A stretch of DNA of 40,218 nucleotides from contig CADAXZ010000007.1 of the NCBI GenBank assembly GCA_902791965.1, positions 1-40,218 on the forward strand, in the 5' to 3' direction. A program made the position numbers and the translations under genes. This DNA is from Candidatus Proelusimicrobium bovinum. GTDB taxonomy: Bacteria; Elusimicrobiota; Elusimicrobia; Elusimicrobiales; Elusimicrobiaceae. The notes beneath the pieces are model-generated. The model was not told the DNA's origin. It saw only the letters and a program-made list of their open reading frames with translations, and searched no databases. Shown here piece after piece: positions 1 through 40,218 of this stretch (positions are counted from its first letter, which is position 1; each line of letters begins with the position of its first letter).

Positions 1-197
1 TAAAGAGCGCTAATAATTTTTTGCTCGGACAAAACCCGCAAAACTAAACAAAAAATCTCCAAATTTTAACAGCGTCGGCGATGTCGCCAAAACGGCAAAT
101 AACCGTTATAAACTTGTATTATAATTATTATATGACTTTAAGAAATAAAAAACGATATAACGGCAAACATAAGACACTCAAAATCATCTAAAAATAT

Positions 198-230
198 AAA
201 ACCCCGTTCCTATTTAAGAACAGGGTTTTA
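198..230 (-). terminator. Intrinsic terminator of the ileS-lspA-queF operon
   Basis: A hairpin pairs AAAACCC/GTTC with GAAC/GGGTTTT around an AT-rich loop. On the minus strand it is followed by a T-rich run. It lies 16 bases beyond the last gene of the leftward operon. Bases 1-197 hold no ORF I can support, only AT-rich sequence. Confidence 0.75.
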
Positions 231-246
231 AATCATAAAATAAATT

Positions 247-981
247 TTATTTTACTTGTTGTATTTCTACAGGTTTACTGCCGGAAGGCACTAATATTGA
301 AGGTGCTTGTTCGGGCCTGTCGCCTACGCCGAAAATATTAACCTTATAATATACTTTTATTTTATCATCCTGTTCTTCAAATTCCTTTATTTGAAAAAAT
401 CCGTTTGAAAGAGCATCTGCAGATTCCACAAACACTATACGGTTTTTGGTAAAATCGACAGGCTCGTAAGTACCGCTATGTGATTTCTGATATGCACGGT
501 AATCCTGCTCTGCGGAAATAATAACAGATTGCGCGGGGATTACTATCATACTTATCCTTTCCGATGATAAATCTTCGCCGTTATCTTTAATGTGTTCATC
601 AATGGAAGAAGGATACATAACAGAATTTTCCTTTCCTATATAAATATCGGCATCTTTTTTGCGCGGACGCGCTGCCTGTTCAAAAAAATTTTCTTCCTTA
701 TTGGCCGTGCTGTGAAATTCAAATTCTTCTTCTGTTTCCGCACCGTTATTTATACGCTCGTTTATGGCAGGCTCTTGCGCTTCCCCGTAATCTTTAAAAA
801 GAACTTCGCCCTCTATTTCCTGCGTGGCTTTGTTTAAAGCCTCTATATCGGCGCGGTGTATTGCGGCAAGGGTTTCCCCGTCGCCTTTTTTTATAAGATA
901 CTTAGGCTTAAGATAATACTGCCATAAAAGCCCTGCTGCCAAAAGGCCCAATAAAAAAGCCGTTATATTTTTATATTTCAT
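247..981 (-). CDS. Membrane-anchored protein of unknown function
   Basis: A 244-aa protein I do not recognise. Residues 5-22 form one hydrophobic segment (ITAFLLGLLAAGLLWQYY). The rest is hydrophilic and acidic with a charged, probably disordered stretch around residues 50-115, so it is probably a single-pass protein with a soluble C-terminal domain. The last 100 residues (VIPAQSVIISAEQDYRAYQ, then beta-rich sequence) look folded. Its ATG overlaps the queF stop in an ATGA arrangement, which implies translational coupling, and it is the last gene of the operon before the terminator at 198-230. Its location suggests an envelope role, but nothing in the sequence gives a function. Confidence 0.7.
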   Translation of the reverse strand: MKYKNITAFLLGLLAAGLLWQYYLKPKYLIKKGDGETLAAIHRADIEALNKATQEIEGEVLFKDYGEAQEPAINERINNGAETEEEFEFHSTANKEENFFEQAARPRKKDADIYIGKENSVMYPSSIDEHIKDNGEDLSSERISMIVIPAQSVIISAEQDYRAYQKSHSGTYEPVDFTKNRIVFVESADALSNGFFQIKEFEEQDDKIKVYYKVNIFGVGDRPEQAPSILVPSGSKPVEIQQVK

Positions 982-1388
982 TTATCTGTCCACTTGCCGT
1001 ATTCGGCCGTAATTACGGATTTTAAACCGCCGCGCGGGGTAAAATCTGCCGTAATCCTTGCCACTTTGGGCTTACAGGCTTTTACGACATCATCTAATAT
1101 TTTATTTGCCGTATTCTCCATAAAAATACCCATATCCCTGTATTCCAATAAGTAATATTTAAGGGATTTAAGTTCAAGGCAAAGTTTATTTGGGATATAT
1201 TCAATGGTAATAGTAGCGAAATCCGGTAATCCTGTTTTAGGGCATACGGAAGTAAATTCCGGAAGAATTATCTTTACATTATAATCCCGTTTATATTGGT
1301 TTTCCCAGCATTGTATCGCGGGGAGTTGCGTATCGGCATTTTTCCTCGCGTGGTCTTTAGTATAACCGAAATCAATATCTTTATTCAT
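978..1388 (-). CDS. queF: NADPH-dependent 7-cyano-7-deazaguanine reductase (QueF)
   Basis: Reduces preQ0 to preQ1 in the queuosine tRNA-modification pathway. The 136-aa length fits the short unimodular QueF type. Visible motifs are EFTSVCPKTGLPDF (nucleophile Cys49, general acid Asp56) and the NADPH-binding ELKSLKYYL (residues 72-80), then FTPRGG near residue 120. The substrate-binding FHE motif of the Bacillus enzyme reads FME here (Met90-Glu91). Glu is kept and the His position varies. The gene overlaps the end of the P-type ATPase gene by 8 bases and the next gene by 4, so it is inside the ileS operon. No preQ1 riboswitch precedes it because there is no leader. The family call is firm. Confidence 0.93.
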   Translation of the reverse strand: MNKDIDFGYTKDHARKNADTQLPAIQCWENQYKRDYNVKIILPEFTSVCPKTGLPDFATITIEYIPNKLCLELKSLKYYLLEYRDMGIFMENTANKILDDVVKACKPKVARITADFTPRGGLKSVITAEYGKWTDK

Positions 1389-3297
1389 AGTTTATCCTCT
1401 TTGAGTTAAATATCATTATAATTACGGTAATAAATATTATTAAAAATAAATCATACCAACGGGCAGATTGACAAGCCCCTATTATATACCAATAAGATAA
1501 AACACCTGCAAGCACAGATATACAAACATTCTGCTTTATTATCCTTGCGCGGCTTGCCTGAAAACCAAAAACCCTTTTAAAAGCAGCAAAATCCCTGTCT
1601 TTTATTATTATATCAACCCAACTTACAAAAACATTATTAGCCGCATTAAAAGCAATACCGACGCCGGCTTGTAAAAGAGCCAAAATATCATTAAAACCGT
1701 CGCCTAACATTACTGTCTTTTCATTCATATTTGCAGCCGCACATATTCGCGCAGCCTTATCCTGCGGGAACATATCGCCGTAATATTCTTCTATACCTGC
1801 CATATTTGCAGCCGCTCCCACCGCACCGCGGTTATCGCCGGAAATTAAACATATTTTTTTGCCTTTTTGTTTAATAAAAGCAATAGTATCTTTGACATTT
1901 GCCCGCAGCCTGTCTTTAAAATATACGGCCCCGATATACTTGCCGTTTTTGGCTACATAAAATACTGTTCTTTGTGTATCTTCCGCAGAAGGTAAGCCTT
2001 CCACGGCATTTTGTTCAAGCCAACTTTTGCGCCCTGTCATTATGGTATTTCTTCCTTCTTTTACCACAGTACCGAAATTCGGCGCAAATTCCATAGAAGT
2101 TATTTTAGGTACAGGAAGTTTGTTTTTTCTCGCATATTCCTTTAAGGCAACGGAAAAAATATTTTCCGCAGAATATTGGGCGGCATAAGCCGCTTTGATA
2201 AGGTCTTCTTCTTTTATTTTTTCGGCCGGTTCAATTTCCGCTACTTCAAGGCGGCCCGCTGTTAAAGTGCCCGTCTTATCAATAAAGATTTTAGTACTTT
2301 CATTAAGCAAATTAAGGGCATTATCATTTTGTATAAAAATGCCGTATTTTTGGGCGTTTTTTTTAGTAAAATAAACAGGCAGTAAAACTGCGGCCATATA
2401 AGTTACCGGCCCGCTTAAAGCCAAAATGAACAGAAAAACCAAAAACCAATAAAAAATATTTTCCGGCTGCCAAAGCATACTGCCTATTAATTGTAAACAG
2501 GCAATAATAAAAAAGAATATAAGTACCTTATAGGCATAGATTTCCAACATACTCGGCAGAAGGATTTTTTTTGTTTCGCTCTTTTTGACTTCTTCCAAAA
2601 CACCCGCTATTTTAGAAGTATTTTTTAAACTTACTGCTTCTGCCTGTACTTCTTCGCCTTTATTAATACTTCCGGCCAGTAAAAGCCCGCCGGCCTGCTT
2701 AGCCGCTAAAGTTATATTGCCGGTAAGCAAACTTTCATCTACAAAAGTTTTCCCTTTGGTTATACGGCAGTCAACGGCTATTCTTTCGCCGTGTTTGATA
2801 ATAAGGCTATCGCCTAATTCCACCTCAGAAACAAACATTTTTCTTATTTTGCCGTCAGCACATATTTTAAGAACCGATTTAGCAATAAAACCGTCAAGGC
2901 TTTCAATAAATTTTCTGCTTTGCCCTATATGCTTAATCTCAAAATACTTTATAAAGTTTGAAACCGCAAAAATAAAAGGCATAACAGCAGAAAAACCTTG
3001 CACAGGTACAGATATACCCTCGCGCAGCACATTTAATGCGGAAAATAATAAAGCCGCTAACGCGCTTACAACAACAAAAGCATTAAATCCGATATAACAA
3101 CGCAAAAGTTGAAGGATTGCCCCTCTTATAAACAGTTCTCCGCCCCAAAAAAAAGTTATAAGCGTTAAAAACAATTTTGTTGTTGAGGAAAAATTAAAAA
3201 TATAACACATCAGCAGCAAAATTGCAATAAAAACGCTTCCCCATCCCCTTGCAAGATACGAAGAAGGATAAAAAAGAACGGTTTTTGCGTTTGTCAT
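1381..3297 (-). CDS. Divergent P1B-like P-type ATPase
   Basis: A 638-aa P-type ATPase with the P1B plan: four N-terminal membrane segments, actuator loop, two core segments, P/N domains, and two C-terminal segments. The phosphorylation motif DKTGTLT (Asp340) and hinge GDGFND (Asp533) are intact. Three family hallmarks are altered. The actuator TGE reads TGN (Asn194), the metal-site CPC/SPC reads SGP (295-297) in LALSGPVTY, and the N-domain HP dipeptide is missing (SAENIFSVALKEYA). There is no N-terminal CxxC metal-binding domain. TGE glutamate normally drives dephosphorylation, so the pump may be slow, altered or regulatory. The substrate cannot be read from the sequence. It starts 9 bases after the TPR lipoprotein stop and overlaps queF by 8 bases. 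Confidence 0.88.
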   Translation of the reverse strand: MTNAKTVLFYPSSYLARGWGSVFIAILLLMCYIFNFSSTTKLFLTLITFFWGGELFIRGAILQLLRCYIGFNAFVVVSALAALLFSALNVLREGISVPVQGFSAVMPFIFAVSNFIKYFEIKHIGQSRKFIESLDGFIAKSVLKICADGKIRKMFVSEVELGDSLIIKHGERIAVDCRITKGKTFVDESLLTGNITLAAKQAGGLLLAGSINKGEEVQAEAVSLKNTSKIAGVLEEVKKSETKKILLPSMLEIYAYKVLIFFFIIACLQLIGSMLWQPENIFYWFLVFLFILALSGPVTYMAAVLLPVYFTKKNAQKYGIFIQNDNALNLLNESTKIFIDKTGTLTAGRLEVAEIEPAEKIKEEDLIKAAYAAQYSAENIFSVALKEYARKNKLPVPKITSMEFAPNFGTVVKEGRNTIMTGRKSWLEQNAVEGLPSAEDTQRTVFYVAKNGKYIGAVYFKDRLRANVKDTIAFIKQKGKKICLISGDNRGAVGAAANMAGIEEYYGDMFPQDKAARICAAANMNEKTVMLGDGFNDILALLQAGVGIAFNAANNVFVSWVDIIIKDRDFAAFKRVFGFQASRARIIKQNVCISVLAGVLSYWYIIGACQSARWYDLFLIIFITVIIMIFNSKRINYE

Positions 3298-3306
3298 TTA
3301 AACTCC

Positions 3307-4266
3307 TTAAATATCGTCAAAAGTTCTTTTAATAACTTTACGGCGTCCGGCATCGGTTTTCATAAGTTTTATTTTTGCATTATAGCGCTTTGCATTTTTA
3401 GGGTCTAATTTCCTTGCAGCCATATAATTTGAAGTAGCGCTTACAGGATCTTCAATAGCAAGTATATCGCCGGAAAATTCATAGGCTTGCACATATTTAT
3501 TATTGATACTTTTTATCTTATTTAAGTCAGCAAGGGCAGACTCATAATCGCCGCTTTTAAACAAAAGTTGCGCCTTAGCATAAAGAGCGGGAATATGATC
3601 CTTTTTTAAAAAAGCCGCCATATCAAAATCAGATAAAGCATTGGCATAATGTCTTGTTGTTACGAATACCTTGCCGCGCAGATAAAAATATTCTGCATTT
3701 TTAGGGTCATTATATATTGCTTCCGTAAACCCTTTTAATGCATCTTCAAAACGATATAATTCCGTATCTAATTTTGCCTTTGCAACGATAACCAACTGGC
3801 TATCCGGTGCGATAGCCTGCGCTTCAAGGACATCTTCCATAGCACGGTTATTATACCCTAAAGAATGATAAACCGAAGCCCTTGTAAGCAAAGCGGAAGC
3901 ATTTTTAGGGTTAGAATCTAAGGATTTATTAAGATAAGAAAGGGCATCCATAGGGTATTTCTTTTTAAAATAAAATGCTCCCATATTTTCCAAAAGCATA
4001 CTGTTATAAGGATTTACTTTATAAGCCCTTTTGTAATCTTGTTCTGCCCTTGTGTCATCACCCATCTGTTCAAAAATAATAGCACGGTTTACCAAAGCGG
4101 AAAAATAATTAGGGTCCTTCTTTAACACTTTGTTATACATAGTTAAAGCGGCGTCCCTTTTACCGGCCTTGGCATAAACTACCCCTTTCTTAAACATACT
4201 GTCTTTAGTACTGCATCCGGTAAAAATAAATACAACAGCAAAAATAAGCAAAAGATACTTTTTCAT
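3307..4266 (-). CDS. TPR-repeat lipoprotein
   Basis: A 319-aa protein with a lipoprotein signal peptide ending in the lipobox FTGC (about residue 18), so it should be exported and acylated. Next come about eight tetratricopeptide repeats, recognisable by GKRDAALTMYNKVLKKDPN, GDDTRAEQDYKRAYKVNP and ANALSDFDMAAFLKKD. TPR arrays bind protein partners. The partner is unknown. The ATG overlaps the lspA stop by one base (TAATG), so the gene for a lipoprotein is translationally coupled to the peptidase that matures lipoproteins. Confidence 0.87.
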   Translation of the reverse strand: MKKYLLLIFAVVFIFTGCSTKDSMFKKGVVYAKAGKRDAALTMYNKVLKKDPNYFSALVNRAIIFEQMGDDTRAEQDYKRAYKVNPYNSMLLENMGAFYFKKKYPMDALSYLNKSLDSNPKNASALLTRASVYHSLGYNNRAMEDVLEAQAIAPDSQLVIVAKAKLDTELYRFEDALKGFTEAIYNDPKNAEYFYLRGKVFVTTRHYANALSDFDMAAFLKKDHIPALYAKAQLLFKSGDYESALADLNKIKSINNKYVQAYEFSGDILAIEDPVSATSNYMAARKLDPKNAKRYNAKIKLMKTDAGRRKVIKRTFDDI

Positions 4267-4766
4267 TATGCCTCCGTTTTCTTTTCTTTATCTTTATTCA
4301 GCCAATCTTTAAATGCAGCCAAGGCAATAAGCCCCGCCCCTATACAAATAAAACTGTCAGCAATATTAAATACAGGCCATACTATAAAATCAAAATAATC
4401 TACAACAAATCCGAGTGTGAGTCTGTCATACAGATTACCCAAAGCACCGGCAACTATAAAAATAAATCCTGCCTGAGCCGCTTTGCCGTATTGGTCTATT
4501 TCCGCTTTCCATTTAAACATAAAAAATAAAATTACGGCACAGACAAACACTAAAAACAAATTACCGTTTTTGAAACTGCCGAAAGCCGCCCCCGTATTTT
4601 CAACATAAGTAAGACGGAAAAACGGAAAAACTTCCACCGAGCCTTTGCCGGCAAGCAGTTTAAGTGCAAGGATTTTGCTTGCCCTGTCCAAAGCAATAAT
4701 AAGGGCGGCGGTAATTAAGCCGCCCTTATTGTTAGTGAAAAAGTTTTTAAGCCTCAACTTTAACAT
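4266..4766 (-). CDS. lspA: Lipoprotein signal peptidase (signal peptidase II)
   Basis: A 166-aa inner-membrane aspartyl protease that cleaves prolipoprotein signal peptides after lipidation. It has four hydrophobic segments and the family motifs ENTGAAFGSF (56-65), NLYDRL (111-116), VVDYFDF with catalytic Asp123, and FNIADS with catalytic Asp137. The length is normal. It overlaps ileS by 20 bases. The ileS-lspA pairing is common in bacteria. The hydrophilic C-terminus (KDWLNKDKEKK) is cytoplasmic. Confidence 0.96.
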   Translation of the reverse strand: MLKLRLKNFFTNNKGGLITAALIIALDRASKILALKLLAGKGSVEVFPFFRLTYVENTGAAFGSFKNGNLFLVFVCAVILFFMFKWKAEIDQYGKAAQAGFIFIVAGALGNLYDRLTLGFVVDYFDFIVWPVFNIADSFICIGAGLIALAAFKDWLNKDKEKKTEA

Positions 4767-7563
4767 CTATATTTTCTTCTTCAAGTACTTTAGCGCAACG
4801 CCCGCATAAATCGGCATATTTGCCGTTTGCGCCTATGTCAGTTCTCCACTGCCAGCAGCGCGGGCATTTACTGCCTTGGGCGTGTTCCACTTTAACTTCC
4901 AAAGGCTCTTTACATTCTTCCTGCGAAACTTCCGCTTGGGAAACTATTGCAACTTCCGGCCATAAAGGCAAAGTTTCTTTTAAGAAAGACTTTGTCTTTT
5001 CATCTTTGGAGTTAAATATAATTTTGGCTTCCAAAGGAGCGCCGATTAAACCTTGCTGGCGGGCTTCTTCAAGCGCTTTAAGCACCGTTGTTCTAATCTC
5101 GCGGATTTTATTCCATTTTTCTTCAACTTCCGCAGATGTTATATAACTTGCGCTTTGCGGCATATCGGAAAGGAAAATACTTTCCTCAAGGCCTTGGCCG
5201 CAAGGCAGTTTTTTAATTTCCTGCCATGCTTCTTCGCAGGTAAAACAAAGAACAGGTGCAAGCAGCCTTAACAAAGCGCAAACAATTTCAAAAAGTGCCG
5301 TCTGTGCAGAACGCCTTGCCGCGGAAGACGCGCCCAAAGTATAAAGCCTGTCTTTGGAAGCATCAAGCATTAAGGATGATAAATCCAAAATGCAGTAATC
5401 CGTTATTGCACGCACCGCTTTACGGAATTGGAAGTTTTTATAATCTTCGCGCACTTCCTTTATAAGCCCGTCAAGGCGTTTGAGCATATATTGGTCAAGT
5501 TCCGTCATATCTTTACCGTCAACCTTATGTTTTGACGGCTCATAATCGGAAAGGTTGCCCAAAGCATAACGAACCGTATTTCTTATCTTGCGGTAGGAAT
5601 CAACAGGCCCTTCCAAAATCTTATCGGACAGACGGACATCTTCGGAATAATCGGTAAAACTTACCCAAAGCCTTAAAATATCCGCACCGTATTTTTCAGT
5701 AATATAATCAGGTTCTACACTGTTGCCCGCAGTTTTATGCATAGCCTTACCCTGCTGGTCTAAAATCATACCGTGGGTAATAACATTTTTAAACGGGGCT
5801 TGCCCTTCTAACACGGTAGAAGCGATAAGCGAAGTCTGAAACCAGCCTCTGTGCTGGTCCGAGCCTTCCAAATAGACAGCCGCAGGAAAGCCCATATTCC
5901 TGTAAATAAGGCTTTCTTTCCAAGAAACACCGCTGTCAAACCAAACATCAAGAATGTCGGTTTCTTTTCTGAAATCATCCCCTCCGCATTCGCATTTATA
6001 GCCTTCGGGTAAAAGGTCTTTGGCTTCGTGTTCAAACCAAAAATCCGTACCTTCTTTCATAGCGCGGGCTTTGATAAATTCAAACAAATCGTGGTTAATC
6101 TGCACTTTGCCGCACTTTTTGCAATAAAACAGCATTAAAGGCACACCCCAGAAGCGCTGGCGGCTCAAGCACCAATCGGGGCGGAGTTCCACCATAGATT
6201 TTATGCGGTTTTCCCCGCCGGCAGGGTGCCATTTGGTCTTTTCAATTTCTTTGACTAATTTGTTTCTTAAACCAAATTTATCAACGCCCAAGAACCATTG
6301 TTCCGTAGCACGGAAGATAATCGGTTGTTTGCATCTCCAGCAATGCGGATAACTGTGTGTTATAGGTACTTGCTTTAATAAAATGCCCAATTCGTCTAAT
6401 TTGGCAACAATCAAAGGATTTGCCTTAAAAATATGCTGGCCGGCAAATTCCCCTGCGCCTTGTGTAAAGATACCCTTTTCATCAACAGGACAGAAAACTT
6501 CTATACCCCATTTAAGGCCGGCGTAAAAGTCTTCCTCGCCGTGGCCAGGAGCGATATGCACAATACCCACACCCGTATCCATAGTTACAAAATCCGTATG
6601 GATTACAGGGTTTAACTGATGGTTTAAGGGGTGTTCATATTTGATGCCTACCAAATTTTCCCCTTTTATTGTGCCTTTGGCCTCAGCATTAAAGCCGCAT
6701 TCTTTGGCGAAAGCATCCGCAAGTTTATCTGCGGCAATTATATAACTGCCGTCGTTTAACTGCATAATGCGGTAAAGTTCGTCAAAATTTACGGCCGCGG
6801 CTTTGTTAGCCGGGATAGTCCAAGGGGTAGTAGTCCAAACAGCAAGATAAATATCTTTTGAGTTATCTATCCCGCCAAAAAGGCCTTGCTTAAACTCCTT
6901 AATTTTAAAACGCAGGTAAATTGAAGTGGAAGTTTTATCGTGGTATTCCGTTTCGGCATCGGCAAGGGCGGTTTCACAGGTAGGACACCAGTAAATAGCC
7001 TTTTGGCCTTTAAACACATAGCCCTTTTCCAAGGCATCAAAAAACGCACCAACCGTCAAACCTTCATAGACATTTGACATTGTAAGATACGGGTTTTCCC
7101 AATCACCCGTTATGCCTAAACGCTTAAAGCCTTCCCTCTGTAAATTAACAAAATTTTGTGCAAAAGCACGGGCTTTCTTCCTGAAAGCGGGAATATCCTT
7201 AATCTCTTTTTTATCTATTTTCATCTCTTTGATTAAGGCTTGCTCAATAGGTAAACCGTGGCAATCCCACCCGGGAACATAAGGGCTGTAATACCCCATC
7301 ATTGTATGGGATTTATTTACAATATCTTTTAAAACTTTATTGAGTGCGTGGCCCATATGGATACGCCCGTTGGCATAGGGCGGTCCGTCGGCAAGAATAA
7401 ATTTTTCTTTGCCGTTCGTTTTAGCCATCATTTTTTTATAAAGTTCCATATCCTGCCAGAACTTTAAGAGTACAGGCTCTTTTTTGGGCAGGCCTGCTCT
7501 CATAGGGAAATCGGTCTTGGGAAGCAAAACCGTTGCTGAATATTTGTTTTTATTTTCTTTCAT
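4747..7563 (-). CDS. ileS: Isoleucyl-tRNA synthetase
   Basis: Charges tRNA-Ile, with an editing domain that clears Val-tRNA-Ile. At 938 aa it is the usual bacterial size. The HIGH motif reads HMGH (69-72) after PPYANGRI, the editing-domain entry is marked by AVWTTTPWTIPAN (around residue 243), and the KMSKS loop appears in the variant form KAMHKTAGN (about 605-613). The C-terminal zinc knuckles CPRC and CGRC (about 893-920) mark the eubacterial class. A strong ribosome site AGGAAG lies 4 bases before the ATG. No T-box fits in the 105-base gap upstream. It is the first gene of the leftward operon. Confidence 0.97.
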   Translation of the reverse strand: MKENKNKYSATVLLPKTDFPMRAGLPKKEPVLLKFWQDMELYKKMMAKTNGKEKFILADGPPYANGRIHMGHALNKVLKDIVNKSHTMMGYYSPYVPGWDCHGLPIEQALIKEMKIDKKEIKDIPAFRKKARAFAQNFVNLQREGFKRLGITGDWENPYLTMSNVYEGLTVGAFFDALEKGYVFKGQKAIYWCPTCETALADAETEYHDKTSTSIYLRFKIKEFKQGLFGGIDNSKDIYLAVWTTTPWTIPANKAAAVNFDELYRIMQLNDGSYIIAADKLADAFAKECGFNAEAKGTIKGENLVGIKYEHPLNHQLNPVIHTDFVTMDTGVGIVHIAPGHGEEDFYAGLKWGIEVFCPVDEKGIFTQGAGEFAGQHIFKANPLIVAKLDELGILLKQVPITHSYPHCWRCKQPIIFRATEQWFLGVDKFGLRNKLVKEIEKTKWHPAGGENRIKSMVELRPDWCLSRQRFWGVPLMLFYCKKCGKVQINHDLFEFIKARAMKEGTDFWFEHEAKDLLPEGYKCECGGDDFRKETDILDVWFDSGVSWKESLIYRNMGFPAAVYLEGSDQHRGWFQTSLIASTVLEGQAPFKNVITHGMILDQQGKAMHKTAGNSVEPDYITEKYGADILRLWVSFTDYSEDVRLSDKILEGPVDSYRKIRNTVRYALGNLSDYEPSKHKVDGKDMTELDQYMLKRLDGLIKEVREDYKNFQFRKAVRAITDYCILDLSSLMLDASKDRLYTLGASSAARRSAQTALFEIVCALLRLLAPVLCFTCEEAWQEIKKLPCGQGLEESIFLSDMPQSASYITSAEVEEKWNKIREIRTTVLKALEEARQQGLIGAPLEAKIIFNSKDEKTKSFLKETLPLWPEVAIVSQAEVSQEECKEPLEVKVEHAQGSKCPRCWQWRTDIGANGKYADLCGRCAKVLEEENIDVKVEA

Positions 7564-7592
7564 CTTTCTTCCTGCGCTATGAATATATATAA

Positions 7593-7622
7593 ATTATATA
7601 ATATAAGGCGCTTTATTCCCAA
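7593..7622 (-). promoter_or_regulatory. Likely promoter of the ileS operon
   Basis: The minus strand has TATAAT at 7598-7593 and TTGGGA at 7622-7617 with an 18-base spacer. It is followed by the ileS ribosome site at 7573-7568. The -35 is imperfect. Confidence 0.5.
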
Positions 7623-7633
7623 ATAAATTAAAC

Positions 7634-7664
7634 TTGACAGCAAAGTAAAAGTTAGGCAAACTAA
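7634..7664 (+). promoter_or_regulatory. Promoter and candidate operator of the DtxR-type regulator
   Basis: A perfect -35 TTGACA is at 7634-7639. With a 17-base spacer the -10 position (7657-7662, CAAACT) is poor. An inverted repeat TTAG-GCAAA-CTAA (7652-7664) covers it and resembles the TTAGG/CTAA half-sites bound by DtxR-family proteins. The -10 ends 6 bases before the ATG at 7669, so the transcript may start at the start codon. Autorepression is an inference. Confidence 0.5.
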
Positions 7665-7668
7665 TTGT

Positions 7669-8061
7669 ATGCAAAAGATAACAGGAAGTATGGAAGATTA
7701 CCTTGAGGCTATTTCTATCGCCTATAACGGTGATGAAGGAGCAAGGGTAACCGATATAAAAATTTTAATGAATGTCAAAACCCCAAGCGTAAGCGGCGCT
7801 TTAAAAACCTTAAAGCAACGCGGGCTTATTACTCAAGAAAGATACGGCCTTGTTAAATTGACTAAAGAGGGATATGCCATAGCGCGGGAAGTAAAAAAGA
7901 AACATTCCGTAATTTCCGCTTTCTTAAGGGATATTGTAGGCGTACGCCCTGCCACTGCGGAAATAGATGCCTGTAAAATAGAACATATTTTAAGCAAAGA
8001 AACTTTTGTAAAACTTATGGAATTTGTAAGCAAACACACAAAAGAGCAGGCAAAAAAATAG
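7669..8061 (+). CDS. DtxR/MntR-family metal-dependent repressor
   Basis: A 130-aa metalloregulator with an N-terminal winged helix (VTDIKILMNVKTPSVSGALKTLKQRGL, about 27-53; wing YGLVKLTKEG) and a C-terminal dimerisation/metal domain. There is no SH3-like third domain, as in MntR. Aligned by eye, the likely metal ligands are Asp10 (in SMEDYLE, as in MntR), His79, Cys102, Glu105 and His106 (ACKIEH, as in DtxR/IdeR). This mixed set leaves Mn versus Fe undecided. No clear Shine-Dalgarno sequence precedes the ATG, but the family-typical SMEDYLEAI start supports it. It diverges from ileS. Targets outside its own promoter are unknown. Confidence 0.88.
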   Translation: MQKITGSMEDYLEAISIAYNGDEGARVTDIKILMNVKTPSVSGALKTLKQRGLITQERYGLVKLTKEGYAIAREVKKKHSVISAFLRDIVGVRPATAEIDACKIEHILSKETFVKLMEFVSKHTKEQAKK

Positions 8062-8138
8062 TTTTTAACCTAAAACAAAACAATACAAAAACGACAAAAA
8101 TCATAAGCCGCACAGGCGGCGTAAGTTGATTTATCTTA

Positions 8139-8167
8139 AAGGCCGTCTTAAAAAGCAAGGCGGCCTT
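8139..8167. terminator. Hairpin between converging genes
   Basis: An 11-bp stem (AAGGCCGTCTT with AAGGCGGCCTT, one U-G pair) around a 7-base loop lies between the DtxR-type gene and the converging TM2 gene. The T-tracts on either side are weak. A smaller hairpin GCCGC-ACAG-GCGGC sits at 8107-8120. Confidence 0.5.
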
Positions 8168-8191
8168 AATCCCAACTAAACAACCGCCTGT

Positions 8192-8440
8192 TTAACGGTT
8201 ATATTTATAATCAAATTCTTCATCCGTCATAAGCAGGTAAAGCACACCTTCCACAAATCCTATTATTGCCGGAATAATGCTCCAACAAAATAAAAAGTAA
8301 ATTATGCCAAGTAAAATCCTGCCCGTATAAAATTTATGCAGCCCGAACCACCCGCCCATAAAAGCCAAAAGCGCAGCGGCAAGGCGGTCTTTAATCCTTA
8401 TCAGGCCGCGGCCCGTATCTATATAATGTTTTATTTCCAT
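8192..8440 (-). CDS. TM2-domain membrane protein
   Basis: An 82-aa protein with the TM2 layout. A lead-in LAAALLAFMGGWFGLHKFYTG (23-43) with its G-x-H-x-F-Y-G core is followed by the second membrane segment GIIYFLFCWSIIPAIIGFVEG and a charged tail. The function of bacterial TM2 proteins is poorly known. A strong ribosome site AGGGGG precedes the ATG. It converges on the DtxR-type gene and appears monocistronic. Confidence 0.85.
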   Translation of the reverse strand: MEIKHYIDTGRGLIRIKDRLAAALLAFMGGWFGLHKFYTGRILLGIIYFLFCWSIIPAIIGFVEGVLYLLMTDEEFDYKYNR

Positions 8441-8478
8441 ACACTACCCCCTGTAAAAACTATTATAAACAAAGATTA

Positions 8479-8507
8479 TTGATTTTTAAAGGGCTTAATG
8501 ATATTAT
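8479..8507 (+). promoter_or_regulatory. Promoter of gdhA
   Basis: TTGATT at 8479-8484, a 17-base spacer, and TATTAT at 8502-8507. It lies 45 bases upstream of the gdhA start, which has its own AGAGGA ribosome site. Confidence 0.6.
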
Positions 8508-8551
8508 CTTGTTAAAGATGTTTAATTTTCCCTTAATAAGAGGACTAAACA

Positions 8552-9901
8552 ATGCAAACTAAAGAATATCTGCAAAACCTGATGCAAAACATTATCAAGA
8601 AAGACCCTGCCGAGTATCTGTTTCATCAGGCCGCGCAAGAAGTTCTTACTTCCCTTGAGCCTATTTTGGAAGCAGAACCCAAGTATATTAAATATGCCGT
8701 ATTAGACAGGCTTGTAGAACCTGAAAGGGTAATTTATTTCCGCGTGCCTTGGAATGACGACAAAGGCCAAACACATGTAAACAGAGGCTTCCGCATACAG
8801 TTTAACAGCGCTATCGGGCCTTTTAAGGGCGGCATAAGATTCCACGAAAGCGTTACTTTAGGTTCTCTTAAATTTTTAGCCTTTGAACAAACTTTCAAAA
8901 ACAGCCTTACAGGCCTGCCCTTAGGCGGAGCAAAAGGCGGATCAGATTTTGACCAGCGCGGCAAAAGCGAAGGCGAAGTTATGCGCTTTTGCCAAGCATT
9001 TATGGATGAACTTTACCGTCATATCGGCGAGCGTACCGATGTTCCCGCAGGTGATTTGGGCGTAGGCGCAAGGGAAATCGGTTATATGTTCGGCCATTAC
9101 AAAAAAATTACCAATAAGTTTGTTGGGGTTTTTACTGGTAAAGGGCCGTCTTTCGGCGGCAGTTTAATCCGCCCCGAAGCCACAGGCTACGGCGTAGTAT
9201 TTTTTGCAGAAGAAATGCTAAAACAAAAAAGCGAAAGCATACGCGGCAAGACCTGTATAATTTCCGGCGCGGGCAATGTAGGCATACATACGGCCGAAAA
9301 GATTTTGCAAATGGGCGGTAAAGTAGTAGGCTTTAACGATTATGACGGCGCAGTTTATGATAAAGAAGGCCTTGACGAAGAAAAACTCGCTTTCCTTAAA
9401 AATTTGGTATTTGTAAAACGCGGCAGTTTAAGGGAATATGTAAAAAAATATAAATCGGCCGAGTTCCACGAAGGTAAAAAATCTTGGTTTATCCCCTGTG
9501 ATGCCGCTTTCCCTACCGCCTGCGAAAACGAACTTAAACTTGAAGATGCAAAAATGCTGATTAAAAACGGCGTAAAACTTGTCTGTGAAGGCGCTAATAT
9601 GCCCTGCACGCCCGAAGCGGTAGATTTATTCCAAAATTCCGGCATTTTATATGCCCCGGGGAAGGCGGCTAATGCCGGCGGTGTTGCCGTTTCCGGACTT
9701 GAAATGACACAAAATACCATAAGGCTTTCCTGGACCAGGGAAGAAGTGGAAATGCAACTTAAAAAAATTATGAAGAATATTCACGCCGCTTGTGTGGAAG
9801 AAGCCCTGCATTACAACAAAGCAGGCGACTATGTTTTAGGTGCAAATATAGCCGGCTTTAAAAAAGTAGCCGATGCTATGATAGCCCAAGGCGTAATATA
9901 A
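8552..9901 (+). CDS. gdhA: NADP-type glutamate dehydrogenase
   Basis: Interconverts 2-oxoglutarate plus ammonium and glutamate. At 449 aa it matches the hexameric family I enzyme. Motifs: glutamate site GGIRFHESV, catalytic-lysine loop GLPLGGAKGGSDFD (about 120-133), DVPAGDLGVGAREIGYM (about 163-179), Rossmann GAGNVG (about 240-245) and CEGANMP (about 346). The residue after the nucleotide-binding beta2 strand is in GFNDYDG, so NADP preference is family inference. It has its own promoter and shares a bidirectional terminator with pyrR. Its role is ammonia assimilation or amino-acid fermentation. Confidence 0.96.
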   Translation: MQTKEYLQNLMQNIIKKDPAEYLFHQAAQEVLTSLEPILEAEPKYIKYAVLDRLVEPERVIYFRVPWNDDKGQTHVNRGFRIQFNSAIGPFKGGIRFHESVTLGSLKFLAFEQTFKNSLTGLPLGGAKGGSDFDQRGKSEGEVMRFCQAFMDELYRHIGERTDVPAGDLGVGAREIGYMFGHYKKITNKFVGVFTGKGPSFGGSLIRPEATGYGVVFFAEEMLKQKSESIRGKTCIISGAGNVGIHTAEKILQMGGKVVGFNDYDGAVYDKEGLDEEKLAFLKNLVFVKRGSLREYVKKYKSAEFHEGKKSWFIPCDAAFPTACENELKLEDAKMLIKNGVKLVCEGANMPCTPEAVDLFQNSGILYAPGKAANAGGVAVSGLEMTQNTIRLSWTREEVEMQLKKIMKNIHAACVEEALHYNKAGDYVLGANIAGFKKVADAMIAQGVI

Positions 9902-9920
9902 TTTAAACGCAACTACTGTA

Positions 9921-9948
9921 AAAAAGCCCGCTGTTTGGCGGGCTTTTT
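9921..9948. terminator. Bidirectional terminator between gdhA and pyrR
   Basis: A perfect 11-bp stem (AAAAAGCCCGC with GCGGGCTTTTT) surrounds a 6-base loop. It carries T-runs on both strands and serves the two converging genes. Confidence 0.9.
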
Positions 9949-9963
9949 ATATTATAAAGCAAT

Positions 9964-10509
9964 TTATCTGTGGCTTTGCCCGCCGATATTGTGTACTATT
10001 CTGTCATCTCCGTCTTTTTCTTTTATATGCACATGGATAATATCGTCATCTGCGGTAATAACTGTTCTGCCGATATAATTTGCCATTACCGGTATTTCCT
10101 TATGCCCCCTGTCAACCAAAACCATAAGTTCCACCTTTTTAGGGCGGCCGCAATCAAAAACAGCATCTAAAGCACAGCGTACCGTACGGCCGGTATAAAG
10201 GACATCATCAACTAAAATTATATTCTTTCCTTTTATATCAAAACCGATATTGGCCGCTTTCATTTGCGGGTCATCTGCTACGGTTGTTAAATCATCACGG
10301 TAAAGAGTAATATCAAGTTCGCCCAAAGGCAGTTTTATGCCGGAAAATTTCTCTATCTTATCCTGAAGTCTTTTTGCGATATACACACCGCGTGTTTTTA
10401 TACCTACCAAACATAAATCTTTTGTATCTTCATATCTTTCAAGAATTTCATTTGAAATTCTGTCTAAAATCCTGCTCATTAAGGCTTCGCTTACAATATC
10501 TTTCTGCAT
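9964..10509 (-). CDS. pyrR: PyrR: pyrimidine regulatory protein / uracil phosphoribosyltransferase
   Basis: A 181-aa type I PRTase-fold protein of the PyrR family. It carries the PRPP motif ILVDDVLYTGRTVR (about 95-108), GIKTRGVYIAKRL and VLVDRGHKEIP, all typical of PyrR and not of Upp. In Gram-positives PyrR binds pyr mRNA and has weak UPRTase activity. Here no other pyr gene is in view. I start it at ATG 10509, because GGAGAA lies at 10520-10515. An upstream in-frame ATG at 10539 sits inside a terminator hairpin. The gene lies directly downstream of a leader ORF and attenuator, so expression should depend on readthrough. Confidence 0.92.
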   Translation of the reverse strand: MQKDIVSEALMSRILDRISNEILERYEDTKDLCLVGIKTRGVYIAKRLQDKIEKFSGIKLPLGELDITLYRDDLTTVADDPQMKAANIGFDIKGKNIILVDDVLYTGRTVRCALDAVFDCGRPKKVELMVLVDRGHKEIPVMANYIGRTVITADDDIIHVHIKEKDGDDRIVHNIGGQSHR

Positions 10510-10526
10510 AATTATTCTCCACAAAA

Positions 10527-10555
10527 ATAAAACCGCCATTAAGCAGCGGTTTTAT
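10527..10555 (-). terminator. Intrinsic attenuator in the pyrR leader
   Basis: A perfect 10-bp stem (ATAAAACCGC with GCGGTTTTAT, 9-base loop) is followed on the minus strand by TTTT. It overlaps the stop codon of the leader ORF and ends 6 bases before the pyrR ribosome site. A ribosome following RNA polymerase closely would occupy the 5' arm. The leader has a pair of T6 tracts (10568-10563, 10561-10556) just before the hairpin, where polymerase could pause at low UTP. Confidence 0.75.
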
Positions 10556-10619
10556 AAAAAATAAAAAAGCGGCTGTGTAATTTATTAAAATATTCAAATT
10601 GTTCTTTTGTTTTAAGCAT
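10539..10619 (-). CDS. Putative pyrR leader peptide, 26 aa
   Basis: A short ORF with a strong ribosome site GGAGG at 10629-10625, 5 bases before ATG. It begins MLKTKEQFEYF and ends in RFFIFYKTAA. The T6-A-T6 tract encodes its Phe/Ile/Tyr-rich end. Its stop lies in the loop of the attenuator hairpin and overlaps an alternative pyrR ATG (TAATG). Position and layout match E. coli pyrBI/pyrE leaders, where coupled translation suppresses termination when UTP is low. The peptide itself probably has no function. Confidence 0.6.
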   Translation of the reverse strand: MLKTKEQFEYFNKLHSRFFIFYKTAA

Positions 10620-10637
10620 TGCCGCCTCCGATAATAT

Positions 10638-10643
10638 ATTATA
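10638..10643 (-). promoter_or_regulatory. Extended -10 promoter element for the pyrR leader
   Basis: The minus strand reads TGTTATAAT, a consensus -10 with the TGn extension. It lies at the end of the dacB-like gene. No good -35 is seen. Initiation would fall near 10631, just upstream of the leader-ORF ribosome site. Confidence 0.55.
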
Positions 10644-10646
10644 ACA

Positions 10647-12146
10647 TTATTTTCTCTTTTTCTTACCCTTGCCTTTGTGAGCGGAAGGCTTTTGCTTAAG
10701 ACCTATGTCTGAAAGACTCCTTACAAAAGCATCATGAACGGTATCAATATTTTTCATACGGCCGGCATAATTGTTAACTATGGAACAGAAAACAACCTTT
10801 TTACCGTCGTGCGTTTTAGTATATCCGGCCAAAGAGCGCGCCCTGTCTAAAGAGCCTGTTTTTATAAAACTTTCATAAGCCGCCGTAGTATTTCTTAAAC
10901 GCATTGACATCGTGCTTTTATCTTCCTTACTGCCTGCAACAGGCAGGGAATGGACAAAAACTTCCCCGTAAGGTTTATCTAAAATCTTTTCCAGCATTTC
11001 AACCGTCATTTTACAATCTATAATATTATCACGCGTGATACCGCTGCCGTCAAAAACATCAAAATTTGTTGTATCAATTTCCAAACTTTCCAAAAATTTT
11101 TTTACTTGTTTTATACCTTCGCCCGAACTGCCGCTGCCGCCGCTTTGCGCACTTAATACCCTTATAAGAGTATCGGCATATAAATTAAAACTGCGTTTGT
11201 TTGTATATGTAATAATATCCTTCAAAGAAGGCGAAAAATGATTAAATAATAAGGTTTTATCTTCGTAAGTTTCAGGCGTATTTAAAAGGGCATCCCCCTT
11301 AACCTGAATTTCATTTTTTTCCAAAGCGCGTTTAAAATATCCTGCCATAAATGCCCCTGGAGAAGGCATAGCCGCATATATTTTGACAGGCTCGTCTTTT
11401 ACAGGTATTCTGCCGTAAATTTCCACCTCATTACTGCCCGGAACAAAATTGATATATGTGCTTTCCGAACGGGCAGAAGAATCTGTCTTTACATAACTTT
11501 TAAAAGTTAACCCCGTCATTTCAGGTTCTGTTGCAAACACTTCCGCTATTACGCCGCTTTCCTCATTAGGTGCAAAGAAAATTTCGTAAGAATTATCCCT
11601 TATGCTTAAACCGTCGCTGGGTGCGGCATAATAATTGCCTATGTTTTGGAAACTTGTACGCCAAGGAAGCATAACCCCGCTGAAAATGCTGTTATCGGCA
11701 TAAATATTCCCGTTAATTTTTGTAATGCCGATATATTTCATTTTTTCCACCCAATCGTTCATTAATTCTTCCAAATCAGGCACAAGTTCAAAACGGGCAG
11801 AACCCAAGGTAGGGTCTCCAGAGCCTTTTATATAAATATCTCCGTTTAATTTTTTGCCTTTTATTTCGCCGGAGTAATAAATTTGTGTTTCAAAATTAAA
11901 ATCAGGCCCTAACATATCCAAAGCGGCAGCCGTAGTAAATAATTTTAAAACGCTTGCCGGTGCAAGACGGTAAGTAGGGTTTATGCTTACTATTTCCCCG
12001 CCGCCTACATATTTTGCATATACACTGTATTGGGAATCTTTAAGATAAGAACTTTGGGAAAATAATTCTTTGATATTTTCCCCTGTCTGCGCAAAAGCAA
12101 AACAGGAAAATAAAAAAAAATTTAGAGCAAAAAGAAACTTTTTCAT
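10647..12146 (-). CDS. dacB: D-alanyl-D-alanine carboxypeptidase/endopeptidase (PBP4-type, peptidase S13)
   Basis: A 499-aa periplasmic peptidoglycan hydrolase that trims or cleaves D-Ala-D-Ala peptide links. A Sec signal peptide (MKKFLFALNFFLFSCFAFAQ) leads to the penicillin-binding triad: SVLK (Ser65, Lys68), SFN (319-321) and KTG (429-431). The long insert between the first two motifs is typical of the S13 family. The C-terminus is a basic tail (KGKGKKKRK). A ribosome site GAGGG precedes the ATG, and it follows the upstream membrane protein by 13 bases, so the two are probably co-transcribed. Confidence 0.93.
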   Translation of the reverse strand: MKKFLFALNFFLFSCFAFAQTGENIKELFSQSSYLKDSQYSVYAKYVGGGEIVSINPTYRLAPASVLKLFTTAAALDMLGPDFNFETQIYYSGEIKGKKLNGDIYIKGSGDPTLGSARFELVPDLEELMNDWVEKMKYIGITKINGNIYADNSIFSGVMLPWRTSFQNIGNYYAAPSDGLSIRDNSYEIFFAPNEESGVIAEVFATEPEMTGLTFKSYVKTDSSARSESTYINFVPGSNEVEIYGRIPVKDEPVKIYAAMPSPGAFMAGYFKRALEKNEIQVKGDALLNTPETYEDKTLLFNHFSPSLKDIITYTNKRSFNLYADTLIRVLSAQSGGSGSSGEGIKQVKKFLESLEIDTTNFDVFDGSGITRDNIIDCKMTVEMLEKILDKPYGEVFVHSLPVAGSKEDKSTMSMRLRNTTAAYESFIKTGSLDRARSLAGYTKTHDGKKVVFCSIVNNYAGRMKNIDTVHDAFVRSLSDIGLKQKPSAHKGKGKKKRK

Positions 12147-12159
12147 AAACTACCCTCGG

Positions 12160-13710
12160 TTAATTTACCCAAGGATACCATTTGTCCCTGTCGCGCATAG
12201 AAATAACCGCACAGGCTATCATAAGTATTTTACTGTCAACCGCTTCCGGTTTATCCATATCACAGCAAATACTTACAAAAATATTTTTATCGTATTTGAT
12301 ACTTCCTTTAGAATCCATTCTGCCGCGAATTGAATAATCACTTCTCAAAAATCCGCATAAATGCCCGAAGCATTTCCTTAAAAGTGCTTTATAAAGAGAT
12401 TCTTCCTCAATAACTGCTATAATTTCTTCCCCTTTATATATAGTCCAATGTCTGGTAAGACGGAAGCGTTCCCTTCCTATACGGAATAAAACAGCATTTT
12501 CATTATCGGCTACTGCATATTCTTCCTTACGGAAAGAAAACCCCTGTTGTACACAACGGAAAACCATACTGCCTTTATCACTGTAAAAATAGAATTTGGA
12601 TACGAAAATAAAAGATGTTAAAAGCCCCGCCGCAAACAAAAGAAGCCCGAATACGGAAAATAAAGAACATAAAGATAATAAAGTATTTATTACTACCGGA
12701 TGCAGTTTTACATAACCGCTTGTTATGACAAAAATAATAAGCATTTTCAGCATAAAGAACACTACCGACGCCAAAAAACCTATACCAGTAAAAATACTGC
12801 CCCAACGCGAAGCCGTAGCAATATAATTTGCGCCTTGGTTATCATAAAAACGGAAAAATAAATCAGGCGAACCGTAAAACCTTGTGCCGCGTACCGGATA
12901 CGGCGAACGGGGATTGGCTTGGGTACGCACCTGCCCCGCGGGGAAGAAAGTTCTTACCGCAAATAAACATAAAACAATAAGGAAATATACTAATACTATT
13001 ATTATCAGCCAGCCTGCTTTGCCGGGTGATTTTAAATTTACTTTAACTTTATTTTCCTGTTTAGGTTTAGAATCTTGCCTGATAACGGAAGATACCGAAG
13101 AATCCTCATCTTCTACCCTGTCAAAAATATCTTCCTCTACTATCGGCTGGTCATCAATGGAAATATCACCCATTTGCAAATCGCTCATTTCCGCAGCACC
13201 GCCCGCACCGGAAAACCCAACGTTGTGCGGTGCTGGAGATATAAAGGAAAGCATAAATTCCGCTTCTTTATCGCTAACGCCTTTTATTTCAACTTTGTAT
13301 GCTTTTAAATCCGCTAAAAAATATCCTAAAGTGTAATCTGTTCCGCCGCCGGTATAATTAAAGGAAAGCAAAGGGTCTGATGTGGAAAATTCCGTCCGCT
13401 TTACTGTTTCCCCCGTATAAGTATTTACAATAATTTTGTATTTTTTGGCCTTTACGGCGGCAATATCTTTTTTTAGGGCTTCTTCTATACAATTTAATTT
13501 ACTGCATTTGCTTACGGAAATAATAGTTAAATTTGATTTGCCGTGCTGGGCAAAAAGTACAGCACCTTTTTTTGAAGATACCTTCCAACCGGCAAGCAAA
13601 TCTATGGTAAAAGATTTATCCGGTGCGGTAAACAAAGCCGCTTCCGCTCTAAAAGAAAAAAGCAGAAGCAATAATAATAAAGCGAATTTTAATATGCGGT
13701 GAATACTCAT
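12160..13710 (-). CDS. Large membrane protein with exported N-terminal domain; unknown function
   Basis: A 516-aa protein with a signal peptide (1-24, ILKFALLLLLLLFSFRAEA). An exported alpha/beta domain of about 145 residues opens with FTAPDKSFTIDLLAGWKVS and resembles PsbP/DUF1795-like folds by pattern only. A linker follows, then three or four membrane segments (near 230-250, 300-335, 340-370). The C-terminal cytoplasmic part has beta-hairpin repeats (FYFYSDKGSMVFRC, RLTRHWTIYKGEEIIAVIEE) that recall LURP-one/tubby-like domains. Both fold guesses are weak. It is upstream of the dacB-like gene. It has no Shine-Dalgarno, and a TATAAT at 13726-13721 lies only 10 bases from the ATG. Confidence 0.7.
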   Translation of the reverse strand: MSIHRILKFALLLLLLLFSFRAEAALFTAPDKSFTIDLLAGWKVSSKKGAVLFAQHGKSNLTIISVSKCSKLNCIEEALKKDIAAVKAKKYKIIVNTYTGETVKRTEFSTSDPLLSFNYTGGGTDYTLGYFLADLKAYKVEIKGVSDKEAEFMLSFISPAPHNVGFSGAGGAAEMSDLQMGDISIDDQPIVEEDIFDRVEDEDSSVSSVIRQDSKPKQENKVKVNLKSPGKAGWLIIIVLVYFLIVLCLFAVRTFFPAGQVRTQANPRSPYPVRGTRFYGSPDLFFRFYDNQGANYIATASRWGSIFTGIGFLASVVFFMLKMLIIFVITSGYVKLHPVVINTLLSLCSLFSVFGLLLFAAGLLTSFIFVSKFYFYSDKGSMVFRCVQQGFSFRKEEYAVADNENAVLFRIGRERFRLTRHWTIYKGEEIIAVIEEESLYKALLRKCFGHLCGFLRSDYSIRGRMDSKGSIKYDKNIFVSICCDMDKPEAVDSKILMIACAVISMRDRDKWYPWVN

Positions 13711-13767
13711 ATTTATATTTATTATATAATATATTAAAAGAGTATTTACACCGGAGATTTTATAAAA

Positions 13768-14274
13768 ATGGAACTTATTAAAACTATAAAGAATGTTATT
13801 TCAAAGGAAATTGCCGTCATAATCGGCGGTGCTTTATTTATTGCTTTACTTTCAAAAATCGCAATGTTTTTACCGTTTACGCCTGTACCGGTAACTATGC
13901 AAACTTTGGCTACCTTACTTGTAGCGGCAGCCTTGGGTAAAAAGGGAGCGCTTTCCGTAATTACTTATATTGCTATGGGGCTTATGGGATTACCTGTACT
14001 TAATGTCGGTTTGCTTACAGGCGGCTATCTTATCGGTTTTGTTATTGCGGCTTACTTTATAGGCTATTTATTTGAAAATAAAATCGTAAAAAATATTTAT
14101 ACCGCTTTTATTTCTTTTTGTATAGGGGAACTGATAATTTTAACTGCCGGCAGCCTTTGGCTGATGATGTTTACTAAGCACGCTTTTGCGGCAGGTTTTT
14201 TCCCTTTCCTTTTAGGAGGTTTATTTAAAGTTTGTTTGGCAACTTACATCACTAAAAAAATTAAAAGATGGTAA
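13768..14274 (+). CDS. bioY: BioY biotin transporter (ECF substrate-binding component)
   Basis: A 168-aa membrane protein with five or six hydrophobic segments. It has the BioY signatures FTPVPVTMQTLATLLVAA (about 33-50), YIAMGLMGLPV, and the LLTGGYLIGF loop (about 89-98). BioY captures biotin and uses EcfAAT or works alone. No bioM/bioN is in view. A GGAG site lies 11 bases before the ATG, and a TATAAT at 13725-13730 overlaps the oppositely oriented -10. It is divergent from the 12160 gene and monocistronic. Confidence 0.93.
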   Translation: MELIKTIKNVISKEIAVIIGGALFIALLSKIAMFLPFTPVPVTMQTLATLLVAAALGKKGALSVITYIAMGLMGLPVLNVGLLTGGYLIGFVIAAYFIGYLFENKIVKNIYTAFISFCIGELIILTAGSLWLMMFTKHAFAAGFFPFLLGGLFKVCLATYITKKIKRW

Positions 14275-14291
14275 ACCTTAAATTAAATTTT

Positions 14292-14317
14292 AAAGCCCCC
14301 GCTTAAACGGGGGCTTT
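14292..14317 (+). terminator. Terminator of bioY
   Basis: A perfect 10-bp stem (AAAGCCCCCG with CGGGGGCTTT) has a 6-base loop and is followed by TT. It lies 17 bases after the bioY stop. Past it, 14318-14412 is AT-rich and empty. Confidence 0.9.
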
Positions 14318-14412
14318 TTATTTACGGTTATAGTTTTAAATAAACAAGATATTATTTGCCTTTTAATTATAAAAATACACCTTTATATTTTGGGGCAATT
14401 TTATAAAAAACT

Positions 14413-14538
14413 TTATTTTCCTTTCTTATCTAAATTCTCTGCGGCTTTTCTGTATTCTCCGGCAATCATTTTGGAAAGTTTCTTCATATTTTCCCTATAC
14501 TTGGCATCACTTTTCCATCTATTCATATCTATTTTCAT
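14413..14538 (-). CDS. Small basic helical protein, 41 aa
   Basis: A short gene with ribosome site AAGGAT 6 bases before ATG (14538), translating to MKIDMNRWKSDAKYRENMKK followed by about 20 residues rich in Lys, Glu and Ala. It is predicted as one amphipathic helix and is unlike any family I recognise. It starts 28 bases after the MATE exporter stop on the same strand, so it is probably in that transcript. The good ribosome site and polar composition favour a real gene. Confidence 0.55.
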   Translation of the reverse strand: MKIDMNRWKSDAKYRENMKKLSKMIAGEYRKAAENLDKKGK

Positions 14539-14566
14539 ATTACCATCCTTTAAAAGTTTAGCCGCC

Positions 14567-15946
14567 TTATTTTGTTATGTCAATATTACGCCATTTACCG
14601 CTTAAAAACCGCCACCCCATAAATATACCCGTCAGCCAGGAATATACAGTTATCCAAGTCCACGCGGCTACAATACCTTTACCAAGTACTTCCACTATAA
14701 ACCAACTGCCGCCAATCAATAAAAGCGAACAAAATACCATAGCCTGCATATGAAATTTTGTATCCCCCGCGCCGCGTATTGCATCACCGAAACAAAGATA
14801 AGTCAAATCCCCCCATATAAAAAGACATAAAAGTTGCAAAAGCGGAACGGTTTGTTTTTGGATTAAGGCCATATCCTGCGTAATTACATTACCTTCAAAA
14901 AAACCCGTAAAGAAATGCGGGAAAAGCAAAAATGCGGCATTAATAATAATGACATAAACCGTACCCGCTTTAAGGGCCGTCATAGTCGTTTTGACACCTA
15001 AGTCCGGCTTTTTCATACCGACATACTGTCCCATAAGTATTTGAGTTGCAACTGCAAGGCCCATAAGCGGCATAAAAACTATCATCTGTAAAGTAAGCAC
15101 TATATTGCTTGCCGCCAAAGCAATTTTATCTATATTTCCGGTAAAAAATGCAAATACGGAAAAGGAAAATATATCCATAGCAAAGCCAAAACCGTTTGGA
15201 AGCCCGTATTTAATTAAACGCATAGCCGCTTTTTTATTAAAACCAAACAGCCTGCCAAGGCGGAATTTTTTATTTATTTTCGGGCTAAAAATTATACAAA
15301 AGAAAATTACTATTACCAAAAAACCGCTTATAACTGTACTCCAAGCCGCACCTTTTATCCCCATTTCAGGCAAACCCCATTTGCCGAATATCATAGCATA
15401 AGAAAGCGGAATATTTATAATATTACCGATAATATTGACCGCCATTGTTATACCTGTTTTGCCCTGCCCGCTGAAAAATCCCGCCAAAGCATTACCCACA
15501 ACAGCAAACCCGCCAAATAAGGTTAAAATTGTAAAGTATTGCTTTTCCAAAAGTTTAATTTCCGCTGCGTGGGATGAGAGATTTATCAAAAATAATCCCA
15601 AAGGTACAAGCGCAGCGATAATAAAACCGAAAATCATGCCCACAAGCACGCCCTGCCAAAGCGCAACGCTTAAACTTGCATATCTTTTTTGTCCGTAATA
15701 GTTGGCTACAAAAACGCTTGTATATCCGCAAGTTCCCATAAAAAAAGCAACTATTGAAAAAGACATTAAACCTGCCGGAAGGCAAGCCGCAAGAGCATCT
15801 GCCGAATACCAGGAAAGCAGCATCCTGTCGGTAAATTCCATTAAACTTGCCGAAGATGTTGTTATTATTAATGGTATGGCAATTTTTAACAACAGCCCTA
15901 AAGAGCCGGGCTTATCGCCCTTGCAAATTTTTAAAATATCAGCCAA
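14567..15946 (-). CDS. MATE-family multidrug/cation exporter
   Basis: A 459-aa protein with about twelve membrane segments in two related halves. It is typical of MatE transporters, which export drugs or metabolites against Na+ or H+. Landmarks are the first-half start PLIITTSSASLMEFTDRMLLS (about 25-45) and the second-half start KAAMRLIKYGLPNGFGFAMDIFSF (about 235). The start is a TTG at 15946 with GGAG 7 bases upstream. The substrate cannot be inferred. A 41-aa gene follows on the same strand. Confidence 0.9.
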   Translation of the reverse strand: MADILKICKGDKPGSLGLLLKIAIPLIITTSSASLMEFTDRMLLSWYSADALAACLPAGLMSFSIVAFFMGTCGYTSVFVANYYGQKRYASLSVALWQGVLVGMIFGFIIAALVPLGLFLINLSSHAAEIKLLEKQYFTILTLFGGFAVVGNALAGFFSGQGKTGITMAVNIIGNIINIPLSYAMIFGKWGLPEMGIKGAAWSTVISGFLVIVIFFCIIFSPKINKKFRLGRLFGFNKKAAMRLIKYGLPNGFGFAMDIFSFSVFAFFTGNIDKIALAASNIVLTLQMIVFMPLMGLAVATQILMGQYVGMKKPDLGVKTTMTALKAGTVYVIIINAAFLLFPHFFTGFFEGNVITQDMALIQKQTVPLLQLLCLFIWGDLTYLCFGDAIRGAGDTKFHMQAMVFCSLLLIGGSWFIVEVLGKGIVAAWTWITVYSWLTGIFMGWRFLSGKWRNIDITK

Positions 15947-15982
15947 TTTATAACTCCGTAAAGATTATTAATTACACAGTAA

Positions 15983-16016
15983 AAAACCCCAACAACCGTA
16001 AGGCCGTCGGGGTTTT
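15983..16016 (-). terminator. Terminator of the cold-shock gene
   Basis: A long stem pairs AAAACCCC(GAC)GGCC with GGTT(GTT)GGGGTTTT, allowing G-U pairs, around a TTAC loop on the minus strand. The transcript ends in TTTT. It lies 17 bases after the cold-shock stop. Confidence 0.8.
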
Positions 16017-16032
16017 AGTCCAAAAAAGCGTT

Positions 16033-16236
16033 TTATTTCTTTGAGACTTTTACAGCCTTAGGACCCTTTTCGGATTCTACGACTTCAAAGGTTACTTCCT
16101 GACCTTCGGCTAAAGTTTTAAAGCCGTCGCCCTGGATTTCCTGATAGTGTACAAAAAGATCTTTTGAACCGTCTTCAGGGGTAATAAAACCATAACCTTT
16201 TTGATCATTAAACCACTTTACTTTTCCGTTTGCCAT
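16033..16236 (-). CDS. Cold-shock domain protein (CspA family)
   Basis: A 67-aa single OB-fold nucleic-acid chaperone. The RNA-binding motifs are RNP1-like [10 protein letters not shown] (13-22) and RNP2-like DLFVHY (26-31), after the canonical start NGKVKWFND. Such proteins melt RNA secondary structure. The ribosome site AAGGAAG and a roughly 60-base leader with two small hairpins precede it. Confidence 0.96.
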
Positions 16237-16269
16237 TCTATTTACTTCCTTATATTTATTAACTTTTAA

Positions 16270-16312
16270 GTCTCAAAGAGACAAAGAGAATTTTCTCTTC
16301 AATTAAATTATA
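16270..16312 (-). promoter_or_regulatory. Promoter and structured 5' leader of the cold-shock gene
   Basis: A TATAAT (16312-16307) is followed by two tandem hairpins, AGAGAA-TT-TTCTCT (16298-16285) and GTCTC-TTT-GAGAC (16282-16270). This leaves a structured leader of about 60 bases, as is common for cold-shock mRNAs. Temperature control is an inference. Confidence 0.5.
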
Positions 16313-16359
16313 CAATAAATAATATAAATTTGTTTCATTTTTTTAATTTAAGGTAATTT

Positions 16360-17229
16360 ATGAAATTTAAAAAAACTATTAAAAGATTGCTTCAAGGATG
16401 TTTAACAACCGCCAAACAATTAGGCTTGCCGGGCAAAAAATACGGGTATTATATTCCTTATCCTTATGCAAATGACGAGTGCCGCAAAAAAGATTTATAT
16501 CCGCTTAATGCCGTCAAAGAAATTATTGAAAAGCATTTGCCTGATTTTGAAAAACTTTGCAAACAGGCACAGCAATATAATAAAGAATTTGAAACTTTTA
16601 AAAAGAGTTCAAAATTTACTCCGCTTGCACCGCGTTTTAACCAAGATTGGTTCAGCGGAGTTGACGGCGCTTTTACTTATGCTTTAACAAGAATTTTAAA
16701 ACCCGCCAAAATAATTGAAGTCGGAACAGGTTTTTCCACCCGCTTTTTGGCACAGGCAGTTAAAGACGGGGGCTTTCCCAATTTGCTTTATTCCGTCAAC
16801 CCCAAAGAATTACACGGCGAAAGCAAATTATGCAGTAAATTCTTTAACTGCACTTTAGACAAAGTCCCCCTTTCTTTGCTTACGGATTTAAAAGCCGGCG
16901 ATATACTTTTTATTGATGCGTCGCATCTGTTTATGAAAGGTACGGATTTGGAAATTATTTTCCTTCAGGTTTTACCGCAACTGCAAAAAGGAGTTTATAT
17001 ACATTTCCACGATATTTTTCTGCCGGATGATTATCCGCATAACGAAGATTGGGACTGGTGGAGTTTTAACGAACAAACAATTTTAGCCGTACTTTTAACT
17101 TGCGGCGGATATACTCCCGTTATGCCTTGCGCTTATCTGCGCAAATACTATCCCCAAATGCTAAAAGAGATAAATGCCCCCTGCCACCCTAAAGCACAGG
17201 AAAGCAGTTTTTGGTTAGTAAAAAAGTAG
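16360..17229 (+). CDS. Class I SAM-dependent methyltransferase-like protein
   Basis: A 289-aa protein with a Rossmann SAM-binding start IIEVGTGFSTRFLAQA (about 114-129), an acidic motif DILFIDASH (about 182-190) and the later VYIHFHDIFLPDDYP (about 213-227). This pattern belongs to Methyltransf_24/cephalosporin-hydroxylase-like enzymes. The first 30 residues are basic and the next 80 form a helical cap. The acceptor is unknown. An AAGG site precedes the ATG by 7 bases. It stands alone, divergent from the cold-shock gene. Confidence 0.8.
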   Translation: MKFKKTIKRLLQGCLTTAKQLGLPGKKYGYYIPYPYANDECRKKDLYPLNAVKEIIEKHLPDFEKLCKQAQQYNKEFETFKKSSKFTPLAPRFNQDWFSGVDGAFTYALTRILKPAKIIEVGTGFSTRFLAQAVKDGGFPNLLYSVNPKELHGESKLCSKFFNCTLDKVPLSLLTDLKAGDILFIDASHLFMKGTDLEIIFLQVLPQLQKGVYIHFHDIFLPDDYPHNEDWDWWSFNEQTILAVLLTCGGYTPVMPCAYLRKYYPQMLKEINAPCHPKAQESSFWLVKK

Positions 17230-17286
17230 AAAATCTTTAAATTATATATAATATATATTTGAGTTTAAAACAGAGGTAATAAAGAG

Positions 17287-18288
17287 ATGTCTACAATAGC
17301 CTGCGTGCCTAATATATCGGAAGGACGCGATAAGAAAGTAATAAAAGCCATAACAGATACAATTAAAAAAAGTGCTGATATTTATATGCTCGGCGTGGAA
17401 AGCGGTTATGATGTAAACCGTACCGTAATAACTTTTGCCGGCAATCCCAAAGAAGTTAAAAAAGCCGCTTTTGCCTGTATCAAAAAAAGTTATGAACTTA
17501 TTGATATGTCCAAACATCACGGCAAGCATATGCGCCTTGGCTGTGTGGATGTCTGCCCGTTTATTCCCGTCGCGAAAGCCGATATTCAGGATTGTGTTGT
17601 TATGGCACAGGAGTTAGGCGCTCAGGTAGGCTCGCAGTTAGGTATTCCTGTTTATTTATACGGTTATGCCGCGACATCTTTAGCCCGCAAAGATTTGGCT
17701 TTTATAAGAAGCGGCGAATATGAACATATAGCAATAAAACTGCAAAATACTCCGCCCGATTACGGTACTAATGTTTATAATGAACTTGTTAAAAAATCAG
17801 GTGCAATAAGTATCGGCGCGAGGAACTACCTTATTGCCTATAATGTCAATTTGGCTACAAAAGATGTATCCATCGCTAAGGAAATAGCAGAACTTATCCG
17901 CCAAAGCGGTAAGAATAACAGCGGCAACGGTATGTTTAAAGCATTAAAAGCAATAGGCTGGTATATTGAAGAATACGGCAAAAGCCAAATATCTATGAAT
18001 TTGGAAGACTATAAAAAAACCCCGTTGTATGTAGTCTACGAAACTATCGTAGCCGAAGCAAAAAAACGCGGCGTTAAAGTTACCGGCAGCGAAATTATCG
18101 GCCTTGTTCCTAAAGATTTAATGCTTGATACGGCTAAGTTTTACCTTAACAGACAAGGCAAAATTACTTTAGGTATGTCCACCAAAGATATTATAAATGT
18201 CGCTGTGGAAAATTTAGGCCTTAATGATTTAGCACCGTTCAATATGAATGAGCGCATTTTGGAATTTAAACTTAAAACCTTAAATTGA
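17287..18288 (+). CDS. ftcD: Glutamate formimidoyltransferase (FtcD N-terminal type)
   Basis: Transfers the formimino group between N-formimino-glutamate and tetrahydrofolate, linking histidine breakdown with one-carbon metabolism. The 333-aa protein carries CVPNISEGRD (6-15), GYDVNRTVITFAG and HHGKHMRLGCVDVCPFIPV (about 77-95). The usual H-P-R in the folate-site motif reads H-M-R. The cyclodeaminase domain of bifunctional FTCD is absent. A ribosome site AGAGGT lies upstream. Its stop overlaps the start of the next gene (TGATG). No other hut gene is in the window. Confidence 0.92.
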   Translation: MSTIACVPNISEGRDKKVIKAITDTIKKSADIYMLGVESGYDVNRTVITFAGNPKEVKKAAFACIKKSYELIDMSKHHGKHMRLGCVDVCPFIPVAKADIQDCVVMAQELGAQVGSQLGIPVYLYGYAATSLARKDLAFIRSGEYEHIAIKLQNTPPDYGTNVYNELVKKSGAISIGARNYLIAYNVNLATKDVSIAKEIAELIRQSGKNNSGNGMFKALKAIGWYIEEYGKSQISMNLEDYKKTPLYVVYETIVAEAKKRGVKVTGSEIIGLVPKDLMLDTAKFYLNRQGKITLGMSTKDIINVAVENLGLNDLAPFNMNERILEFKLKTLN

Positions 18289-19436
18289 TGAAAATCCCTA
18301 AAAATATTTTACCGTCAAGCACTTTTGCCGCAGGCCCTGCACAAGGGCTTAATATTGTGCGCAATACAAAACTGAAAGAAACTTTTTTTGAACGCCGCCA
18401 CCGTACACATTTTATAACGGAAAAATTGTATAAAACAACCGCGGAAAATTTAAAAAAACTCTTTAATCTGCCAAAAGATTTTTTAGTAATATTTTACCCG
18501 GGCGGCGCAACTGCCGCTATGGATAGTGTTGCTTGGAGTTTAAACGGCGGAGATGTTGCGGGATTGACTTTCGGTGCGTTTTCCGAACTGTGGAATAATA
18601 AAATATGCGCAGCCCTGCCGCAAGATATTAAAAAAGATTTTGTAAATTTCGATTACACAAACCCTAAAAGCGCAAAAAAACTTAATCTTAAAGCAAAACT
18701 TATTTTACTTACCCCTAATGAAACCTCTTTCGGTATTGCCCTGCCGGATGAAATGCTTAAAGATATTTACCAAAACAAAAGCAAAGATACTTTAGTCGCT
18801 TGGGATGCGACATCCTGTGCAGGCGCAAGGCTTTTACCGCAGGCTTTTGATATTATGCTCTTCGGCCCGCAAAAAGCATTCGGCACGCCTGCGGGGACTT
18901 GTGTAATGTTTTTAAGCCCTAAAGCAACTGAAAGGGCTATGCTAAACGAAAACAATTTAAAAATACCTTATTTTTTAAATCTTGCGCACGCAGTAAAAAA
19001 AGCGCAGATTTACCAACCCTTCAACACGCCTTGCAATACTACGATATGGGCTATAAACAAAGCGGCGCAGTTTATACTTAAAAACGGCGGGATTAAGGCT
19101 ATGGATAAATTAACAAAAGCACACGCGCAGACAATTTTAAATTATGCCAAAAACAGTTGCTGGCTTGAGCCTTTAATAAAAGATAAAAACTTCCGCTCTT
19201 ATGAAACTTTAACACTCAAAATAACCGACGCGGCAATTAAAGATACTGATGTAAACAAAGCCTTAAAGCAGACAGGTAAAGTTAATCTTATTGACGGTAT
19301 AGAAAAATATTCAAGTATAGAAGAAAACTCTTTAAGGATTGGTTGTTTTCCGTTTACAGATACAAAAGGCGCAAAACAGTTTGAAAAACTCTGCCAAACC
19401 CTTGACTATATCTACAAACAATTAAAGAATTATTAA
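18288..19436 (+). CDS. serC: Class V aminotransferase, phosphoserine aminotransferase-like
   Basis: A 382-aa PLP enzyme of fold type I. Evidence is the opening FAAGPAQ, the phosphate/PLP loop YPGGATAAMDSVAWSLNGGD (about 66-85), VAWDATSCAG with the PLP Asp, and the Schiff-base lysine in LFGPQKAFGTPAGT (about 187-200). The pattern fits SerC (3-phosphohydroxypyruvate plus glutamate to phosphoserine). A related class V enzyme cannot be excluded. I use ATG 18288, which overlaps the ftcD stop, instead of TTG 18285. The lack of a Shine-Dalgarno suggests translational coupling. Serine supply beside FtcD suggests a one-carbon theme. Confidence 0.85.
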   Translation: MKIPKNILPSSTFAAGPAQGLNIVRNTKLKETFFERRHRTHFITEKLYKTTAENLKKLFNLPKDFLVIFYPGGATAAMDSVAWSLNGGDVAGLTFGAFSELWNNKICAALPQDIKKDFVNFDYTNPKSAKKLNLKAKLILLTPNETSFGIALPDEMLKDIYQNKSKDTLVAWDATSCAGARLLPQAFDIMLFGPQKAFGTPAGTCVMFLSPKATERAMLNENNLKIPYFLNLAHAVKKAQIYQPFNTPCNTTIWAINKAAQFILKNGGIKAMDKLTKAHAQTILNYAKNSCWLEPLIKDKNFRSYETLTLKITDAAIKDTDVNKALKQTGKVNLIDGIEKYSSIEENSLRIGCFPFTDTKGAKQFEKLCQTLDYIYKQLKNY

Positions 19437-19489
19437 GCGGCTGCTAAGTATAAATATTAGGCCTGATATGCGCAAATTTAGTTAGCAGA

Positions 19490-20278
19490 TTAAAAGATTA
19501 TACCCTCTAACTGCAAGGCTAAATCGGCATATTTGCGCGGGGTTATTTCTTCTGCACGGGCAGATACCTTTATCCCCGCACGCGCCAAAATTTTTACAAG
19601 CATATCTTTATCTTTTTTATAAACTTCGCACAAAGCATTAAGGGCGGTTTTACGGCGGTAAGCAAAAACGGTTTTTACCAAACTGATAAAATTATATTTA
19701 TGTTTTTCCGTATTAAAATTTATTTGGCCTTGCGGTAAAATTAAAAGGACTTCACTGTCAACTTTAGGTGGAGGATTAAAACTGCCAGGGCTTACGCGGC
19801 AGATACTCCTTGCGCTTGCCAAAGCCTGAAAAATTACAGAAAGCGGGCCGTAATGCTTTGTTTCCGGCTTGGCAATAAGACGCTGGGCCTGTTCCCTTTG
19901 GAACATAAATACTGCCGCATGGAAATTGTTAAACAGTAAAACCCTCATTAAGATTTCTGCCGCATCTATATAAGGCAGATTGCTGACAAATGTTATCGGA
20001 CCTTGCGGCAGAAAAGATAAATCTTCTTTCAAAAAATTATTATTTTTTATTTCCAACTCGGCATAATCCGGTAAATTTTCTTTAAGGTAAGATACCATTT
20101 CGGGGTCAATTTCAATTAATGTAAAGTTATTTACACCGCGCTGTAAAAGGGCGTTTGTTATTGCCCCCTTGCCCGGGCCGATTTCCACCAAAGAGCCTTG
20201 CATATTATCAATAACCGCAGAGGTTATTTTATCTATAATTCCTTTATTTACTAAAAAATGCTGTCCGTATTTTTGCAT
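19490..20278 (-). CDS. rsmA: 16S rRNA dimethyladenosine transferase (KsgA)
   Basis: Dimethylates the two adjacent adenosines of the 3'-terminal hairpin of 16S rRNA. The 262-aa protein has QHFLVNKGII (4-13), SAM motif I LVEIGPGKGAIT (30-41), acidic IEIDPEM, catalytic NLPY (about 101-104) and the FNPPPKVDS tail motif. It starts 2 bases after the stop of the TPR gene and is probably co-transcribed with it. A weak inverted repeat CTGCTAA/TTAGCAG (19441-19488) lies between its end and the converging aminotransferase. Confidence 0.95.
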   Translation of the reverse strand: MQKYGQHFLVNKGIIDKITSAVIDNMQGSLVEIGPGKGAITNALLQRGVNNFTLIEIDPEMVSYLKENLPDYAELEIKNNNFLKEDLSFLPQGPITFVSNLPYIDAAEILMRVLLFNNFHAAVFMFQREQAQRLIAKPETKHYGPLSVIFQALASARSICRVSPGSFNPPPKVDSEVLLILPQGQINFNTEKHKYNFISLVKTVFAYRRKTALNALCEVYKKDKDMLVKILARAGIKVSARAEEITPRKYADLALQLEGIIF

Positions 20279-20280
20279 AG

Positions 20281-21828
20281 TTATTCTTCGTCCGTTAATA
20301 TTTTTTTATTTTCTAAAGCAATTTTATTTTCCGGATTGACGGATAATGCCGCTTCGTATTGTTTAAGGGCCTCATCTTCCAAGCCCAAAATTATATATGC
20401 TGTTCCGCGCCCTAAAAGGGAAACTTCCTGAATGTTTTTATCGTCTTTGGCAAAGCCTTCCATATAAGCAGAGGTAAAAGATTCAAGCGCTTCTTTGCCT
20501 TCGCCCAAAGTAAGCGCGGCAAGGCCGTAAAGCATATAATCAACAGCGCCGCCGTTTTTTAAACGGGATTCGGCCTCTGGCAGGACTTCCTGCACATATT
20601 TTACCCAGCCTTTACCCGCAACCCAAAGGCCCATATCATTGCCTACCATATAAGGATTATACTGTGCCTTATTGTTTGAAGCCGCGGCATTATTCTTTAA
20701 AGAAGAACTGTCCGCAACGGCTGAGCCGCCCCTTATAGAAAGTTTTACATTATAATCTTTAGACGCATTTTCCAAAGCCTCGTTAAGGCCGCGGAAAATC
20801 CTGTCCAAAAATTCTTTCCGTTCTTCTTGACCGGAAGGGCGTATAGAAAAAGAACGGCTGAAAGATTTTACTGCCGATTCTTTATCGGCGGCTTCAACGG
20901 AAGCCTGCAATAAAGATTTTGGATTAACGCTTTTAGTATCAGTTTCGCTGACGGAGTTTTCTGTAATAGCGGCAGGTTTTAGTTTAGGCTCAAGACGGAT
21001 TTCCAAATCTATATTTACGGTTTTATCTGCAGGGATACGCTGAAGCCTTTTTTTAAAACTTTCTAATTGTTTATCGGCGGCAGGGAAAGTATTTTCCGGC
21101 AAAGGCAAAGGTGTATCGGGGAAATCATTTTTCCCGTTATTTTGTTTTTTTCCGTCTGATTTTTTTGGCGGGGCCGGCGGGGTGGAAGTTGCAGGGCTAC
21201 CCCCGTAGGAAACAGATAAAGCCAAGCCTTCATCTGAAAGCGGAGAAATTAAAAACCCCCTGCTTATAAGGGAAAGGGCATCTTCCTTTTTATTTTGTTT
21301 TATAAGCAAATTTGCAAGGCGGAAACGCGCTACGCTGTCGCCCGGTTTTATTTTTAAGGCTTTTTTATAATTAACTTCCGCATTCGTCAGGGAATTTTGC
21401 TTTTCGTAAAGTACGGCCAAAGCCAAAATATCTTCTTCGTAAGAAGGATATAGATGAAGGGCTTTTTTAAAGGAATCTTCCGCAAGTTTATCGCGCCCCA
21501 TAACTTCATAGAGAGAGCCTAACTGGTAATGATAGAGCGGATGTGTTTTATCTAAACGCACGGCATTTCTGAAGTGGAAAAGCGCTTCATCATAATTACC
21601 TAAGGCGGCATAAGTAGAGCCTAAGTTCATTTGGCTGTCAGGGCGGTCCGGTGCGAGTTCTACGGCTTTTTTGAAACTTTCCAAAGCGGAATTTATATCG
21701 CCCTTCCACGCATAAGCAATACCTAAAAGTTGGTGGGCTTCGGCATTATCAGGGTCAAGTTTTAAGGCGGTGCGGTATTCCGCCATTGCTTGGTCAACCT
21801 GTCCTTGCCAATATAGCGCAATACCCAA
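20281..21828 (-). CDS. TPR-repeat protein, 3' part of a frameshifted gene
   Basis: About 515 residues with six consecutive TPRs (IALYWQGQVDQAMAEYRTAL to ARFRLANLLIKQNKKEDALS), a Pro/Lys-rich linker with SDGKKQNN, a conserved-looking middle domain with VNIDLEIRLEPKLKP, and one or two C-terminal TPRs. It has no true start. The reading frame is entered in the middle of a repeat whose first helix is encoded by the 21762-22130 ORF in the other frame. One extra T in the T5 run (A5 at 21827-21831 on the plus strand) would restore a continuous protein of roughly 615 residues. It may be a sequencing error, a phase-variable homopolymer or a real mutation. rsmA follows 2 bases later. Confidence 0.75.
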   Translation of the reverse strand: MGIALYWQGQVDQAMAEYRTALKLDPDNAEAHQLLGIAYAWKGDINSALESFKKAVELAPDRPDSQMNLGSTYAALGNYDEALFHFRNAVRLDKTHPLYHYQLGSLYEVMGRDKLAEDSFKKALHLYPSYEEDILALAVLYEKQNSLTNAEVNYKKALKIKPGDSVARFRLANLLIKQNKKEDALSLISRGFLISPLSDEGLALSVSYGGSPATSTPPAPPKKSDGKKQNNGKNDFPDTPLPLPENTFPAADKQLESFKKRLQRIPADKTVNIDLEIRLEPKLKPAAITENSVSETDTKSVNPKSLLQASVEAADKESAVKSFSRSFSIRPSGQEERKEFLDRIFRGLNEALENASKDYNVKLSIRGGSAVADSSSLKNNAAASNNKAQYNPYMVGNDMGLWVAGKGWVKYVQEVLPEAESRLKNGGAVDYMLYGLAALTLGEGKEALESFTSAYMEGFAKDDKNIQEVSLLGRGTAYIILGLEDEALKQYEAALSVNPENKIALENKKILTDEE

Positions 21829-22130
21829 AAAGTATGCCCGTATGTATCGTTAGGGTTTTTAATTACCGCTTTGGCAAAGGCTTGCTCGGCATCTTTATAT
21901 TTAGACATACTTAAAGCCCTTACCCCCTGATACATATTAGCATAGGATTGGCTTTCCATAAGGTTATCCCAAAAGGTAGGGTATTTGCCTTCAAGGTTGG
22001 CTTTATTGCCGCTTATACCAAGGCCGCTGCCGCCCATAAATTTAGGTAATGCGGCGCCGGAACTTTGTGCTATACATAAAAACAAAGCGGCAATAATAAA
22101 ATTTCTACTTAAATTACGCAAGCAATACAT
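21762..22130 (-). CDS. TPR-repeat protein, 5' part of a frameshifted gene
   Basis: This 122-aa ORF supplies the signal peptide (NFIIAALFLCIAQSSGA, about 10-27) and the first repeat (KYKDAEQAFAKAVIKNPNDTY) of the exported TPR protein continued in the 20281-21828 frame. The last 20 or so residues are read out of frame and are not meaningful. No Shine-Dalgarno precedes the ATG. An extended -10 TGCTATAAT ends 6 bases upstream, which suggests a leaderless mRNA. Confidence 0.72.
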   Translation of the reverse strand: MYCLRNLSRNFIIAALFLCIAQSSGAALPKFMGGSGLGISGNKANLEGKYPTFWDNLMESQSYANMYQGVRALSMSKYKDAEQAFAKAVIKNPNDTYGHTFWVLRYIGKDRLTKQWRNTAPP

Positions 22131-22136
22131 AGATAA

Positions 22137-22142
22137 ATTATA
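22137..22142 (-). promoter_or_regulatory. Extended -10 element of the TPR gene
   Basis: TATAAT with an upstream TGn. Its distance of 6 bases to the ATG would place the transcription start on the start codon itself. No good -35 was found. Confidence 0.5.
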
Positions 22143-22167
22143 GCATTTAGGCAGGGCTTATACAGTA

Positions 22168-22196
22168 AAAAGCCCCGTCTTTAAGGCGGGGCTTTT
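22168..22196 (-). terminator. Terminator of the 1159-aa gene
   Basis: A 10-bp stem AAAAGCCCCG/CGGGGCTTTT with a T5 tail on the minus strand, 20 bases past the stop. It marks the end of the envelope-protein block. Confidence 0.88.
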
Positions 22197-22215
22197 GTAA
22201 GATATAATAAACACT

Positions 22216-25200
22216 TTAATTACTTAATTCTCTATCACTCGCAACATCACCCGGCTTTGCACCTTTTGGCCCACAACCTTTTGCGGCAATGTTAATTTGA
22301 ATCCTTCCATTACCGAATGATACATCTCTATCTTCTCTATCTTTATATCTCTTATAGCCTGTTGTATCAAGTTCGTCTTTGGGTGTTACATTCTCAAAAC
22401 CTACGACATGTGTCGCTTCAGGACTTAAAGATACTTTAACTTTAGAAACTAAGTCATTGGCATTATCATCTTTCTGAAGTCTTTCAAACATTTTATGCAT
22501 AGAATAGATTGCTCTATCTTCAGACAATGCCTGATTACATTTTTTCCTTGCCTCAGTATCTTGATTACCTTTAGGACCGTAGTTATATTTTTTAACCACG
22601 CCGGTCGTGATGTTCACATCAACTGCCCCCCAAGAATCTAATTTAGAATTCTTGTTTTTTACGCCATTATCATAAGTAGGACACTTTTCAAACGCATCAC
22701 TACCAGCGAAACTTGTAAAACCTGTGACATAAAGATTTTGGCCTGCACTTGTATTATCGGAAACAGTCTGTAAGCATTGTAAAAACTTAGCATATGCATC
22801 ATCAAACTGTTTAGTTTCATTTGCTTTAAAACTTGTTGTATCAAAACTTAAATATGCCGCAAAATTACAAGCCTTTTTTATCTCTACATCAGTAGGATTA
22901 CAGAAAGGACATAAAGCATCATTATCTACAATCGGTTCTAATCCAGGAATACCTGAAATCACATTAGAAGCAATCAACGGAGAGCCATCATCTTCGGCTT
23001 GACCTTCTCCGCTACCGGATTTCCTTAGAATTTCCCTCTGTTCAGCCTCAAGTCTCTTTTTACATATAGGTTGACAAAGATGTATTTTATCCTTGCCATC
23101 CGTTTCATTCCCTATATGCCCTGCTATACAGGTACCACAGTTTTCATTATTTGCATCAATACCAAACTGTGCGAGGTATTTGCGTTTTGCTTCATCACTA
23201 ATCGGATTAGTACTCTTCTGTAAGAAAACGGTTGCATCTCCCTTTTGAACTTTAACAGCATTAAAGAAAGAATAAGAAGAACCATCTTTTACAGCACAAT
23301 ATTCATCATTATCGTCGTCATCGTCATTATCCGGTGGTGTAGGGCAAATGCTTGAAGAACAACCCCAAGAATAATCACAAGTCTTAACTTTGTAAGCCCC
23401 ATTGATACCTACCAATGTTTTAACATCCACTTGTGTTATGAGTTTGCCAGCATGGAAAGTATTAGCATAACTCTTATCTATATTAGCATTAGTAACAATC
23501 CAATATACCCTGCCATTATTAGGAGTTGCTTTACTATCTACAACAGAATTTTCACCAATCAATAACTGTTGAGTAAAGAATCTATCAGCACCATTATTAC
23601 CTGCACCTGCTCTACGAAAAGCAGAGTTTTGTTCCGCCGTAACTTCATCAATAGTACGGATAAATACGCCTTCTCCTTCATTGTTTTTGCCGTTTTCTAC
23701 AACAACAGCAAACACCCTATCCTTTTTACTCAAGCCTTTAATATCAGCATAGAATTTAGTCTGGGCGGCTTTTAGACCTTCCTTAACAACATCACCGCAT
23801 TCAATATTATCAGCACCCTGATTTATGCCGACAGGATTGATTTCAACACCTGAATTAAAAACTTGACATTCATTTGAGCCAATTTCCGCTATTGCTTTAG
23901 AACGATCTTTAGCATCCATCAAGTCAAACAAGTCAGAACGTGTAAGAGGTTTTGACGGGAAATCAGCAGGCAAAGAAGAACAATATCTCCATCCTTCAGT
24001 CGCTCTTTCTTTTGCTTTTGCTATATTATTTGCAATTTCTTTTTTAGTTTGATTAGCCTTAAAAGAACCTATATTGGTAATTTCGCATTTAGTTTGTATT
24101 TGAGCTAATTCACTTTCACTAATCGTAAGAGTATTATCTGTAGGCTCATTTAATTTTATGATAAACAAGTCATTAGAGTCTTTTTTAGCATTTTTGTTAA
24201 TTGTTCCTTGGGTATTTTTTTCTCTTGCCAACACATAAATTACTACTTTTTCTTGTTTCTTTTCTCTTACTCTGCCATCTTTGCGTGTAGCACTTACAGT
24301 ATATCTAATAGGCTTTTGATTTACCCCATCACAATTAGCATTATACCGAGTTTTAGACAAACCGGAAAGTTTGCCCGCTTTAAGACCCAAACATTCAAGA
24401 CGAGCCTGCAAGGCATTTTTCTGTCCTGCAGGGTCAACATCTTCATGACCACCTAAGTTAGCACAACTTTTTAACCAAGCTTCATAAACATCAGCACCTA
24501 AAGAATTTACAGAACCATCTTTACCAGCAGACCCCTTAAAGACAGCAGCAAAGTCTTCAAAACTTCTTCCTACTTGTTTACCGTCTTTTACACAAACGGT
24601 AGAATCGTCCCCAGGTTTTATTCCTAAAAAGTTTTTTACAGAGCCGTCTTCGGAACCTGTAAGCAGGCACATACCCAAATTGGTGGCAACTTTAATTAAG
24701 GAATCGGAAAGGGCTTTCTGCCAATTATAATTCCAAAGTTCCCAAAGTTTCTGGGAGCGTTCCTGCATCATATCCCACCACCAAGGTTTCTGATTGGTGT
24801 AGTTGAATTTATGATCCGGAACTGTGCCTTGGGACGCTAAACGCGCTGCAGCCGCACGAGGATCGCCTGCCGCACCTAAAGGAGAGCCGTCAACATCGCG
24901 CAACTGCGCTTCAAACAAAGCCTGCTTTGCAGGGCCTTGGTTTAAAGCACCTATTGCACGGTCTCTTTCTCTGTAAAGATTATCGCCCGTAAGCACTCTG
25001 CCCGCACCGGAAGTAGTCATAGGCTGTAAAGCAACAGGCCTTACTCCTGCTCTGGGGGCTGAAGGAGAAGGATTTCTTGTAGGGGCACCGCCGATAGCCA
25101 AATTGCGTGTTAAACCTCCGTTTCCGTTGCCGAAGGAGAGGTTTCTGTTTCTTAAAGCACCAAGCGCAGTAGGTTTACGGGTAGCGGAATTCCTGATACC

Positions 25201-25695
25201 GCCTTTTGCCGCTTTGCCATAAGTGCTGATATTTGGCTTAGAGGTTACTTCCTCGTGGGAAAAACTTTCACGGCGGTTATCGTCTATCATAGAACTGGTA
25301 GGCGGTTCGTATTCGTCCTCTTCCATAGCAGGGGTATCCTGATGTCCCTTATTGGTAATAATCATATCTAAGGGATTACGCCTGTCTGCAGGGACAATAT
25401 CACCGTCGCCCGGGATATAATCCAAACCGTGTCCGCCGTCACCGACAAAATTGTCATAACCTAAATTATCTAAACCGCTTACATAATCGGTTCCGGAATT
25501 ACGGCTAAGCAACGGCAGCAATAACAACGCAGCGGCCGCTACTATTATGAAAGGCAAATCCCTTTGAGCCCTTTGGATAAGGGTTCTCTTGGCTTTGCCG
25601 TCTCCTCCTGAACGGGAGGGAATACGTTTGGATAATGGAAGAGATTTACTCTTCTTTAACTTATCGCTAAACGTAAAGCTATCTTTATTTGGCAT
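22216..25695 (-). CDS. Large membrane-anchored protein with C-terminal OmpA-like domain
   Basis: A 1159-aa protein with a basic cytoplasmic N-terminus, one membrane anchor (47-64, DLPFIIVAAAALLLLPLL), then a Gly/Asn/Arg-rich low-complexity stretch to about 250. It also has a Trp-rich patch KPWWWDMMQERSQKLW, a long unrecognised region with many cysteines, and an acidic run DNDDDDDND before a Cys-rich part. Residues about 945-1130 look like an OmpA-type peptidoglycan-binding fold: YLSFDTTSF, LYVTGFTSFAG, NQALSEDRA, and GFENVTPKDE with a late R-x-x-R. The usual TD of the binding loop reads TS. It has its own promoter, a leader hairpin, a strong GAGGAGG site and a terminator. It likely links the inner membrane to the cell wall. 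Confidence 0.8.
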   Translation of the reverse strand: MPNKDSFTFSDKLKKSKSLPLSKRIPSRSGGDGKAKRTLIQRAQRDLPFIIVAAAALLLLPLLSRNSGTDYVSGLDNLGYDNFVGDGGHGLDYIPGDGDIVPADRRNPLDMIITNKGHQDTPAMEEDEYEPPTSSMIDDNRRESFSHEEVTSKPNISTYGKAAKGGIRNSATRKPTALGALRNRNLSFGNGNGGLTRNLAIGGAPTRNPSPSAPRAGVRPVALQPMTTSGAGRVLTGDNLYRERDRAIGALNQGPAKQALFEAQLRDVDGSPLGAAGDPRAAAARLASQGTVPDHKFNYTNQKPWWWDMMQERSQKLWELWNYNWQKALSDSLIKVATNLGMCLLTGSEDGSVKNFLGIKPGDDSTVCVKDGKQVGRSFEDFAAVFKGSAGKDGSVNSLGADVYEAWLKSCANLGGHEDVDPAGQKNALQARLECLGLKAGKLSGLSKTRYNANCDGVNQKPIRYTVSATRKDGRVREKKQEKVVIYVLAREKNTQGTINKNAKKDSNDLFIIKLNEPTDNTLTISESELAQIQTKCEITNIGSFKANQTKKEIANNIAKAKERATEGWRYCSSLPADFPSKPLTRSDLFDLMDAKDRSKAIAEIGSNECQVFNSGVEINPVGINQGADNIECGDVVKEGLKAAQTKFYADIKGLSKKDRVFAVVVENGKNNEGEGVFIRTIDEVTAEQNSAFRRAGAGNNGADRFFTQQLLIGENSVVDSKATPNNGRVYWIVTNANIDKSYANTFHAGKLITQVDVKTLVGINGAYKVKTCDYSWGCSSSICPTPPDNDDDDDNDEYCAVKDGSSYSFFNAVKVQKGDATVFLQKSTNPISDEAKRKYLAQFGIDANNENCGTCIAGHIGNETDGKDKIHLCQPICKKRLEAEQREILRKSGSGEGQAEDDGSPLIASNVISGIPGLEPIVDNDALCPFCNPTDVEIKKACNFAAYLSFDTTSFKANETKQFDDAYAKFLQCLQTVSDNTSAGQNLYVTGFTSFAGSDAFEKCPTYDNGVKNKNSKLDSWGAVDVNITTGVVKKYNYGPKGNQDTEARKKCNQALSEDRAIYSMHKMFERLQKDDNANDLVSKVKVSLSPEATHVVGFENVTPKDELDTTGYKRYKDREDRDVSFGNGRIQINIAAKGCGPKGAKPGDVASDRELSN

Positions 25696-25744
25696 AGTGC
25701 CTCCTCTTTACATTTATTTTACATCTACTTCAAATCTGATACGG

Positions 25745-25779
25745 ATATAAGGTTTGCCTTTAAAGGCAATACCCTATAT
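25745..25779 (-). other. Long hairpin in the 5' leader of the 1159-aa gene
   Basis: A 9-bp outer stem (AUAUAGGGU with ACCUUAUAU, one G-U) encloses a 6-bp inner stem UUGCCU/AGGCAA with a UUAA loop and a single bulged A. It starts just after the predicted transcription start and is not followed by a T-run, so it looks like an mRNA stability or regulatory hairpin, not a terminator. Confidence 0.5.
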
Positions 25780-25783
25780 TCCC

Positions 25784-25812
25784 ATTAGACAACAATTTTT
25801 AAACAATGTCAA
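25784..25812 (-). promoter_or_regulatory. Promoter of the 1159-aa gene
   Basis: TTGACA (25812-25807), a 17-base spacer, TCTAAT (25789-25784). It lies in the 192-base gap before the gene. The gap also holds a weak TATCAG/CTGATA repeat at 25848-25888 and AT-rich sequence. Confidence 0.75.
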
Positions 25813-25887
25813 TTAATAATTAATATAAAAATATTTCTTATTTTAATATCAGCCTTTTATTATCAAATTTAGTTTAAAAACCTGATA

Positions 25888-27513
25888 CTAAAAGAATGTG
25901 TTTGATATAATATTGTCCAGATTAAGCCCTGTCTGTTCAGACACATCTTTTATTAAGTTTTCCCTCTCGCTTCTGTTTTTATATCTATTTTGTTTTAAAC
26001 TGTCATATTGATCCCAACAACAGGTCGTATTATTTGCCACACATTGGAATACCTGTTTTTCTAACTGGCTTTCTTCGTCTATAACCGTAACTAAAGGCTC
26101 TTCATCCCAGAAGTTGGCAAATCTGTTAGTTTTCATTTCTTCAAATCTTTCACAATACAAATCATAATTAAAACCGCAAATAGCAGAAACCCTTTCTATC
26201 TTTTGATGTATTTTTTCGCAATAATCTTTAAGTTCATCTATTTTTTCGTCCCAATTTTGTCTTTGGGCATTACATGAAACTGTTCTCCACTCAGGGTCTC
26301 CGGTGTATGTTTTATCTGTACTGCACATACAGGGAGCATTTAAAGATAAAAACGCACTCTTAGCATTTACAAAATTTTCTCTTGCAGTTTGTATATCTTC
26401 ATCACTTATTGCAGCCTTTAAACATTCTTCCATCTTTTTATTGGTTTTATCAATTATAGCCGAGGAAGATTCAGATGCAGAACCAGCAATAAGGGACATT
26501 TCGGCAGAGGTTAAGATATGAGGTGTTTTTTCATCTACGGCTAACATATCCTCCGCTTGGACTTCCCCTCCGTCAAAAGCCGCTTCCGCTACATTTTTGG
26601 CGACATCATTATATTTTTGTCCTCTTGCTTGAGAACTTAAATAATAAACCCTTCCCATATCTCTGCCGGAAAAGCCAAACGCATTTAACTGCCTGCTTGA
26701 ACCAATACTTGTTCCCACGCGCGTAGTTCTTGCGCCGTTGCCACCCATAGTACCAAGCCTTCCTAAGCGCAAAGCCTTTACTTTACTGTCAATAGCCTGA
26801 AAGTAAACATTATCTTCATCACTTCTGGCAGATCTCATTTTACCAGAATAATTTGATCTGAACGGCCTGTTTTTATCTGAATTCTTCAAGACCATATTGC
26901 CGTTGGAATCATACTCCGTCAGCGAACTTGCTTGATAAGCAGAATCTATTGAATCAGATTCAAAACTTTTTACCAAAGGTTTACCGTAAGCATCATCATA
27001 ACCTTTAGATGATTCGGGGTCTATAGCAGGGGCTGCTGCTTCAATGCCTTTATTACCGTAATAAGCAGGAACGGATACACCTTCCGGCGCTTCAATATCC
27101 CTGCCTGATGCAGAACCGCGGATATTATTCCATTTGCCGGTTCTGTCAAATTCAGCCAAATAAGATTCTTTGGCGTCAATCATACGGTTGCCTGCCTGTA
27201 AACTGAAAGGCGAAAGCCCGCCTGCACTTTCATAAACAGAATACTGGTTGCTGCGGACGGAGGCCAGCCTTCCTCCGTCTTTAGCACCTAAACTGTAAGC
27301 GGCAAAATCAGTAAAATTTAAGGAGCGCATAGAATCGTCATTCAAACCGAAAACATTTCCCATACGCCCTAAAAAGGGTATATCAGCCATAGGCATAGTC
27401 ATTACCGAAAAGGCCAACATCAGCAATATAAGTATTGCCACTAATGTCAACCTTTTATCTTTATAAATAGGAGTCCTTTTATTGTTATTTTGCACTATGT
27501 TTTTCTTTTTCAT
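25888..27513 (-). CDS. Membrane-anchored cysteine-rich protein of unknown function
   Basis: A 541-aa protein with a basic N-terminus and one membrane segment (22-40, LTLVAILILLMLAFSVMTM). It has a long polar exported region, a block around 250-330 shared with the 28120 gene (GRLGTMGGNGAR, then FSGRDMGRVYYL, then AKNVAEAAFDGG), and a C-terminal 180 residues with about 12 cysteines (CMC, CC, CEKI, CGFNYDLYCERFEE) that suggest disulfides. I recognise no family. It follows the 186-aa-class gene by 36 bases, has an AAGGG ribosome site, and precedes the promoter of the 1159-aa gene. Confidence 0.72.
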   Translation of the reverse strand: MKKKNIVQNNNKRTPIYKDKRLTLVAILILLMLAFSVMTMPMADIPFLGRMGNVFGLNDDSMRSLNFTDFAAYSLGAKDGGRLASVRSNQYSVYESAGGLSPFSLQAGNRMIDAKESYLAEFDRTGKWNNIRGSASGRDIEAPEGVSVPAYYGNKGIEAAAPAIDPESSKGYDDAYGKPLVKSFESDSIDSAYQASSLTEYDSNGNMVLKNSDKNRPFRSNYSGKMRSARSDEDNVYFQAIDSKVKALRLGRLGTMGGNGARTTRVGTSIGSSRQLNAFGFSGRDMGRVYYLSSQARGQKYNDVAKNVAEAAFDGGEVQAEDMLAVDEKTPHILTSAEMSLIAGSASESSSAIIDKTNKKMEECLKAAISDEDIQTARENFVNAKSAFLSLNAPCMCSTDKTYTGDPEWRTVSCNAQRQNWDEKIDELKDYCEKIHQKIERVSAICGFNYDLYCERFEEMKTNRFANFWDEEPLVTVIDEESQLEKQVFQCVANNTTCCWDQYDSLKQNRYKNRSERENLIKDVSEQTGLNLDNIISNTFF

Positions 27514-27549
27514 ACAAATACCCTTTTTATTTATATTACTTTATTTCCG

Positions 27550-28095
27550 CTATTTTTTAAACATTGTAGACTTATTATTATTTCGGCCGGAAGTCTGCAA
27601 TCTGTTTATTACCGTCCCGCCGGTATTTTGTTTATTATTCTTTTTTACCGTATTATGTGCAGTATTATGTGCAGACGGTGTTTTACCCATTTTTTTATCA
27701 AGTTCAGCCTGTTGCTTTTTTTGTTCTGCAAGTCTTTGGGCTTCTTGTTGCTTAATTTCCCGTACCCGTTGGTCGTATTCATCAGCCTGGCTTGCATAAT
27801 CAACAGTTTCAAACCCGCCCGTCTGCTGTGTACCGAATTCTTTTTTTGCCGTTTTAAGGAAAACTCCCGTACTATCCTGACGGCCGGTATCTTCCCTATC
27901 CAACGGCATATAAATAACTTTCTGGGGACGGCGCGGATCTAAAAGGCCTTTAGCCCTTAAATCAAACTCTATCTGTTCACGCTGTTTTTTTATATTACCG
28001 TCTATTACAGATTTAGCGACAGTCTGTATTGCCCAACTTCCTATCAAAGACACCGCTATAACAGTAATATAAAATTTAAGTTCTTTTTTGTCCAT
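27550..28095 (-). CDS. Small membrane-anchored protein of unknown function
   Basis: A 181-aa protein with one membrane segment near the N-terminus (FYITVIAVSLIGSWAIQTVA), then a soluble region including IEFDLRAKGLLDPRRPQKVIYM. A charged coiled-coil-like helix rich in Gln, Lys and Glu (VREIKQQEAQRLAEQKKQQ) is followed by a basic Asn/Thr-rich tail. I start at ATG 28095 because GGGGAAGGGG lies immediately upstream. The ATG 15 bases earlier has no ribosome site. It lies between two larger members of the block. No family is recognised. Confidence 0.7.
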   Translation of the reverse strand: MDKKELKFYITVIAVSLIGSWAIQTVAKSVIDGNIKKQREQIEFDLRAKGLLDPRRPQKVIYMPLDREDTGRQDSTGVFLKTAKKEFGTQQTGGFETVDYASQADEYDQRVREIKQQEAQRLAEQKKQQAELDKKMGKTPSAHNTAHNTVKKNNKQNTGGTVINRLQTSGRNNNKSTMFKK

Positions 28096-28119
28096 TTTCC
28101 CCTTCCCCATTAATAATTA

Positions 28120-29646
28120 TTAACCGCCAAAGAAACCGCCTACACCGCTGAGTAATGCCATACCACCGCCCATAATAAGAGCTTTTTGCAGCATACCGGT
28201 TATATGTAATCCTTTTGCTGTTCCAGTAACAGCTTGGCTATGAATCATTCCCAACCAAGGTAAACCGGCTATAACCGCAGGTAGCCACCACCTCATATGC
28301 GCCCAAGCACCCGCATCGGCTAATGCTTCAGTTTTAACATGTTCAATTTGGTTTACATACATACCAATCAAACCCATACCAAGCCCTATAATAGCAACAG
28401 AAAAAGCGGCCGCAATAACAGGGGCAATCCAAGCGGCTATCCAAGAAGATCTTGCAGCCAAAACTAAACCTATACCTACAAGTGCCATAGAAACTATTGT
28501 TATAACAGTACTCATAATACCTTTTTTGGCTTTAGAAACTGTATTAGAATCAGCTGTAATTTGGTTCATAAGATCGCCGATTTTATTTGTATTTCCCTTT
28601 ATTTTAGAACCTTCTTTTTGTAAAGTAGCAGCCTTTTCCGTTATAGGTGTAGAACCGTTTATTTCCACACCTTCATCAGGCGCTACACTACCGTCAAAGG
28701 CTTCTTCTACAAATACTTTTGCTTCTTCTTTATAATTAGTTTTTGTACCTAAATTGGAATATTTTTGGGCGTGTAATAAACCAATCGTAGCACCGTCAAA
28801 ACCATAAGACTGGCCGCTGCCGCCGTTACCCCTTGTACCGCCGCGGGCACCGTTGCCGCCCATTTGCCCTACTCTGCCGTGTTTTTTACCGTCAATACCG
28901 CTTATATCGCTTACAGGCATATTGCCGATATTAGGAGTATTTATAGCGGTTTGATTCCTGTCCCCTGCATAACCTTGTATTTGCCCTATATTGCGAGAAC
29001 CGCCGCCTTTGGCACTTGCAAATGTCCCGCTGCCCATTTTTCCGGAAGAATTAAGTTTGTTAACCTGCGTACCGAAAGCACTATCAGAACTTTCAAGTTC
29101 TTCTTTCTTTTTACCGTCTTTATTTTTTTTGCCGTCTGTTGCTTTTGCATCTGCCGTAGCAGCGCCTGCCTTTGCGGCTGATGCGATATTGTTAAAATTA
29201 CCCATAGCATTTGCCATCTCAGGCGACATACCGGTTTCAAGATTATTTTCCCCTTCATAACCGGCATTATTCATAGCCATAGGATCAATGGTGCCGTTTT
29301 CATAAGCAGTGCCTTTTTGGCCGTAAGCAAACCTGCCTTTACCTGCCGCGCCCAAATAATTTAAGGAATTTGCATTTCCGCTATTTGCCTGATTTAAGGC
29401 CATTTGCTGTTCTAAGGCTTCTTTACTTAAATTATCATTATAGTAGATACCGTCATTATCGCCATAAACTACTTGGGCGGTATCTGCCGAATAATGGCTT
29501 AAAGCCCTGCCGCTACTGCCTTTAGGGCCGTCAGTTAAAAAGTTGGTAGCAACACCTATACCAACCGCTACGGTTGCAACACCCAAAGCCGCGCCGAATA
29601 ATACCGGCTTGGATATTGCCCCCACTTTGTTTAATATGTTTTTCAT
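28120..29646 (-). CDS. Polytopic membrane protein with Gly/Asn-rich exported region
   Basis: A 508-aa protein I do not recognise. Residues about 13-37 are a membrane anchor (LFGAALGVATVAVGIGVAT). A long Gly/Asn/Ala-rich exported stretch follows, then the GRVGQMGGNGAR block (about 255-340, ending EEAFDGS) shared with the 25888 gene. The C-terminal 130 residues hold three or four membrane segments (TVITIVSMALVGIGLVLAA, PVIAAAFSVAIIGLGMGLIG, and ALIMGGGMALLSGVGGFFGG at the end). This topology, with a channel-like C-terminal part, differs from its one-anchor relatives. An AAGGAG site precedes it and the gap to the upstream gene is 31 bases. Confidence 0.72.
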   Translation of the reverse strand: MKNILNKVGAISKPVLFGAALGVATVAVGIGVATNFLTDGPKGSSGRALSHYSADTAQVVYGDNDGIYYNDNLSKEALEQQMALNQANSGNANSLNYLGAAGKGRFAYGQKGTAYENGTIDPMAMNNAGYEGENNLETGMSPEMANAMGNFNNIASAAKAGAATADAKATDGKKNKDGKKKEELESSDSAFGTQVNKLNSSGKMGSGTFASAKGGGSRNIGQIQGYAGDRNQTAINTPNIGNMPVSDISGIDGKKHGRVGQMGGNGARGGTRGNGGSGQSYGFDGATIGLLHAQKYSNLGTKTNYKEEAKVFVEEAFDGSVAPDEGVEINGSTPITEKAATLQKEGSKIKGNTNKIGDLMNQITADSNTVSKAKKGIMSTVITIVSMALVGIGLVLAARSSWIAAWIAPVIAAAFSVAIIGLGMGLIGMYVNQIEHVKTEALADAGAWAHMRWWLPAVIAGLPWLGMIHSQAVTGTAKGLHITGMLQKALIMGGGMALLSGVGGFFGG

Positions 29647-29677
29647 ATAAGACTCCTTTTTAATATAAAATTTTATG

Positions 29678-30661
29678 TTAGAATAAAGAACCTAAATACG
29701 AACCTAAAACCGTCTTACCTACATCCAACAATTGTGCTACTACACACCCCGCATTAGCAAAAGGGTCTTCCGCACAGGTTTTTTCACTTTCGTTATCTTT
29801 TTCTTTCTTTTTATCATTAAGTTTGGTATCTAATTTATCTAATTCTTCACTATTACCGGCTTTTTCAAGTTTGTCTTTCAAATCTTCTTCATCTACTTCT
29901 AAAGCAGCGGCATTTTTTTCATTCTCACTTTCCAAAAATTCTTTACTCTCTTTTTTTGCTCCGCCTTGAAAAGCCTCTGCCGCGCCTGCCGCAGCGGCAT
30001 TCATATCTTTCGCATTTGCTGCACGAGCGCTTAACTGTGCTGCCTGCTGGAATCCTGTATCTCTGCCGCCTTTTACCTGTGCAAGCAAAGCCGCCTGCTG
30101 TTGCATATTTTTAGAATTTTGCGCTCTGTTATCATTATAATATCCAGTAGAGCCGGCTGCGCCGCGGCTTGCGCCGCCAAAAGATCCGGAACCTGAAGAT
30201 CCGCTTAACTGCCCTTTATTTGTTCTTACAACAGGTGCAGGGCTGTTTACGCGGACATTTTTCTTTTTGTTTTTACTTTTCTTTACGGCAACTTCTTCTT
30301 GTGCGGCTTTATATTCGGCATCAGGCGCTGCCGGAACGCCCTGCGTAATATCAGCTAACTGTCTTGCTTCCCTTTGTTTAGAAGAAAATAAGCCGTTAAT
30401 AAAATCATTTTTGGCTATATCTTCATATCTGGCTGAAGCAAGCAGATATTTTTCTGCTTCATCATCGGAAAACGGCATTTTGCCTAAATCAAATGCCTGC
30501 TTACGGTATGCCTCCTGAGAATCATTTTTCTGTTTGTTCCCCTTTACCGCAGCAGTTAAAGAAAGTAAAAATACTACTACCAATATACAAGCGCCCCAAG
30601 TATAAATTTGAGTATTTTTATTTTTTCTTTTACCGCCGTTTCTCATTATTATTGAAGACAT
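29678..30661 (-). CDS. Membrane-anchored protein, DIAKND-motif paralogue 1
   Basis: A 327-aa protein with one membrane segment (20-38, ACILVVVFLLSLTAAV). The block at 63-102 reads MPFSDDEAEKYLLASARYED, then IAKNDFINGLF, then EARQ. A Ser/Gly-rich linker, a Gln/Ala-rich helical region with GGRDTGFQQAAQLSARAA and AEAFQGG, and an acidic helix EKNAAALEVDEED follow. The C-terminus has two cysteines and QLLDVGKTVLGSYL. All these blocks recur in the same order in the 30837 gene. I choose ATG 30661 because AAAAGG is 8 bases upstream. A GTG at 30670 overlaps that site. It has its own promoter and the 57-nt leader element. Confidence 0.75.
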   Translation of the reverse strand: MSSIIMRNGGKRKNKNTQIYTWGACILVVVFLLSLTAAVKGNKQKNDSQEAYRKQAFDLGKMPFSDDEAEKYLLASARYEDIAKNDFINGLFSSKQREARQLADITQGVPAAPDAEYKAAQEEVAVKKSKNKKKNVRVNSPAPVVRTNKGQLSGSSGSGSFGGASRGAAGSTGYYNDNRAQNSKNMQQQAALLAQVKGGRDTGFQQAAQLSARAANAKDMNAAAAGAAEAFQGGAKKESKEFLESENEKNAAALEVDEEDLKDKLEKAGNSEELDKLDTKLNDKKKEKDNESEKTCAEDPFANAGCVVAQLLDVGKTVLGSYLGSLF

Positions 30662-30691
30662 ACTTAACACCTTTTATATATATAATAAAAC

Positions 30692-30748
30692 TGGCCCCTG
30701 CTGACCGGCCCTTTATGTAAAGGCCCTCAAACACGGAGCATATTTATC
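30692..30748 (-). repeat. Conserved structured leader element, copy A
   Basis: A 57-base element in the 5' leader of the 29678 gene, differing from copy B at two positions. On the minus strand GCUCC (30739-30735) can pair with GGGGC (30698-30694), with one U-G pair. An inner hairpin (30726-30707) is GGGCCUUU/AAAGGGCC with one G-G mismatch. The facing loops GUGUUUGA and GGUCAGCA are identical in both copies. It also contains a tiny ATG-CTC-CGT-GTT-TGA reading frame. It does not match a riboswitch class I know. Confidence 0.75.
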
Positions 30749-30770
30749 AGTACACTAAGTACCTACCTAA

Positions 30771-30799
30771 AGTATACCAACAAACAGCCAAATTGTCAA
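30771..30799 (-). promoter_or_regulatory. Promoter of the 29678 gene
   Basis: TTGACA (30799-30794), a 17-base spacer, TATACT (30776-30771), a near-consensus sigma-70 promoter. The predicted start is about 16 bases before leader copy A. Confidence 0.85.
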
Positions 30800-30836
30800 T
30801 ACCGAAAAATAAATATATATAGTATACAACGGCATA

Positions 30837-32114
30837 TTATTTCCCTGCTTTTCTATTCTGTCTTTCTGCTTTCTTGTTCGCAGCGGCCTGCTGCTTTTGT
30901 TTTGTCTCCCAAGCCTTTACCGACATATTATGTTTACTATCCCAGCCACCTATTTTACCACCTGCTTTGTAATACGCGGCTTCAGCAGCAAGGTTTTCCC
31001 TTGTAGTAGGATCTTTTTCCGTCTTCATCTGTTCTTCAAGCCTGCCTACCTCAGCGGCCTGATCGGGAGACATACCGTTTTTATCTTTTTTGCTTAACAT
31101 AGATGTTAATGCCTGCTTACCTACATCCATTAACATATTCATAAGTGTCCCGGCAGTGCAAGCCATGTCAAAAGAGCCGTTCATCATAAGCCCGTCGCAT
31201 TTCATATCTTTTTTATTTTTGTCTTTTTTATCATTATCTTTTTTTGCTTTATCCAACGCTTCATCAAGTGTATTAGCCGCGCGGGCCTCTTTATCTTTAT
31301 CTAACTCCCCCATCATCTTATTTATATCAAGGCCTTCGGCATTTTTTTCCAATTCTCCTTTAAGGTCCCCTTCCAAATCACCTGCATTTTGGAAAGCATC
31401 TGCCGCCAATCTGTGGGCTGCTTCCAAATCATTGGTATTTGCGGCTTCTTTACTTTTATTGTATGCCTGCATAAAACCGCCGCCGCGCCCGCTGCCGTCT
31501 TTAATATTTTGCACTAACTGCCCGCTTAAAGATGAACCTTTACCGCCGGCAGATGAAGATGTGTTGTATTGTTTATCATCACTGCGCCATACACTGTGCG
31601 ATACCCCGCCGCCTGCACCGCTGCCGACTTTAATACCGCTTTGGCTTGACATTTGCCCTTTTGATGTCCTTTCTTTGCGTGCATTTATTGCATTTGTCCT
31701 TGATCTCCGGTATTTTTCTTTAGCCTGTTTTACTTTTGCCTTTTCCTTAGCGGCCTGTGCATAATCCTCATCGGGAGGAGGAGGCGCACCGTTTGCGGAA
31801 TCTTCTGCTTGGCGTGCTTCTTTTTCATCTTCAGAAAATAAGGCACTGATTAAATCATTCTTAGCAATATCCCTATAACTTACAGAAGATAACAATTCGG
31901 CTTCGGCTTCCTCATCGGAAAAGGGCATATCAGCCAAATCTTTATAATCATTATATCTGTATTCCGGATCTAACGGATCGGCAGGTTTAGGCCCGCCGAG
32001 TAAAACAGATGCAACTACCGCTATACCGAATACCGCCACAGCCCCGTATCCTATCCAAGATGACATAGGGCTTTTTTGGTTTTTGCCATTATTTCCCTGT
32101 ATAATTACCGGCAT
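30837..32114 (-). CDS. Membrane-anchored protein, DIAKND-motif paralogue 2
   Basis: A 425-aa protein paralogous to the 29678 product. It has one membrane segment (20-40, WIGYGAVAVFGIAVVASVLL), the block MPFSDEEAEAELLSSVSYRD, then IAKNDLISALF, then EARQ at exactly 63-102. A basic linker, a Ser/Gly-rich segment, GRGGGFMQAYNKSKEAAN, DAFQNAG and EKNAEGLDIN follow. Two cysteines precede LMDVGKQALTSML. A Lys/Gln-rich tail of about 80 residues is specific to this copy. A GAGGG site lies 7 bases before ATG. It has its own promoter and leader copy B. The function is unknown. Confidence 0.76.
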   Translation of the reverse strand: MPVIIQGNNGKNQKSPMSSWIGYGAVAVFGIAVVASVLLGGPKPADPLDPEYRYNDYKDLADMPFSDEEAEAELLSSVSYRDIAKNDLISALFSEDEKEARQAEDSANGAPPPPDEDYAQAAKEKAKVKQAKEKYRRSRTNAINARKERTSKGQMSSQSGIKVGSGAGGGVSHSVWRSDDKQYNTSSSAGGKGSSLSGQLVQNIKDGSGRGGGFMQAYNKSKEAANTNDLEAAHRLAADAFQNAGDLEGDLKGELEKNAEGLDINKMMGELDKDKEARAANTLDEALDKAKKDNDKKDKNKKDMKCDGLMMNGSFDMACTAGTLMNMLMDVGKQALTSMLSKKDKNGMSPDQAAEVGRLEEQMKTEKDPTTRENLAAEAAYYKAGGKIGGWDSKHNMSVKAWETKQKQQAAANKKAERQNRKAGK

Positions 32115-32157
32115 ATCTTTACCCTCTTTTAAAATCTAAATTAATATACAAAAATTT

Positions 32158-32214
32158 TGGCCCCTGCTGACCGGCCCTTAATTTAAAGGCCCTCAAACAC
32201 GGAGCATATTTATC
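32158..32214 (-). repeat. Conserved structured leader element, copy B
   Basis: The second copy of the 57-base element, 43 bases before the ATG of the 30837 gene. The two changes from copy A fall in the apical part of the inner hairpin (32192-32173). The closing stem (32205-32201 with 32164-32160) and both internal-loop strands are unchanged. Confidence 0.75.
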
Positions 32215-32236
32215 CGCACATCAAGTGCTTACTAAA

Positions 32237-32265
32237 AGTCTACAAACAAAGGCTTTAATTGTCAA
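32237..32265 (-). promoter_or_regulatory. Promoter of the 30837 gene
   Basis: TTGACA (32265-32260), a 17-base spacer, TAGACT (32242-32237). The layout relative to leader copy B is the same as for the 29678 promoter and copy A. Confidence 0.78.
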
Positions 32266-32274
32266 GGCATAAAA

Positions 32275-32296
32275 TGCAATTACAATACAAACTGCA
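32275..32296 (-). terminator. Possible weak terminator after the TadE-like gene
   Basis: A 7-bp stem TGCAGTT/AATTGCA (one G-U pair) is followed by TTTTA on the minus strand, 14 bases past the TadE-like stop. Partial readthrough is likely. Confidence 0.35.
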
Positions 32297-32310
32297 ATAA
32301 GTAAAAACAA

Positions 32311-32865
32311 TTAAGGCTGTTTTGACATCGGCATACGGAAAGATATAGGCCTGTCCCTGTTGGGAACTCTTTTAATAACTTCTATACTACCGCCTTTTTT
32401 ACAAATAAAATTATATCCCCGTTCGCACGCAAGGCCATACGGATTTTTACAAACTTGTCTTATATCATAAGAACATAAAAACGGTATAGCCGGCGGATAA
32501 GTTGTTACGGTTAAAGTGACATTGTTCCAAACATTTGTGCGTTCTATTTCAAGTTTTACTTTTTTTAATGCAAGAAATTTCCTCATAGCAGGATTATTAT
32601 AACCTATATAATCAACTACTTTCTTTTCTATATCTTTTTTAAGGAAAGTATTATCCCAGCCGTCGGCCCATTTAACAGCGCGGTGGCTTTCCAGTTGCCA
32701 GCGTTTAGCAGCATAAAAAGAGGCTATTTCCGCTTTCTGAACGACAATCAAAAGACCGTATATTTTTATAATAAAAAGCGTTAAAATAAAAAATATCGGG
32801 AACAGCAAAACGACTTCAGTCGTTGCCTGGCCTTTGCGGGATTTAAGAAAATTAAAAATTTTCAC
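32311..32865 (-). CDS. TadE-like pseudopilin
   Basis: A 184-aa protein with a TadE/TadF-type N-terminus. A basic leader KSRKGQ is followed by ATTEVVLLFPIFFILTLFIIKIYGLL, with the conserved Thr-Glu at the start of the hydrophobic helix. A soluble domain of about 140 residues contains three or four cysteines. Tad minor pilins help assemble Flp pili. No TadA ATPase, TadB/C or prepilin peptidase is in the window, so they must lie elsewhere if this is a Tad system. Its ATG overlaps the TadG-like stop by 4 bases. Confidence 0.78.
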   Translation of the reverse strand: MKIFNFLKSRKGQATTEVVLLFPIFFILTLFIIKIYGLLIVVQKAEIASFYAAKRWQLESHRAVKWADGWDNTFLKKDIEKKVVDYIGYNNPAMRKFLALKKVKLEIERTNVWNNVTLTVTTYPPAIPFLCSYDIRQVCKNPYGLACERGYNFICKKGGSIEVIKRVPNRDRPISFRMPMSKQP

Positions 32866-33944
32866 GGGAATATCCTCACTTGGTATTTTGGTGTAGGGTT
32901 AGGCCATACGCAGTTATTATCTTCTTTAGTACACTGTAAGGATGCCCTGACATGGTTATGCGGCTTATATTTCTTTAGATTAACATTAAAATAATTACTG
33001 GGTAAATTAAAAGGCTGGTTTATGTCAATACCTTTATAAAGTTTACGCAGTTTATTTATATACCCCCTGTCAACATAAGCATACTGAAATAATTTCCCGT
33101 CAAACATATTTTCTTCTTCAAGATTAAGAGTAATTGTTTTAGTTTCATCTGAGTAATCTTCAGGGTTTACATAATAAAATTCAATAATTTTTACATAAAC
33201 AGGGGAAGTTTTTGCTATATAATCTTTAAATATTTTTGCCCCCTGCTTACCGCATTCGCTTAATTTGCAATCACCTGCATTAAGATAATAACCTTTACGG
33301 AAAAATTCCCCGCCTTTACTTACTTTAAGATACACAGATTTTTGGTCCTCGTAAATACGGCTTATAAAATAATATATCAAAACATAAAGTTTTACCGCTT
33401 CAGGATTCCAGCCTATGGCATAGGCTTCGGCCAATGTTTTTGACATAATAGGATATGGTTTAGAATCATCTATATTAGGCGGATTAGCGGTATTCCATCC
33501 TTCTCTGGGATTTTCATCTTCCATTTCGTCAAAAAAGTCCAATTCCCATATAGTATCGGTTCTTTTAGGCTCGGAATCATAAGCATCCATAGCGGGGAAT
33601 GCACCGCCTTGGTAAAACAAATCATATAAAGTAAGAGTTTTGTTATTGGGGTTATCTTTCGGCCCAAACATTTTTTCCTTACCTGCAGGGTCTAAATTTT
33701 CCGCAAACAACCTAAACGGAAAAGCCCCGTTTGTATAAGCAACAGCATTCAAATATTGGGAAGTGTTTGTAAGTTCTACAAAGGCTGAAGTATCCAATGC
33801 AAACTGATGACGGATTTTTTCCCTTGAAACTTTAGCTGTTTCAAACAAAAGATAAATCACAAGCAAAATAGTAGGTATCAGCAAAATTGCAGGTAATACT
33901 ATTTGCGCTCTTTTGTTTTTTATCAGTTTAAATCCCAAAAACAT
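32862..33944 (-). CDS. TadG-like exported protein
   Basis: A 360-aa protein starting with KNKRAQIVLPAILLIPTILLVIYLLFETAKVS (from about 8), the layout of Tad/Flp-associated TadG/RcpC-like membrane proteins. A DTSAFVELTNTSQYLNAVAY helix resembles the TadG 'D-x-A-x-x-x-A' region. A large soluble domain follows. There is no von Willebrand MIDAS that I can see. It starts 5 bases after the Flp-like pilin and overlaps the TadE-like gene. The family call rests on the N-terminus and context. Confidence 0.68.
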   Translation of the reverse strand: MFLGFKLIKNKRAQIVLPAILLIPTILLVIYLLFETAKVSREKIRHQFALDTSAFVELTNTSQYLNAVAYTNGAFPFRLFAENLDPAGKEKMFGPKDNPNNKTLTLYDLFYQGGAFPAMDAYDSEPKRTDTIWELDFFDEMEDENPREGWNTANPPNIDDSKPYPIMSKTLAEAYAIGWNPEAVKLYVLIYYFISRIYEDQKSVYLKVSKGGEFFRKGYYLNAGDCKLSECGKQGAKIFKDYIAKTSPVYVKIIEFYYVNPEDYSDETKTITLNLEEENMFDGKLFQYAYVDRGYINKLRKLYKGIDINQPFNLPSNYFNVNLKKYKPHNHVRASLQCTKEDNNCVWPNPTPKYQVRIFP

Positions 33945-33949
33945 TTACC

Positions 33950-34123
33950 CTATCCTAAAATACTTCCTATTATTGTAAAAAATCCGCCTGCAAGTTCTTT
34001 ATGAAAAGTTACAATAAAAGCCAGCGCAACAGTAACTACCGTGCCGAGCATAAGGATAAACTCCACCGTCTGCTGGCCCCGTCTGTTGTTAATCTGCTTA
34101 AACGCTGTCTTTAATATTTTCAT
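33950..34123 (-). CDS. Flp-type pilin, 57 aa
   Basis: A small gene below common ORF cut-offs. The protein begins MKILKTAFKQINNRRG and continues QQTVEFILMLGTVVTVALAF, a type IVb prepilin signature. Cleavage after Gly16 leaves Glu at +5 and Phe at +6 (Flp pilins usually have Tyr), then one hydrophobic helix and a short tail ending IGSILG. The major Flp pilin is usually 50-80 aa. It begins 4 bases after the response-regulator stop and ends 5 bases before the TadG-like start, tying the regulator to the pilins. The ribosome site is weak (AGG). Confidence 0.75.
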   Translation of the reverse strand: MKILKTAFKQINNRRGQQTVEFILMLGTVVTVALAFIVTFHKELAGGFFTIIGSILG

Positions 34124-34127
34124 AATT

Positions 34128-34793
34128 TTACCTGTCAGAAGAAATTATACCTAATTTTATTGCTTTTACAACTGCCTCGGTTCTGCTGGTAACATCAAGT
34201 TTATGAAATGCACTGTTAAGATGATTTTTAATCGTTTTAACACTGCAACCTAACTCCAATGCAAGTTCCTTATTACTCATGCCTCTGCCTAACAAATCTA
34301 ATACGCGCACTTCTGTTTTTGTTAAAGTAGCCTGAACGGGAGTATTATTATCACCCATCTTTCTTAGGCCTTGTAAAAGTTTACCCATAAGTTGCTGGGG
34401 AATCATCAGCCCTTCCGAAGTAAAAGTGCGTATTGAATTTACAAGTTCGGCTGCGGGCAACATCTTTGAAAGGTATCCGTTTGCACCTGCTTGTATGGCT
34501 TCCATAACATGGGCTTCGTCTTCAAAACTGGAAAGCATAAGTATATTTACTTCCGGCTGGTTCTTTTTGATTTGCTTCGTAGCCGAAATACCGTCCAATT
34601 TAGGAAGTTTAATATCCATAAGTACAACTTCCGGTTTAAGTTTTTTGGTAAGGGCAACAGCCTCTTCCCCGTCGGATGCTTCGCCTACCACATCTATCCA
34701 CTTTTCCCCTTCTAAAACATCTTTTATTCCCTCACGAAAAAGTGTTTGGTCATCAGCGATAAGAACTTTAACTGTTTTTTTCTTTGCTGGCAT
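34128..34793 (-). CDS. NarL/FixJ-family response regulator
   Basis: A 221-aa regulator. The receiver domain (about 8-125) has the acidic pocket ADD (13-15), the phospho-acceptor Asp60 in VVLMDIKLP, and the S/K switch region (MLSSFE, LSKML). The C-terminal LuxR helix-turn-helix (about 155-215) has LTKTEVRVLDLLGRGMSNKE and SVKTIKNHLN. It probably receives phosphate from the adjoining kinases and controls this block. The ribosome site GAGGAG precedes ATG. Confidence 0.93.
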   Translation of the reverse strand: MPAKKKTVKVLIADDQTLFREGIKDVLEGEKWIDVVGEASDGEEAVALTKKLKPEVVLMDIKLPKLDGISATKQIKKNQPEVNILMLSSFEDEAHVMEAIQAGANGYLSKMLPAAELVNSIRTFTSEGLMIPQQLMGKLLQGLRKMGDNNTPVQATLTKTEVRVLDLLGRGMSNKELALELGCSVKTIKNHLNSAFHKLDVTSRTEAVVKAIKLGIISSDR

Positions 34794-34796
34794 AAT

Positions 34797-35927
34797 TTAC
34801 TCCTCATTACTTACAGGTAATGTAAAGATAAAAGTAGAACCGAAACCTTCCCCCTCGCTTTCGGCCCATATATTACCGTCGTGATTAAGCACTATATCCC
34901 GCGCTATTGAAAGCCCAAGGCCCAACCTTCCGCCCTGCCCTTTCTGATAGAAACTTTTAAACAACTCTTTTGTTTCCGCAGGATTTATACCTACTCCGCT
35001 ATCCTTAACAGATACTTTAGCATTTTTGTTGTCAATTTTCACTACCGAAATTGTAATTTTTCCGTTTTCGGGCGTATGGCGTATAGCATTTTCCGTTATA
35101 TTTGAGATTACTTGCCTTATTCTTTTAGGATCTCCGAATACGGTAATTTCTTCTTTGCCTTCAAAAGTCATAAAAATATCTTTTTGTTTTGCTTTTTCTT
35201 TAAAAATTTCAAAAGCGCTTTTTATTGAAGATGTAAGTTCAAAATTAGTTTTTTCCAAACGCAGTTTCCCTTTTTCTATCGCAGCCCAATCTACCAAATC
35301 CTTAACAAGCAGAAAAATTTGTCCCAAACTGTCTTCCATATACTGCATTTTGCGCTGTTGGTTTTCATCCGGCGTTTTTATGGTTTTTTTAAGCATATCA
35401 TAACTCATCTTAACTGCCATAAGGGAATTGGAAAGGTCGTGCGAAACAACCGAAAAGAATTTGCTTTTCATATTATTAAGATTACTTAAATCAGCATTAT
35501 TTTCTTTAAGTTGTTCCAACAGTTTGCGGTTGCTCTGCTCCAAATAAAACTTTTCCAAAGCCATTTTAATAGTACGCTTTAAATAATCAAAATCTACCGG
35601 TTTTATAAGAAAGTCATATACCGATTCCTGTATCGCTTTTACTACTGCATTTAAAGAAGCATGTGCTGTTATCATTATAATTTGTGATTGTGTATTAAAC
35701 TGTCTTATTTGTTTAACGGCATCAAGCCCTGTACCGTCCACCAAGTTATAATCCATTAAAATTACCGTAAAAAAATTATTATGCACAAGGGACATACATT
35801 CTTTTATACTGCCGGCCTGATATACATCATAACCTTCCATTTCCAAAAGTTCGCTTAAAGTCCCGCGCAAATTATCATCGTCATCAACAACAAGTATTTT
35901 TACCTGTTTTAAGTCAATATTTGTCAT
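34797..35927 (-). CDS. Receiver-histidine kinase hybrid
   Basis: A 376-aa cytoplasmic protein. An N-terminal receiver (10-125) has DDDD and phospho-acceptor Asp59, then a coiled linker. The HisKA has His163 in FFSVVSHDLSNSLMAVK, and the HATPase has N box NITENAIRHTP, DSGVGI and GRLGLGLSIA. It has no membrane segment. Reversed order (receiver first) suggests that phosphorylation by the upstream kinase tunes its own kinase activity. It overlaps the sensor kinase gene by 4 bases and lies 3 bases before the response regulator gene. Confidence 0.93.
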   Translation of the reverse strand: MTNIDLKQVKILVVDDDDNLRGTLSELLEMEGYDVYQAGSIKECMSLVHNNFFTVILMDYNLVDGTGLDAVKQIRQFNTQSQIIMITAHASLNAVVKAIQESVYDFLIKPVDFDYLKRTIKMALEKFYLEQSNRKLLEQLKENNADLSNLNNMKSKFFSVVSHDLSNSLMAVKMSYDMLKKTIKTPDENQQRKMQYMEDSLGQIFLLVKDLVDWAAIEKGKLRLEKTNFELTSSIKSAFEIFKEKAKQKDIFMTFEGKEEITVFGDPKRIRQVISNITENAIRHTPENGKITISVVKIDNKNAKVSVKDSGVGINPAETKELFKSFYQKGQGGRLGLGLSIARDIVLNHDGNIWAESEGEGFGSTFIFTLPVSNEE

Positions 35928-37756
35928 TTTGTTTCCCCGTAAATCTTAAAAATCATACTTATTTTTGTACCTTTGCCTTCTTCGCTTACAAGTTCTATTT
36001 GAACATTATTCCTGCCTGCGACTTTTTTAACTACTGCAAGGCCGAGGCCTGTTCCGCGCGCTTTAGTAGTAAAGAACGGCGTAAAAATATTTTCCCTTAT
36101 ATCTTTAGGAATGCCGGGGCCGCTGTCGCGTATACTCAATACTGCTGTGCCTGCTTCCCCGCCAAAAGTTTTTATTACCAAATGTCCGCCTTCCGGCATA
36201 ACCTCTATGGCATTGCCTATTATATTTCTTACTGCCTGCTTCATTTCCTCAGTATCTATTTTTACTATTAAAGAAGTCCCCGCAAATTCCGTAGAAACTT
36301 TTATATTTGCAGGCATAGGATAAGAGGCTAAAATCTCTTTAATATAAAGCGTTAAATCCGTAACGGAAAGTATTTGTTCGCGGCTTCGTGCATAGCCTAA
36401 AATTTCTTCTATAATACCGTTGGCCTGATTGATTTCCTGGTCAATTACGGATATGTTTTTAAGTATTTTAGGTTCGGCATTTTCCCCAAGTCTGGCCTTA
36501 ATAAGATATACTGCATTCTTAATTACCGCAAGAGGATTTTTTATTTCGTGGCTGACGATTGATGCCATTTGGCCGATGGCCGCCAATCTTTCTTTTTTAA
36601 TAAGTTCATTTAAAGCAGTACGCAGTTCCCTCGTTCTGCTGCCTACCCGCAACTGTAAAGACTGGTTAAGTTCTTGTAAATCCTGACGGTTCTGCTTCAT
36701 TTCCTCAAACTGGATTTTTATAGTATCTAACATTCGGGCAAAAGTCTTTGACAAAACACCTATTTCATTATCGGGCGCAGGCAAAGAAGGGACTTCATCT
36801 GCCCCCTGTTCTACGGCGGTTACGGCATTAGTCATTGCTTTTACAGGCCTTACTATAATTACAGTTAAATACAAAGATAAAATAACCAAACAAATAACCG
36901 CTGTAAAAATAACGGCCGCTAAAAGCATCGGAGATTTTTTTATATAAGATAAGAAAGGAAAAGACAAATCCTTAGAAGGTTTACCCGTAAAAACCACCCA
37001 GCCGCTTGAGGGAATTTCACTTAATACACCGCTGAAATTTCTGACCTCTACAAAACCGTAAATATCGTTTTTAACATAATTTATCAGTTGGGATATTTCA
37101 ATATTATAAGAATCATCCAATACGGTACTAATACCATCAGCACTTGAATAAATTAAAAAACCGTTTTTGGTAAATATTAAGGTTAAATTCTCTTTTGAAA
37201 CCGAAGATTCTATAAGTTCTTCAAAAAATTTTAAATCAAACTGCACTACAATCGCGCGGTTGGCATTATGTATTTTATTAGGGAATGCCATCGTAAGCGT
37301 TAACATTTTTTTAGACGGATTTTTATTTAAAGCGCCTATAAAAACTTTATTATTGTCTATTACGGTATAAATAATATCTGAAACACTTTCCTGATAATTT
37401 ATTTTAGGACGCATACCAAAATAAACTATCTCATGGCCTACCGCATCTAAAAATGATATACCGACTACAGAAGGATTCCTTGTTAAAAACATTTCTACAA
37501 GTTTGGAATAATTATTCCTGTCCAATCCTGCAGAACGAAGTTCCAATAAAGTAGAGATAAGTTTCTCATTTTGGGAAAGATAAGAAGCAGTTTCATTGCT
37601 TAAACGCACATTATATATTTCAAAATGTTTTTTATATTGCTCTTTCAAAACACTTTCCCAAGTCTGCAACATATAAAAACCAAACAATAATAACGGCAGT
37701 AAAGCCGCAATAAAAACAACGCCGAAAATAGTATGCCTTAAATGTCCGTTATTCAT
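35924..37756 (-). CDS. Membrane sensor histidine kinase
   Basis: A 610-aa kinase with an N-terminal membrane segment (about 8-30), an exported sensing domain (about 32-280) of double-Cache type by length and pattern, a second membrane segment ([21 protein letters not shown], near 283), HAMP (about 305-355), HisKA with His403 in [12 protein letters not shown], and HATPase with [21 protein letters not shown] and GTGLGLAVV. The ligand is unknown. There is no clear Shine-Dalgarno before the ATG. It is the first gene of a three-gene regulatory set feeding into the pilin genes. Confidence 0.93.
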
Positions 37757-37860
37757 ATTTGGGAAATATCTAAAAATATTTTAATAAAACTTTATTGCTT
37801 TTAAAATCAAAAATTTTAAAATATTAAAGATTTACTTTATAACTGTTTTAATATTAAAAA

Positions 37861-37886
37861 ATTGGGGCATATATTTATGCCCCAAT
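37861..37886 (-). terminator. Terminator after the thioredoxin-fold gene
   Basis: A perfect 11-bp stem (ATTGGGGCATA with TATGCCCCAAT) and a 4-base loop are followed by T6 on the minus strand. It separates the right-edge operon from the sensor kinase gene. The remaining gap to 37757 is AT-rich. Confidence 0.9.
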
Positions 37887-37907
37887 TTAATTTAAAACAA
37901 TAAACTA

Positions 37908-38861
37908 TTAGCAAGAACCGCTGGGTTGCTGGGCTGCAGCATTACCGCTGCCGTCTTTAACTTCATTCAACCCTTCAAATCCGGGCAATTTAGATAAAGC
38001 ATTCATATTTGTTCTGACTCTGCCTTCCCAAATTACGGTAGGAGAACTGTTTACACCGTTTACTTCGGTATATTTTGCTTCTTCCCTAAGCATATCAAGG
38101 CCTTCTTTCCAATGTTCTTTGAACATTTTAGGATCTAAGCCGGCTTTTTCTGCGGCATCGTCCCAAAGGCTGGAATGATAGTCTTTGTTCCTGATTTCAA
38201 GATATGTCCAGAATTTTTCAGGGGCATATTTCTTTACAATCAACTGTCTGACATCTTCTTCCCATTCGCCTGAACCGTGTAAACTGCTGAAATTATCACC
38301 ATAGCCGGCATTAACAATGTATCTTATATTTACTTTTACATTTTTAGGCATTTTACCCTGTTTATATGCTTCGATAATTTTATTTTCTGCCATTACACCG
38401 TAAGGGCATTGGGACATTACAAAAATTTCCAACTGGTTGGGAACTGCTTTTTTATTTAAGTCTATTCCGTTACCGGTTTGTTTTTCAAAAACGATAAAAT
38501 CACCGTAAGTGCGAAGTTGTCCGTTTTTAACTGCATCGCCGAATTTTTCTTCGGTAATTGCATTCTTTTCTACCAAATACAAAGGCATATAATCTAAATT
38601 AAGGCCTTTATATTTAGAATTTTTAAGAGCCTTTTTTCTGTCAACGGTAACTATATCAACTTTTACATTATCTTTACCGTCAGTAATATATCTTTTAAGC
38701 CCTTCATTAAGGCCTTCATCCTGACTCCCGTTAGGATTGCCTTTCAATTCAATAACAGTAATTGTAACTGTATTAGCATCGCTTTTTTCAGCCGCGGAGC
38801 AGGCCGTACTGCCTAACAAGGCCAAAAATAAGGCTAATGCCATAATCCTGTTGGTTTTCAT
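37908..38861 (-). CDS. Exported DsbA-fold protein with single-cysteine CPYG motif
   Basis: A 317-aa protein with a signal peptide ending near STAC-SAAE, perhaps a lipoprotein though the lipobox is imperfect. The first 120 residues are a helper domain. From about 145 a thioredoxin/DsbA-like fold starts with EIFVMSQCPYGVMAENKI and includes NSSPTVIWEGR, with the cis-Pro preceded by Ser. The usual CxxC is CPYG, so simple disulfide exchange is not expected. Such CPYG proteins may use one cysteine or bind partners. Ribosome site AGGAGG. A terminator follows. Confidence 0.78.
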   Translation of the reverse strand: MKTNRIMALALFLALLGSTACSAAEKSDANTVTITVIELKGNPNGSQDEGLNEGLKRYITDGKDNVKVDIVTVDRKKALKNSKYKGLNLDYMPLYLVEKNAITEEKFGDAVKNGQLRTYGDFIVFEKQTGNGIDLNKKAVPNQLEIFVMSQCPYGVMAENKIIEAYKQGKMPKNVKVNIRYIVNAGYGDNFSSLHGSGEWEEDVRQLIVKKYAPEKFWTYLEIRNKDYHSSLWDDAAEKAGLDPKMFKEHWKEGLDMLREEAKYTEVNGVNSSPTVIWEGRVRTNMNALSKLPGFEGLNEVKDGSGNAAAQQPSGSC

Positions 38862-38898
38862 TAATTTAATCCTCCTGATAACTTAATGCGTTTTGATT

Positions 38899-39210
38899 TT
38901 AAAAAGCGGAATTATCTTCAGCCGGGGCGGCAGAGGATTCTTCTGCTTCTTCAATTTCAAATCTGATACCTTTTATACCGAAAGAGCATAAAAGATTATA
39001 AACAAAAGCCAAGGCTAAACTGATTACAACAAGGCTTAAAGTTTGGGCTAAAGTCCACAAAACTATCTGCATAATTTTTTGGACAAAAGTATAATCGCTT
39101 AAATCACCTATTGCAAAAATAGCATTCAAAAAACTTAACACAAAAAGTACTAACGGATATACCGAAAATACCACCGAAAGCAAATTTATATTTTTAATTT
39201 CAAGTTTCAT
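38899..39210 (-). CDS. Small membrane protein with two helices; unknown function
   Basis: A 103-aa protein with hydrophobic segments at about 12-32 and 52-82, the second ending AFVYNLLCSFGIKGIRFEIE. This pattern (Y-N-L, then a Gly-rich bend and an acidic strand) recurs in small conserved transmembrane proteins of unknown function. An acidic tail EEAEESSAAPAEDNSAF follows. AAGGAG precedes the ATG. It lies between the sensor and the DsbA-fold gene. Confidence 0.65.
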   Translation of the reverse strand: MKLEIKNINLLSVVFSVYPLVLFVLSFLNAIFAIGDLSDYTFVQKIMQIVLWTLAQTLSLVVISLALAFVYNLLCSFGIKGIRFEIEEAEESSAAPAEDNSAF

Positions 39211-39226
39211 ATAATCTCCTTAAATC

Positions 39227-40218
39227 TTATTTATTTACTACCGAAAGAGGCTCTAACACTATTATAGTTCTTACTACCCCTCCTTTGGAAGATAACTGTA
39301 AAGTCTTTATGCCAAATGCCCTTCCGCCGCTTTGGGTTTTAGCCCTAAATATTTTACCCGGGTTATCCATAGCCTGCCCTACTATATGTACTATATCCTG
39401 CTGGGTCCCGCCGAAAATATCTAAAAGGTGTATCGGGCCTTCTTTGTTGATATGCAGTTCAAAATTTGCATGCATAATATTGTTATTTTCATCCACTACC
39501 AATGCCCTGCTGCCTTTCGGGATAGTTATTGCCAAGACAGAAGACCACCATTCCTGTTCGTAGTGATGACGGCTTTTGTCAATATTTTCTCTTTCCTCAA
39601 GTTCCTTCTTTACTTTATCTAAGAAATTTTCTACCGCACGCGCAAGTTCTCCTACCTCATCGGCACGGCTTGCGAAATCAAGTTGGAAACTCTTAGTAGA
39701 AATGTTATTGATACTGTCCGTAAGAGCCAAAATAGGCTTTGTTACATTTTTTATTACAAAAATGTAAAGAACAATACCCATAAGAATAAAAATCAAAAGA
39801 GAACCGAATAAATAGGTAAATAAAGCATTGCTTATATCCGCTTTTACCTGTTCCCTTGAAACATCAAAACTGACAACACCGGCCACTTTACCGTCTTTAG
39901 CCTTTAAGGGGATTGCTATTTCATAAGCATTTCCGTCGTCTTTTAAAATAACCCTATGAATACCGTTATTTAAGGCTTCAAGGACAGCATCCGTATCAAG
40001 ATACCCCCCGCGGTGGTATTCCGAAAGGGACATCTTTATTTTGTTAGGATCTTTATGCCAGCGGATAGTACCGTTGCCGTTAAAGTAGACTATATTATTG
40101 ATTCTTGTATCTTGTCTTGGCCAACTGGAAATTACATCAACTTCCTGTATAGTAATTATGTCTTTAAGTCCGGCTTCCTCAGCATATTTGCGAATAATTT
40201 CTGATTCAAAAGTATTTA
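39227..40218 (-). CDS. Membrane sensor with Cache-like domain and HAMP, 5' end outside the window
   Basis: The reading frame is open to the window edge, so only the C-terminal part (about 330 residues) is seen. It has the end of a Cache-type exported domain (ITIQEVDVISSWPRQDTR to VAGVVSFDVSRE), a membrane segment (ALFTYLFGSLLIFILMGIVLYIFVI), and HAMP (KPILALTDSINNIST, then DEVGELARAVENF). A coiled coil is followed by a PAS-like domain (ALVVDENNNIMHANFELH). It ends there without kinase, GGDEF or methyl-accepting domains, so it may signal through a partner. An internal ATG at 40033 is not the true start. Confidence 0.75.
   Translation of the reverse strand, partial: NTFESEIIRKYAEEAGLKDIITIQEVDVISSWPRQDTRINNIVYFNGNGTIRWHKDPNKIKMSLSEYHRGGYLDTDAVLEALNNGIHRVILKDDGNAYEIAIPLKAKDGKVAGVVSFDVSREQVKADISNALFTYLFGSLLIFILMGIVLYIFVIKNVTKPILALTDSINNISTKSFQLDFASRADEVGELARAVENFLDKVKKELEERENIDKSRHHYEQEWWSSVLAITIPKGSRALVVDENNNIMHANFELHINKEGPIHLLDIFGGTQQDIVHIVGQAMDNPGKIFRAKTQSGGRAFGIKTLQLSSKGGVVRTIIVLEPLSVVNK

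What the first reader, a model, noticed from the sequence alone, without database searches (positions are those of the whole stretch)
10527..10643. UTP-type attenuator with leader peptide in front of pyrR
A compact control region: extended -10, strong GGAGG, a 26-codon ORF, two T6 tracts, and a perfect 10-bp terminator overlapping the ORF stop, then the pyrR ribosome site. This is the architecture of E. coli pyrBI and pyrE, where low UTP stalls polymerase at U tracts, the ribosome catches up and termination is blocked. Finding it in front of pyrR itself, the RNA-binding regulator of Gram-positives, would put one attenuation system upstream of another. I saw no Bacillus-type PyrR-binding loop.
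Basis: partly seen in the sequence, partly recalled or inferred. Interest (0 to 1): 0.72.

Follow-up and report, generated by a model that had tools for sequence, protein, structure and literature searches.

The report
Ribosome-gated attenuator before standalone pyrR
In a small group of gut Elusimicrobiota that have lost the pathway for making pyrimidines, the gene for a pyrimidine salvage enzyme (pyrR) sits behind a short translated leader and a transcription stop signal that a ribosome can cancel, probably a shortage switch of the kind known from E. coli pyrBI, conserved in five species while the leader peptide drifts.

Summary
A covariance model built without the window finds the window's leader as the only good match in its genome. 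I add a predicted gate: the leader's SD pairs with the segment just before the U tract in all five. No PyrR-binding loop is present. The "attenuator upstream of an attenuator" reading fails: these genomes lack pyrB and carB, no PyrR loop was found in the window's genome, and two putative RNA-binding positions of PyrR have changed, so PyrR is probably only the uracil phosphoribosyltransferase. Sister genera with the pathway carry pyrR-pyrB behind a PyrR loop plus a mini-ORF ending in the terminator loop. Most likely this is a UTP/ribosome-coupled attenuator, perhaps with an exchanged sensor. UTP as the signal is inferred, not shown.

The parts
10638..10646 (-). extended -10 promoter element TGTTATAAT, directly after the dacB stop; inferred transcription start near 10632
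   Evidence: TGnTATAAT in all five clade genomes; start site inferred, not measured
10621..10629 (-). leader Shine-Dalgarno GGAGG and its 3' extension CGGC, the 5' arm of the proposed gate helix
   Evidence: pairs with the segment just before the U tract in all five species
10539..10619 (-). leader ORF, 26 codons plus the TAA in the terminator loop
   Evidence: orthologues of 20, 22, 21 and 22 codons all end within -8 to +12 nt of the terminator stem start; codon-position bias within the trio
10565..10573 (-). anti-Shine-Dalgarno segment GCCGCTTTT inside the ORF
   Evidence: strongest SD complement downstream in each species; shuffles as good: about 2% for the window, 18-25% for G017, 0-2.7% for the trio
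10556..10568 (-). U-rich tract T6AT6 (TTTATTT invariant in the clade), proposed RNA polymerase pause tract
10527..10555 (-). intrinsic terminator, perfect 10-bp stem, followed by a T-rich tail
   Evidence: core CCGC/GCGG invariant in five species
9964..10509 (-). pyrR (bifunctional PyrR / uracil phosphoribosyltransferase), own GGAG site at about 10521-10518
   Evidence: NF003549, 219 bits, cut-off 138
10647..12146 (-). upstream neighbour dacB (PBP4-type D-Ala-D-Ala carboxypeptidase)
   Evidence: TIGR00666

Best explanation
It is a ribosome-dependent transcription attenuator for pyrR. Transcription starts a few bases before the leader's SD. In the default state the SD pairs with the anti-SD segment late in the ORF, few ribosomes enter, the terminator folds and pyrR is not transcribed. 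When UTP is scarce, RNA polymerase slows over the leader and the U-rich tract, a ribosome loads and closes on the polymerase, and by reaching the stop at or in the terminator it keeps the terminator's 5' arm from folding, so pyrR is transcribed. PyrR then serves as uracil phosphoribosyltransferase and makes UMP from uracil. Shown here (sequence and conservation): promoter, SD, ORF under purifying selection in the closest trio, U tract, terminator, position of the stop, possible SD pairing, absence of pyrB and carB. Inferred: the ribosome as antiterminator, UTP as the signal, the gating role of the SD helix.
For: Five-species conservation of every element with changing peptide and ORF length; the clade is monophyletic for PyrR, support 100/98. 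ORF translation: pS 0.29-0.53 against pN 0.07-0.09 in the closest trio. The SD/anti-SD helix is in the minimum-energy fold of all five and does not compete with the terminator, so no antiterminator hairpin is seen and the ribosome is the natural candidate. Experimental precedent: in E. coli a stop codon 5 bp before an intrinsic terminator cut termination from about 90% to under 10%, and terminators in the first 100 bp of a coding region act unless polymerase pausing couples translation, as in pyrBI (PMC4824070); tight coupling over pyrL is needed to block its terminator (PMC5021804). Physiology: no pyrB, no full carB, no upp at cut-off in the clade genomes, so PyrR may be the only uracil phosphoribosyltransferase.
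Against: No expression data. Only five species, three of them close. Helix support is uneven: G017's SD pairing is matched by 18-25% of shuffles, and swapping SDs between species does not always weaken it; covariation on four sequences is one pair, reached by 136 of 500 shuffles. The sister species G006 and G013 keep dacB-pyrR and a similar -10 without the leader. No NCS2 uracil permease was found, so the uracil source is unclear.
Confidence: 0.58

Rival explanations
1. Ribosome-coupled attenuator, but the signal is not UTP: it reads ribosome availability or translation initiation through SD sequestration, or an amino acid through the leader codons.
For: The SD/anti-SD gate would make leader translation sensitive to initiation. 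The window peptide has FFIFY.
Against: No amino acid run is shared: ends are RFFIFYKTAA, KTAAFLFI, ALASLFL, ALASLF, ALASLFS. Stops lie at the terminator, whereas in amino-acid attenuators terminators lie more than 20 bp beyond the leader gene (PMC4824070).
Confidence: 0.2
2. It is simply the dacB terminator with a promoter for pyrR nearby, and the small ORF is accidental.
For: The terminator follows dacB by about 90 nt and could also end dacB transcripts; terminator-like sites are not rare here.
Against: A conserved promoter lies between dacB and the terminator. SD, ORF and stop position are kept through ORF lengths of 20-26 codons, and substitutions in the trio favour synonymous sites.
Confidence: 0.1
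3. PyrR or another RNA-binding protein binds the SD helix and autoregulates, as a diverged PyrR site.
For: Sister genera have PyrR loops next to the start of a leader ORF in front of the same gene.
Against: No CCNGNGAGG loop in the leader sequence and no RF00515 match. Positions corresponding to B. subtilis H22 and R146 are N and M in the clade but H and K in the loop-bearing genera.
Confidence: 0.1

Closest known systems
E. coli pyrBI (pyrL) and pyrE UTP-sensitive attenuators
   Same: Promoter, translated leader ORF, U-rich tract, intrinsic terminator reached by the translating ribosome, gene of UMP formation downstream.
   Different: Gene is pyrR in a genome without pyrB; ORF is 20-26 codons and stops at the terminator; predicted SD/anti-SD helix, not part of the pyrBI model as I know it; phylum Elusimicrobiota.
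Bacillus PyrR-binding-loop attenuator (RF00515)
   Same: Acts on pyr genes by a terminator in the leader; a PyrR loop is present in front of pyrR in sister genera.
   Different: No binding loop and no antiterminator here; no pyr operon to control.
PyrR loop plus leader ORF in Elusimicrobium-like genomes (G018, G023, G025, G020)
   Same: Mini-ORF of 14-15 codons stopping inside the terminator, U-rich stretch before it, pyrR next.
   Different: There a PyrR loop lies just before the leader start, and pyrB follows pyrR.
Amino-acid leader-peptide attenuators (trp, his)
   Same: Leader ORF and terminator.
   Different: No codon run, no alternative hairpins, stop at the terminator.

Membership tests
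pyrBI-type UTP attenuator | intrinsic terminator between promoter and first structural gene | tested here: met
   all five species
pyrBI-type UTP attenuator | translated leader ORF whose ribosome can reach the terminator | tested here: met
   stop at -8 to +12 nt from the stem start; codon bias. Translation itself not measured
pyrBI-type UTP attenuator | U-rich pause tract shortly before the terminator | tested here: met
   U fraction 0.45-0.65 in the 20 nt before the stem against 0.25-0.32 in the rest of the ORF; pausing not measured
pyrBI-type UTP attenuator | read-through rises when UTP falls, without a regulatory protein | not testable with these tools
   needs transcript data
PyrR-loop attenuator (RF00515) | PyrR-binding loop with CNGNGA-type loop and GAGG | tested here: not met
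   on the window; present in G018, G020, G023, G025
PyrR-loop attenuator (RF00515) | controls de novo pyrimidine genes | tested here: not met
   no pyrB or full carB in the clade genomes
Amino-acid leader-peptide attenuator | run of regulatory codons in the leader | tested here: not met
PyrR protein family | NCBIfam PyrR equivalog above cut-off, PRPP-binding motif | tested here: met
   DDVLYTGRT intact

The most novel reading that the evidence does not exclude
A lineage exchanged the sensor of one attenuator in place: an ancestral leader ORF plus terminator in front of pyrR was gated by PyrR binding next to the leader start (still so in Elusimicrobium-like genera). After loss of de novo synthesis the PyrR loop was replaced by an anti-SD helix plus U tract that makes the same ORF read UTP directly, and PyrR lost its RNA-binding role.
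Probability: 0.28. Interest if true: 0.68.

Novelty: new variant of a known kind. Interest (0 to 1): 0.5.

Why it matters
It would extend UTP/ribosome-coupled attenuation to Elusimicrobiota, show it controlling salvage rather than synthesis, and give a case in which a well-known RNA-binding regulator appears to be reduced to an enzyme while its own leader changes sensor. Exchange of sensing systems at attenuators of the same gene is documented for other genes (PMC2965389), so the scenario is plausible and testable with the leaders in a laboratory host.

Tried and rejected
RF00515 hits in G001, G005 and G020:C50 were read base by base and are plain terminators without a PyrR loop. Genome-wide counts of TCCNGNGAGG were uninformative; the clade genomes have many by composition. 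I first took the SD/anti-SD helix as well supported by compensatory changes; shuffles and swaps showed the support is moderate, so it is reported as a prediction. MAFFT misplaces the window's SD by 2-3 columns, so the model was built from the other four species. Weak model hits elsewhere (under 36 bits) were taken as chance. A survey of pyrR upstream regions in 52 loci, nearly all from other genera and families of the phylum, found no further PyrR loop or leader next to pyrR. Searches for the Thermus and mycobacterial PyrR literature found nothing useful in the held library.

Full report
WHERE IT IS. The window lies in a 1.5-Mb MAG of a genus in the family that contains a complete 1,643,562-bp genome, G018 (list). 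That length is, from memory, that of Elusimicrobium minutum, and named records of the closest relatives are Elusimicrobia / Elusimicrobiales MAGs. The order on the minus strand is dacB (PBP4), leader, pyrR; gdhA converges from the other side.

OBSERVATION. The hairpin ATAAAACCGC-TGCTTAATG-GCGGTTTTAT is a perfect 10-bp stem, and the TAA of the 26-codon ORF lies in its loop. Alone, the structure is only mildly better than shuffled sequence, so conservation had to decide.

CONSERVATION. Of 18 genomes held for the genus, 15 have pyrR. Five form a clade for PyrR with support 100/98: the window, G017, G007, G011 and G001. All five have, in the same order, TGnTATAAT, GGAGGC, a start codon 5-6 nt after GGAGG, an ORF of 26, 20, 22, 21 and 22 codons, a U-rich tract with invariant TTTATTT, a terminator with invariant CCGC/GCGG core, and the pyrR ribosome site. 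Stops are TAA or TGA at different alignment columns, yet always within -8 to +12 nt of the start of the terminator stem. Peptides are unrelated between the window, G017 and the trio. Within the trio, substitutions are mostly synonymous (pN 0.07-0.09, pS 0.29-0.53), which is evidence that the ORF is translated, although part of the ORF is also constrained as RNA. A covariance model made from the other four species finds the window's leader at 54.7 bits, and finds one good copy per clade genome and none elsewhere.

THE GATE. In every species the strongest complement of the leader's SD is the segment just before the U tract (GCCGCUUUU, CGCCUUU, or GGCCUCU), and this helix is in the minimum-energy fold with or without the terminator's 3' arm. 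It coexists with the terminator, so it is not an antiterminator; if real, it limits ribosome entry. Statistical support is moderate and uneven: dinucleotide or codon shuffles reach the observed energy in about 2% for the window, 18-25% for G017, 0-2.7% for the trio, with one compensatory pair among four sequences.

MECHANISM. With no alternative hairpin and a stop codon at the terminator, the simplest actor is the ribosome. In E. coli, moving a stop to 5 bp before a terminator lowered termination from about 90% to under 10%, while terminators early in a reading frame work unless polymerase pausing lets the ribosome catch up, pyrBI being the example (PMC4824070; also PMC5021804). The U-rich tract supplies a place where low UTP would slow polymerase. 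The step from this architecture to UTP sensing is inference.

WHAT PyrR DOES HERE. pyrB was not found in any of nine genomes of this genus that were searched, several 99% complete, while it directly follows pyrR in G018, G020, G023 and G025. Full-length carB is absent from the clade genomes and present in those four; G009 of the same genus has it in two pieces. No upp reached its cut-off in any genome, and no NCS2 permease in the clade. So these bacteria probably depend on salvage, and PyrR may be their uracil phosphoribosyltransferase. At the positions of B. subtilis H22 and R146, which from memory are among those whose mutation impairs RNA binding, the clade has N and M; the loop-bearing genera have H and K. 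RF00515 finds no site in the window's genome (strict filters) or in the window leader at E up to 10.

SISTER GENERA. G018, G023, G025 and G020 carry a PyrR-binding loop (52.9, 39.1, 32.5 and 41.5 bits; gathering cut-off 54, so sub-threshold, but the loop and flanks match the known consensus, e.g. AAUCCAGUGAGGUU in G018) followed by a mini-ORF of 14-15 codons that starts 10-14 nt after the loop's GAGG and stops inside the terminator loop. This suggests that there PyrR may block leader translation instead of stabilising an anti-antiterminator. A similar proposal was made, as I remember, for Thermus; I could not check it in the library. Whether the clade's leader descends from this arrangement is open: the nearest relatives (G006, G013) have dacB-pyrR with a similar -10 but no leader, and the clade model scores the G018 leader only at 21 bits, E 0.14.

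VERDICT. Observation confirmed; interpretation partly supported; best filed as something that works like a pyrBI-type attenuator, with membership unproven until UTP dependence is shown.

Noticed in passing
L016 1350-1460 (G018), L017/L031 (G020), L020, L022: PyrR-binding loop next to the start of a 14-15 codon mini-ORF whose stop lies in the terminator loop, in front of pyrR-pyrB; suggests PyrR acting through leader translation rather than through an antiterminator.
   Followed up: partly
whole genus (G000-G017): pyrB absent in all nine genomes of the genus searched, full carB absent in most: likely pyrimidine auxotrophy; many genomes of the neighbouring genus g6 and three of this genus also lack a detectable pyrR.
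   Followed up: partly
L018, L019, L023 (G016, G009, G008): These genomes, placed in the same genus, have a PyrR closer to that of G018 (60-63% identity); in G016 and G009 it appears to follow purH; G009 also has carB, so the genus looks heterogeneous.
   Followed up: no
window 13768-14274 (+): Small membrane protein that resembles a BioY-type biotin transporter; no NCBIfam match.
   Followed up: no
L033, L034, L035: RF00515 matches at about 38 bits that are plain terminators in U-rich context: this model gives false hits in these genomes.
   Followed up: yes

What the first reader, a model, noticed from the sequence alone, without database searches (positions are those of the whole stretch)
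22216..34123. Candidate undescribed envelope apparatus next to Flp pilin genes
Nine same-strand genes: Flp-like pilin, TadG-like, TadE-like, then six large proteins I cannot place in any family. All six have an N-terminal membrane anchor and most expose long Gly/Asn/Ser-rich exported regions. One ends in an OmpA-like wall-binding domain, one is polytopic, one is cysteine-rich. They share internal modules and promoter style. Together they look like parts of one inner-membrane-to-wall machine, perhaps a pilus scaffold, secretion device or adhesin system, that is not a standard Tad locus.
Basis: partly seen in the sequence, partly recalled or inferred. Interest (0 to 1): 0.78.

Follow-up and report, generated by a model that had tools for sequence, protein, structure and literature searches.

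The report
Undescribed envelope gene set beside Tad pili
Next to the pilus genes of a gut bacterium of the phylum Elusimicrobiota lie six membrane-anchored proteins that match no known family; relatives of the set recur in the same order across much of the class, and in the gut family it is headed by a folded RNA leader found nowhere else in those genomes, so it looks like a real cell-envelope machine nobody has described, whose job is still unknown.

Summary
The three pilus genes are not an odd Tad fragment: they are the last three genes of a complete Tad locus conserved across the order; the other half is on contig C36 of the same genome. The six genes after TadE match nothing in Pfam, NCBIfam, PHROGs or the PDB, even with family-wide profiles. 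They are not confined to this genome. An E-D-B-A core recurs in order in sister genera, in the sister family (there a separate operon away from Tad), and with 3-4 D copies in further families of the class (A profile: 185 of 341 Elusimicrobiota genomes). In several genera of Elusimicrobiaceae it is attached to the 3' end of the Tad locus. Where it is scattered (an Elusimicrobium minutum-like genome), every core gene is kept. E, D and B share one ~44-residue module. A new structured leader RNA (two-sided changes in 9 of 12 tested pairs) precedes E/F, and also the relocated A; it occurs 1-2 times per genome, only there. Best reading: an inner-membrane-anchored periplasmic scaffold that works with the Tad pilus; an independent envelope machine is nearly as likely. 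Function is inferred; novelty is well supported.

The parts
22216..25695 (-). A: 1159 aa, N-terminal anchor (46-64) with invariant Asp46 and Pro61, conserved PWWWDM / WELW motifs, 24 Cys, beta-rich middle, degenerate OmpA-like C-terminus
25888..27513 (-). B: 541 aa, N-terminal anchor, shared ~44-aa module, C-terminal Cys-rich helical region with Cys conserved order-wide
27550..28110 (-). C: 186 aa, small anchored protein, poorly conserved, found in genus g1 (possible short equivalents in g2)
28120..29646 (-). D: 508 aa, N-terminal anchor, Gly/Ser-rich linker, shared module, C-terminal membrane helices (335-492 mostly confident in model); 2-4 copies in other lineages
29678..30670 (-). E: 330 aa, anchored, conserved DLxxMPF..YxDI region and shared module; real start probably the ATG three codons in
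30837..32114 (-). F: 425 aa, paralogue of E (about 35% identical), present in part of the genus
30687..30746 (-). leader RNA of E: covarying hairpin, 60 nt as modelled
32153..32212 (-). leader RNA of F: covarying hairpin, 60 nt as modelled
30771..30799 (-). promoter-like TTGACA-17-TATACT upstream of the E leader
32237..32265 (-). promoter-like TTGACA-17-TAGACT upstream of the F leader
32311..32865 (-). TadE-like minor pilin
32862..33944 (-). TadG-like protein
   Evidence: position and conservation
33950..34123 (-). Flp-type pilin
34128..34793 (-). LuxR-type response regulator of the Tad locus
34797..35927 (-). receiver-histidine kinase hybrid of the Tad locus
35924..37756 (-). histidine kinase (HAMP) of the Tad locus
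37908..38861 (-). unassigned 317-aa protein of the Tad locus
38899..39210 (-). unassigned 103-aa protein of the Tad locus
39227..40033 (-). HAMP/Cache-like protein of the Tad locus, shortened by the contig end; the locus continues on G000:C36
20281..22130 (-). TPR protein linked to A; one ORF in relatives, two overlapping ORFs here

Best explanation
A-F encode an inner-membrane-anchored scaffold in the periplasm that in this family works alongside the Tad pilus machine. Shown: each protein has an N-terminal anchor; A, B, D, E and F have the layout anchor - flexible linker - C-terminal part; E, D and B share one ~44-residue module; the core is an ancient set kept as a unit; E, F and (when relocated) A lie behind the same structured leader RNA. 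Inferred: the shared modules meet in the periplasm and assemble the proteins into one complex; D's C-terminal membrane helices form its base; B's conserved cysteines stiffen it; A reaches towards the wall or outer membrane (its C-terminus is OmpA-like in two genera); the complex braces, aligns or positions the Tad machine, whose secretin is unusually short; the leader RNA sets the output of the block apart from the Tad core.
For: Block directly 3' of TadE in g1 (part), g4, g5 and g6, ending A-TPR-KsgA in g1 and g6. Core genes all retained when dispersed. Leader RNA shared by E, F and relocated A. Shared module with clean nulls. Where the A family is found, a close TadZA is almost always found too, and families f5 and f7 have neither. 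The Tad secretin is 242-248 aa, little more than the Pfam secretin domain, whereas P. aeruginosa RcpA has 416 residues with an extra N-domain and a C-terminal S-domain that binds TadD (PMC10499894).
Against: In the sister family and other families of the class the block is not beside Tad; in several g1 genomes and g2 it is also unlinked. The leader RNA was not found before Tad core genes. The Tad alignment protein CpaB/RcpC is present, so a bridge already exists. Tad is more widespread than A, and co-occurrence follows phylogeny. Both models have low overall confidence and match no known fold.
Confidence: 0.42

Rival explanations
1. The block is an independent envelope machine (secretion, surface-protein assembly or envelope organisation) that only came to lie beside Tad in the ancestor of Elusimicrobiaceae.
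For: Separate E-D-D-B-A operon next to dnaX/recR in the sister family; D-D-D-B-A followed by very large secreted proteins in further families. Own promoter and leader RNA.
Against: Tad linkage in four genera and nesting within Tad-bearing lineages would then be coincidence.
Confidence: 0.36
2. The set makes rapidly evolving anchored surface or adhesin-like proteins rather than one machine.
For: Low-complexity linkers; C-termini of A and F change between genera.
Against: Fixed gene order, one copy of A and B in nearly every genome, N-terminal motifs conserved across the class, shared module between E, D and B.
Confidence: 0.14
3. A and D form an ion-driven stator-like motor: D as the multi-helix channel partner, A as the single-helix partner with an invariant Asp at the membrane edge and a wall-binding end.
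For: Invariant [KR]xD-hydrophobic-Pro anchor in A across the class; helical membrane domain in D; OmpA-like end in g1/g2.
Against: Foldseek of D finds PomA/MotA/ZorA only at E 1.4-3.6, not significant; the OmpA-like end was not found in g6 or other families; the Asp lies at the edge of, not inside, the hydrophobic segment.
Confidence: 0.05

Closest known systems
Tad (tight adherence) pilus locus
   Same: The genes upstream of the block are a complete Tad set; many Tad systems were already noted in Elusimicrobia (PMC6668835).
   Different: A-F match no Tad component or any other family; TadZ and TadA are fused and the secretin is short.
CpaB/RcpC alignment complex of Tad pili (PMC12307814)
   Same: Inner-membrane anchor with a large periplasmic part, a possible functional parallel.
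   Different: The locus has its own RcpC (PF16976); A-F show no similarity to it.
MotB/Pal/OmpA-like wall-binding proteins
   Same: A of g1/g2 ends in an OmpA-like domain.
   Different: Degenerate in the window protein (GFTS in place of GHTD, ~60-residue insertion); not found in A of other lineages.
PilN/PilO/PilP-type alignment proteins of type IV pili
   Same: Bitopic inner-membrane proteins reaching into the periplasm (general knowledge).
   Different: No Pfam or PDB similarity; far longer, with Gly-rich linkers.

Membership tests
Tad pilus locus (genes upstream of the block) | TadA ATPase, TadB/TadC, secretin, CpaB, Flp pilin and TadE in one locus | tested here: met
Tad pilus locus (the six genes) | similarity to a known Tad component | tested here: not met
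   hhalign against TadZA, TadB and CpaB gives <=0.8%
Tad pilus locus (the six genes) | constant linkage to Tad genes | tested here: not met
   linked in g1 part, g4, g5, g6; unlinked in g2, other g1 genomes, f2 and the class-level loci read
OmpA-like (PF00691) | profile match at the curated cut-off | tested here: not met
   best E 0.0038 in relatives, none in the window protein
OmpA-like (PF00691) | homology to the OmpA-like end of relatives | tested here: met
   E 1e-12 against shuffles >=0.9; relative matches OprF/PAL
MotAB/ExbBD/TolQR-type stators | MotA-like fold of the polytopic partner | tested here: inconclusive
   no hit below E 0.47; model of low confidence outside 335-492
known riboswitch or leader RNA | Rfam match | tested here: not met
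known riboswitch or leader RNA | conserved secondary structure with compensatory change | tested here: met
   95% of cells paired, 9 of 12 pairs with two-sided change, covariation 0.73 against 0.30 shuffled and <=0.21 slid
structured pilus or stator component | location, assembly and pilus phenotype | not testable with these tools
   needs experiment

The most novel reading that the evidence does not exclude
A previously undescribed envelope nanomachine of the Elusimicrobiota, spread over several families of the class, built from paralogous membrane-anchored proteins with a shared periplasmic assembly module, and controlled in Elusimicrobiaceae by a new, machine-specific structured leader RNA.
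Probability: 0.5. Interest if true: 0.8.

Novelty: categorically new. Interest (0 to 1): 0.64.

Why it matters
It would add an envelope machine to a phylum with very few cultured members, give a set of unannotated proteins a common identity, and supply a genetic handle: the leader RNA marks the regulon wherever the genes move. If it belongs to the Tad machine, it would be a large lineage-specific extension of a pilus whose architecture is only now being resolved (PMC12307814, PMC13170226). Part of it could be tested in a cultured Elusimicrobium.

Tried and rejected
Viral origin: no relatives of B in viral contigs, no convincing PHROG match. Genus-restricted orphan set: first suggested by single-sequence searches, overturned by profiles. 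Incomplete or aberrant Tad locus: rejected, the other half is on contig C36. First scan of named genomes with D found nothing; a scan with the A alignment did, giving Elusimicrobiota titles. Fold searches of A and D gave nothing below 1e-3; the best A hits suggest only generic beta-sandwich (Ig-like) similarity. Stator reading kept only as a low rival. Weak f2 E-profile hits at first taken for low complexity proved to be real operons once their loci were read. Papers on Elusimicrobia with Tad pili, type IV pili or gliding gave no description of this set in titles, abstracts or the passages read.

Full report
What is there. The window is one contig (C7) of a 1.51-Mb draft genome. Named relatives are Elusimicrobiaceae / Elusimicrobia metagenome-assembled genomes, several titled from goat, sheep or buffalo gut samples. 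All nine genes of the finding are present on the - strand. The six after TadE are named here A (22216-25695), B, C, D, E and F (30837-32114). Each has an N-terminal hydrophobic anchor; only D has further predicted membrane segments; A and B are rich in cysteine; D is the only strongly Gly/Asn/Ser-rich one.

The Tad part is ordinary. In G017 the locus continues upstream of the window's end with a TPR protein, TadC, TadB, a TadZ-TadA fusion and a secretin, then CpaB and a TadE-like protein. In the window's own genome these genes are on contig C36, which ends in the TPR protein. The same order is kept in the loci read from four other genera of the family and two of the sister family, and the TadZA fusion is found in 58 of 60 relatives. 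The three regulators and three further proteins between TPR and Flp belong to this locus. Flp, TadG and TadE are simply its last genes. Tad systems in Elusimicrobia have been reported (PMC6668835). Two details are unusual: the fusion of TadZ and TadA, and a secretin of only 242-248 residues, against 416 with extra N- and S-domains in P. aeruginosa RcpA (PMC10499894).

The six genes are new families. No convincing Pfam, NCBIfam or PHROG match; no convincing PDB sequence match for profiles of A, B, D or E. AlphaFold models of A (mean pLDDT 53) and D (59, but 80-94 over much of the C-terminal helices) match no solved fold below E 1e-3.

They form a conserved module. Gene order E-D-(D')-(C)-B-A is kept in genus g1 and, without C, in g6. 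In g6 and part of g1 it reads Flp-TadG-TadE-E...A-TPR-KsgA. In g4 E follows TadE. In g5 eight anchored Gly/Ser-rich proteins follow TadE, including D-like, B-like (weak, E 5e-4, with matching cysteine pattern) and an A-like protein (the A match is also found with the wider profile, which includes this sequence). In the sister family f2 the module is a separate operon, usually with E-D-D'-B-A near dnaX/recR, away from Tad (the names dnaX and recR are my reading of the sequences). In f14/f15 it is D-D-D(-D)-B-A, followed in several genomes by secreted proteins of 880 to over 2200 residues without Pfam matches. The A profile finds 185 of 341 Elusimicrobiota genomes, in families f1, f2, f9, f12, f14 and f15. 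TadZA is wider: where A is present TadZA is almost always present, and families f5 and f7 lack both among the genomes listed; since both follow phylogeny this is weak evidence. In G018, a single contig of 1,643,562 bases that fits Elusimicrobium minutum from memory, the module is dispersed (A at 646 kb, E-D at 712 kb, B at 773 kb beside KsgA, Tad at 1303 kb), yet each core gene is kept.

Shared modules. hhalign of family profiles puts E 219-262 on D 270-313 (88%, E 3e-6) and on B 261-302 (25%, E 8e-4), with D and B overlapping consistently (34%, E 4e-4). These are profile positions. E and A share a different 33-residue stretch (88%). Reversed and unrelated profiles give at most 1.1%. A's N-terminus carries an invariant class-wide motif, [KR]xD - hydrophobic stretch - Pro, followed by a conserved R(D/N)P..LI in most members. 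The OmpA-like C-terminus is confirmed for g1 and g2 but was not found in g6, f2 or class-level members, so it is probably a late addition.

Leader RNA. The E and F upstream regions share a 30-nt exact block, and its 22-nt core is not found elsewhere in the genome even with 3 mismatches. Behind a strong sigma-70-like promoter lies a hairpin with a covarying outer stem, a conserved internal part and a covarying inner stem. Over 25 sequences 95% of cells pair, 9 of 12 pairs show two-sided change, and the covariation score is 0.73 against 0.30 shuffled and at most 0.21 when slid. RNAalifold gives the same fold independently. Rfam has no match. A covariance model finds strong hits in 31 of 36 Elusimicrobiaceae genomes, 1-2 each, in g1, g2, g4 and g6 but not in g3, g5 or f2; a few further hits at E 0.01-0.04 are probably chance. 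Where placed, the strong hits lie before E or F, and in g2 also before the relocated A. The leader thus marks one regulon and follows the genes when they move. Whether it senses a ligand, a protein product or neither is unknown.

How it most likely works. A membrane-anchored periplasmic location is well supported by anatomy (anchors, linkers, shared module, conserved order); that the proteins form one complex is inference. Co-operation with the Tad pilus is favoured by linkage in four genera, by nesting within Tad-bearing lineages and by the short secretin. It is opposed by independence from Tad elsewhere in the class, by separate control, and by the presence of CpaB/RcpC, the known Tad alignment protein (PMC12307814). 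I give 0.42 to the Tad-linked scaffold and 0.36 to an independent envelope machine; the evidence does not separate them strongly.

Verdict. 'Categorically new' describes the distance of these proteins and this RNA from anything in the searched libraries; it does not claim a proven mechanism, and other phyla were not sampled.

Noticed in passing
window 30687-30746 and 32153-32212 (-): New candidate structured leader RNA, 1-2 copies per genome in Elusimicrobiaceae, no Rfam match; a regulon marker for the E/F/A genes.
   Followed up: yes
window 20281-22130 (-): TPR protein is one ORF in relatives but two overlapping ORFs here: frameshift or assembly error.
   Followed up: partly
G000:C36 (L041): Contig C36 holds the missing upstream half of the Tad locus; the gene order fits C36 joined to this window in reverse.
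   Followed up: yes
L041:5986-8205: TadZ and TadA are fused into one 739-aa protein, as across the order.
   Followed up: partly
L041:5237-5980; L034:15237-15983; L039:15725-16453: Tad secretins of 242-248 aa, little more than the secretin domain.
   Followed up: partly
L097:16428-17750: In G036 (sister family) an anchored Gly/Ala/Ser-rich protein resembling the F-like gene of the separate operon follows TadE, a possible trace of an older Tad link.
   Followed up: partly
L020:3161-7164: In G005 the A gene is split into two ORFs.
   Followed up: no
L116-L119, L121: Class-level blocks are flanked by very large secreted proteins without Pfam matches; possible clients or partners.
   Followed up: no
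window 37908-39210 (-): Two unassigned proteins (317 and 103 aa) are near-constant members of the Tad locus across the order.
   Followed up: partly

What the first reader, a model, noticed from the sequence alone, without database searches (positions are those of the whole stretch)
30692..32214. Two copies of a 57-nt structured leader RNA, possibly a new riboswitch-like element
Copies at 30692-30748 and 32158-32214 match at 55 of 57 positions while the genes they precede have diverged widely. Both changes fall in the apical hairpin. Closing stem GCUCC/GGGGC and the facing loops GUGUUUGA and GGUCAGCA are invariant. Each copy lies a fixed distance after a TTGACA-N17 promoter. Stem, conserved internal loop, stem is how small ligand- or protein-binding RNAs look. 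It could instead be an sRNA or protein target for coordinated control of the two paralogues.
Basis: seen in the sequence. Interest (0 to 1): 0.75.

Follow-up and report, generated by a model that had tools for sequence, protein, structure and literature searches.

The report
New leader RNA of gut Elusimicrobia
A small folded RNA sits at the predicted start of the messenger RNAs of a surface-appendage-like gene cluster in about 80 species of one family of gut bacteria; it matches no catalogued RNA family and looks like an undescribed control element whose partner is unknown.

Summary
Both copies are on the minus strand, match at 55/57 positions, and start 23 nt after the -10 box of a TTGACA-N17 promoter. 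The near-identity of these two copies is weak evidence by itself: their apical hairpins look homogenised by local gene conversion. The stronger evidence is comparative. A covariance model finds the element at E<1e-8 in 81 of 340 genomes of the phylum, all in the window's own family (4 genera) and none in the other families searched. It lies upstream of homologues of the same membrane-protein gene. In one genus where the cluster is split, both halves carry it. Over 87 instances, 97.3% of cells pair, with 250 two-sided changes (68 in shuffles). All 87 lie 16-36 nt after a sigma70-type -10 box, so the element should form the 5' end of the mRNA. Invariant features are P1 CUC/GRG, a G/GG internal loop and a U-tract about 4 nt after P1. 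Rfam has no match. I read it as a new family-specific cis-acting leader RNA, most likely bound by a protein that tunes expression of its own operon. A small-molecule riboswitch, a put-like RNA acting on RNA polymerase and an mRNA stabiliser remain open. A classic terminator and SD sequestration are not supported.

The parts
30771..30799 (-). sigma70-type promoter of copy 1: TTGACA (30799-30794), 17 nt, TATACT (30776-30771)
   Evidence: 84 of 87 homologous elements have a 17-nt spacer
30749..30763 (-). P0, optional hairpin at the predicted 5' end of the RNA, copy 1 (GGUAC UUAGU GUACU)
   Evidence: fold -4.2 kcal/mol, 1% of shuffles as good; present where the leader is 22 nt or longer, absent from leaders of 9-17 nt
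30692..30748 (-). copy 1 of the conserved element as reported
   Evidence: CM hit 30678-30752
30694..30739 (-). main hairpin, copy 1: P1 GCUCC/GGGGC, conserved core UGU.UGAG/GGUCAGCA with a 1x2 G/GG loop, variable apical stem P2
30684..30690 (-). U-tract UUUUAUU, starting 4 nt after P1, copy 1
   Evidence: U at +6 in 86/86 and at +7 in 85/86 homologues
29678..30661 (-). gene P0001 (327 aa), N-terminal membrane segment, no Pfam match; head of the downstream genes
32237..32265 (-). sigma70-type promoter of copy 2: TTGACA, 17 nt, TAGACT
32216..32228 (-). P0 hairpin, copy 2 (GCAC UUGAU GUGC)
   Evidence: -5.5 kcal/mol; C-G for U-A compensation relative to copy 1
32158..32214 (-). copy 2 of the conserved element as reported
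   Evidence: CM hit 32144-32218
32160..32205 (-). main hairpin, copy 2
32150..32154 (-). U-tract UUUUU, copy 2
   Evidence: conservation
30837..32114 (-). gene P0002 (425 aa), paralogue of P0001 (36-38% identity), no Pfam match
22216..25695 (-). gene P0003 (1159 aa), last large gene of the cluster; its homologue carries the RNA leader in genus g2, where the cluster is split

Best explanation
Supported by comparison: this is a new family of cis-acting 5'-leader RNA restricted, in these searches, to one family of Elusimicrobiota. It is made from a strong sigma70-type promoter and should be the first ~45-75 nt of the mRNA of a Tad-like envelope/appendage gene cluster. It consists of an optional cap hairpin P0 at the predicted 5' end, a main hairpin with a constant bulged lower half (P1 CUCY/RGRG, UGU.UGAG/GGUCARCA with an invariant G/GG loop) and a free apical stem, and a U-tract starting about 4 nt after P1; in most instances the SD follows 15-22 nt after P1. 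Inferred: the constant lower half plus U-tract is a binding site, most likely for a protein (cluster-encoded or a general RNA-binding or ribosomal protein). Occupancy of it just upstream of the ribosome-binding site sets translation and/or lifetime of the operon mRNA, so that units carrying the leader are expressed together. Estimated probability: real, conserved, cis-acting leader RNA about 0.95; acts after transcription initiation on its own operon about 0.75; partner is a protein rather than a small molecule or RNA polymerase about 0.45.
For: Structure: 87 instances, 97.3% of cells paired, 250 two-sided changes against 68 in shuffles and at most 72 in slid controls; at least 99 two-sided substitutions on a tree of the downstream proteins. 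Leader position: every instance lies 16-36 nt downstream of a TTGACA/TATACT-type promoter, spacer 17 nt in 84 of 87. The next gene is in sense, with a predicted TSS-AUG distance of 81-147 nt in 82 of 84 leaders, and P1-to-SD 15-22 nt in most. Co-occurrence: RNA in 81 genomes, downstream protein in 83 of the family, both absent from genera g3 and g5. Regulon behaviour: gene order is conserved between genera; where the cluster is split (G018), the P0001-type and P0003-type genes each carry a copy. Recognition-like constraint: on the 5' strand of the core, U21 and U29 never change while their partners vary A/G (8 and 3 changes), and G32, G85, G86 and tail U103 are invariant in 87/87. Against the obvious switches: the T-tail score right after P1 is low, mean 1.24; the P1 5' strand pairs the SD in few leaders even with P1 blocked.
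Against: No transcript, binding partner or effect on expression has been shown for any of these genomes. The cluster-encoded proteins scanned against Pfam gave no recognised RNA-binding domain. The U-tract at a fixed distance also suits transcriptional pausing or termination. The P1-to-SD distance is much longer in g1 and g2 (28-66 nt), which weakens a purely ribosome-proximal mechanism. G015 has the gene without a detectable leader.
Confidence: 0.5

Rival explanations
1. A small-molecule riboswitch of a new class: the bulged core binds a metabolite or signalling nucleotide and changes translation or termination of the appendage operon.
For: Conserved core with variable apical stem, leader position and compact regulon resemble orphan riboswitch candidates. 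Small hairpin aptamers with an adjacent U-tract exist, e.g. HMP-PP (PMC6478431).
Against: Few invariant unpaired nucleotides (G32, G85, G86), no pseudoknot or alternative helix supported, no metabolic or transport gene association, confined to one family.
Confidence: 0.2
2. A put-like RNA that stays on RNA polymerase and suppresses pausing or termination over the long cluster.
For: Directly follows a strong promoter in all 87 cases, heads long gene clusters and is repeated where the cluster is split or has an internal promoter. HK022 putL is also promoter-proximal, ~70 nt, two stem-loops with bulges, acting without a protein factor (PMC9378689).
Against: P0, the only candidate second stem-loop, is missing from many members. 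Intergenic gaps downstream are mostly short, and the terminator-like matches in the window are close to chance, 15 found against 11.8 expected.
Confidence: 0.13
3. A 5' stabiliser of abundant mRNAs: a structured 5' end protects the transcript from decay without sensing anything.
For: The element lies within ~10-30 nt of the predicted 5' end; P0, when present, starts at +1/+2; promoters are near consensus.
Against: Plain stability would not need invariant CUC, UG..UGAG, GG..C..C and a U-tract at constant distance.
Confidence: 0.15
4. An intrinsic terminator or attenuator, or a short sRNA ending at the U-tract.
For: Hairpin followed by a U-rich tract in nearly all members; best T-tail score (mean 4.5) is reached 2-4 nt after P1.
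Against: The base of the stem is weak and bulged, U5 is interrupted (UUUUUAUU) in most, G020 has only UUU, T-tail score directly after P1 is low (mean 1.24), and the sense gene with its SD usually follows 15-22 nt after P1.
Confidence: 0.1
5. A DNA operator of the adjacent two-component regulator rather than an RNA element.
For: Position is fixed relative to the promoter, and a LuxR-type response regulator is encoded upstream.
Against: Arbitrary apical stems with at least 99 two-sided compensatory changes and loops of different length are a signature of RNA pairing, not of a DNA site.
Confidence: 0.02

Closest known systems
HMP-PP (thiS motif) riboswitch
   Same: Very compact single-hairpin leader with conserved positions inside the stem and a U-run just after it (PMC6478431).
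   Different: thiS has an uninterrupted strong terminator stem with U6 or more, a conserved loop, an alternative pseudoknotted fold and thiamin genes; here the loop is variable, the stem is bulged, the U-run is displaced and often interrupted, no alternative fold is supported, and the genes are surface genes.
HK022 putL/putR antiterminator RNA
   Same: Promoter-proximal, about the same size, hairpins with conserved bulges, in front of long transcription units (PMC9378689).
   Different: putRNA needs two long stems and is phage-borne; here P0 is dispensable and the element is chromosomal; no action on RNA polymerase is known.
Protein-binding autoregulatory leaders (e.g. the L10 leader of rplJ)
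   Same: Bulged helix with conserved internal loop in an operon leader.
   Different: No ribosomal or other recognised RNA-binding protein among the cluster genes scanned; sequence unrelated to any Rfam leader.

Membership tests
Any Rfam 15 family | covariance-model score above the family's gathering cut-off | tested here: not met
   No hit in the whole window at gathering thresholds; only chance-level hits for copies 1 and 2 and for a g6 and a g2 member
Conserved structured cis-leader RNA (general kind) | conserved secondary structure with compensatory changes | tested here: met
Conserved structured cis-leader RNA (general kind) | constant position between a promoter and one homologous gene or regulon | tested here: met
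Riboswitch | direct binding of a small ligand | not testable with these tools
   needs in-line probing or SHAPE
Riboswitch | expression platform: alternative pairing, terminator or SD sequestration | tested here: inconclusive
   no covarying alternative helix, weak T-tail after P1, SD sequestration predicted in only 13% of leaders when P1 is blocked
HMP-PP (thiS) terminator-embedded riboswitch | uninterrupted strong terminator stem directly followed by U6 or more, conserved loop, thiamin genes | tested here: not met
Intrinsic terminator | GC-rich stem base immediately followed by a U-tract | tested here: not met
   T-tail score directly after P1 mean 1.24; U-tract starts about 4 nt late; A/G-U and G-U pairs at the stem base
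HK022 put RNA | two stem-loops, both part of the RNA polymerase-bound structure | tested here: not met
   P0 absent in members whose leader is 9-17 nt
HK022 put RNA | suppression of termination with RNA polymerase alone | not testable with these tools
   needs in vitro transcription

The most novel reading that the evidence does not exclude
A new riboswitch class that senses an unknown small signal and sets expression of a surface-appendage gene cluster in gut Elusimicrobiota, with the ligand held by an unusually small bulged-helix core (G/GG loop plus a U-tract docking at fixed distance).
Probability: 0.2. Interest if true: 0.85.

Novelty: new variant of a known kind. Interest (0 to 1): 0.63.

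Why it matters
It is a strongly supported structured RNA with no Rfam entry, and no description was found in the open-access library searched, in a little-studied gut phylum. It marks out a small regulon: a conserved Tad-like cluster with two-component genes nearby. At least 99 compensatory changes and a precise consensus make the binding-partner question directly testable. One genome carrying it (G018) is a single 1,643,562-bp contig in genus g2; from memory that size matches the cultured Elusimicrobium minutum Pei191, in which the cluster is split and both halves keep the RNA.

Tried and rejected
Rfam matches at low E-value (BtsR1, HSUR, rteR, IS128, snoR74 and others) were rejected as chance: below gathering, wrong strand or position, different for each member. 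The exact-pattern scan of 84,980 genomes gave 56 loci; only L036, an Elusimicrobia contig identical to G017, continues the element, the rest match in the pattern alone. An outer helix between the 5' flank and the U-tract has support in genus g1 only (20/2000 permutations) and none in the other genera. SD sequestration by the P1 5' strand is weak. A leader peptide on the SD-like 3' strand of P1 was rejected by inspection: no conserved start codon. K-turn, loop E and ANTAR-type double hairpins were considered from memory and do not fit the consensus. A negative-control search in another phylum could not be run; the roughly 250 other genomes of the phylum served instead.

Full report
Observation. 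Each lies 23 nt downstream of the -10 hexamer of a TTGACA-N17 promoter. The window is in a 1.5-Mb, 135-contig genome whose nearest named relative carrying the element is an 'Elusimicrobia bacterium' assembly (L036). Rfam has no match.

Distribution. Homologues of the two downstream genes in the genus have the same element in front. A covariance model from 19 of these found it in 80 of 340 genomes of the phylum. A model from 87 instances found 81 at E<1e-8, then nothing until E about 3e-3. All 81 are in the window's family: genera g1, g2, g4 and g6. It was not found in g3 or g5 (one genome each), nor convincingly in any other family of the phylum.

Structure. Over 87 aligned instances 97.3% of cells pair; 250 cells carry two-sided changes, against 68 in shuffles and at most 72 when partners are slid. 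On a tree of the downstream proteins at least 99 two-sided substitutions are needed. P1 and the base of P2 covary (G-C to C-G, G-C to A-U), and even core pair A31-U87 changes to G-C once. The CM-fitted alignment leans towards its own structure, but an unguided MAFFT alignment of 19 sequences gave the same fold with two-sided changes in 9 of 17 pairs. R24 and N28 are bulged, and a 1x2 loop G32/G85-G86 is invariant in 87/87. The 5' strand is more constrained than pairing requires: U21 and U29 never change while their partners go A/G. After P1 comes a U-tract at fixed distance, with U at +6 in 86/86 and at +7 in 85/86.

Leader position. All 87 have a TTGACA/TATACT-type promoter with P1 starting 16-36 nt after the -10, so the element should be the 5' end of the mRNA (transcription starts are predicted, not mapped). 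Leaders of 22 nt or more before P1 mostly carry a hairpin P0 starting at +1/+2; leaders of 9-17 nt mostly lack it, so P0 is optional. P1 to SD is 15-22 nt in most members and longer in g1 and g2.

Genes. With few exceptions (contig ends, and an insertion in G023) the next gene encodes a family with a lysine-rich N-terminus, a membrane segment and a motif like YDLA.MPFxxDEAE; the family occurs in 83 genomes of the bacterial family. It has no Pfam match. The cluster also holds a weak TadE-like match, a weak class-III-signal pilin-like small protein, histidine kinases and a LuxR-type response regulator; calling it Tad-like rests on these weak matches. Gene order is conserved between g1 and g6. 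In G018 (g2) the cluster is split, and the P0001-type gene and the P0003-type gene each have their own copy of the RNA. The RNA thus goes with this gene set rather than with one gene.

Duplication caveat. In the clade with both paralogues, constant core positions match between any two copies. In G000 and G017 the apical hairpins of the two paralogues are also nearly identical (15/17, 22/23), while 3' flanks group by orthologue. That pattern suggests local gene conversion of the hairpin.

Mechanism. Not a classic terminator (T-tail score directly after P1 1.24 on average). No general outer helix. No convincing SD sequestration. No recognised RNA-binding protein among the cluster genes scanned. 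What remains is a sequence-specific bulged helix plus U-tract near the 5' end and usually near the ribosome-binding site. I commit to protein recognition affecting translation or decay of its own operon as most likely. A small-ligand riboswitch, a put-like effect on RNA polymerase (compare PMC9378689) and a pure stabiliser are rivals. Supported by comparison: structure, covariation, leader position, regulon, family restriction. Inferred: binding partner, step affected, direction of control.

Literature. Searches of the open-access library found no description of such an RNA in Elusimicrobia; subscription papers are not covered.

Noticed in passing
window 25690-25830 (-): Gene P0003 has a different structured leader: G000, G005, G006 and G013 share a long hairpin ending UAUAUCCGUA (z about -4.4 to -5.4); G002, G003, G010 and G014 share another (UUUUUGCUCGGGUAAUUUUCCCUAAUGAGCGGAAAGA)..
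   Followed up: partly
L198 (G023:C7), leader at 2146-2225 (-): About 0.6 kb containing a 136-aa ORF that resembles DUF559-type endonucleases (from memory, not scanned) lies between the RNA leader and its P0001-family gene.
   Followed up: no
L208/L092 (G015:C20): A P0001-family gene whose upstream region shows no RNA element: a natural loss, a rearrangement or a misassembly.
   Followed up: no
window 30692-30748 and 32158-32214: Hairpins of the two paralogous leaders look homogenised within genomes G000 and G017, while flanks stay orthologue-like: a gene-conversion-like pattern over about 55 nt.
   Followed up: yes
L197, L144, L145 (genus g2): In the g2 copy in front of the P0003-type gene, the apical stem carries an extra long arm (element 93-95 nt instead of ~75-80).
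   Followed up: no
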